A model generated the notes under the pieces. That model was given only the letters and a program-made list of their open reading frames with translations. It was not told where the DNA came from and did not search any database. Of a stretch of 64,000 nt of DNA, positions 1 through 64,000 are shown in pieces; position 1 is the stretch's first letter, and each line of letters begins with the position of its first letter. Source of the stretch: Lycorma delicatula (lineage: Eukaryota > Arthropoda > Insecta > Hemiptera > Fulgoridae); NCBI RefSeq assembly GCF_047948215.1, contig NC_134464.1, forward strand, positions 3,792,001 to 3,856,000. Direction: 5' to 3'. The position numbers and the translations under genes were made by a program.

Positions 1-594
1 GCAAATTAAAAGTAAGAATTATTTTATTTTTATTACTAATTGAATATTTTATAAAATCATAAATGTGATTTATTCATGTATATGATTTCTTAATCGTAAA
101 TTGTCTGCCTACAACCAGTACTCTTCACTATCACCTGTCGGGAGACGGGCGAATGTTTTATAGTCAAGGTTCCCCACAGATCCTTTAATACTGTCTTGAA
201 TGAAATCCTAAAGGATATGGAATATGATATAACTCTGTATCCTGACTCTTGGAGAGCATATAGGACAAATGAACTGGAGAAGCATGGTTACCAGTACTTC
301 ACTGTCAATCACAAATATAATTTTGTTGATCATTGAACAGGAGTACACACACAAATGTGGAAAGATGGTGGGATTCTTTGAAATGGAAAAATAAAAAACA
401 CAAGGCACGGCTAGTCATCATATAGAGCCTTATTTTGCTGAGTTTATGTGGCACCAAGTACATACATCCAACGATATATTTCAATAAATATTAACAAGTA
501 TTTCCCAATTTTGGCTACTGGAAATTTGAATTAATAATTCAATTTCTAGTTTTGTGTTTCTACTTTATTCTTAACATCATAAATTTACAGACCT

Positions 595-896
595 TCCTTT
601 TTTTTTCCTGTTTAGCCTCCGGTAACTACCGTTTAGATAATTCTTCAGAGGATGAATGAGGATGATATTTATGAGTGTAAATGAAGTGTAGTCTTGTACG
701 TTCTCAGTTCGACCATTCCTGAGATGTTTGGTTAATTGAAACCCAACCACCAAAGAACACCGGTATCCACGATCTAGTATTCAAATCCGTGTAAAAATAA
801 CTGGCTTTACTAGGACTTGAACTCTAGAACTCTTGACTTCCAAATCAGCTGATTTGGGAAGACGCGTTTTGGACCACTAGACCAACCCGGTGGGTC
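595..896 (-). mobile_element. tRNA-type SINE, copy 1, with target-site duplication
   Basis: A roughly 300-bp short interspersed element read on the minus strand. Its head (right end) has an A-box-like TGGTCTAGTGG and a B-box-like GTTCAAGTCC (complement near 812-822), as expected for an internal RNA polymerase III promoter. The body contains the palindrome AATCAGCTGATT, and the tail is the T-run at about 598-606. It is flanked by AAATTTACA[G/T]ACCT at 581-594 and 897-910 (13 of 14 identical), a target-site duplication from LINE-driven retroposition. Two further copies lie at 6447-6680 and 27608-27904. It encodes no protein. Confidence 0.85.
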
Positions 897-1019
897 AAAT
901 TTACATACCTGTTATGTATGAAACCTTCCAAATATAGTAGCGCCATTATAACATAAGTATCCAATTTTTTTAACATAAACAAGGCACAGAAGTAAGAAAC
1001 AAGAAAAAAATATGAGAAT

Positions 1020-1200
1020 AGACATGGAATAGAGCCAATCTGCATGGCGAAGTTGTAGCATTTTGGCTTTTCATCTGGGGGGACCTTGGTTTGAATCCCA
1101 GTCAGGAAAGGAATTTTTCATGCACTAAAAAATTCCATTTCTGTATTCCTATATACAAGCTTCGAAGCTTCAATGATGAATTAATTCAACAAGCAGAAAA
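1020..1200 (+). repeat. Possible second tRNA-like SINE fragment
   Basis: The stretch has a B-box-like GGTTTGAATCCC near 1090 preceded by a weak A-box-like segment near 1045, then AT-rich sequence ending around a TTCGAAGCTTC palindrome. The spacing fits a tRNA-derived promoter, but no clear second copy or target duplication was found. A weakly similar piece lies near 53560-53660. Confidence 0.35.
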
Positions 1201-1515
1201 AATCTACACGATAAGATGAATTTAACTTTAAACTAATCTTGTACTCAGGGTTAAATATTGTAATACAGATGTAAATGAGAAATAATTTGTATAATAATTT
1301 TTATAGTTTTTTATGATGAATGAATTTTATAACTAGTGAAAAATGCTAAGCCTGATGAGGATTTTAATGTAGAACCCTCTGAATGAAAGGCTGAGGTGCT
1401 ACCGCTTCATCATAGAGCAGGACTGGTAGTTGATGGAGATCAGTTAAGAAAATTTGAATATCCACTAAGGCTTAGTTTTTAAGTCAAGTGAGGTGTATTT
1501 ATGTACAGCCACTGA

Positions 1516-1549
1516 ATGTGAAAACAGGGTTGGGTTCCTGTTTTCACAT
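1516..1549. repeat. Perfect hairpin, 13-bp arms, 8-nt loop
   Basis: Arms 1516-1528 (ATGTGAAAACAGG) and 1537-1549 are exact reverse complements. No T-run follows and no gene is attached. One of several short perfect hairpins in the window. Confidence 0.9.
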
Positions 1550-2498
1550 AAATATCAAATGTGCGGTTAATCAAAGAGGTCCTATATACTTATTGTGTAT
1601 CTGACGAACCTCCAGAAAAATGAGAAAATATTAGGAAAGAAAAAATCAAAGGATGTGTAATGTTAAAGAGACAGTCTAAAGGAACTGTGAATCAAATCTT
1701 ACTACTGAATTTATGGGAATGTGTGAAGATAAACTGAGTACTGTGCAAATAGGGATGGATTTAATAAAGAGTTTAAATCCACCTGTACTTTTTCCTTTTT
1801 TATTTATCCTCAATCATGAGGCTCACTGATGAGGTGACAAGAAATTGATTAAATTGGTTTGAAAGTACTTATTATTACATAACCTAAGATTTGAGAGCTG
1901 AAAAAGATAATTGTTAAATTTAATTTATTGTGTTAACATATGAATAAAATCTTACATTATACACCACCTCACCTTTTCTATACTTGAAGATACCAATGTT
2001 CCCTTTTAATAAACTGAGATTGCTTTTTTCTTCATTAGTTTCTTATTCCAAAGAAAAAGGTGGCATCATAGTACAATGACTTGTTAATATTTATTATACC
2101 TTACCAGTGTTATAACAGCTAATAGATATAGTCCTTGCAAACATCATACGTCAGCTTATTGCTGTTACACTGTTACAATTCATCTATTTCATACTAGCAT
2201 TGTTTGATTAAACTGCAGTTGTCACCTATGCATTTTGCACCAATAAGTTTTTAAAAACCAAGTTTAGAGGTGTACATTAAATAAGGTTTCAAGAAATATA
2301 TTTATAATTAATGAACTAGAAATTTAATCTCAGAACTATCTTTCAGTTTCCCCTTCACATTAATGGTCATTCATTTTAGTTTATCACTTCATGCAATACA
2401 TTTTCTTTTCAAAAGATCACAAATTTTTTAAAGAATTAAGACATTAACTATAAAAAACAAGGTATTTATTGTTTAATCTGAAATCTATTTAATCAAAT

Positions 2499-2534
2499 CT
2501 ACAAGCCTATATTACTTTGTGTATAGGCTTGTAG
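2499..2534. repeat. Perfect hairpin, 13-bp arms, 10-nt loop
   Basis: Arms 2499-2511 (CTACAAGCCTATA) and 2522-2534 are exact reverse complements. It lies 265 bp upstream of TTC27 exon 1 of this window. Confidence 0.9.
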
Positions 2535-2798
2535 CTCAGTGTTGAACCTGGTTCTTCATAGCAGAGTAGCTATTTAAGATTGAATTTTGTTGAGTCTTGG
2601 TACAGAAAATGTGTTGAGGGGCATGTGCTATAAACAAAAGCAATGATACGTGGAGAACTTATTTATTCTACAAAGGATTATAGTGACCATTGTTTTTTTT
2701 ACCATGTATGTGTGTAATGCTAAAATATTTAATTATTACAAAGACTGAAGTAAATAAAAAAATATTAATTGTTAACTTGTGTTTTTTTTTTTAAATAG

Positions 2799-2985
2799 GA
2801 AATACAACTGATTACCGATGTGTTAATGATCTTTTATCTGGAAAGTTGAATGAAATACTCAAAGGACCACTAGTATTAGAAATATTTCATCAGAAATCCA
2901 GAAGGAAGTTAGAAGATGATACAGTTGAAAAATTATTGCAAGAATGCATGAATGAATACGTTTCTGCAAATATTTCAGCTGAAAA
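2799..2985 (+). CDS. TTC27: TTC27 exon (first in window)
   Basis: Acceptor TTTAAATAG ends at 2798, after a T-rich tract. The first two bases complete a codon begun in an unseen upstream exon. The peptide reads NTDYRCVNDLLSGKLNEIL and onward to SAEK. The donor is GTCAGT at 2986; the last codon is split AA|A and joins exon 2 to give EKQLEIL. A read-through frame would stop at 2998-3000, which supports the splice. Confidence 0.9.
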
Positions 2986-5900
2986 GTCAGTACCTTATTA
3001 GAATTTCTTTATGAAAAATGCTTTTGAAGATGTCCATTTAACATTTTTTATCTATTAAATATATTCGTGTGTTTATTTTTTTGGCTGATGATTATCTCTT
3101 TTCAGTTCTGCATAATATTTAACTTATACTTTTGTAGAATCTACATTTTCAAATAAAGAGTTTTATCCATGTTTTGCCTTTCTATAGTTTTTAAGAACTA
3201 AATTTGTTTCTAATACAGAGTTAACTGTTTCCAGATGCTGTTTGTTTTATTCATCTCATTTAACCTGCTATTATTAACTATGTAAAAAATTTAATAATTT
3301 ATTTCTAGAATAAATTAAAAGTTATAAAATTGTATGTTTTACAATTGTTATTGGATAATATCAACATCATTATCATCAATCATCGCAAATGTATTAAAAT
3401 AAGATAACTGTAGGGTTTTTTATTATAATTTGAATTCGCACAGTAGTACATATAAAATAGTTGAAAAAGCCCCAGAAAGATGTATGTATGTAGTTTATTT
3501 ATTGTAAATATGAATGTTTGTGTAAGTATATCTTGATGCTTACTTTGTAATGTCTTAAAGAAAGTCGTCGATCAATTATTTTTTAAATTTGCAGCTGCTG
3601 AAATTTATAAACCGATCATCTATAAAGGATGTTCAAAAAAATTTGAAAAGGTGGACTTATTCTGTGTTAAATTTTCAATTATATATTCATTCATTCGTTG
3701 CAGTTTCTGTATCAGACAGATATCTTGAAAATGTTTTTTTTAGATATTCAAACTCTTGCAGTGTTGAACATAACTGTTTGAATACCATTTTTAGCTACAG
3801 TTTCCTTTTGATGAATGTATTTTCTTTTTTCCATACTTTTCCCCAACAATCTTAGCACTATTAAACAAAATTAACCTTTATTTGATTCAGAATCTTTCTG
3901 CCTTCTACTAGTTTAACGTTAACTTTAACTTTGTTTTTTTTTTTATTAGATAGAAAGTTACTTGCACAGTTCTTATTTCTTCAGTTATTTCTTTATGCTC
4001 ATCCTTTTTTGTTCTTATCTAATTCTTCAACATCAAGAATGTAATTGCCTCAGATTTACTATCTTATAATGCTTTCTCTTTTATCTAATTTAAATTGTTA
4101 TCCTCATCAGGTTCATCTTACTCCATAACTTACCTAATATATTCGTTTCTTAGCCAATCATTCTTACTTAATTTTTAAAATAAATTAATAGCATTAATTT
4201 TATGTAATAAAAAATATTCAATACAAAAAAATTATACAAGATGGGAAACATTAATTAGCTAGTAATGAGGTAATTTATGTATATTAAATGGTAATTATAA
4301 CCATTTGTAAATTTTACATAGCTTAGGTATAAAGAATTTTAACAGAAAATTCACTTTTAATGTTCACTGCATCTTAGTAATAGCTAAATGCTGAAATTGA
4401 AATCATACCTTAATCAAAACACCAAGTTGTGTCACTTGCTGTTACTGAATTAATGAAGGAAAAATGTATAGTATTTGTAAAAATTATGCAGGTTAATGAA
4501 TGATTAAGGGTAAACATAAGGCTGACTAATCTAAATCTTTTTTCACAGTTCTGCTACATCTCTTTTTTATTATGTCTTATAATTTGTTTGTTTCAAATTT
4601 GACCAACAAATTGAAAAAAATTCTATCCCAGTTCTACACAATTTTACAGATTCTACAGATTTTTGTTAAAACAATTTCATAAAAACAACTAAAACAGTAC
4701 ATGGCAAAAAAGCCCTAAAGTAAAAAAAAAAGATAATAAAAAAACAAGTTTCAACTGATTCACTGCATAAGTGCATATGAAAAATACACCACTACAGAGC
4801 GCACATAATTTGAAAGTTTAACTTTAAGTTGAGCGTAACTCAAGAACGACTCAACCAATCTTCATCAAATTTTCACTTGCACAACTTCAGATATATTACT
4901 ACATATAAGGAAACCTGATTTTAAGTAAATTATATTTTTGTACTCCTCATACCACAAAACATAAAGATAATTAATTTTCACTCCCCACTCATCATGCGAA
5001 TGAAAGTAATACCATACTTCTTTGAAATAAATAATAAATCTTCTATAAAAAATATTGCTTTTGTAAGCTTAAACATGGTTCCCACAGGCAGGAAATGTCA
5101 GGAAATATAAAGTTATGAAAAGTAAGGAAAAATTGCAAAATACAGGGTGATTCAAAGAAATGTAAATTTTTGAAAGTTGAACCCTGTAAAGTGTTAATAT
5201 TAAAAAAAATTTTTACTCATCTCATTGTTTTTGTTTTTTTTTCTGTACAAGTACTACTCTTGTAGCAATTTTCTTTGATTAATTTAAAAAGGATTATTTT
5301 TGAATAAGTTTTTTGAAAAACTTGTTATTTCATCGGTATGAAATTTCTCTGGCCGGTATTTGTAAAATAGTACTGGTGATGAAAAGTATATTTTATTTGG
5401 TGAAAAAAACTTTCATTAATTTTATAAAATTGTTTTATTAATTTTTTACATGTATGTGCTAAAATTATCTTTAAAAATTTATTTTGAAAAAATAATATAT
5501 TTTGGATTCACTTTTATACGTTCTTATTGAATACTACTACATCTACTTTTTGTGTAATTATTTTCTTTTTCTTTTTTAGAAGAATCTGCATTTCTTCTTC
5601 AGTCTTTCTCATTACTGCTTTACATTGAAAAATGATATCAATAAAATTTTCCGCAAAGTTTTGCTTTGATTTTTCTGTTATGAAATATTGCGATAAAATA
5701 TTTTGATTGTGCTTCTACTAACATTTACTTTTAAAATATTTTGTTTTCCATTTGTCTATTAGTATTAATTAGGTTATTGGTTTTTGTTTCAGACAGTTGG
5801 AGATATTGTGTTTTGGAATTGCTAATTTATTGCTTTTTATACAAAGTAACTGGACTGGACCACCTGTTTATTCTTTAGAGTAAGTATTGGTTTCTTTCCA

Positions 5901-8900
5901 ACAATTAATTAATGCTTCTAACTCTTCCTTGGGGCCTATACAATGTCCCAAAGTCAAATAATCCCATGTTATTAATAAATTCCATAATAATATTGCCATA
6001 CTGGCAATAATGGGGATCATTAGTTGAAACAAACATTTTTAATTATAATGCCATATTTATATATCTATTAGTCTTGTGACTTTTAATCCCACAATCTGTG
6101 TAAAATGTGTAATATTATCTGAAAATCATCAACTATTAAATCCAATCACACTTAAATTAATTTAAATATTATATTTTCACACATGTAATAAACTATGTAT
6201 TTGTTATTAATTTACACATACACGCACACGTGCGTGCACACACACGCAAATTAATTTAAATATTGTGCCAGCATGGCAGTATCTAGTGGCAGAATGCAAT
6301 TTCACAACTTATATAGAACAAATTTCGCGTATTTGGTTGGTAGACTGTTGTAGCTGTGAGGCTTAAAGCACCAGGTACCGAGTCAACCGGGTAACCAACT
6401 TCAAATCCTAATTAATTACTTATTAGAATTTAAATACTATTCATTTAGCCCGTCGAGCTGGACTATTGGTTAACTTGTCATCGCAAATCAGCTGATTTCA
6501 AAGTCAAGAGTTGTAAGATTCAAATCCTAGTAAAGAAAAACTAAATCATGGATACCGGTATTCTTTGGTGGTTGGGTTTCAATTAACCGCTCTTCATTCA
6601 TATTCATACATATCATCCTCATTCATCTTATGATGTAATACCTTACGGTGGTTCCGGAGGCTAAACAGAAAAAGAAAAAATATTCATTTGTTTATTCTTT
6701 TGCTCACTTGTGATTTCACATGATAGCAGACTGCAACAGCTGATGTACTACCAACCTTTGAAATATTTGAATAATTAATTAAAATAATTAATATTTAAAG
6801 TGTAAAAAAATAATTACATCGGAAACCCTGTGGAATTTGAAATTTCCTGGTCCAAGAGGAAGAGAGAAATGGGAATTTCCAAGATGGTGGCTGGATTTCA
6901 ATCTTCCCGGTCAAGACGGCGGATGTCGCATGGCCAAAATCCTGCAATGGGATTGGTTAATGGTGCACCGTGACTGCTATTTCACTACTACTGCATCGTT
7001 AGTAAAAAAAAAAAAAAAAAAAAATACTTTATTCAGGACTATTGACAGCTTGAGCAAATATTTTTGAACTACATTTTGAAAATTTTTCTGTCCTTCATGT
7101 GTGTCTACAATTAGTTATTTCACAGCATTCCTTTAAAGATGCTGTTTGGTGCCTTTAGTGATTTTCGCAACAGGCAATTTACAAGAACAAGTGTTGCAGT
7201 GAAATTTTAAGCCTGTGTTTAAGCTTAAAAAGCTTCGGTAAAAATTTTACCGAAACAAAATGGTTTAAGAGGCTTATGGGGAAGACTCTGATCCTCACAA
7301 ATTGCTATGAATGGTTAGGCACTTTAAAAGTGTTAAGAATGAAGAAGAAGATGTTTGTCCAGAAAGGCCGTCGATCTCAATGTACATATTTCATATTGCA
7401 CAAGTGAATGATTTGGTGAAGTCAAATAGATGTTTAACAGTTCACAAGATAGCAGAAAAGACTGGAATTTTGGTGGGTTCATGTCACAAAATACTAATAA
7501 AAGTAGAAATACAACATATCACCAAATTCATTCTGAAACTCTTTAACACAAGAGCAGAAAGACAATCGTGTAGCAATCTGTCAGAATTTTTAGAATCATA
7601 TAAATGATTCTAAAAATTCATGATAAACTGTCATCAACAGTTTATCATTAAACCTTGTCAATGATAAACTGTTGATGAGATATGAATATTTGGTTATCAA
7701 AGTTGCAGTCATCGCATCGGGTTGGAAAATCATCCCAGAGTTTGGAAGAGGTATGTAAGTCATTCAAACACAACCTTGATATCTTTGTTTTGATAGTCTT
7801 CGTTGACACCAAAGGCATTGTTCACAATAAGTTTCTACCTCAGGGCAGACAGTCAGCTGCCAATAAATACTCTCTAGGAATCATTAGATGTTTCCTTGAA
7901 AGTATGTGAGGAAGAGACCTGAATTTTGATGAGACAACTTGTATTTCCTTCACTATGACAATGCACCATTCACATTGCTGCTAATTTGTGAGTTTGATAC
8001 AAAAAATTTGTTCAGTGTCATCCCATACCTAGCATATTCACCTGTCCTAGTTCACTGCTGACTTTTTGTATTTCCAAAATTAAAATTGCTGTTAAGAGAT
8101 CAGAGATGTCAAAGAATACCATAAAAGAAAATTCGCAAAACATCTTGAAAGCTATTACAAAAGTACATTCCAGAGCTGCTTCTTGAAGTGGAGGGGATGT
8201 TAGACAAAAATGTGTACAACAGGAAGGATAGTATTTTAAAGGACATAAATTGTATATTGCCATAAAAATTCAATAAATTTTTTGTAAATTTGGTTTTTGA
8301 ACAAACTTTGTAAATCTTAAAAATATAACAGCTTTTTTTTCTTTTTTATAATTGATGAATAATAATTTACATTATATTAGTTAGTAGCATTAGTAGCTGA
8401 TGAAATCATTATTTATTTTTCCCTGATTTTGTTCTCAGGAACAGTTTTTTGGTTTTAGCTGTTAGAAATTTAATGAGGTCATATAATTTAGATGTGACAC
8501 ATTTGTGTTGCATAACTGTTCAGAAGTTAAGTGATGTACAATCAGAAGGAAAGATTTATAAATTTTTGTGTAAATTCAGTTAAAGCATATCTTCTTTGAC
8601 ATCTTTGCTTTGACATCTGTGTCTGCTAATATTAAATTCCCTGTTAAATTAAAATCGAGAGAAGAAATCTATGTTAATTAATTATAGTTCCTCATCATCA
8701 TCATCACCATAATCTGTCTATTACTGAACTTGAATTATTTTTACAGTAGTACATTTTCTAGATGCATTTATAAATCTAAATATAGTTAAATATCAAGTGG
8801 ATAAAATCGGGTATTTATTGCATACATTTTAATTTGTAATTAAGAATTTGTTGATTTTATTATTGAATAAACTGCTGCATATTATTATACAGAGTATTTT

Positions 8901-11900
8901 CTGTCATCTATTTATTAAATATTTACAATTCATTCTCCTGCAATTTAAAATTAATGGTCAGATGACCTGTAAGACTCCATTTAAACTATTCTGGTAGGTT
9001 AATTTTACCTGTATTACCCCATCTCCCTCCCAAATGGTCTGATTAAAAGTTTATACAGGGTCCGGCATATAAAATTGACGATTTTTGAGGGATAATAATT
9101 AAACTTTGTTTCGTACTATTAAAACATTAATATATCAAATTAAAGATCAATTTTTGCTATTTATAGTGAATTACTTACATAGATTTTTTTTTAATTGAAT
9201 ATTATGTCGTCCAAATGTTTTTCATTACTCCTCACACACTCGCTTAACCTCATTCTAAAATTTGACATTGCTCGCTCAATCATAAATTGTGGAACTGCTT
9301 CAATTTCTGGTTGAATGGCCTCCTTGAGTTCTGCAATTGACCGTGACCTCCACAGAAAAAAATCACAACAGCCAGATCAGGTCAAGGAATGTCGCCAAAA
9401 CGGGAAATCAAACGTCCAGGAAAGGTTTGTCGTTGAACATCCATTGCGATTCTCGCCGTATGGGCGGTGGCACCATCCTGTTGAAACCAAATTTCATGTC
9501 CTTGAAAGTCATTCAGTTTCGGTCGCAGAAATTCATTCACCACGTTTACATATCGATGAGATGTTACTGTTACTGCGATTTAACTCCTCAAAAAAATACG
9601 GGCCAATTACGCCGAACTTTGTAACATCCACACCACATTGCACACCACACTGTAACATACCGATTGTGAAGTGGTTTTTCAAGAATTTGCCGTGGATTAT
9701 GCGAAGCCCAATAACGGTAATTTTGTTTATTCACCAATCCTGACAGATGAAAATGCGCCTCGTCATTTAAAAGAGTAACGGCATCCTAGTAGACATTTTC
9801 GAGGATGACCTCGCAAGCTGCTTTGCGAGACGCACAATCATTTGCATTAAGTTGCTGCACTAACATCATCTTATACGGATGGAATTTCAGGTCAGCATGA
9901 AGAATTCGTTGTACACTTCGATCAGAAATGGCTGGCGGAGCAGCATGTCTCACTGCTGAACATTGTGGAGACTGCATAACAGCTAACCTTACAGCGTTAA
10001 TGTTTTCAGGCGTTCTCACAGTCTGTTTTCGTTCTGTCGGTTTCATTTTTGAAGCAGACGATGTGTTCCTAAAATTCTTCACCCACAACAATATCGTATT
10101 CCTACTAGGAACAGACGCGTGTCGATTTAAATTGAAATGTCTGCAAAATAAATGCTGTGTTACAATAACCGAATCATTATTTTTAAAATAGGCTTCAATC
10201 ACAAACGCTTGTTGTTCACCCGACCATGACATACTGGCTACTGAAATAGCATGAATAGACCTGTCGACGTACAACACTCCCGCCTTCTCATTGACAGTGG
10301 TGCCAACATAACAATTACTACAAAATCGTCAGATTTATATGCCGGACCCTGTATGTTATTATTATTTTAGTGGAGATACCGTATTTCTTCAAGTTTAAGA
10401 CATACCTTTCTTTTCAAACCAAATTAATTACATTAATTTCTTGTTATTTCTTTAGGTAACCTATCTTAGTTTTGTCTTTTTTTATCATTACTTACTACTC
10501 ATAATAAATTGTATGTACTTATTTTCAAATAAATCTATGATTTTCTTTTATACTGAATTTTTCTTTTATTTATTTATTAATCTTTCTTTTAATAGTATTC
10601 TGATACTGGTGAACATCTTAAATTATATGATGTAAATATTTACTCTTGCAAGATCATGTAATTCACTTTTATTTTTGTTACTCGCTTTATCATTTTATGG
10701 TATTAAAGATTTTTAAAATTTTTTATTTTAGTTTTGTTATTCCGTGGTTAGCTCAGTGGTATCAGACTGATGAAGATGTTCTATCAAGAGATGAATTCAG
10801 TAGTGCAATATTACAGTGTTTGGTATTAGATGGTGAAGGTCTAACATCTACCGCTAAACATTTAGAATTATTGTTATTATCACGTGTTGTCTTTAATTCG
10901 GAGCTCTCTCAACTTGCTGTAAGTACACTACACGTACTTTCTATAGTAATGATGTTTTATTTTGTCATATATTATATATTATAATATTGTTATATATTGT
11001 ATTATACATTATATATATATATATATATATTATATTTTTGTCATATATTATTTTGTTATATATTTATTTTAATTTTTTTAACAGTTCTTATTTTTTTCAT
11101 TTAATATAACATGTATATGTACATTTATTAAAGGCACACTTGTTATGTGCTTCATTAACATGCAACAGGTAATAATTTGCTTAGCCAAATTATTTTTTTA
11201 GGCATTGGTATTAAAGAGATAGAAAAAATAGCGTAGGATGCAGCAATCTGTCCAACATTTTTAAGTAGTTAAACCAGTCCTTGCTGATCTTTGTGTTATC
11301 TCTTACTGGGTAGGTGTTTAAATATTGTTTCTTAACACTACTTTAAATGTACTTCACTTACTTGGTATTTACTTTACTTTTATATTACTTTACATTTGTA
11401 ATTGTGAGGCATGTTTTTTAAGTAATGGCCGTTTTTATATAAAAAGTAAAATAGAAAAACCTTTATTACAACAAAATAAACTTGCATATGTGTGTGTGTA
11501 TATATATATATAATATATATATATATACTATTTTTCTACGTATTTTTCCATTCACTGCAATATATTTCAGCTCATTATTCTGTTACTGAAGAATTCTCCC
11601 GCCTGTGATTTAAACCAATTAATTACTTTGTTTTACAATTCCTCATAATCTTTAAACTTCTGTGATGCAAGCCATTGAAAAAGGTAACAACCACTCAATG
11701 CAAGACCCGGACTGTAAGGTGTATGTTTAAAGATTTCCCAATGAAATCGTTGCATTTGTTCAGTGGTTTTGTTTGCCATGTGAGGTTGTTCAGTTTCGTG
11801 GAGAAACAAAATACTGTCGGTTAGCTTCCTGTGCCTTTTGTTTTGAATCGAACATCTACGTTTTGTAAGCGTTTCACATTATGTATCAGCATTAAAAGTT

Positions 11901-14900
11901 CTTCCACGTTTAAGAAATTCAATCAGCAGTATTCCTTTGGCATTCCAAAAAACTGTAGCCATAAGCTTTTTCATTGAACTTTCTCGCTGAAACTTTTTGG
12001 GCTTTGGGAATGATGAATGCTGCCTTCACATCGATTGCTGTTTTGTCTCAACATTTGAATAAGATATCCACATTTCATCACTGGTTGCAAGGTGTTTCCA
12101 TAAGTGATCATCACCTTCATTTTTATAGTGTCTCAAAAACATTTGAGCTGCAGCAAGATATTTTTCTTTACGTGTTTCTGTCAATATTTTTAGTACCCAT
12201 GTTGAACATATCTTTCTGTTACCCAGTTTTTTTAGTTGAAATGTTATAAATTATTTACTGATTATGAAACAAAAGGAAATTCAATCGATAATTGAGAAAC
12301 AGTAAGCCTTCTTTCTGTTTTCATGGATTTTTGCAATCACATTTTCAATCAATTCATCTGTGATGATAATTGGCCAACCACTATTTTCTTCATCGTGAAC
12401 ATTTGTTCTTTCACGAAACAAACAATACCATTAGCAAATTTTACCTTCACATAACACTGGGTCTGTAAACATTGACAATTTTTCTGTGCATTTCAGCAGC
12501 AGATTTGTTTTTCACCAGTGCATACGGAATTGCTGATTCCACTTCACAACTTGCAGGATTATTTATTGTAGCACTCATTTCAGCTAGGTTGTACACTAGG
12601 TTAACACTATAGAGCGTGGCTGTAGCACTATACAGCCAGGTTAATGCTACACTACTGCAAATAACATTAACCTATTGTTGCAAACGTAGTTGAAATAAAG
12701 CTTTGTTAAGAATTATTTAATTTGACATAAGTAATGTTTGACATTTTTATTTAAGGTTATGAAAAATCTGCTTTGTACTTATTTATATTGACAGATGAGC
12801 CAGTAAAACAGGTAGTTTAAAAGATTTAATAATTTTTTATTTATTTATTTATTTAAAAATGATACATTCTAAATTCTGTTCACTATCCTGAAGATGTTCA
12901 TCACTTCAATTCACACAGTTTTTACATTTTCCATGACAAAACAAATCATAACTTTATGATGATTTTTTTTTTTTGTTCTTCAATTCATCACTGACCACCT
13001 TACTCTTCAGACAGCTCCACAAAAAGAAATGTCAAGCTCTGAGATTTGGCAATCTTATAGGTCAAGGAATTCAGCCAAATAATGTGATAAGAAAACAATC
13101 ATTTAACTGCGTTTATTATACACCTTCTTGTGTGACCGATTACTGTTGAAACCAGTAAATTTTTCAGCACTTCAGAAATATTGCTTTCATGTAACTGTAA
13201 AAGCATTCATATCATTGTCTTCAAAAAAATGTGGATCATTTATACCAGAAGTTGCTATTGTTTTGTAAAGAAGTACTATTCAGTGGTTTTTGATGCATTT
13301 CATTAGGATTGTTTGTCATCCAATGAAGGAAGTTTTGTTTATTTGCACTTCCACATATGTGAAAATCTTTTTTTTTTAATCTGTTAGCATATTGCAAATA
13401 ATGTCTTTGTTGACTTTTGTAAGATTCAAAATTTAACAGAAAAATTCATATGATAAATCAGTCAGTTTCATTTGAATTTTATATGGATGCGTGTATAAAT
13501 CCTTACGATGAATCTTTCAAACAAAAACGTTTCACTGGGTTTGACAAACCCAGTGAAACTGATAGACAACAGGCAATATTTTCTGGGGTTTCTTAGCACT
13601 GCAACTCTTACATTTTATATTTTATATAAATATAGTGCATTTTATATTACATATTTATTCTTACATTTATTTTTATATTTTATATTATATTTTTTCTTAC
13701 ATTTTATATTTTTCTAATAATTGTATTTACATTTTTTCGTTAGCAGAAGATTTCTTATTCTACATAAAAGCCTGTTTCTTCAAAATTCTGTTTTCAGATT
13801 TTAATAGCAAAGGCTGATAACATTATATCACCTTAATGAATGTTGAAGTATTGTTGAAATAATCATTGTTCAGTCGTAAAACTATCGCTATTTTTATAGA
13901 ATGCAGAATGTTTTAATCACAAACACATTATTCACCTACCCATTTCTCCAACATAATTAAATTCTACAGGAAGAAGAACCTATTCTTACTGAATGTTATA
14001 AAAAAAATTATGTTTATGATTGCCAGTTTCAATGGTTCATATTTTATAATGAAAATAATTAATCTGTATTATGTTTCAATTTCTTAATTATCATAGAAAT
14101 CATAGAAAGTGTATGATGCTTTAAGATTCATACATCTCCATCCATGTAATCAGTTAAAAATAACTGTTTAATAACAATTTTAATTTACACAACTGTCATC
14201 AGTCATTCAGCAATGACAAGACCTTTCGTAATGTGCATTTTAAATGAACAATATTCAGTTGTTTTTATCTGCCTCCCAGATAAAAAGTAGTAAAATTCTA
14301 TGAAGCATGTTTAATTTTTACAAAAAGGTTGATGAACAGTTCAAAAAAGATCAAAAAGTGTTACTCACAGCCGATGTGAAGGACGTTCAATTCAGGATGG
14401 ATCTCCAGCTGTGGAATCTGACAATTGTTGAATTTATTTACAGAGAATGTCGCAGCAGAAAGAATTTCTGAAAATAACGATGTAATCATCGGTGCAATCC
14501 ACTTGCTTATTCATAACAAGTTACTGTAAAAAATTTGAAAGATGAGTTCCAAAATATGTTACTAATAATCATAAAGAAATCAGACTAAGTTTGTATCAGG
14601 AACTCAAAAATTTCTATTTGATTGAAGGAAATAAATTTTTTGAAAGAATGACGTGACTTTGATTAGACCTGGTTGTGTTATTTTGGGCCTGAGTCTGAGT
14701 AGGATAACATGAAGTGGAAATATCCCAGTTGTTCAATCAGGAAAAATTCAAACCAAACTATCAGCCATTAAAATAATGTTAACCATCTTCTTGGCTGTGT
14801 CTCTAATTACTGTGATGTTTAGAATGAAAGCATACCATTAACAGCCAGTAGTGTAGAAGTAAGGTTGAAAGTAAAATGAAAGCCACAGAGAGATGGAAAA

Positions 14901-17900
14901 AGATAGTTTACATTAAAAAAAGTTTTTCTTTTCATGATATTGATCGACAACATGTGTACACGATCATCTCTTAAAACCATAGAAAAATTAAACTGGAAAT
15001 TTGTATGACATTTGCCGTACAGTTTAGATATTGCTTCTGTAGATTCCATTTTGTTTGTGCACTGAAGATATTATATAAAGTTAAGTTTTATGACATAAGC
15101 AGTAAAAATAAATTAACAAAAGTGGCTCAAATTTCAAGGCAGTTTTTTCTGCTTACTTTAAGACTGATAAAGAGATAAGAGAAGTCTGTATTTGTGGGGA
15201 ATTATGTTGAAAAATAGGTGATGTTTAAATTTACTGATTAAGCCGGACTAACAAGTCATCGATCATTTGTCTTTATTTATTGAATGAATCTCATATATTT
15301 GTATACTGTTGTTTACATTCGTCATCGGTTTTATTTATTTGTAAAGTACTGTTTAAATCATTTCTTCTCATAAATTACTATTATTTGTTCACAGAGTAGA
15401 AAATGGTGGTTGTTAAGATGTCTTCAAGTACATCAACAGATCTTAGATGAACCATCACAGTTGTTATATTCACAGATATTTCAATTGGCTACTGATTTAA
15501 TAGACTATGAACCGTTGACTACTAATAATGATGTATTGTGTGGTGCATTACACCTTGAATTGGCCCAAGCATACTTGCAGTACAGTCAAGTATCCAAGTC
15601 TGAACAAGAAATCAAAACCGCTCTTAAATTGTTAAAAATGGAAATTAATCTTACGGGTGAGTTTTCTTATTTTTTAATTTATTTATTTAAAATTATTAGC
15701 TATTACATTTATCCCATTACATAATGAATTTTTTTTTACTTTGGATATAATAATATCTTACTTACTTACTTACTTACTTTGGATATAATAATATCCAAAG
15801 TAAGTAAGTAAGTAGAAAGTAAGTAAATATTTTCTAAGGTTCTCAATGACAATTTAGCCTAATATATGAAATTAATAAAATGATTCATGAAACAATTTTC
15901 CTTGTCCTTATTGGAATTAAACCAGATTATGAATTTTTGAAAAAATTTGTTTTTTTAGATTTTTATCTGATGTGATGTTTTTTCATAACATATGTAATAC
16001 AGAGCTATTCCCAAAAACATAACCATTATCAAGAATTACTAGTCCCATGCCAAGCTTACTTGGGAAAGCGAGTCATCTGCCAATATAATATAATCCTGCA
16101 TTATTTTTTAATACGGTTTCTTTTTAATTTTATGAGTGTAATGTTTTCAAATGAATTAACTTTTTTAGGTGCTCTTGGTAAAAGAACAAGATATCAAGAG
16201 AAGGATTTAGCTCAACTTACAATTAATGTTAGTACTGAACGATCTAGTGGAACTTCATCGACTACAGCAGTTGATGTGTGTCGAGTAAAGGATCTTCCTA
16301 AGGTAAATTACTTTTTCCATTAATATTTTGTATGTCCATTTCCTTATGTTTTGGTAGTCAAAACTGATTTTTAAAAATATTTATTACATCCAGTTCAAAA
16401 ATGGTAGTCATTTATGTTTTAAGCCTCATATTGTTTTTCGTGTTCACAGGCATGTATGATTTTACCTAAATTGCTTGGCATTGGGTTGCCCTAGGCTTTT
16501 CAAATTAACTGCATTGTGTTCAGTACAATCTGGCTTACAGATAAAAGTCCTGTTTACGTACCTAATAGGATTTTTCTCTTGTACATTTTGTTGCCAGAGG
16601 TTGTTGAATGCAAATGGAAAAAATTCAATCTTTATAGGGGAATTTCTCAAAGAAGGTGCTTTTATATATATATATATATATATATTGTACTTTTATACCC
16701 AAGTACAGAATTACAAAGTAAATGAAATGACACTTACCTTATTTTTTTATTCCAAAAGCACTTTCGCAGGATCCCACATCATCAGTTATATACGAGGTGC
16801 AACAATAAAGTAATGAGACTGATGTGAAAAAAAAATGTTGCTTACCGTTTTAGTCATGTTTAGTGTTGTCTCCTTCAAAGTAGTTCCCCTCTGATTGCAC
16901 ACACTTATTCCAGCTCTTCTGCCATTGATGGTAACATTTCTGGAACGCATCTTCTGTAATATCCTCCAAGACCCTCGTCACAGCTTTTTGGACATCTTAT
17001 GTTGTTTGAAAATGGTGTCCCTTGACTGCCATTTTGACTCTTGGAAATAGAAAAAAGTCGCACAAAGTGATATCTGGTGAATAAGGTGGCTGTGGTAGTA
17101 CTGAAATTTGTTTTGAGCTTAAAAATTGCGGTGCTGACAGAGCAGTATGGGATGGCGCATTATCGTGATGCAGAATCCAATTATCAGCAATGTTGGCACG
17201 GACACGAAGAACTCGTTTACGAAGTCTTTCTAAAATTTCTTTGTAGAAATATCGGTTAACTGTTTGTCCAGGAGGCACCCACTCTTTATGAACAATTCCC
17301 TTGGAATCGAAGAAGCACACAAGCATGCATTTCACTTTTGACTTTGACATGCAAGCTTTTTTTGGTCTGGGTGATCCCTTTGAGCACCATTGCGAACTTT
17401 GGCGTTTTCTCTCTGGATCGTTTTGAAAAACCAACCTTCATCACCAGTGATAACGTGGCTCAACAAATCTGGATTGATTTCCGTTTGCTCTAACAGATCG
17501 GCTGTCACATTTTTACGTCTTTCTCGCTGTTGTTGTGTGAGATTTTTGGGGACCATTTTTGCACAAATCTTTCTCATACCAAGATCTTCAGTTAATATTA
17601 GACGAACCGTTTCTCGATCGATGTTGAGTTCTTCTGCAATTATTTTCACCGATAATCTTCGATCAGATCGTACGATTTCACGCACCCTGGTCAAGTTGAC
17701 ATCTGTTCGTGAGGTTGATGGTCGTCCACTGCGGTCTTCATCTTCAACATTCGTTCTGCCTTCACTAAAAATTGTATGCCACCGAAAAACTTGAGCTCTT
17801 GATATAACCTCCTCTCCAAAAGCCTTCTGTAGCTTACCATAAGTTGTCGTCGCATTTTCACCCAACAAAAAATGGCATACTGTTGCACAATATTTTGCGG

Positions 17901-20900
17901 TTTCATTTCTGTGACGAGCGACACAAACACGTGTTCACTTATTACAGCACAACTCACGACTGAGCAGTTGCATCAATGTGCTGCTTGGACTAGAAGTAGC
18001 TTATAGACCAAGGTCAATGATGGTGTGCCTACGCAAGCTGCAGGGTTGCCACATCTTGCAAAGAAAAATCAGTCTCATTACATTATTGTCGCACCTCGTA
18101 TAAGATATATTTATATAAAATTACAAATCATATATACAAAAAATATTAAGTCAATTAAATAAAATAACTATATATATATATGATGTCATAATTAAAAAAA
18201 TTAAAATTAAATTTAAAAATAAAATAAAATTAGTAGAAATTTTATACTATGTAATCTGGCCAGCCAATCCTACATTACTGAATGGATTTGAATTAAATTA
18301 TTCATATACATTATGATTATAACTATTTCTATCTAAAAATGTGCTGCCATCTGTTGCAGCTTTTATAAAAGTTTTAGATAAAAAATAGATCGTAATGTAT
18401 ATAAATAATTTAATTCAAATCCTCTCAGTAATGTAACATTGGCTGGCCAGGTTATATAGTATAAATTTTCTATTTATTTTATTTTCAGCAGTTGGTAAAG
18501 CTATCAACATAGTGCTAGTGAAATGATGAAATAGTTGCGATTTAACATTTTTTCTGAAGCCGTTTTCTGTTAAAAGTGATAGCAGGAACGAGGCTGCATG
18601 CCCACTTGCTTCTCTTGTTTAGATCCTTCAGTACACAAAATTATTCAACTTAGATGTTTATAGCAATACCGTACAGAAATAAAGTTTCAGGTCAAACAAT
18701 GAAACACAGTTTTTTTTGTATTTTTTTTTCATGCAATTGAATGGTGTAATCATTTTTTTTAATTTTTTAAAAAATGAAATAAGTTATCAGCAATAACTGA
18801 ACAATTTATTGTTGCAAGTCATTTTTTTTTTTTACATTTTTGAGCATGCTTTGGAATTGTGATTATAGATTTTTTTTTATTTTACTAAAAAGTATATGCC
18901 AAAATAATTTTTGTATATGTTCAATAATTTTTCTTTGATAAAAAAAGTGTTTTGGACATAAAAAAAATGAATATCTCAAAAACTTCTTGATTTTTTTTAT
19001 CTAAAAAAATTTGTGGTTATTTAAGACACAGAAAGGTTTACTTTCACCAAGTTACATCAAAATTAAATTATTTTTGCAGAAATGAAAAAATAAAAAATAA
19101 AAAAAAGAAGATTTTTTGCATTTTTCTCTGAAGTTTTGAGTTATGTTAAAAAGTGACCTTTACAAAAGTTGTAGATTTTTGCATGATTACAACTTTTGTA
19201 TTGGTTATTTTTTTTTACCTCAACTTTCGCTGGAAAGTTGAATAATACCATTTTTCACCCCTTTTCAACCTCCCAAATCAACCCTCCACCACCTCAGCTC
19301 ACACATTTATTTTTTATGTTTATTAAGCCCCTTTACCATTTTCACATATTAAAGTCCAGGTACCAATTTTGTTTCTTTAGGTGTAATTTGATTAGGCTAT
19401 AAAATAGTTGACCATATTATGAAGGTTTAAAATAATAATAAGCTCATACCTGATGAATAACCACATAATAAAACACTTAATGAGTAATATACGTAATAAT
19501 ACTTCTGACATATATAATTTGAGTGGTATTTATAAAATCGTATGTAATGATTGTGACCATAGTTATATTGGTAAGACCACTAGATCCTTTAAAATCAGAT
19601 TCATGGAACATTTTAGAAGTTATGAAAAAGGTAAACCGGGTTTTTCAAATGTATCAGATCATTTAATTAAAAATAAACACACAATATCAGATATTCAGAC
19701 AAATTTAAAATTATTATAAATTTAAAAAATGCAATATGGATAAGAATAATAATTTTTAACTTAAATGAAAGGTTTTAAATTTTTGTGTGGTTTTAAAGTA
19801 TATGTTAAATTTAATTAAAAAATTAATTAGTATAAAAGTTTTTTTAACATAAAGTATTAAGTGAATGGGCACTATGTTGTCATGCATTCCAAGTTTTTGA
19901 TGGTTTTGTAATGTATATAATGTATGCAGCTAATGATGCAAATCAAATTCACAAAAGTGCTTCTGTTATGTAATGAAATAAGGTAAGTCATCCTATTTCA
20001 ATTGTTCTATACTTAGGGGTTAATCTGCATATATATATACAGATTAACCCAAGTATATAAATATATCTTAATTTCGTAAAATAATATATATATATAATAT
20101 GTAGTTATTTTATTTAATTGGCTTGATATGTTTTTGCATATATAATTGTAATTTTAATATTTTTATTTTAATTTAAAAAAAAAATTGTTTAGTATGTAAT
20201 TTTTGTATAAATATATCTTATATACAACTGATGATGTGGGATCCTGCGAAAGTGCTTTTGGAATAAAAAAATAAGAATATGGGTTTTATAAATATTGACT
20301 TTAGAAAATTCAATATATGTATATACATATATTAATTTAGTAAAATAATTCTCTTTTTTTTGTCCATATCTTCCTCTGTACTAATTAATTCCAAAGGAGT
20401 AATCAATCTGCAAACAGAGTTTGATAATATACTCTTATCAAAGCTGCTACAAATAGCAGCACTTTTGTTCAATATTAGGTAAAGTTTATATTGTATTACT
20501 GAAGTACTGAATTTAGTAACTGACCACAAACATATTTAAACATATTTTATTTAAATTTTAATGCTTTTAAGGATTTTTTATTATTTGACTGCATATATAT
20601 GTCATATATGTAATAATATTAGTGTTTAGTGTTTTATTAATGTTTTAATGTGTAATTAATTTTTAATTTTAATTAACTGATGATAAGGAATTTCCTTGAA
20701 AGCGCTTTTGATATATAGAAAAGAAAGAGAAAAAAGAAAATTAATAAGATAAGGTAAGAGCTCTTATTGACTCTGTACTTTGGTGGATTGGGCTGAATCT
20801 TGTTTTTGCTTAAACAAATAGTTGTTACTTTATATATATATAATGTCAATGGTGAGTAGCTTACTATAAAAAATATACCCTTTTAAAAATTGAATTTATG

Positions 20901-23900
20901 AATTTTTTCTAGTTTTTCAGCTGCAATATCTCCGTTGGGGGAGACAGATAAAAATCTGTAAATTGCATCCATAAAAGGCTTCTATGGTATCAAAGTTCAA
21001 TATAAATTTCAACTTTGTATTAAACTTACATGACTTCCTTGTACACCTTTTAAATTTCTTATACACATTCTTTGCTGCACTTCATTTAAACTTATTTCAT
21101 TTGAAAGTGAGATACAATCCTTCAATTCTTTAATGAAGTAGACAGTTACACAATTGCTGAAATATTAGTTTTTATTAACATCAAATATCTATACGATTAT
21201 TAATTCAACAATCATACATGAAATATTAGGATAGAGTAAAAGTCCATTTATTACTAGATCTAGTCCACGTATTACTAGATCAGTATTATTTGTGTCTTCA
21301 TGAGTTGCTGATTAACAAAAGTTTTAGATTTCTGCTGTGTCGTATAAATAAAAGTTAATAATAATTAAACTATTTCGTTTAGTGAACTCCTGTATATTGG
21401 CTACAAATCTTAATTTCAACCTTACGGTGTAAAATATTCGGTTTTTATTATTGGATTATTTGGTGAATAATCAAAAATAAAAAAGAAACAATCATATAGG
21501 AAAAAGATAATAACATGAAGAAATATATTTCAAAAAACCGACAAGAAGATGAGTATGATATGAAAAGGAAGAAAGTATTAAGAACAAAGGAAAAATTAAA
21601 AAATTAAGAGAAGATGATAAATATAAAGAGGAAGATAATGTTAAAACCAAAGAAAGAATAAAAAGATTAGGAGAAGATGATAATTATAAAGAGTAAGAAA
21701 ATGTTTAAATCAAAGATAGAATAGAAAGATTTAAGAGAAGATGATTAATGTAAAGAGTGAGAAAACAAAGACAAATGAAAGAATAAAAAGATTAGGAGAG
21801 GATGATGAATATAAAGATAGAGAAAATTTAAAAGATAGAGAACATGTACACAAATTAAGATCAGAAGAATTATATAAAACCAGAGAACGATTAAATGATT
21901 GGCAACAAAAAACAAACAAAATGATGATCAACTACGACTTAGGGAGATTATTGTCCAACAATATCAGAGGAGTAATGAACTAAAAAAAAAAAGAATTTTT
22001 TGCAATTTATTAAAGATCGGGCAAATATGCCTCGGTGTATATGTTCTTGTGAGGGTGTGTTTTTCAGTCACTCTGTAGTTAACTTTAATGTTGATAAAAT
22101 TAAACAGAAATTCAGAATAATTAAATAAAATTAAACAGAAATTAAACTAGAAAATCCAAAAATAATAAGATTCTAAATTATAATTTTCAATTAATATTAA
22201 ATAATCAGATGTTTCACCAAATCTATTACATTTACACATATGTAATAATGCCTATTAAATTATATATACACATTTTTAAAAGTACATAAAATTTTATTTC
22301 ACTAATAACTTCTGATTTTTTTTCATATTTTTTTTTATTGTTCTTATTGAATTATTAATTATTGTACAATTTTTTTTACAATCATGGATTATAAATTAAT
22401 GAATCAATATATAAAAATTTAAAAAAAAGAGATGAAGTCTGATTCGAAACAATGTGCCTTCCCCTTGTAAGATCCAAATATTTCATTAATTAAAATCAAT
22501 GAAAATAAGTACCTCTTGATATATTGTTGAAAATCTCTCAACGAGGGCTTATTGCTGCAGTTAAGAAGTCCAAAATTACATTTTTTTGGATTTTGGGTTT
22601 TTTTTGGTCCAGTTGATTGCAATCAAAATGGGAGGTGCACAAGTAGATATTACAACAGTCCTAAATCTAAAATTTCAACATCCTACGGTTTATAGTTTTT
22701 GATTTATGTGAGATACATACATACAGATGTCATGTCGAATCTAGTCGAAATGGATATTTCCATTGAAATCTGAAAACCGAAATTTTTTGCAATCATAATA
22801 CTTCCTTTATTTTGTGCAAGACAATAAAAAAATTGTGAATTCGACCAGAAAGTGCTTGATTTCCACATTCGGATAAACAGGCATAATAGTATAATAATTC
22901 AGTTATTTAAACATATATCAAATTAAGATATCTATTTTGATAACAATACAGGATATGCATTAAATTGTAAATATTCATGCAGTATTATATAATGTTAAAT
23001 TTAAAGGCCATAATGAAATACAAAATCTTCAAAAATGAAACTAAAACAGCAATTAGGTAATATGTTTTAAATTGTTTCCTCGAACTACTTTAGCACTGAA
23101 TTAACAATTAATAAACTGGCAACTATATAGTGTCTTCTCACCTTTAATCAGTTTCTACTTTAATGCTGATTTAACATCTATGAGATTTCTTCACAAAGTT
23201 TGGCTGTGATGTTAAAAGTGGGCCCAAACATGGTGAATCTAGACGAGTCAGCTTGTTGATCAATATATTTTTGACTGTCAGCCAAACTTGGTTTTTCATT
23301 TCTTTGGAATGAAGTTCTTGGTCCTGGTGGATGATAAAATATAATATGCAGGCTTTGAAGTTGTGAATCTGTTTCTTCATTTCGAAGTAAATCAAGAGGA
23401 CTTTGAGTAAATTGAATTATAATACAAAATTATCATTGTTGCGACGCTTATTTTGTTGGTATGAGGATAGTATTTTTTGTGTTTAAAGACTCAGTCAAGC
23501 AGTGATCTGAGTGTATAATCTAATCGATGTTAGATGGGGAGAGTTTTTGTGCAAAACCTTTGCTGTTAGAGGAAGGTGCAGGTATCGTGTTTTTGAAAAT
23601 CGATTATGTTTGTAGTTGACGGTTGTAATTTATGGTAGGTGGTTTTGGTTGGAAGAGGCCACACAAAAGTGATAATAAGTTCTGTAAATACACTGATGGA
23701 AATGTGTGCAAGGCATTTGCATTCTGACCGATTTCAAACTGATGAATGTGATGTGTAAGCTAGATTTTGTTATGGATTGCTTCTTACTTCCCCCTATGCC
23801 AGCACAGGCATTTTTCCCATGACTATGCAGAAAAATACTTTGTGATAGGACATATTTATAAAATTATCTTTATTTTTACATTTGCTTGCAGACCCACCAG

Positions 23901-26900
23901 ATAAATAGATTAATTTTTTTTATAGAAGGATTGTATTTTTTAATGTAATTTGTTAATTGAAGTTGAAATGTATGGACTGTTTTGGTATTATGTTCTAAAT
24001 AATCACTTATGACACAAAAGCAAAGGCTCTTTACTAGTTCTTGATCTTTATAATAAAACACGAATGAACTATTGCCTGGTTGTTTACCCAGTGGTGCCCT
24101 TGTGCTTCGTCATGTTCAACAAAGGAATAGTTTTCTGAAAAGTCAACCAGAAAAAATGCATTGTTCACTATCTATCAAGATTTGATTTTTTTCTTTAAAA
24201 AATCTTCCTTGTAATTTTGCAATAAATAATGAATCTTTAGAGTTTCAAGTTTAACAATCAATATTTCAAAGAATTCTTGTATTTTACAATTGTCTTCATT
24301 TCAGTTCTGTTTTGTGTTACCCATTGTTTGTATTCTTTATTGTCTGGCATTGAGTTTTCTTCAGACATGTCAACTAAGGTCTGTTTTCTTGGACATTCTT
24401 TACATTTTCCCGTCATACAATTATAATTATCTGTTTTGCATACCAGAATTTCCAAAAGATCAGTGGTACTTATTTTCATCGGTTCCAGAGTTATAGCCAA
24501 ATAAAATTTGAATTAATGAAATATTTGTATCTTACAAGGGGAAGGCACATCAGTTCAAATGCGACTTCATTTCCTTTTCTTTTTTTAACTTTTTTAATCA
24601 TTAAATATATTGATCTGTTAGTAATTATTAACCTGTGATTGTAAAAAAGATTTTACAGTAAATAATAATTCAATAATAACAATAAAAAATTAAAAATATC
24701 AGAAGTTAAAAATGAAATAAAATTTTATGTACTTTTCATTTAAAAAAAAATGTGTGTAATTTAATATGGATACAAGGAAGTTATGTGGTGTTCACATCAG
24801 CTTTTTCGATCAGATCATCATATTTGTTTCGTAAATTTTGAGGATTGTCATCTGGATTAGAAGTAGGAATTTCCTTTTTAAATAAAACTTCAAAATATTT
24901 TCTGACTGGTAGAAAATTTTTTCAGTTTTTGTTTTGAAGGCTACAGATCTTTTTTCTTCACTTAATTTACTAATATTGCAAATAAACTATAAACCTAGAA
25001 TAGCACAAGCCGAATGTACCTTTATTATAAATTCTGATAAGTCATAAAATTCTTCATCTGAACTTTCAGTATCCCTTTCTTTGTACTCCATGAATATTTT
25101 ATAGTAACATGTTAGGCACAATGATTTTCCGGTATTTGGTTGACAGGAATGGTTATATTCCTAGATTAATGATCCAGAGTTTTTTCGGTAAGCTTTTGTT
25201 ATAGACTCTTTATGTTTTTTGAAAGGATCCGAACAAACATGGCCATAGAGAGATAAAATTTTTTCAAGTATCTTATTTCATGATATTTACCAGTTGAAGT
25301 GACCTCAGAGTTCATTCTTAAAGAAAAAAACATGTTTTTTTCTTAACTATAATCTTTAATTGATTTAATGTCTTTAGGAAAAAATTCATACACAGTTTTA
25401 TGGCAAGCTTCATTAGTAAAAACACCTATACAACACTGAAATTTTATTTTGTAAAAGGTACAAAACTGTACACTTTAAGAACACAGAGTAAAGTGAGACA
25501 AATATTGGTGAAAGGGGAAAACAACACACTGTGTGCAGGCACAGACTTGGACTACTTGCAGCAGCTTGAGTGAGTCTATACAATCCTGGAACTATCTACA
25601 AAGAATTGTGATTCAATAATTAACTATTAACAGTATAAATTGTGTGTGTGTGTTTGTGTGTATGTATATATATATATATACATACATAATTAATCTTAAT
25701 CTACATATTAGTTGTCATTCAAAATGCTTATTCATTTCTATAATTTAATTGGTTTATAAATACAGAGTGATTTATAAATCATCAGTGCAATCATCTCTCA
25801 GGAGGTGATTCTATACTCAAAAATAAGAAAAAAAGTTCATATAAACATAGGTTAGAAAATATTTGTTAGTGAGTTTCGTCTTGCGACACATTTAGCCTTG
25901 CTTTCACTATGAAATTAAACCATATTAAAATTCTTGGATTACAAATCAAGGGGTAAATTTGTTCCTTGTTATGGTTTTTGACCAAAGAAATTGAATAAAA
26001 ACGGTTCCAGACCTCTATCTCACTTAGGTTTTAAGAAAAACAAGGTAAAACATGAAAACGTTTTGTCGGAAAATACACTTTTAGGTTTGAAATAAAATTA
26101 CTTTGTTAATTTACCGATAAACAAATACAAATTTCTAGCTTTTGTAAAGTAATTAATTCTGAGAAAATTTATGTAAATAATGTCTATTAAAATTAAACAC
26201 AAATTAGAGTTTCAACTTTAATTAGAAACAAAACACAGGAACTGGATCAGAAAAGATGATTTTAAATAAAACAATTTTCATCAGTGTTGAACAACATAGT
26301 GTAAATGAAAACAAATAGAAAACTTATCGGTAACTGAAAAAATTAATAAAAAATAGATTTAAAAAAACAAAATTAAGTACTTTTTGTTTTTTTTCTATAA
26401 ATTATTAAATATCAAAATGAGTTAATTAGATCCAAAATGATAAAATGGGTTAACATCAAAATAATTAAGCTGTAAATATTTCTTCAGAGCAGTTGCTCAA
26501 TGTGGCTCTCATTCTGGTCAGCGCACAGTTCAGCACGACGAATCCATGTTAGCCGGGCACGTGTAATAGCATCGTTATCATTCGTAATAGTAGCTTCAGC
26601 TTCTATTATACAATGTCTCAGTTCTTCTTGTGTGTGACTTCATCCAACCCCAAAGGAGAAGGTCCGCGCTGGCATGAGATTTGGAAATTAAGGTGGCTAT
26701 TTTACTGGTCCGTTTTGACCAATCAGTGATGGTGCACCACCATCACTGAAAAACCACATCTGTAAGTGGAATATCTTCCAATAGTTTCATCAGATTTATT
26801 TACAAAGAATGCAAATACCGTTCTCCACAGAGCCTTGGCGATAAGAAAAAAGGCCATATGAGATTGATATTGAAAGAAGGCCATATGAGAAGAAGAAGAC

Positions 26901-29900
26901 CACACCACACATTAAACGAAAAAGTACGTTAGAAATGACATGTAGAAGTCTCATGGGGATTTTCTTCTGCCCAAGTGTGAGTGTTTCAGTAATTTACAAT
27001 GCCATTTCTTGTACGGGATTCAGCAGTAATTAAAATTTTACTTAGGAAATCAGGATGATGTTCACATTTTCTAATTAACCATCGACAGAATTTTATCCGT
27101 CTGTCAAAATCAGGTGGTAATTAATAAATCTTGTCACACTTTGTACGTAATCTTGTCACACTTTTGATGCTCCCATCATGTCTGCCAGATTCTTGATTGC
27201 GAAACATGAAAGTAACCAGAAGGTGCTTGAAGTAGGAGATACTTGTACCACATTCAATACTACTTCTTCAGCGTTAGCATTTCTCTCAAAATATTCATGA
27301 CCTGCATCAAATCATTGTGGTTTAAGGAGACCTGTTTCTTGAACTCACTTCTCCAAAGCCTGAAATGTTTTACAATCCTGTATTTTTTGATCTGGATAAT
27401 TTTCCTCATATTCATTCACAGCAGCCAATCCATTTTTATTTACTTTAACTAAATTAACAACATGTCCCTTAACTTTCCAAATGAAAATGTCAAAACTCCA
27501 AATGTCAACAGCAAAATGAAAATTTGTGGTTTTACCCATTGACTGACTGAACATAAACAGCACAAACACCGTTTAAATGAATATTCATTTGCTAGACACT
27601 AAACTTACCCACCGGGTTGGTCTAGTGGTGAACATGTCTTCCCAAATCAGCTGATTTGGAAGTCGAGAGTTCTAGCGTTCAAGTGCTAGTAAAACCAGCT
27701 ATTTTTACACGGACTTGAATACTAGATCGTGGATACCGGTGTTCTTTGGTGGTTGGGTTTTAATTAACCACACATCTCAGGTATGGTCGAACTGAGAATG
27801 TACAAAACTACACTTCATTCACACTCATACATATCATCCTCATTCATCCTCTGAAGTATTATCTAAACGGTAGTTACCAGAGGCTAAACAGGAAAAAGAA
27901 AGAAAGACACTAAACTTAATTGTTGATCAGGTGTTATTGCCAACCTATGAAAACATAAACATTTTTTATGTTTTAGAAGGATGTCTTTCAAATTTATTTA
28001 TTAAGTTAAATGCGGGTGTATGTATACATGTATACTAATTGAATTAATTTATTGTATTATCATTATTAAAAATATAGTTTATTTTTTATTTTGTTAACAG
28101 ATTGTCATCTGTAACCACCAGAATTCAGAATAAAATAAATAAATGTCTTTCACCATTTTGCTCACCTGTATGTTTAATAGACCATATATTCACTGAATGC
28201 CATTTATTCTGTTAGTTATTTAGACTTTTTATCCCTGACCGAACAGAGATGGTATTTGTGTTTGGGGTAAGAGGTTTTGTGTGTGTGTGATCATTTTCTT
28301 CAAAAACTACTGTACAGATTTCAATGCAGCTTTTTGCATTACACATGAATCACTTCAGAACAGGTTCTTAGACATGTTTTATGCAGTTATAGGCCACCAG
28401 GGGCGCTGCAGTAGATGTGTTTCTCTAAAATGTCTGCCGATGTTGATGCGGTTTTTTGCATTACATAGATATTACTTCAGAGCAGGTTCTTAGATTATTT
28501 TTATTGTTATAAGTTGCCAGGGGGCACTGCAGTAGATAGATTTCTCCAAAACAACAGTAGATAGGTTTCAAAAATTGTTAATTTTGTCAGTTGTGTTATT
28601 TACATTAGATGTACCAAGAAAATGTTCATTTTAAGATTTCAGAATTATACGTTGCAATTTAGCCAATTTAAAAAACTGCCTTTTTTAAATGCAATCTAAG
28701 CGACTTCATTTGAGCATCACTAAATTGAAGAAAGCAATCTTCCATGTGTAAAGAAATAGATTAATTGTGGTATTTTAAAAATAATTTTATCAAATTTGTT
28801 TTTGTACAGAATGTTTTACTTGAAGATGAAGTGTGTTTGGATGGTATTAATTTCACTGATCCAAATTCAACACAATTTCCTAATTTAACTGCTGTTGAAC
28901 AAGCTGCTATATTGGCGCTCTTGTAAGTAATTTTAATTTTTATATGTAAATGACATACTTTAATGCTGAATTTTTTAAAATTATTATGTATTTGTTTTTC
29001 TATGACTTTGTCACAGTTGAACATTTTACCTTTTCTGTATAAATTTGTAAAATAAGAATAAAAATTCTAAACAGAGCTCACATCTCGTAAATAAAACCTT
29101 TTGTATCTATAATATCCAAAACAATTAGGATATTTTTTTAAAAATAATTTATTTAATTTTTATTACTACTGTCCTAAATTATACATTTTTTCATGTAATT
29201 TAACAAAATAATGAAATAAAAGATGAAATTAAATAGCCTCTTTAAAAATAACTAACCCGTACTAAAAAAAATAAAAATACTTTTCAATTATTTAAATTTT
29301 TACCCTTAAAGATCAGCACCTACTTTAAAAAATAATCTGAGTTGAAGTGGTATTTTTTTTTTTACTTTTTAGTACTTTTTTGCATTAGTTTTTTTTTTTT
29401 AATATTATTTTATTTTTTATATTTTTAGAGCCTAAAAATGTAGACTTATAAAAAACTTTACATGAGAAAAAGTTTAGTTTAGAAGAAGGAGAATTTAAAG
29501 AAGCAATGTAATGAACATATTGAACATTAGCTGTGACTAAAGTGTAGCAATACGTATTCCTTATTTTTTATTTAAGTATCCAGAGTTGCCACCTAGTCAG
29601 TGATTGAAACCCACAGCTGGATAATAAAAATTTTTTTTTGTACAATGTTTATTAGTTATATAAAATATAAAAACATGAAAAAAATCAACTTCTAAAAAAA
29701 TACAAATAATAATGTAAATATTAAATAATTTTTAAGCAATGCGAGATAAAAATTTAAAAAAATTCATAAAAATCACAGAACAAAATACTAATAGGTTCAT
29801 ATTTTATTTATTGCCTTAAAAATATTTTATTTATTGCTCCACGCTGCTTCCAAAATCTTTTTATTTTTTATTATTTTATTGAAAAAAATCAGTACAATTT

Positions 29901-32900
29901 TGTAATATTTAAATTATTACAGATTAATAATTCTGCCTTTACTTTTTCTGCTGTTTATCTGTTTCTTTTATCCCACCATAATTCATACATTGAAGAGAGA
30001 ATTCTCTCAATATTTGCATTGGATGTTGGAATGCAAGTATAAATTCAATTAATTTTTTTACGTTAGGAAAGTTGCCTTTTCGTAATATATATGCCCATAC
30101 TTGTGAGTTACTTTTCTCCTTTTTAATGTTCTTTTCCAAATGTTTCACTATTTCTTTAATAGTGGAAATTTCATCAAAAATATCATCACTGTTTTCTTAT
30201 AAGTTTATTTCATTTATATATTTATCTGCTTCTTTGAAATGTTCTTTTAAACCCTACAAACACACGGTATAACTCAGTTTCATCACTGTCTTCTTTTTCA
30301 ACAATTAAGATGCGTTTTATGAAAATATGTAAGAAAGAGTGAACAAAATAAAATAAATCATGAATTTTGTTAGGGATATTGTATCATTAATGCCATTTTC
30401 ATGTTCGTGCATGAATTTCCAGATGGTGGGATTACATTCATCTTCTCCTTGATTTAAAAAATGAAGAGTTAGCATACCAATTCTTTAGTAGTTTATCAGT
30501 TGCTTGTACAGACCCAACTACCTTGTTGAAACATGTTTCAATATCTGAAAGTACGACTGGTCAAGAAAATCAAAAACAGTCTTTTAGTTTTCTGGTATGA
30601 AGTGCTGGATGAAAATTTGCTGTAAATTTTTAAGACCGACGTTTCCATATTGTATTTCATTGTTTTTTATGCTTATTTAGCAGATATGAATAATATGACA
30701 ATTACCATTAGCGTTTATTAAATTTTTGTTATTTGCTTGTAATTTTGTAAAAACCGAAGAATCGCATCCAAAGTTAACAGGTGCATTATCAGCTCCAAGT
30801 GAGGTAATGTTCTTAATATATAATTCTACATGGTTAATTGTTGATTGAATAATATTAAAAATATCTTCAGCAGTTTCGCCCCATGTCTGTTTAAAATCTA
30901 TGAGAGCATGAACAATAGGTTGCTCGTAATCATTTACATTAAAATGCTGAATTGCAATTGGAAACGAACTTTTTATTACCTTTATTCAAAGCATCAGTAG
31001 GAATACTAAACGGTAGATGTGTCAACAACTTTTTTAATTATTTCAAGTGCTTAGGGAGCCAAAACTTTTGTACCTGAGACTGTTTTCGTCTGCCCAAGTC
31101 TTATGTTTTTGCACATCATATAATCAGGAAGTGTTGTAGCATTAACTTCAGTTCCACACATCATGGATAAAAAGCTGTTATGTGACTTAACACGTGATAA
31201 ACTTGTGATAATTCTGCTGCTGCTACTTGATCTTCAAACTTGGAACATTTTGGTTTAAAAAAGTTTTCCAAATTGGAGGTACAAGCAAGTAAAGTTACAT
31301 TTTTTTTATGACTATTTGGTTCCATATGCATTTTTACATCTTTTATGCCATTCCATTTGACACTAAAGGTTATATTGCATATCAAACATCTCTGTGCTTT
31401 TTATCGTCTTCTTAACTGTTTGCAACCATTTTTTATAATCTGCATGTTGTAACCGTTCTTGATTAAATTTGCAACTTTGTCTCCTCTTTTTTGTTTCAGT
31501 TGTCATATTTCCTATTAAATTATAAAAAATTTAAATAAACATTTTATTTAAAAAAAAAAAACCATAATGCTATATTGTATTTCCCCATGTATATATGTTG
31601 TATCAGCGTTGTGGTGATTGTACTTCTGGTTGTATAAAAAACGTACAGCAAAATAGCACACTAATGAGATGATTGAACCGCAGGATTGAGAAGTTATTTT
31701 CATAAATGTTAGATTAAGAAACATTTTCATTTTCACAGTCACTCCTTACGATGATATTTGGAACTAATATCACCGTAAATAAAAGTTTCTCAGTTCTCAT
31801 AAAAGTTTTTTTTTGTAAATTTTCAATTTCGAAGAAAATCGGACAAATCATCCAATTACCAGATCATTATTCGAAAAACCAGATTATCTGGGGGAAAACT
31901 GGTCAGGTGGCAACACTGTAAGTATCTAAGTTTTCCAGATTACTTTGTGTATTTGTGTAGAAGTATTTTAAATATGAGAATGGTATCAGCCTATATATAT
32001 ATATATATTTATTTATATTTAAATTCTCTTAAAGTTAACCATCTACTACAAAATATTGAGATAAGACATATCTTACCTTAATGTCTATTTATTTATTTAT
32101 ATAATTATTTTACTGAAATTAACTTTTTAAGATTCATATTATTCCTGTGTTCTGTTAAATTATATTCTAAATTCTATTAATTTAAACACCTAGTACAGAA
32201 TATAGTACCGTCTAGATAAGACATAACTTAATTTTACCAAAGTACTTTTGCAGGATCTCACACCCTCAGTTCTGATTGAATATTTAATTAAATTGAACAT
32301 TAAAAATGTTAGAATAATGAAATTTATAAATAATAGAAATTATTAAAAATGACATAAAATTAAGTACATTAGAAGAATATTACATATATAGATACAAGCA
32401 AAATTTTAATTTGATAAACCATCAGATAGTGTTTGAGGGAGACAGTCTTATAAAAACTGCAGTAGATAGCAGTAGCAGCACTCATATCATAAATTAATAC
32501 ACAATTTTAGTATTTTTAATTTCTAATATGGAGTTTAAGTAAATATTTCAATCATGACTGGGGATGCGGGATTCAGCGAAAGTTCTTTCATGGTAAAATT
32601 AAGGTAAGATACATCTTATTTCAATTTTCTGTACTAGGTAGTTTATATTAATAGAATTTAAAATATGTACTATTTTAAAGCTAATTGTATAATATAAAAC
32701 TTATTCAGCCATTCCACAAATCACAGGATTAAAGAACATTCTTACCTTACTTTTTTCCATTAAAGCGCTTTTGGGCATAAGCCCATCTTCAGTAATGTTT
32801 TTTAAATTTTACTTTTTTACATTTACACAGTAGATAACATGATGCATTAAAATTTATAGAACAAATATTTGTTCAGTCAAAAAAAAAATTAATTTGAAAG

Positions 32901-35900
32901 GTTATAATATTAAAATTTCCTTTAATATGCTATCTATTTGTTAATACAGTGCTGTACTTAAATATCTAATTTATTTAAAATTCTGTCTGTGGATTCATTC
33001 GGTTGAATTTATGTTTATATTTATATTCATAAAATCTTTCTAAAATTTCTAATTTTTTATTATTACTTTTGTATTCAATATTTACTTTTTCAATTATTTT
33101 TAAATTATTTTCCAAACTAGTTAAATTATGTTTGTTCATTATTAAATGGTCTGGTAGATTTAAGAAACCTATTTTTTTTATTTTTAAATGACTTGGAAAA
33201 GTTCATTAAATCTATCTTTAACAGTCGTATTTGTTTTTCTAATATGTACTTTTTCACAATGATTGCATTTTATTTTATAAATACCAGAAAAAATTAAATA
33301 CCCATAATAAAATTTTATGTACATGATTTATACCGCAGACAATTTTACTTTCAAATACTTGTAGATAAATTTCTGACATTACCACATATAAGGGAAAACC
33401 CATAGGTAATGTGTTTTCTTGTGTATAACATGTACTATTAAATTCAAAATAATTTTGTTTACAAATATTTCTAATTATAGTTATAATATTATTTATAAAT
33501 TTTTGGTCTTCACCTGTATTTATTAATTTGTTTTTTATTAACAAAATTGTATAATCAATAGGAATACAGGGGTACTTGTTAGTTATATCGAAGCTATCAT
33601 TTTTGTTTTATTTATAGTTAATTTATAAATCAACTCATACCTTTTTTTTTATTATATTTATATTCTAAATTTATTTTTGATCTAATTATTTTATCAATCA
33701 TTTTAGTAATTTTATAACTAGAAGCGGTCTTGAAATTGATTAATGATCTCATAGGGATACCTTCTTTATGTAATTTAAGCAGAATTTAATGGGGAAATTC
33801 CTATAAATATTATTTAAGGTGGTAATAAATTGATAAGGAATTTTAAATAAATTAGATAATCAGTACAGTACTGTATTAGTAAAAAAAAATTTTTTTTTAA
33901 TTGATTACAAATATTTGTTCTATATACATTTTAACATATCATGTTATCTATTGTGTAAATGCCAAAAAAGTAAATTAAAAAAAACATTACTGAAGATGGG
34001 CTTAAGCCTGAAAGCGCTTTAATGAAAAAAATGAAGGTAAGAATGTTCGTTAATTCTGTAGTTGTGGACTGGCTGAATTAGTTTTGTATTATATAATTAG
34101 CTAGATTTTACATATAGAGGAGATTTGGACTACAAAAAATTTAATTTAAATAAATTAATATATATATATATATATATATATATTGTTATGCAGTTACAAT
34201 TCAATACTAAGCAGTAATTATGAGAAAAAAATTGAAAGCTGTTTTCAGTTTATTTATTCAATAAATTAATTTTTTTTTTAAATCTTCCATTTATGATATC
34301 TACTAAAATGTATAAAGTAAAAGAGAGAGAGGTATCTGTCTTGTGAAAAAAAAAAATTGAAATCAGCCCATTTGAAGAGTAGGACCTAAACATATATAAT
34401 AAACTATTAAGTCTGTTAAAGGTGCATGAACCTTGCCAGAAATCAAATCTAAATTACACTGTTATTCTACCAACTTGACTGGCCATGTTTTACTTTATCA
34501 TTTCATTTGATGGTCTTAAAAGTATAATGTAAAAGTAAAAATATACTATTAGACAGATTTTGAAAATTATGATTTGTTAAATAGACAGCAGTAGTTTGAG
34601 TTTTCAGTCTGCACTTAACAAGACTGACAGTAGTTTGAATAATATAACATGTAATTAGTTTGAATTATTTTACATGCATTTTAAAATTTTTATGTTTTAA
34701 AATAATTCTGCAAGAAAATATGCTTTCTTTTCAACGAGCAGTTCATTTCTTCCATTTTATTATGTTGGCGGTTGTGTTTTATAAAAAAATCAGTAAGTCA
34801 TAACATCAGTAGACATTTATTTTTATTATTTCTTTTAAATAACATTCTACGAGTCGGAGCGTGGAATGTTAGAAGATTAAAAAAGGTTGGAAGGGTAGAA
34901 AATTTAAAAAGGGAAATGGATAGGGTAAACGTGGATATAGTAGGAATTAGTGAGGTTCGGTGGGAAGAGGAAGGCGACTTTTGGTCAGGTGACTTTAGAG
35001 TAATTAACTCAGCGTCAAATAATGGGCAGGCAGGAGTAGGTTTCGTGATGAACAAACAGATAGGGAGGAGAGTGGAGTATTTCAAGACGCATAGCGATAG
35101 AATCATTGTAATAAGGATAAAATCAAAACCTAAACCGACAACGATTGTTAACGTCTATATGCCTATTAGCGCCCATGATGATGATGAGGTAGAATGTGTA
35201 TACGAAGAGATTGATGAAGCAATTAAACACGTAAAAGGAGATGAAAATTTAATAATAGTTGGAAGTTGGAATGCAAGCAGTGGAAAAGGAAAGGAAGGAA
35301 ATGTAGTGGGTGAATACGGGATGGGCAAAAGGAATGAAAGAGGGGACCGACTTATAGAGTTTTGCACGAAGTATAATTTAGTAATTGCCAACACCCAATT
35401 TAAAAATCATAATAGAAGAATATACACTTGGAAAAAGCCAGGCGATACTGCAAGGTATCAGATAGATTATATCATGGTTAAGCAAAGATTTAGAAATCAA
35501 CTCGTTGACTGCAAAACTTACCCTGGAGCAGACATTGATAGCGACCATAATTTGGAGATAATGAAATGTAGATTGGGGTTTAAAAACCTGAAGATAAGGT
35601 GTCAGATGAATCGGTGGAATTTAGAGAAGCTTGAGGAAGAGGAGGTAAAGAAGATTTTTGATGAGGACATCGCAAGAGGTCTGAGTAAAAATATAAGGTA
35701 GAAAATGTAGAAGAAGAATGGGAGAATGTTAAAAAGGAAATTCTTAAATCAGCAGAAGCAAACTTAGGCAGAATAAAGAGAACTGGTAGAAAACCTTGGG
35801 TTTCAGACGATATATTGCAGCTGATGGATGAACGTAGAAAATATAAGAATGCTAGTGATGAAGAAAGTAAAAGGAACTATCGGCAATTAAGAAATGCTAT

Positions 35901-38900
35901 AAACAGGAAGTGCAAACTGGCGAAAGAAGAGTGGATTAAAGAAAAGTGTTCAGAAGTGGAAAGAGAAATGAACATTGGTAAAATAGACGGAGCATACAGG
36001 AAATTTAAGGAAAATTTTGGGGTACATAAATTAAAATCAAATAATGTGTTAAACAAAGATGGTACACCGATATATAATACGAAAGGTAAAGTCGATAGAT
36101 GGGTGGAATATATTGAAGAGTTATACGGAGGAAATGAATTAGAAAATGGTGTTATAGAGGAAGAAGAGGAAGTTGAGGAGGATGAAATGGGAGAAACAAT
36201 ACTGAGATCTGAATTTAAGAGAGCATTAAAAGATTTAAATGGCAGAAAGGCTCCTGGAATAGGCGGAATACCTGTAGAATTACTGCGCAGTGCAGGTGAG
36301 GAAGCAATTGATTGATTATACTTACTGGTGTGTAATATTTATGAAAAAGGGGAATTTCCATCAGACTTCAAAAAAAGTGTTATAGTAATGATACCAAAGA
36401 AAGCAGGGGCAGATAAATGTGAAGAATACAGAACAATTAGTTTAACTAGTCATGCATCAAAAATCTTAACTAGAATTCTATACAGAAGAATTGAGAGGAG
36501 AGTGGAGGAAGTGTTAGGAGAAGACCAATTTGGTTTCAGGAAAAGTATAGGGATAAGGGAAGCAATTTTAGGCCTCAGATTAATAGTAGAAGGAAGATTA
36601 AAGAAAAACAAACCAACATACTTGGTGTTTATAGACCTAGAAAAGGCATTCGATAACGTAGACTGGAATCAAATGTTCAGCATTTTAAAAAAATTAGGGT
36701 TCAAATACAGAGATAGAAGAACAATTGCTAACATGTACAGGAACCAAACAGCAACAGTAACAATTGAAGAACATAAGAATGAAGCCGTAATAAGAAAGGG
36801 AGTCCGACAAGGATGTTCCCTATTTCCGTTACTTTTTAATCTTTACATGGAACTAGCAGTTAATGATGTTGAGGAACAATTTAGATTCGGAGTAATAGTA
36901 CAAGGTGAAAAGATAAAGATGCTACGATTTGCTGATGATATAGTAATTCTAGCCGAGAGTAAAAAGGATTTAGAAGAAACAATGAACGGCATAGATGAAG
37001 TCCTACGCAAGAACTATCACATGAAAATAAACAAGAACAAAACAAAAGTAATGAAATGTAGTAGAAATAACAAAGATGGACCACTGAATGTGAAAATAGG
37101 AGGAGAAAAGATTATGGAGGTTGAAGAATTTTGTTATTTGGGAAGTAGAATTACTAAAGATGGACGAAGCAAGAGCGATATAAAATGCCGAATAGCACAA
37201 GCTAAACGAGCCTTCAGTAAGAAATATAATTTGTTTGCATCAAAAATTAATTTAAATGTCAGGAAAAGATTTTTGTAAGTGTATGTTTGGAGTGTCGCTT
37301 TATATGGAAGTGAAACTTGGGCAATCGGAGTATCTGAGAAGAAAAGATTAGAAGCTTTTGAAATGCGGTGCTATAGGAGAATGTTAAAAATTAGATGGGT
37401 GGATAAAGTGACAAATGAAGAGGTATTGCGGCAAATAGATGAAGAAAGAAGCCTTTGGAAAAATATAGTTAAAAGAAGAGACAGACTTATAGGCCACATA
37501 CTAAGGCATCCTGGAATAGTCGCTTTAATATTGGAAGGACAGGTAGAAGGGAAAAATTGTGTAGGCAGGCGACATTTGAGCTGCATCAAACCAGTCAAAT
37601 GACTGAAGACAAAAAAAAAATTTCTTTTAATGCATTTTTTTATAACTTTTTAGCACATAAATATAGATTGACAGTAGTGGCAAGTTATATTTTATCTTTT
37701 TACCGAGATGAAATTTATTAGTTTTTAATGTACTGTGTCATTACTGCTTTAATATGTGGAATGGCCTTGTTTTATACTTTATTAAAAATAATGCTATAAT
37801 TAAACATAATGAAAGTTAAAGTGTGATATTTTTTTTGTCATTCATGTATCATCAACAATGATTTCTTAAGAAATACTATTTCATTTATCTATTTGTGATA
37901 AATCTATTGTACATATACAGTATACAAAAATGAATATTACTGTCTTGAATCCCAGGTACTTGGCCTACTCTTTTCTAAAGGTAAAGGATTTTGTTTAAAT
38001 GTTTTAACACATTTTCTATGACAATTTTTCCAATTATTAAACTCGCCAACCTAAATACTTGGTTAATAAATCTAATAAATGAGGGGTTGTAATAAATGGA
38101 AGTAATGTTTAAAAAGTTTTTTAATGATTAGAACCCCTCAAAAAAGCTTCATATGGACTCATATAATCCACTTCTTGCGAGAAAGAATGACAAAAATGCA
38201 AGAAAATATCAAATTTCATGATTATTTATTGTTAAGCTAAATTACAACATGAAAGCAAAAAAATTATTAAAATTAAATTTGTACGTTAGCAGAAAGCTAT
38301 ATGTAGAAGAAAGTGAAGATGGTGTTTAAAATATTTTACTTGCCAGGCTATGGTAATATTCATTTTTAGCTAAAAATGTCAAACGCATTAAGGAATTACT
38401 GGACTGAATTTTATTGTCTGTTTTGCACCATGTACATCTTATAATAATAAATAAAAAATTTTTTTAAGGAACTTCATTTTAATGTTTAATTTACAGCAGT
38501 ATACTTTTAACAAAAGCAATAATGTCTAAATGTTGCAGTTGTGGAGATTTAATAATCACAAAGTAAAGTTTAGAAAGTAATCAAAATGACTAATTTGAGA
38601 TTCAGTAGTCTGTTTTAAACATTGTTATGAAAATTGCTTCAAATTTAAACCAGTCTGTGAACTTCACTTATAATTAGTCAGAATTAAGGTTCACAGTTAT
38701 AATTAGTCAGAATTAAGGCCTTCAGAATTAGAATTTTAAAATCAATGTTTTTTTCTGCATCTATTTAAAAAAAAACAAAAAACAAAAATTGATTGAAAAA
38801 TGTTTGAAAGAGTCAATATATGGAAAAATGAACAGACTAAATTTTTATATGTATTTTATGAAGATTTGACTGTTCATTTCTTAAATGTTTTTCCTCAGAA

Positions 38901-41900
38901 TGTATCTATATAATGGAAAAGATCCAAATTCTCTTAGATTTTGCTCTGTACAGTAATTTAATAATATTTTTGTAAGAAAGAAATTAGTTGTCTTTTGTAA
39001 TTATTTGTTTTTTTTTTTTTGTTTTAGTGTACATACTCAGAAGAGTCATCCAAAAGATAACTTGCAGAAAGAAGAATTATCTCCCTACTTAAATGTAAGA
39101 AATGGTTTGTAAAGAGCATGAGAAATGTTATGTGAGGTGTTAAATAATAAGAATTTTTTAATTCTGTTTGCTATGACTTTTTGACTGACTAGATTTTTTG
39201 ATTGAACCCCACACAACAGCAGCACTAACTATAATGTACTTCAATATTTTCAGCCATATTAGATGCATAGTTCAGATTTGGGAGCCGATTAATTAGGATG
39301 TATTTTATCATGCATACATTTTTTTTTTTTAGCGCACATAGTGCCTGGAAGCAATAATTCTGCAATAAGTAAACTAGTTTTATTGCAACATATACGCTAA
39401 GTATATGGACAAGTAAACTAAATAACAGAAAAAAAAAAATTAAATTAACAAAGAAACCATACAATACAGAGGAAAAATAGGAAAAGTAAAATAAAATATA
39501 AAATACTAAAAAAAACATATTCAATAAATATTAAATAATTGAATATAGATGTACAGCTTTAAGAAACAAGATTTATCATATTGAGAAACATCCTCATATT
39601 GTTTCCTAGAATATCTCATGATAGCTCCTAATTTAAGTTTCTGACACAATGCCACATAACACAAGTAGTCACATCACAAGAATGTGGTGTATTGTTAGTT
39701 GGCAGTTACAGCGAGCACCAAATGGGTGCATTGATCTGATACAGTAAGTGTCCATGAGTAAGATTAATATACCCTGTTTGTAAATGGCAAATAATAACCT
39801 CCTCTCGACGGTTAATCCTGATTGAAGAGTTCCATGGCAGCACAGTATTCTGCATTGTTTTCTACTGTAGCAGACCAGTCAACTTGCCACTTTTCTCAAA
39901 GAGTGTGTTTAGCAGAATTAATAAAATTGGTAGTAGTAACACGAGTGGTGAAAGGCTACATACATCTTTAGCAGTTTGTTCATTACCCGGGATCCATGTT
40001 CATGGCTAGGAATCTAGCAGAAACTCACTTGTGTGTTGAGACTGTTCAACTCAGTGATTGCATTATGAATTTCGGTGATGATAGGATGCCTAGAACACAA
40101 ATTTTCTAAAGCTTGGAGTGCACAACATGAATCTCTACAAATAAGAGTATGATGGTATTTTGGGTTAATAATATTCAAAGCCTTCTTGATGGTGTACAGT
40201 TCAGCAGTGTAGATACTTGTAATTCCAGGTAGACCAAACATATAGGTTTTGTCATTTGCAACAAATGTGCATCCAACGATATCATTCTGTTTTGAAACAT
40301 CTGTCTATATTTCTGTGTCTGGGTTTGTTTTGGATAGAGATTGGTAAAACATTTGCTGAAAGATGAAAGGAATTGTTGATTTTTTTATTATGTATGGTGA
40401 GGTCATGATTAAAATTTGTGGAGTTGAGTCGCTACAGGGATAGGTTGGGAAAATAAAAAGGTATATTAAAATTTAAAAGGTACAGTAAATGCTGGGTACG
40501 AACATCCTTTGGTCCATCTATATCTTTTTATTGATGTTATTTAATCAGTTTCATGCACTTTCATATTCCTTTCTTCTTTGCGCTGTTATTTTCACATTAA
40601 TTCTCATCCTATTGACCATCTCTTATGTGTTTAGTAAGTTATTTTTCTTCCTTTAGTTTTTACCACATAGATTACAATAAAATTTTATACTTAGGAGTTT
40701 CCGTCATCCTAATTCATTTTCTTAAGTTCTGATAAATCTCTCACACCAGTTAGTCTTAAATATCTTCATTTATCAATTCTTTTTTTTGTTGTTTTTTTTT
40801 AATTTAAACTATTTTTTTACACCTTTTTCTATAATGGTAAAATTATTATTAGAATCCAGTTTGTTAAGAGTACCCTAATAAGATTCTCTTTTTTAAATAA
40901 GATTAGCAAAGCACTTGTATCAGTTGAAATTGATTATAACAACTTGATGTTATAACATTCATAGTAGCTCTTTTCTATTATAAAAATTTAATAAAGCTCT
41001 GTAAAAAGTATTCAATGATTTTAAATATTATTAACAAATTATTTAGTAAAATGCCTTAACGATTACATTCTACATATCAAGAAAAAATTTATAAACAGGT
41101 TTATTGAGATAATTAGCTTAGATCCTTTTTTGAAATACTTTATTTTATTTTAATTAAAGTGGAATAATAAAATGATGTAGTTTGTATAGAAAACAGTATC
41201 TAAGAATACAAATGGTATTGGATTACTTTGTACTCTTTGAGTTTGAAGTTTGCTTCATAAAAAGGCTAAAGAATCTGGTTTTATATTAGTTCCATATCAA
41301 TTTTAAATTAATTAATTTAATTTGATTTTTGCAATTTAATTACAGATTTATTAAAAGAAACTAAAAAACTGAAAAAACCGTGGCTAATACTTTTTTAAAT
41401 ACTTTTTAAATTAAGTAACAGTATGATTGTATGAATTGGCATAAAAAATTCTAAAAATATACCATATTGATGCCACAGCTTCTTTTCAGTATACCATATT
41501 GATGCCACACTACTTAATCTTTTATCTTGATTTTGCAAATATTAGTCATTTAGCAACTGATATTTCAGTCAAAGGTAGAATAAAGTGAGATTATTAACAA
41601 TGCTTTACACTTATAATATAAAAAGGAGGAAATTATTAAGCTTAAAATTTATTTGCAGTTATGTAGTCTCAGATGTTCAAGGATATTAACTAGGCTAAAA
41701 ACTAAAAAACTAAAACCTTGCAAATAATATCATGTAGAACACATTTAAAATTAATATCACAATTGTAATCATAAAATTAAAATAAATGTAAACATAAAAA
41801 ATATAATGTTTTACTAAACATAAATAGAATTTAACAAAGTCCATGAGGGGTGTAAAGAGTTCCTTCTCAGATAACAGAAAGATTAAAGAACCAAGATGAA

Positions 41901-44900
41901 AATTAAGACTAGCCTAAAAACTAAATTATTAAGAAAAACTAAAATTTACAATTAGTAAGACAAAATATCACTACATACTTACTTAAAACTAGTATCACAG
42001 TCGGTGTCTTAAAAATAAGACAAAAAAATTTAAAAAAAATTTTGTTTAATGTAGAAGTAGAATTTAAGAAAGTCCAAAAGGGATGTAAAGGGGCCCTTCT
42101 CGGATAAAATGATTTTGAAAAATGGGAAGTCGTAGACGACATCCCAGATGGGGTGTTTGTGTGGTTTCCCGTAACAGGGAGTTTATTAGATGGCTTACCA
42201 CCAGCTGTATTTACTCCTGCCCATACCAGTGAAACTTTGGGGACTGAAACTTTTAGACGGATCCCACTAGCGTTAGTTTCACTAGCTGCAACTACCGACT
42301 TTTTATTCATCTTCGTTAGTTCAGAAATAGTTGCAGTAGATGAAGCAACCTGACAACCTGGTCAGGTAACATCTGAACAAGGTTTTTCAGCTCTTTGCAG
42401 GATCCGCACTGTTGGTTACCTGCATTTGCAAGGGCTTTACTTGATGTATTGGCGGCGAAAGATACGTCTTGTTTAACCAGCTTCCGTGAGTTAATTGTCT
42501 TTTTATATTCTCTTTGGACAGCTGGGAAAGAAAGCTTTTGATTGGTACAGATCTTTAGGATTGCCTTCTCTTCTGTAAGAGTTGGGCAATCTTGTGAGCG
42601 AGCTGAATGTGTTCCCCCATAGTTGGCAGATATTTCTTCCCCCTGGCAATTAGTGTTGTTGTGACTTTCTTTGGCACATCCGGCACAAATTACAATTTTT
42701 GAACAAGATGTTGTATGATCGTATCCTTGACATTGGAAACATCATCGTGGATTGGGGATGAAAGATTGTACTCGAACCGACAGGTAACCTACTTGAATCT
42801 TTTCTGTTGGTACCGAAAGATTAAATGTTAATATAAGGGAAGGTGTAGGTCTGCTCCATTCTGTCGTTTTGTTATTCGTTTCACCTCACACTTCCTGGGG
42901 ATGAAGCTCATTGACTGTTTCAGTTAGACCATCTCCAGAAAGTCTTGAAAAAAATTACTCCCCGGCTTGTATTTAGAGTTTTGTGGGAATTTTCACTTAT
43001 ATTTATACCATCCATATTACAGAGATGTAAGATAGATTGACTCTGCTCATCATTAAATGTTTCAATCACAATCAATCCGTCTTGTAATTTTCTGATGTTT
43101 TTCAGGGAACCACGTGAACCTATTATAACTTTGTTAATAAAAAAAGGCAAGACCTTAAGGAGGGAGCCACTTCCCTGATTATTTCGAAGAACAACGAATC
43201 AAATATTTTGATATTTAAGACTGATTGCATCAGTATTCTTCTGCATGACTATTATCCTCATCAGACAAAGCTAACCGAGGCCATTTCACTAGACTATTTG
43301 TGGTAGTTTTTTCAGATGGCCATCAACCATCATGATATTTTTTTGTGGACTAGTTAGTCATTTTGGTCTCATGAATACTAACAATGTAATGGACCGCTCC
43401 ATCAGAGCGCATGTATACTGGAACGAGAGCTAAATATAACTGAGTTTGCCCAGGTGCCCAGAGGACATCGTTTGAGACTCACTACTTAGTGCTTTCCACC
43501 CATCAGCATGATAATTTGCACTTTGGGTTACAGTTGCATTTCGTAAAGTGTCACAACACCACAGAATGTAAGTGTAAGAAGAAATAATGTATGTTGTTGT
43601 TTAGTTGTGTAAGGGTATATGTTATAAATTGTATAGTGTAGAGTGTTCTGCAGCTTTGTGTGTAGTGAGGTTTATTTTTTATTTGTAATTGTAGAACTCC
43701 TTAAACAATTCTTTTTATTATGCTAATGTTTTCATTTTCATTTCTTGAAATTGCATGCTTTAGCAAGCTCCAAAACAGTTAAATTATGCATTGGTAGTAG
43801 TGACATTGGTGATTGATGATGGGTTGAGTTAATTACACATCAATTGTTTTGCTTTTGACTAAATATTCCACTTCAAACAATTGATCATGAAATATACATA
43901 ATCAATTTTTCTTGAAATTTAAAATGAGAGAAAATTTTAAATATCAGACACAATTACATAACTGTAGAGAGTTGTATCATTATTTATTGACCTCTGACGG
44001 GGAGTCTTTAAGACTTTGGGGTTTGGCATCCCTACAGCCTTAGCCTCTGCAGCTTTTCTTCCCACTACACCCAGACCTTCAGAACCCTTTATAGTATATA
44101 CTCACACACTACACCAAGAAAACTATAAATTGCAGCATGTACCCTTACACAACTACACAGTAACATCCTACAACATACACTCGGTGATCATAATAGCAGA
44201 AACTGAATTTATGGTTTTTTGTTAAACGAGTTATAGTTTTTTTTGTAATGATTTTTCTTAGTTTTTCTGCATTTGATTGAGTGGGGATTCCTTCTTATAA
44301 CGGACAAGCATCTCTTGGTGTTGAAGTTAACTGAAGATTTTAATTGTAAAGTTTCCACAGGAAAAGTAAATATCACATTTTTAGGTAGATCCTTTTAGAT
44401 AAAAAATAGCTACACAATCAGGTTTTAGAACCAATGACTTCACTATTTGTGATATGAGATTTCTTATTTAACAAATAAACTGATCTGCAGGTTCCATTTG
44501 ATGTTCATCACAGTTATCTGAAATTTAAATTGTAAGGCTCACATCAACAACATCATGAAGTTTTGCAATTTTGGCACTAGCTATCCTTTACTGCAGTGAA
44601 TCTTGGATAAATTAAAAAAGACAAAATAACAATCCCAAAATGGCATAGATGAGATTTTTAAGAAGAGTAAATGAGCAATACGATTAGACAGCTGTGAGAT
44701 GAGGATAATTCACGCGCTTATATATATATGAAGATATTAGGAACAATTTGTAAACTTGGTCACATTCCAAAAAAAAGTTTTTTTTATAGTTCATTTCATC
44801 GAAATCAATTTTGAATTACATTATAGAACCTGTAACTGAAATCATAAATAACATTTTTTTTAGATTGTTCATTGCCCTGAGGCTTTTAAAACAGCTCATG

Positions 44901-47900
44901 TAATACTGATGTGTGAGTCTGGTGACAAAAAAGTATTAACAGCTATAATCACCAAATCTTACTGAACTCTAATATATCTAAAGTATTTGAAATCGGTGTC
45001 AAAAGTAGATTAATAGCTTTGTTTAAAGAACAGGAAGTTTTAAACGATAGACAATTTGATTTTAGATCAAAAAGATCCACAGAGGATACTGACCAACTTA
45101 ACTTATTTGATATATAAATCACTAGCAACTGTTCAACCAAATCTATGTTTTATTGTAAACCTGGCAAAAGCTTTTAACTCATTAAATCATAATATACTAC
45201 TTGATAAATTACATAACTTAGGGACTTGAGGAAATGTACATAAAAGCTACATAGTAAACAGAAAGCAGAGTTAAAATTGACAAAGTAGTAAGTCCTAAAA
45301 GAGAGATAGTCTGGAGCGCCACAAGAGTTATTTTAGAACTTACTTTATACAGTGCGTTTAGAAAGTCACTGTGCAGTTTGCTTTAGAATTATATGGTGTG
45401 TTCTGTTCTTTCAGCATTAGGTTCCTTGCCCTGTGAGTTCGTTGGGCCTTGCTCAGTAATAAACAAAGATGTCAGTTGTTTAGTTGTGATTGAACATTGA
45501 ACATGCTTTTTTTTGTTTCATGATGTTTTGTTTATCAGAATCAGTAGTTGTGAGAATGTAATGATTCTTTCGGTAAAGGAATGCATTTTTTTCATCAAAC
45601 ACTTTCATGAAGGTGACAAGTATACTGATTTAATGAAGCATTAGTTTTCTAAAAAGTTTCCAAATATTCCTGTTCTTCACTCAATGCAGTTCAAACACTT
45701 ATGAAACGTTTTGAGCAACAAGCTCTGTTGAAGATGAATATGCTGATCGAAGTAGAAGACCACCTAAACTAAACAAACAGAAGCTGCTTGATATTTCAGA
45801 TGCTGTGGGTGAAAGTCCATCAAAGTCAATGCGGAAGTTAGCACAACAGCAAGATATCAGACTCCATACTGCACATAAAGTTGTAAGAAAAACTGAAACT
45901 TTTTCCCTACAAACTAGTGTCTGTTCAAGAACTGAAACCTACAGAGCATGCCTAAAGACTAAATTATTTTCAGTGGTTTAAATGCTTTATTAACCAAAAT
46001 TCTGTAAGTATCCTTGACATTACATTTTTCAAAGATAAAGTGTGGTTTCATCTGGTAGGATATATTAATTCACAAAATATACAACTGTGGTCGACAACTA
46101 AATTCCATGAATTAAACGAATTATCTCTACATGAAGTGAAAATTGGAGTCTGGGTTGATGTAGTAAGTAGATTGAGTTTTGTGGGTCTAATCTTTTTTGA
46201 AAATAAAGTTAATAGTGATTGTTGCTGTACTGTTTTAACAGACTTCCATTAGTCGTTTAACAGAAGTGGAAATCAATCACGGTTGGTTCCAACAAGATGG
46301 TGCTACAGTACACAGCTAACTGGTCAATGACTTTTTTACAAAATTTCTTTGGTGAACAAATCATTTCAAGGGGTTTATGGCCTGCATGTTCACCCAATCT
46401 ATCTCTCCCAGATTACTTTCTTTGGGAGGGGGGGGGGAGTGAAACAAGCAGTGTATTGCAACAGACCACGCACAATTAACAGTACATCAGCTGGTTAAAG
46501 TGTTTGAAAACAAGTTGAAACGTATGCAGTGTTGTATTGATGTTGGAGGGGATCATTTTCAACACTTTTTATAAATTATTAAAGTTATTGTAATATCTGT
46601 TTCTATAAAATAATGAAATAAAAATATAAATAATTAAGAAAATTTTTCCAGTACCACTACCATAATTCTAGTGCACTGCAACTTTCCGAACACACTGTAT
46701 TATATGTCAGTGATATGTAATGTGCACTTTAAACAACTAAGTGTAAATATTTTCTTTTGTTGAACACAAAATTTTCTTTTGCTCTATTCTACTCTGGATT
46801 TCATTAATAAATAAGGTTAGAACTAATTTTCTGGAAATAGTGAAATGGTTTAATGGAAATAAGCTGGTGTTTAACTATGATGAAACCAATATTTTGTCAT
46901 CTGGATGTCACTATGATAACATTCCTGAATTTACACAACTAGAATTTAACGTAAATAATGAAGTAACTATTGTTAGAGTTAATACTGCAAAATATGTGGG
47001 TATATGTTTTGATTCACAAATGCGCTGGAATATACTCATAGAAAAAATTACTGCTGAACTAAGAAGAATGTCTTTTTTATTTAGTTAATTAAGGGAAGTA
47101 CTATACCACATATACTGTGGATTCATATATTCAATCGTACAATATGGTATAGCTGTTTGGGAAGGAGCAGGGGAAAATGTAATGAAAGCATTAGATGTAA
47201 TTCACAAAAGTTTAATAAAACAAATGTTATTTTATAATTGTAGAATCTTTCTGAGCAACTATATCAGAAATTGTAAGTATTAGAAAAAAAATATACTGCC
47301 TGCAATCGGATAAACAAATTTTAAGAAATAAAACTGTTGAATTTGTACAATGCATTAGAGCTTTAAGATCAGCTGATCATTTTTTGTGTTTCATACCTCA
47401 GACTCCTAAAGAAATTGCAAAAAGGAATAATATATATGCTGGCACCATAATTATAAATTACTTACCAGTTCAAGTAAGTTAAGTTAACAGTTCAAGTAAG
47501 AATAAGTTTATCCAGTAGTAATAATATCTCTATTGAATTTGGAATTAGATTTAAAAGAAAAAATGGACTATGAACTGAGGCAACAAATAGATAAAACAGT
47601 TACACTAAGAAAGAAAATGGAAATGGAGTTTCAAAAGTAAAAAGGTACAAATAATTGATGAAAAATTATATTTAATTAAAATAAAAGATACAGATTAAAT
47701 CTATATTTATAAACTTTCTTTTAGTATTAAGTATTTATAGGTTAGAGTATACATTAGTAATATTAATTGGAGGGAATAAGTGTTTTGCACTTTAGCCTAA
47801 TTAATTGCGGTGTAAATGTAAGTATATATTGTAGTTACTGTTATTTTTTAAAATAAAAAACTCCAAATTCTATAAAAAGGACAAACATATTCAATATAAT

Positions 47901-50900
47901 TGTACTTTTAAATTGTGGTGTAGTAGTAGTAAATTTACTTGCTAAGGATTCAACAAATACCAAAAACGATCTTGAAGAGCTGTTTTATAGAGTATCAGCA
48001 AGAAAGTTATCCTAGATGTATGTTTTACATGTTTATATGTATCTTTAATTAGCGCTACAAATATTCATTTATCTCATAAAAATTATTATTATTTAATTAT
48101 GTATGTTTATTAGAAGCTATAACTTCTGTTTTGTTTCTGTTTCTGTTTCTAGTGAAACAGAAATCGCTTCCAAAAACAGTTCTCAAGAATAATCCCATAC
48201 TAGGCTTATTTGTATGGTTAGAAAAGCAAGGAGAAGGGGGGTTCTTTTGCCTTTTCAACAAATTAAATATTTTTGCACATCAAGTTACCAAGCCGACCAA
48301 AATGCATATGATATTCAGCCCTGTAAACAGCACCTTCACTCTGTTTACTATAAAGTAGCTTTGCTGTTTAAAAATTAAAGCTGTTTAGAAATTATAATTA
48401 CACAGAGTAAATGACTCTGATAAGAGACAGGCAAATATAAAAGCAGAAAATTAGTGTATTTTTTTTTTCGATTGTGATAGCGCATTATACAAGGGTAAGT
48501 CAATTATTATCCGCAATGTAGTTGTAAATTTTATTGCAATACAAATAGGAAACTTACATGTACATCATTTTTCAACATAGTCCCTTTGCATTTCTACGCA
48601 CTTGGTCCATCGTTGCACAAGCTTCCTGATGTCCTCATAAAAGAAGGTTTTTGGTTGAGCTGCGAGCCAGGAATGCACTGCTTCTTTCACTGTTTTGTCC
48701 AAGATAAATCGACAGCCCCTTTATGCCTCTTTGAGTGGACCAAACAAGTGGTAGTCAGAAGGGGCAAGATCAGGACTATACGGACGATGAGCCAATACTT
48801 CAAAGTTGAGTTTCTGGAGTGTTTCAGCAGTGTGGGCAGCAGTATGTGGATGGGCATTGTCGTGCAACAGCACAACATCTTTCGACAGCAGTCCTTTGCA
48901 TTTGCTTTGAATTGCAGGCTTCAGCTTGGCAGTAAGCATCTCACTGTAATGCGCACTGTTTATTGTCGTGCCCCTTTGCTCATAATGTTCCACTACTGGG
49001 CCTTGTGAATCCCCAGAAAACCATAAGCATCAGTTTTCCTTTCCTGCGGATGGTTGGGTCTTGAACTTTTTTTTTGCAAGGCGAGTTTGGATGTTTCCAT
49101 CCCATACTCTGCCGTTTACTCTCCAGCTCGTAATGATAGATCCATGTTTCATCACCAGTGATGATTCTGTCCAAGAGGATGTCCCGTTTGTTACCATAGC
49201 GATTCAAATGTTTTTGGCAGATGTCCAAGCGGGTTTGTTTATGCAACTGTGTAAGTTGTTTTGGGACCCATCTTGCACAGACTCTATGAAACCCAAGTCT
49301 GTTGTGGATGATTTCGTAGGCAGAACCGTGACTAATTTGCAGGCGATGTGCCACTTCATCAATAGTTACTCGTCTATGTAAGAAAACCATGTCATGTGCA
49401 CGCTCAATATTTTCCTCATTTGTAGCGGTAAACGGTCGTCCAGCTTCTTCGTCGTGCGTAACACTTGTGCGACCATTTTTTAATTTTTCAATCCATTCGT
49501 AGACACTCCGTTGCGGCAACACACTGTTCCCATACTGTACCGAAAGTCTTCGATGAATTTCGGTCCCTGATACACCTTCCGACTGCAAAAAACAGATCAC
49601 TGAATGTTGCTCTTCTTTGGTGCAAGCAGAAACGGGAGCAGCCATGGTTAACAGCAGGGCAGCGATAATGTAACTAACCTAGCAGCATCAAGCCTGCACA
49701 GATATAACAACAATTAAACCACGCATGCATCATCTACGCAACACGACAGTACTACTAACATAAACAAAAATATAACTAAATTGCAGATAATAATTGACCT
49801 ACCCTTGTAAATACTGTAATTACACAATAGAGGGATTTTTAAATTATTATTGATTAAGTATTATTGTTCATATTTTTCAGTGTGTTATATCTCAACCTAA
49901 GGTTTGGTCTATTCATGCCTCAGCATTATTATTTCGTTCTCGTCTTGAATTAAATAACTCCCGCACAATAGATCGTTCACTTAAACAGTCTGAGGTAAGT
50001 TACACATTAAAATTTGTTAAATTTTATTTGTTTTCCTTTTTACGACAAGAATTTTGTAGCATGTAAAAATCAGTGTTATAGTAAATTGTTATAGTAATTT
50101 TTTAAAACAAGAACTTCTTGATCAGCAGTCATCCCATCACAGAGATTACTGGACGCTAATCTTTGAGATGTATAAGTCAAAAGATCAGATTGTAAGTAAT
50201 GCAGTTTACATTCTTGCCTGAGATATGTAATTAATCGTTTCAGAATTCTGAACATAATAAATGATAGTTTTTTAGGATCTAACATAATTTGTTTTCAGTA
50301 TATATAGTTCTAAAGGTTGGGAGGCTTAATTAGAATAAGTGCCAATATAGGATTTAATATTCTATACACCTATGTTTCAGTATAATCGCAGGAGTGCTTG
50401 AGGTGAATATTTGTCTAGTGAATTTGAAGTGCAGAAAACTTTTCAATATAGAATGATGCCAATGCCATCTAAAATGAGGATAGCAATATTTCTAGTATTA
50501 ATTCTTATTTAGTAATCTCTACTAAAACTAATAGTCACTTATTCCAAAAAAAATAATATCCACCCTACTAGTTCAGATAATGGAACTGTTTTCACATAAC
50601 ACAATAAAAAATTCTTTGGCTTACCATATTATGCTTTCACTGCCAGTTTGGAAAATAAAAATGCTTTCACTAAACTGATTGAAAAAAATTTTCCCTCAAA
50701 TTTACTGTATTTCCCTTAACATTATTTCATGTGTTTGTATTTAATTAATATTAGTTAGACACTGGGAAACAAGAAAGAATTTTTTTTGTCTCTGGAAGAA
50801 AAATAAGTGATTCTGGTTGTATTTTTCTCCTGAATTCAAATATGATATCGATTTTTCCCCATCACGCAAGGTTTTAGAGAGACAAGCGTTTATAATTTCA

Positions 50901-53900
50901 AACATTTTAATACTTTCTGCATTCTTAACATTACACTATATTCAAACATTTGACTCGTCTAGAAAGTAAGAAGTGATGATTTTCTGCTATATATCGCCTG
51001 TGGAGCATCCCTCTTGATGGTCCAACAATAATTGACCAGCATATTAGGATTCCATTTGCCTTGATATCTCTTTTCCATAGCCGAAATCACCTGATGAAAG
51101 TGTTCCCCATGCTCATTGCTCATTGAGACAAGATATTCCAGGAAGAAATCTAGGTGCAAGTGCAGGAAGTGTACTTTTAAGGACATATTACAACCCAAAT
51201 TTTTATAAGATCGTTGGTAATATCACAACAATTTTCCACCTTTTGATTTCCCAAAAAACTCTGATTAACATTTTTGAATGCTTGTCAAGCTGCTTTCTCC
51301 AGTGGATTCGGTAGTTCTTCAAACTTTTCATCATGCATTAGTGATGATGGTATTTGTGGACCCTTATGCTCATTAGCCAAGATTTGACTCCGGCTATAAC
51401 ACAGACTGCCTACCGCGTGACTGTTCTGTAACCACCTATAACAGTCAGCAAGAGGAGTCGCTGGGCCCACAGCAAAAGTGTCTGCGCAATACCTAAAAGC
51501 CATGCAGTGAGCCCAGACAGGCGCAGCATACAGCATAATTGCTTCACTGACACCTTTGTAAAGGATATGCATGGTACAGTAATTCAACCCCCCAATCGGG
51601 ATGAATGACTACAGATTCCATAAAAAGCATCAGCAGCCTTTTTTTGCTACATACTGTAGATGTTCGTTGAACCGAAAATTCTCATTAAGGAAAACATCCA
51701 GGTATTTTTGAGTCGTAATGTACCGAATGGGGAGATTAGCCATCCGAACCCGGAGTATTTGTGGACCGACGAATATTCCTTCTTTAATTTTTGCATCACT
51801 AATTTTAGGAAACTTCTGTTTTAAGTACATGAAACCAGGAGTATTGTCCATGGCCTTGATGAAATTCTTCAGTAATCCTTGTTTGATACGTAATGGAGGT
51901 AGGTACACATTTTTAAGATTACACAATGGATCATGTTTCTATTTTTCTGTTCAGGAATAAGTGATTCACGTTTAGGACATTCTTTTCTAATGAAATGGTT
52001 TTTTCTGTCCCTACTATTCCACCCACACAAAAAATAACATTCCTTTTGTAACCAATCTGCAGACCAAGAATAAGTGCAGTTACCTTCAAATCACCACAAA
52101 TATTCCATTCATACACTGATATTAAAGCTTTTCTAATATAAGTTTAAAATTTTGATATGTTTCTTTCATACTAGCAGAGTAAGCCACAGGTACTGATGGG
52201 AATTTATTGCTATTATGCATAAGCACAGCTTTTAAACTAATTTTAGAGGAATCAATGAACAAGCGTTATTCTGTTGGGTTATGTTCATTATAAAATGTCT
52301 CCATAACAGAAGAATTGTCATTACAAAACACTAATCCATTCTTCAGAAAAATAGGCTTTAAATTCAGAATGATGATTGCAATAAGTATATATCTTTGCAT
52401 TCTTTTGAAGAAGATTCTATCCTTTCAGCTGGGCATTTCATACTGTTTATTTGGATAACTTTAAATCTCGTATGAGATTGTTAAGATTCTCTTGAGTCAG
52501 TAACTAAGGGTCAGATGAACTGCTTTGTTCAAAAGTTGTATCACCAGAATCTGTTTCTTTTTCTTCCTTACTTCCATCATACTCTGAGCTCTCTTCATCT
52601 AATGTCACATGTTCTGGAGGCTTTGATATGGGCAATTCTTCGCAGTGTGGAACTGGTTTCATTCCAGATTGCAATTTACAGTACACCACTGAATGTTTTG
52701 ATTTTGATGTAATCCCTTTAATGATTGTTAAGCAGAAATAACAGTCAGATGAGTGATCTTTGGGTTCCCTCCAAATCATTGGGATAGCAAATGACATGTG
52801 GCGTGTGCCATAAAAAACAACAGATATGTGGAGTCCAGGCCTTGTTTGGTCCCCAACTTTATACCCAAAATAAAGTTCATAACACATTTTTACTAATGGA
52901 GTATGGTTTTGCTTTTGGGACTTAAGCATCACTTCACCACATATATAACAAAAATTGTTAGGATGATTTAAACACTCTAGTTATTTTGTAACTAACGACT
53001 AATTAGAAGAAATAAAGTTGTAAATATGAAATACACAATAATTCAGACACACAAAGCACTCACAATGATGTGTTTACTGGCTGGTTCACTACTATCTCAC
53101 AAATGGCATCGTTCTGGTGAATGTGTGCTACACTAGATCACGTTTGTACATGCCTATACATGTCTGAACCTCCACAACAGTGCAACACTAACCTTTGTGT
53201 TAGCTCATTTGGTTACATAATATTTACAGTGTTCTAGGAGCTTTTACTTGACAATGGACAAATGGATGAAAAAACATTTTAAAATATTTAAAAAAATTAA
53301 AATAACAAAAAAATTGTGGGTGATGGAGAAATTCTGAATGCATACTAAAAACAGGATTAAAAACTGCATAAGGTACCATCTACTGGTACTCCTGAGACAA
53401 AAATCATGTTGACCAGTGTTTTACATAATATATCTTGTATTAATATTTATGTGGCTTGTATTTTAATTATGAAATTTATTTCTACTTTAAATTAAGTTTA
53501 CAAATAATGTTGTTTAACATTTAATTTTTGGCATAAAAAAATAGTAGAATGTATTAGGTTCCAGTAAATAATGTTGGTTCAGATGTTCAAATCCTAATTG
53601 GTACGACATTATTCATTCACATAATTTTATACCGTATTCTTTGGCTTAAGCTTCAAGCTTATTTATTAAATTATATATAAAAAAAAATGTAATCAATGTT
53701 ATTTGTCTAGGTTCTTTTTTTTATTTTATTGTATTAAAAACATGAAATTGTGTATATATTTTTTTATTATTATTAAACTATGTATTTTTAGTAAATGAAT
53801 CTAATTATAAGTACAAGTTTTATTTAATTTTATTTGTTAACTTTCAGGTTTTGGTTGAATGTTTTAACTCTGATAACCCGCCAGTGCATTATCGTCTAGA

Positions 53901-56900
53901 GTATATCTTTTGTTCACATTTACCGCCTAGATGGAAAGTGGAAGCTGATTTTGCTTCTATTCTCATTACACTCGGTGCAGTACAGTCAGCATTAGATGTA
54001 TATTTAAGGTTACAGATGTGGGATGAAGTAATTGCGTGTTATAATTTTCTCAAATTAAGACATAAGGTATTTGCTCTAATTATTTAAATTTATTTTGTAT
54101 AACTTTATACATTTATTAAAATCAAATAGCTTTCTTTGATGTTATGTTTTAACAAGATTCTTTTTTTATGAAGAATATTTGCGTAAATTATTTTAATTTT
54201 TTTTATCACAAAGTGTTCGATTGCATTTTACTAAAGATCAGATAGAGTACTAGGAGAAAGGAAGAATTGTGCTGGGGTAGAATTTAAGAGGTTGACTACA
54301 TATATATTTATATACACACACACACACACATTGAACACAGAAAGTAATAATAATGTATTAGAAATTTTAGAAAGGTTTTATATATATATAAATGTAAATT
54401 TAACCTAATGAATCTGCAGACAGAATTTTATAGGGACATTCTTATTAATATTATTTAAGTTGGTAATACATTGATAAGAAATTTTAAATAAATCAGATAA
54501 TTAGTACAGTACTGTATTGATATTGACAGCATGTTAAAGATGTTAAATAGTATAATGTTTAAAATTTTTTATTGACTGATCAAATATTTGTTCAAAAATG
54601 TTTAACGTATGTATTTTAATATGTAAATGTAAAAAAGAAAAAAATTAAAAAATTACTGAAGATGGGCTTAGGTCCAAGATCACTTTGAAAATGAAAAAAA
54701 AAAGTTAGGTAAAAGTGTTCTTTAATTCTGTTCTTTGTGGAGTGGCTGAATAAGTTTATATTACATAATTAGCTAGAATTTATGTGCAGAGAAAATATGG
54801 ACTAAAAAAAATTAATTTAAATAAATTAATATATATTTTGTTAAAATCAAATAATTTGTTAACATATTGACCACTGTGCTAAATCTAATGTTAAATAAAA
54901 TATAAACCACCAAAATACAGTAAAGAAATATTTCAATTACAAGAATCAATTTTTGCATGTTCCTGCATCTTCAGTTGTAATTAAATTTTATAATTATATT
55001 AAAAAATATTTATTTATGATTTGTTAATTTGTCAAAATTGTTTTTTGAAAATTTTGAAATTTATTATGGATGAATACGCAAATTCTGCTGTCCAGTACTG
55101 GAATTTGCATAATCATATTTAGTACATTTAATTTTGCATAATCCCCTTAAGTCCTCTCTATTATTTTTATTATCGTTATTTCTTAAATATTTTATAATAT
55201 AGTTATTTGGTTTATATACTTTTTTTTATATTTATTTTTATATCATGTACTTCAGTAATTTTTTCTTTTATTTTATTTGTACAATATTATTCTGGAAAAA
55301 ACTATTACTAATCTCTGTGTTATTTTCTTGTTGTTTTTTGAAAAACTATCATTATACTTTACATTCTGTTTTTTATAAAAAATTTTTATAATTTTATCAT
55401 CAAAATCATTAAATACTATTATTTGTTTTATTTCTTTCTTTCTTGAGTCTATTTTTATTGTATTTTTTTATATAATGAATAGCTCTAAAAATCAGTTTTT
55501 ATTTGTATTAATTTTTTATGACCATCGGTGATTAGAATTTACTTGTATTGTGTTACTATTTTTTGTGGGTTTTCTATAAGCTGATATTTCTAAAATATCA
55601 AAAAATATATTTTTCTGTTATGAGGGACGATCAGAAAGTAAGTTACAAACCCTCCCTGAAACAAACACATAAGACAATTTTTCTGTTGGAGTAGTAGGAG
55701 TGTGGTAGGGACTAAGGGTGAGTGAGCCAGTCGCGGTCCAGATGCCGACTCGGACAGTCCAGTGCTGTTACTTATTCTAAACGTAAACTTAAACGACATG
55801 CTGTTTCTTATATGAGTCGCGGACTGGCTGCCGTGGACTGTAAATGTATAAACTAACCTAATTTGTATGTTAGTACTGTGTACTATATTAATCTTAAACA
55901 GATGTGTGTAAACGCAGTATTAAACTTATACTTATGTTATACTTTATACTTTACGTTAAACCTTTATACTTTACGTTAAACCTTTATACTTTACGTTAAA
56001 CCTTTATACTTTATACTATGTCAACCTCAAATAAAACTGTGGAACTTAAACGAGTGAATCTTATTTCACCTGCATTTTTAAACTATAAACATTTTCTTTT
56101 ACTGAACAATAAACTACATATCTTAATCTACTTTTTGACATAATCGGTAAGTTTTTCTAAACGCTTTTCATAGCTTCCGACAGGTTTCCATTCTCATAAA
56201 AATTTCATCCAGTTTCCTTCAACCATTTGACTGCTTCCTTCAGTTCATCATCAGTAATGAAATGCTTCCCTCCCAATTGTCGCTTGAGAGGACCAAACAG
56301 GTGGTAGTCGCAGGGTGCAGGTCAGGACTGTAAGGTAGATGAGACCACACTCTCTCTGCAATCTCTCTAATTTTAATGCGCCAGTTACTCAAGATCATTT
56401 TATTCACGTGTTCTGTGTTATTTGTGTTTGTAATTGAAGAACACCCAGCATGCAGTTCGTCACTCACATTTGTTCTTCCGTTTCTAAACATTTGGTATCA
56501 TTTTGTGATTATGGGGTGTAACATTGCATTCTCACCATATACCTCAACAATTTAGCGATGAATTTCACAATTGTAATTTTTTGCCTACAAAAATCGGACT
56601 ACTGAATGCACTTCTATGCTGGATGAAACCTCTAGAGGACATGCCATATTGACAATGACATTACACATGTACTGAATGTTGTATAGAATTGCTGCTGGGG
56701 GAGCATGAAGACAACTACACAAAGACATTAATATATCTCTTTCAGTTCAAGAAAACGGCAAGGGTGTAATTTATTTTTTGGTCTACCTCTTGTAATTAAC
56801 TTTAATAGAATTTACCTTATTTATGACTGTTAGGATTTTTTACACTACGTTTATATTTAAGATTCATTTTTATTCTAAGAATAGTAGCTATGAAATACGC

Positions 56901-59900
56901 AGGTGCTGTTTAAAAATTTATTAAAGTTTTTATAGAATTATTTATTTTATGTAATTTTTGGTAATCCAGTAAGTTTTGGGGGTGGTGTATATATGGATAT
57001 AGTCTTGAGTGATAACTGTATTGGCATACATTTAGGTATTAAATCTTTTACAATTTTCAAATATTTGTTTGAAATCATTTTCTTCAATGTAATTATTCAT
57101 AAGTTCTTTATACTTACATAATAATTGGTGTATTAGTCTTGTTCGATTTTATTATTAAGCTTATTTTTTTAGTTTGATAACCTCAAATTTTGTTATCGTT
57201 TGTTTATATTCTTTTTTACTTCTTCTTTTTCTTCATTACAGGGATTAGATTGTCTAGATCTATTCCGGTAACCATCTTTTCCTAGTCTCCCCACATCTCT
57301 TCTTCCTACAGGTTGATAAGCTAAGGTATTCTCTCTCACGTCATCCTACCCGAGTGGTTGCACTACCTTTGTCTATTTCGTTTTATTCTATCATATAATG
57401 GTTGTACTGAAACCTCTCTTTGTATATCCTAATTCCTGATCCTATCCCTTCATGTGCAACCATATACACTATGTAAAATCCTCTTCGCCACCACCTGAAT
57501 TCTGCTATCAAACTTTTTGGTGTGTATCTACAATTTGCCACCATATAATAGAGTGGGGATGGCAGTCGTGTTATAAAATTTAATACGAGTATCTTTCTGT
57601 ATTTTAATTTTTCAGATGTCTGTATGTTCCCACATGTTTTCTGAAATTTCCGTATCAATTGGGATATTTTTAATTATATACTTGTTACTATCATTTAAAC
57701 TCAATTTAAAAGTGTATAAGATTATTAAAATTTTATTATTATCAAAAAAAATATATATTAGTAAAGTTCTTAACATTGTCATTTAATTCATTTTCTTGTT
57801 TTTGGTAACTGTTACGGGAATTAGGTTATTACGTTTTGTTAATAAATTTTGTATTGCATTGTGATACTTATTATTGTTATAATTACTTACTTAATTGATT
57901 TATTTTCTTATCAAAAGTTTTATTTAATCTTTCTTTGTGTCTCTTTTTTAAAATTAATTAAATCTCTCATATACATGAAAACAACAAATCCTTTCTCTCA
58001 ATATCTGTAAAATATATATGTATAGTTTACATATAATATGTATAGTTTACTATAGTTGGGATTAGGAAAATTTACAATCATTATTCAAATTTTGTTTTAT
58101 CTTTCTTCATCTCTTTTCAAGATCAAATTTCAAACATCTAGAAATTGGTTGATTTCTTCTTTTGTTACCGAGAAATTAAAAAAAAATAACCGGGTTATAA
58201 AAATCAAAAATCCATTTTAACACTTTTAATCTCTGAATTTCAAAAATGTAGACATAAATTTTTAGATATTCATATTAAGATTACTCACACCAAAAATTAA
58301 GTTGATATCTATGCCTGTTACCGAGAAATAAAAAAAATAAATAAATAATTTTATTGTTAGTCCATTTTAACCCGTTAAACTCGGAATTTCAAAGTGGATT
58401 TTCTTATTATGCATTTATACCGTAAGGAGAAAGTTATATAAATTTTTGCAAAGCCACTCACAGTTTTTATAAAAGCTTACTAATTTCTGGATAGATACTG
58501 GACATGAGTTCTTACACATTGTATGCACAGTGGTACCAATGTTTTCATTAACAGAAATGTAACAATCATTGTAAGGAAGAGTCCTATTTCCAGTATTTAA
58601 TAGTTGTAAGGAAAAGTTAGCATCGCCAGCCCCTCCCCCCAAGATGAACTCTCATATTAGTTCTTAAGTTAATAGCAAGGGCAAATTTCTATAAGGGTGA
58701 TTTAAGGCATTCCTGAATAACATCAATGATCGGAAATGGAACGATCCATTTATTATCAATATCAGTTATGTGTTAACTTGCATGTTTAAAGTTTTTGTAT
58801 GACCTCTGTCCTCTGGACTTCTTCTATGATAAGTTGGCTAACCGTCGTTTGGAGTTTCAGTGTTGCAGATGTACATTCGAGGATACTTTTTTGAACATTT
58901 TCCATTTATCATGGATGGTGATGAACTATTTATATCACCGCTTGGTCTATGATACATATTTTTACAAACAATGTCATATAATAATGGGTCAACATTTTTA
59001 TCAGGGAGTTTACCAGATATGATAAGATCAATTTCGTCAGGTCATATTATAGTTACTAATCATATCAATATGTGATAATGAGGTAAGCCTCGTTTTTGCT
59101 ACTCAACATGTAGCACATAGCTGTTGACCAAACCAAATATTTCCTTTTTTGTTAAACAGTAGATTTTTGACTAGTGAATAGTTCATTTTTTATTTCTGGC
59201 CATTCAGGATTGCATGTAAAAGTTGTAAATAAATCTGGATGCCCATATTTACGTATGTATGTCATAGCAGCTTGAGATTTCACATGCATACACCATGGTG
59301 AACCAGTGAAAGATGAGGGAATTATGACACGTTGACCCATGGCAGCATTAACATTGGTGTTTTGTTGCACGGTATCTCAAAGATGGTTATGATCATCAGC
59401 ATATAATCTTTTTTGGTTATTACGAACAAAGGCTAATCTTTCAGTGATCATTTTGACCATCATGTCAACACAATATTGATTAAATAAATTTTTGTTATAA
59501 TGTAAAAAACCGTCAATGTTATCTCGAACCGTAAGTTGATAAGCATAAAATTGCATGCAGAAAACTTTTATTTTGTTCATTATTACTTAGTGGAATAGTT
59601 AGATAATATTTATCTTCTCCCTCGAAAATTGGAAGGGATATTGTAAAGGATCTTAAGAGCAATGAAGCACAGACACACGTTGCATTTGGCCGTCATGACA
59701 TCATAAGATTATATATCTAGTTCCTTTATCTTCATTGACCAGTAAAACAGCAACTTCGTTAGTAGTTGGAGCATTGTAGCGATCCCTATGCTGATTAACA
59801 GGTACACAATCAGCATGAATTATGAATTTAAAATCTTCCGCGTTACTCAAAGGTATATTGTCAATATTGCATTTATACTCTCTGATCAAATTATTATGTT

Positions 59901-61487: not shown

Positions 61488-61598
61488 GTAAACTAAGTGT
61501 GTCTTACCATGGTTGCATTATTTTTTTGTATTATAAACTAGTATTTAAGTTTTTCCATTTAAAATAAATGGAAAATAAATAAATAAATAAAATAAGTT

Positions 61599-61834
61599 GG
61601 AAATAAATTGGAAAACAAGTCTAAATACAAAAGCTGCTTACAAATATGTTACTTAAAATCTAAAATTAGATGACCATTTTGATTGTTAAACAATCATCAT
61701 CAGTAGATACAATTCTTTTGTCAGTGTCTTTTGATGATGGTTATTTAACAATAGAAATGGCCATCTAATTTTAGATTTTATATAACATTTTTGAGAACTG
61801 ATTGTAAATGTAACCTTGTTTTCCAATTTATTTC
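61599..61834. mobile_element. Foldback element with about 105-bp arms
   Basis: Arms at about 61599-61704 and 61732-61834 are imperfect complements. Shared blocks are GAAATAAATTGGAAAACAAG, AAATCTAAAATTAGATG and CCATTT, ending ATCATC/GATGAT. The spacer is about 27 bp. It is non-coding, lies 112 bp after exon 10, and is unrelated in sequence to the foldback at 18220-18486. Confidence 0.72.
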
Positions 61835-62208
61835 AATAACCATTTCATGTTGCTTGTAATTTATAATAAATGAGATAAATCTGTCCTCCAGTTGCTTCAG
61901 AAATAATGATTAAAAATTTAAAAAAAAAAATTTGAGGATAAAGAAATTTGTTATTAGAAATTCAAAGTTTTTTGAAATTGTTCTTCAGAGAGTTTTTGGA
62001 AGTCTTAATGGCTGAAGTATGAAATGTAATTTCATGTTTACTTACAATATAATTATTTTAAACATATTTTTAAAAGGAGTGAACTTTTATATTAATTCTT
62101 CTGGTTAAGTAAGAGAAAGTACCATTTACCATGTTACAGGTTGTCCAAACCATTTCAAAAATTTAGATGAGTAACTCCAGCAGTTTTCATCTAAAAAATT
62201 TGCATATA

Positions 62209-62250
62209 AATTTTTAAAGTCTCGACAGTGGTGTCGAGACTTTAAAAATT
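62209..62250. repeat. Perfect hairpin, 19-bp arms, 4-nt loop
   Basis: Arms 62209-62227 (AATTTTTAAAGTCTCGACA) and 62232-62250 are exact complements with loop GTGG. It sits at the upstream edge of a mariner relic, where N-terminal coding would be expected. Confidence 0.95.
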
Positions 62251-63105
62251 GCCACACAAATGTGCATAACAACAGCGGAGTGGCAGGCCCACTATTCAGT
62301 CGACGAAATTGTTGAACAGTGAACCAAAAACTGCGATTGACAATTAGTGCTCTGGCTGATGAATTTCTGCATGTTGGACACACCTCCATCTATATAATTG
62401 TCACAGAAAAGCTCAGATATCAAAAATTGTGTGCAAGGTGGATAGCAAAAATGCTCACCTACCAACACAAAGAACAAAGAATGTGCATTGGACAAGTGCT
62501 TTTGAACCGCTATCGACAGATGGAGATGATTTGTTTTCCCACATTTTTATGGGCAACAAAATATGGATATCCTACATTATTGCAGAATCGGATCAACAGT
62601 CAATGCACTGGCACCATTCAATTTCCCCAAAACTGAAAAAGTTTAAACAATCTCCTTACATGAGTCAAAAAATATTGGCTGCAGTTTTTTGGGACAAAAA
62701 GGGTGTCATTTTGGTTGATTTCAACAATTACAGCTGACGTGTACTGCAAAATGCTCACCAAACTGAGACGTGCGATCCAAAATCGACAACATGGGAAACT
62801 GTTGTCCGATGTAATCCTCCTTCACCACTCATGTCCTCATACCGCTGTCTTAACCAAGAAGAAGATTAAAAATTTTTGTTGGAAATTTTTAACCACCCTC
62901 CATATAGCCCCAACCTTATACCTAGCAACTACTTCCTCTTCTTGCATTTGAAAAAGTGGCTTGGTGGACAACGGCATGAAAACGACGAACTCAAGACTGG
63001 CGTCAAATGGTTCAATTCCTTGGTGATGAACTTCTGTGGGTTAAAGAAACTGGTGCAGTGTTATGAAAAGTGCTTAGAACTGAATGGTAATTATGTGGAA
63101 AAGTG
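62250..63105 (+). pseudogene. Mariner transposase relic, all catalytic aspartates lost
   Basis: Pieces in order: LRLTISALADEFLHVGHTSI (helix-turn-helix), YQKLCARWIAKMLTYQHKEQ, a first catalytic block reading MGNKIWISY instead of TGDExW, QKILAAVFWDKKGVILVDF, and ADVYCKMLTKLRRAIQNRQ. The second block reads LLHHSCPHTAV instead of HDNARPHTA, and the third YSPNLIPSNYFLF instead of SPDLAPSDY. The end is LKKWLGGQRHENDELKT to ELNGNYVEK (63105). Frames shift between blocks. Confidence 0.83.
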
Positions 63106-63109
63106 AAGT

Positions 63110-64000
63110 AGATATGTAGTAAACCAAAACTGTTGAGATTAGTTGAATAAGAGACTCCTTCGTTCAGTATTGATGTGTTGTTGATTGCGCCATGAATTTT
63201 GCTCTTTTGGTTGATTTTTTTTTGGTGTTTTAGTGATTTGGACGATTGGAGAGTGTTGGTGATTGTTTAGTGGATATGCCTTTAAATTTTTGATGATTTT
63301 GGATAGTGGACTTACATTTTATAAAGATTTTTAGAAAATTGACTTTATTGTCATTGGCACTAAAGTTCTTTTTTAGAGTTCTTGCTTTAGAAGTGTTCGG
63401 GTCATTTGAAGACATAAGCAATGATTAGAATATTTTTCAACAATTTTTCAGGTGAGAGGAAATCTTTTAAGTCCTCAGTATAGTTATAAGAGGAGGATTA
63501 CCTTTCATGCTGTATTTCCTTACCCTGTCACCCTATCACCAAACCCCCTCTGGATCTTCATTGATCTGGGCCTCTTGACCCCTGACCCCTCCAATTTTTT
63601 ATTCTTTTTTTTGGGGATACATTTCCTCGACCCTCCAAATGTTTTATTTCTTTTCTGAAGAGATACATTTTACCTCCCCCCAAAACCCCCTACACCCTAC
63701 CTGCCATCATAGTTGAGTGGGTCTCAAATTAAAGAATTTTTGGCGCTGATTCTGAATCTGAGTTTGCCGAGCTTTCATCTCTCTCCTGGAGCCGAGGAAG
63801 TCGAAGAATATGGATGGAAACCCATTTAAGCCGGGGAAGGTTCTGGATCGTTCTCTGGTGAGAGGAGATGCATTGACCAGCAAGGAGAGTGCAGAGGTTG
63901 CGTTGCAGCTGAAGTTACATTACCATTGGCTATGGTTGCTATGCCAGTATTGGAGACTGGTGATAATAGGGCTAGGGAAGACTGGAAGAGATGGCGTCCT
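63110..64000 (+). other. Downstream intron, GC-richer end segment unassigned
   Basis: 63450-63720 is pyrimidine-rich with C-runs and the repeated phrase TTTTTTATTCTTTT/GTTTTATTTCTTTT next to GATACATTT, suggesting a small duplication. From about 63710 to the end the base composition rises in G+C; this resembles a retroelement leader or first coding part, but I recognise no motif. No TTC27 exon was found here. Confidence 0.4.

Follow-up and report, generated by a model that had tools for sequence, protein, structure and literature searches.

Ten short sites in a 64,000-nucleotide stretch of the Lycorma delicatula genome (NC_134464.1, positions 3,792,001 to 3,856,000; here referred to as the window) are very probably minimal type I hammerhead ribozymes, located within the pseudo-LTRs of Penelope-like retroelements that belong to several endonuclease-containing families. 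Most of the window copies are decayed, and any cleavage would be dimeric. The sites have a conserved core, stems I and II that covary, a mostly self-complementary helix III and a location downstream of GIY-YIG or reverse transcriptase (RT) remnants.

The copies fall into five families, A to E (Table 1). An earlier note on this DNA had listed six of them; all six are present, with coordinates within 2 bases, and each contains CUGANGA and a single additional U, while stem II pairs, as claimed, in six of six sites. That inventory overlooked four degenerate copies (32235-32274 (-), 32553-32592 (+), 54651-54690 (+), and 54938-54979 (-)). The GAAA and the cleavage base that it assigned to all six are each found in five: the copy at 32758-32797 (-) reads GCCC-AAAA, with A in place of G12, and in the 61101 copy, position 17 is occupied by G (AGUGUU-G). 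Core and cleavable base together are complete in four of the six (16751, 20223, 20672, and 33985) and incomplete in 32758 and 61101. Across all ten copies, the core (CUGANGA...GAA plus a cleavable base 17) is intact in four and carries at least one change in the other six. Counting G-U, stem I has 5 pairs at 33985, 32758, 20672, and 61099 and 3 consecutive pairs at 20223 and 16751; the exact CATTA/TAATG pairing described at 33985 is seen there as CAUUA/UAAUG. Copies A1 (16751) and A2 (20223) are 98% identical across 55 bp in a self-comparison of the window and are therefore counted as non-independent. A mariner-like insertion abuts the 5' side of A1.

Table 1. Hammerhead-type copies and associated element remnants in the window.
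Feature	Coordinates	Strand	Description
Copy A1	16751..16790	-	Complete core, cleavable base; helix III AGUGCU; stem I 3 bp
Copy A2	20223..20262	+	Complete core, cleavable base; helix III AGUGCU; stem I 3 bp
Copy B	20672..20712	+	Complete core, cleavable base; helix III AGCGCU; stems I and II 5 bp each
Copy C1	32758..32797	-	G12 to A (GCCC-AAAA), rest complete; predicted inactive
Copy C2	33985..34024	+	Complete core, cleavable base; helix III AGCGCU; stem I CAUUA/UAAUG
Copy C3	54651..54690	+	Decayed: A12; helix III without self-complementarity
Copy D1	32235..32274	-	Core CUGAGGG and A12; helix III AGUACU
Copy D2	32553..32592	+	CUGGGGA replaces CUGANGA; stem I CAUGA/UCAUG; helix III AGUUCU
Copy E	54938..54979	-	A12; stem I UACAA/UUGUA; helix III of 8 nt, AAUUGAUU
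Copy A3	61099..61138	+	Position 17 is G (AGUGUU-G); helix III AGUGUU; predicted inactive
GIY-YIG endonuclease remnant	19423..19719	+	Lies upstream of A2; Pfam score of 20.7 bits, just under the cut-off of 22.6
Family D insertion	32162..32666	.	Flanking inverted repeats, 173 columns, 73%; D1 and D2 point outward
Family C insertion	32679..34102	-	Flanking inverted repeats, 217 columns, 86%; hammerheads C1 and C2 point outward
RT-like remnant	33275..33607	-	Within family C insertion

A strict descriptor matched the window exactly four times, at 16751 (-), 20223 (+), 20672 (+), and 33985 (+), compared with 2 matches in 60 simulated windows with the same dinucleotide make-up. Among the ten window copies, 89.3% of 121 stem cells are paired, versus 71.7 ± 2.7% in shuffled and 37 to 45% in slid alignments; both sides change in 10 of 13 pairs, and the stems covary between families. 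The earlier note had looked to covariance models for support, which came from models built from these copies and not from Rfam. A model built without family A recovers A1, A2, and A3 (E values of 7.8e-07, 5e-07, and 2e-05), and a model built without family C (R1) recovers two of the three C copies, C1 (E = 6.8e-06) and C2 (3e-05), missing C3 (54651..54690). Weaker model matches with E values above 0.06 (e.g., 61658-61708 and 19925-19967) are regarded as candidates. The Rfam hammerhead families gave no match over the window at E 1 or over 32100-34150 and 20180-20780 at E 10, these scans returning unrelated weak matches alone.

Covariation, which the earlier note had expected in further genomic copies, is present in thirty fetched loci: 81.9% of 270 cells are paired versus 61.3 ± 2.1% after shuffling, and the covariation score is 0.561 versus 0.222. 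Both sides change in 8 pairs, which is not unusual (shuffled, 6.9; 111 of 500 shuffles equally high). Three or more consecutive outer stem II pairs occur in 16 loci, and four or more stem I pairs occur in 14. Stems I and II are backed by compensating changes, with two of the five thirty-locus measures not clearly above shuffles.

The core pattern has 358 exact matches in the 2.2-Gb L. delicatula genome, and the reversed pattern has none. In the canonical hammerhead form, no additional base separates A9 from stem II. The copies of this genome depart from that form: the extra U after A9 seen in the earlier six is real and general, a single U occupying this place in 358 of 391 genome matches (the two counts come from patterns differing slightly in gap range). 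The published minimal Penelope class (PMC7761336, PMC6155905, PMC6466107) shares the core, the reduced palindromic helix III, the pseudo-LTR location and the many dispersed genomic copies. The U would fit PAc, the Poseidon element of Anolis (PMC11167929), which likewise has stems I and II, whose start codon follows G8 where stem II begins and whose predicted cut lies ~24 to 26 nt beyond that codon. Hammerhead mutants of this element insert in vitro regardless, and RNA ends at the cut were not observed. An AUG at A9 (A9-U-G10.1) is found in 27 of the 30 Lycorma loci. However, whereas the AUG opens the element's open reading frame (ORF) in PAc, the frame that starts at A9 ends after 8 to 14 codons in 28 of the 30 loci, so the element's ORF is not opened there and A9-U-G is ruled out as its start for the copies seen. 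Downstream, GGTAAG lies 15 to 37 nt past the predicted cut in 19 of the 30 loci, compared with 9 of 900 control windows drawn from the same loci (searched span, 90 nt downstream); this site is possibly a less documented feature.

The A9 AUG, the donor-like GGTAAG and the Anolis ORF that begins at stem II would fit a motif retained chiefly to signal the element's translation or splicing, with ribozyme activity secondary or lost. We consider this improbable, given that such signals need neither compensating changes in two stems nor a retained CUGANGA and GAAA, and that the short A9 frame leaves the element's ORF unopened. A further proposal, which we hold to be rather unlikely, keeps the ribozyme and treats the Penelope hammerheads of this genome as a distinct structural variant. 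Here a short frame overlapping the ribozyme would begin at A9-U-G, created by the conserved U, and be followed by the 5' splice-site-like GGTAAG ~20 nt past the cut; predicted cleavage, upstream translation and splicing would compete on ~60 nt, deciding between messenger and transposition template.

Coding remnants connect the motifs to Penelope-like elements. The GIY-YIG endonuclease expected of such a retroelement is represented at 19423..19719; this piece has no candidate in a large protein collection, and two GIY-YIG pieces of genome relatives exceed the Pfam cut-off. Within the C insertion, a GIY-YIG-like peptide gives a weak zf-BED match only. The RT-like piece, a candidate remnant of the telomerase-like RT expected of Penelope-like elements, has no Pfam family and no solved-structure match, and its three candidates in the large protein collection include none at E 0.001. 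Its genome relatives give weak RVT_1 matches (one at E = 0.0096, under the cut-off), and the best solved-structure match of a relative is an RT (E = 0.025). An inverted pair flanks this RT-like remnant, as expected of pseudo-LTRs; direct pairs flanking a coding part were not seen in the window. Inverted pseudo-LTRs likewise bound Penelope insertions in Adineta vaga (PMC3846280), in a paper whose main text contains no occurrence of "hammerhead" or "ribozyme", whereas the Lycorma insertions carry the motif. Among the thirty loci, a GIY-YIG remnant lies upstream on the sense strand in 10, a GIY-YIG or RT remnant of any kind is found in 13, and none lies within 1.5 kb downstream of the motif. Together with covariation, the cross-family models and the genome-wide count, these 13 loci uphold the earlier assignment of hammerhead-type motifs to the ends of Penelope-like elements.

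The remaining 17 loci, which have no GIY-YIG or RT remnant within 1.5 kb on either side at E 0.01, would be explained if the motifs belonged to short nonautonomous retrozymes mobilized by Penelope-like elements, which have been proposed as movers of metazoan retrozymes (PMC7229834), and not to the elements proper. This is very improbable: the other 13 loci do have such remnants, and the animal retrozymes described so far in that work (PMC7229834) are short, tandemly repeated and equipped with canonical type I hammerheads, whereas a canonical helix III is lacking here and self-comparison of the window places no tandem array of that kind at any of the sites. Newt and axolotl type I hammerheads (PMC6155905, PMC7229834), which need dimers, have in common with the Lycorma motif a weak helix III and the double-hammerhead cleavage mode proposed for it but lie in tandem satellite-like repeats and form loop-loop contacts, neither of which is seen in Lycorma.

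Chance likeness within AT-rich repeats is scarcely credible, since the descriptor count, the genome count and both covariation tests contradict it, despite the lack of an Rfam match and the weak stems of some copies. In a pattern scan of prokaryote genomes and viral contigs, there were at least 116 matching stretches in the former and 2 in the latter (at least 118 together). Of the 118 matches listed, 5 have at least three stem II pairs, and a single one of these has three stem I pairs as well; we read them as chance. One viral match reaches 19.1 bits but has 4 of 9 pairs broken, and the other reaches 14 bits along part of the model.

Dimeric cleavage requires a palindrome, and helix III is self-complementary in 8 of the 10 window copies, with five sequences, compared with 16% among the window's A....U hexamers. 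The predicted self-pairing energy is -8.3 kcal/mol for AGCGCU, and self-pairing of AGUGUU is predicted to be unfavorable. The homodimers predicted as best for A1, A2, and C2 make contact via the stem II region, not helix III, and for A1, A2, and D2 the best monomer fold predicted is something other than a hammerhead; computed folding energies thus do not favor the expected helix III dimer. A transcript across an inverted pair would hold one motif in sense and the other in antisense, so the two could not form such a dimer in cis; same-strand neighbors (e.g., 20223 and 20672) could, as could separate RNAs. Counting against the favored reading are the silence of Rfam, the missed copy C3, these folds, the unremarkable number of two-sided changes and the weak stems among the thirty loci, the 17 loci without remnants, the missing or weak matches of the RT-like piece and the GIY-YIG-like peptide, and the Anolis findings on mutants and RNA ends. 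Under the favored reading of the sites as Penelope ribozymes, two motif copies in the RNA of intact elements would join via helix III and be cut after base 17, so that the element's RNA is released from tandem or read-through transcripts; the element's protein would probably assist.

The earlier note had suggested that this set might be new, which mostly does not hold. Minimal type I hammerheads without helix III in Penelope pseudo-LTRs, which may cleave as dimers, are already in print (PMC7761336, PMC6466107), credited there to Cervera and De la Pena (2014) and Lunse, Weinberg, and Breaker (Lunse et al., 2017). The self-cutting hammerhead type is thus already described in Penelope-like elements, where its role has been termed still a mystery (PMC7761336), and it is well supported that the decayed window copies add one more example. 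A real ribozyme class was recognized here from raw sequence where Rfam's hammerhead models are silent, and the several hundred covarying genome copies offer a resource for asking what the additional U does in Penelope-like elements and what role the donor-like site close to it may have.

All six hammerhead-like sites described in the earlier note are present in the window, and alignment showed that they share ACUGANGA, a single extra U after A9 and before stem II, stem II itself, a stretch resembling GAAA, and helix III, which is short. Two of the six, however, lack one feature ascribed to them: C1 reads CCC-AAAA, with A in place of G12, and A3 has G at the position of the cleaved base. The observation is correct and well supported; the motif belongs to a known kind, and the earlier note misdescribes two of the six copies. 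A strict descriptor, which demanded the core, GAAA, 4 or more bp in stem II, 3 or more bp in stem I, and a cleavable base, matched exactly four places in the window, compared to two matches in 60 simulated windows; two of these four, A1 and A2, are 98% identical over 55 bp.

Hammerhead copies (letters denote families) and other features of the window
Feature	Position	Strand	Remarks
Copy A1	16751	-	
Copy A2	20223	+	
Copy A3	61099/61101	+	
Copy B	20672	+	
Copy C1	32758	-	
Copy C2	33985	+	
Copy C3	54651	+	Degenerate; absent from earlier note
Copy D1	32235	-	Degenerate; absent from earlier note
Copy D2	32553	+	Degenerate; absent from earlier note
Copy E	54938	-	Degenerate; absent from earlier note
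Possible extra decayed hammerhead	19925-19967	+	CUAAUGAUG...CAAAAGUGCUU; between GIY-YIG remnant and A2; E 0.099, 1.1, and 0.27 in three covariance models built here
GIY-YIG remnant	19423-19719	+	Upstream of A2; Pfam 20.7 bits, cut-off 22.6
Insertion with inverted repeats	32679-34102		217 columns, 86%; outward-pointing hammerhead in each repeat
RT-like remnant	33275-33607	-	Inside insertion 32679-34102
Second inverted pair	32162-32666		73% alike
Mariner-like element	16789-18102	-	35-bp terminal inverted repeats (94%); HTH_48 match; abuts 5' side of A1
Second mariner-like transposase remnant	48721-49678	-	HTH_48 24.3 bits, cut-off 24.1
Non-LTR retrotransposon-like frames	34706-37602	+	Stop-interrupted; 36316-37278, RVT_1 E 7.5e-41
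Palindrome	20005-20060		86% self-complementary; just 3' of possible copy at 19925
Palindrome	18221-18485		80%
Palindrome	61600-61834		76%
Inverted 311-bp repeat pair	593-903, 27600-27906		92% identical

Across the ten window copies, 89.3% of 121 cells in stems I and II and helix III are paired, compared to 71.7 ± 2.7% with shuffled and 37-45% with slid partners, and 10 of 13 pairs are altered on both sides; this agreement is partly built in, as the copies were picked by motif and then aligned. Stem I differs in sequence among copies (CAUUA/UAAUG, CAUGA/UCAUG, UACAA/UUGUA, and AUUAA/UUGAU). In a cross-family test, covariance models were built with one family left out. The model without family A (R2) recovers A2 (E 5e-07), A1 (E 7.8e-07), and A3 (E 2e-05), while that without family C (R1) recovers C1 (E 6.8e-06) and C2 (E 3e-05) and misses C3 at E 2; these E-values are rough (short calibrations), and part of the signal comes from the shared core. 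The Rfam covariance-model check that the earlier note had proposed gave no hammerhead match, either for the window at E 1 or for two stretches at E 10.

The motif recurs in the 2.2-Gb assembly containing the window. Exact matches to ACUGANGAU-N8-14-GAAAGYGCUUU number 358, compared to 0 for the reversed pattern. A non-U base after A9, searched with a slightly different gap range, gave 33 matches (0 reversed), of which 23 resemble 3-nt deletions and 10 are full-length in a rough sorting by length. Among the 30 loci fetched (the first 30 listed, all from one contig), 81.9% of 270 cells in stems I and II are paired, compared to 61.3 ± 2.1% shuffled and 27-53% slid, with covariation of 0.561 compared to 0.222 shuffled. 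Pairs altered on both sides showed little excess in these loci (8 compared to 6.9 shuffled; 111 of 500 shuffles as high), and further pair types numbered 23 compared to 19.7 (30 of 500 as high). Strict counts found three or more consecutive outer pairs of stem II in 16 of the 30 and at least four stem I pairs in 14, as would be expected if many copies have decayed. For the first 50 listed places, 84% of stem II cells are paired (62.6% with arms re-dealt, 21-52% slid).

The coding remnants in the window are broken. When the same 30 loci were searched over 1.5 kb with the window's GIY-YIG and RT pieces, sense-strand GIY-YIG lay upstream of the hammerhead in 10 and antisense GIY-YIG was found in 3; 13 loci had any GIY-YIG or RT match and 17 had none, and no such match lay downstream within 1.5 kb in any of the 30. 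Two GIY-YIG pieces among these loci pass the Pfam cut-off, and the RT piece of a genome relative matches RVT_1 weakly (E 0.0096) and a solved RT structure at E 0.025. Frames 15374-15724, 53746-54087, and 61224-61496 (+), which have no Pfam match, resemble exons of one host gene, putatively TTC27, in whose introns the elements would then sit. In five hand-picked regions of neighboring matches, pairs point outward in four (L149, L150, L151, and L153) and inward in L152. Related transposase-like frames lie between hammerhead copies at L149:2445-3317 and L152:1795-2501 (-), in different contig regions. The inverted repeats of the window resemble the inverted pLTRs of Adineta vaga Penelope elements, as described in PMC3846280.

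The sites are most likely type I hammerheads in which helix III forms between two copies; the structure, conservation, and position of the motifs are shown, and we infer their activity, dimer, and purpose. Element RNA would be cut 3' of base 17, perhaps aided by a protein. With inverted pairs, any one transcript holds one motif in sense and the other in antisense, and so these could not dimerize in cis; the same-strand pair A2 and B could do so, AGUGCU and AGCGCU being complementary by eye. The self-complementary helix III of the earlier note holds, with G-U counted, in eight of ten copies (AGCGCU, AGUGCU, AGUGUU, AGUACU, or AAUUGAUU) but not in two decayed ones (AGUUCU and AUCACU); 16% of the window's A....U hexamers are self-complementary. 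Folding predictions were less kind to helix III than sequence self-complementarity. Predicted self-pairing is -8.3 kcal/mol for AGCGCU, -4.8 for AGUACU, -3.8 for AGUGCU, and -1.2 for AAUUGAUU, and is not favorable for AGUGUU. For A1, A2, and C2, the best predicted homodimer pairs through the region of stem II instead of helix III; for B and C1, it pairs through a longer stretch around helix III. The best monomer fold contains stems I and II for B, C1, C2, and E, and is not a hammerhead for A1, A2, or D2.

At 19 of the 30 loci, GGTAAG occurs within 90 nt downstream, 15-37 nt past the predicted cut, compared to 9 of 900 windows taken elsewhere in these loci, a contrast that is overstated because same-family copies are not independent. 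Six of the ten window copies have AAGGTAAG or GGTAAG shortly 3' of the hammerhead (16751-61150; alignment). The similarity between A2 and A1 ends exactly at the downstream AAGGTAAG/GGTAAG site of A2. Penelope-like elements are already known to be able to contain introns and to keep them (PMC3846280); GGTAAG downstream of the hammerheads is possibly a less documented feature.

According to PMC7761336, minimal type I hammerheads number in the thousands in many metazoan genomes, and some sit in pseudo-LTRs of Penelope-like elements; it adds that dimers may be the form in which they cleave, and calls their role a mystery. Palindrome and tandem requirements are given in PMC6466107, citing Lunse et al. 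What the earlier note offered as new was mostly anticipated by these papers. Read from A9, the frame opens with AUG at 27 of the 30 loci, and at 28 of them a stop ends it after 8-14 codons; stops are frequent in such AT-rich DNA. The start codon of the Anolis element of PMC11167929, which lies after G8 where stem II begins, fits an AUG formed by A9-U-G, so that an inserted U may be a frequent feature among Penelope elements.
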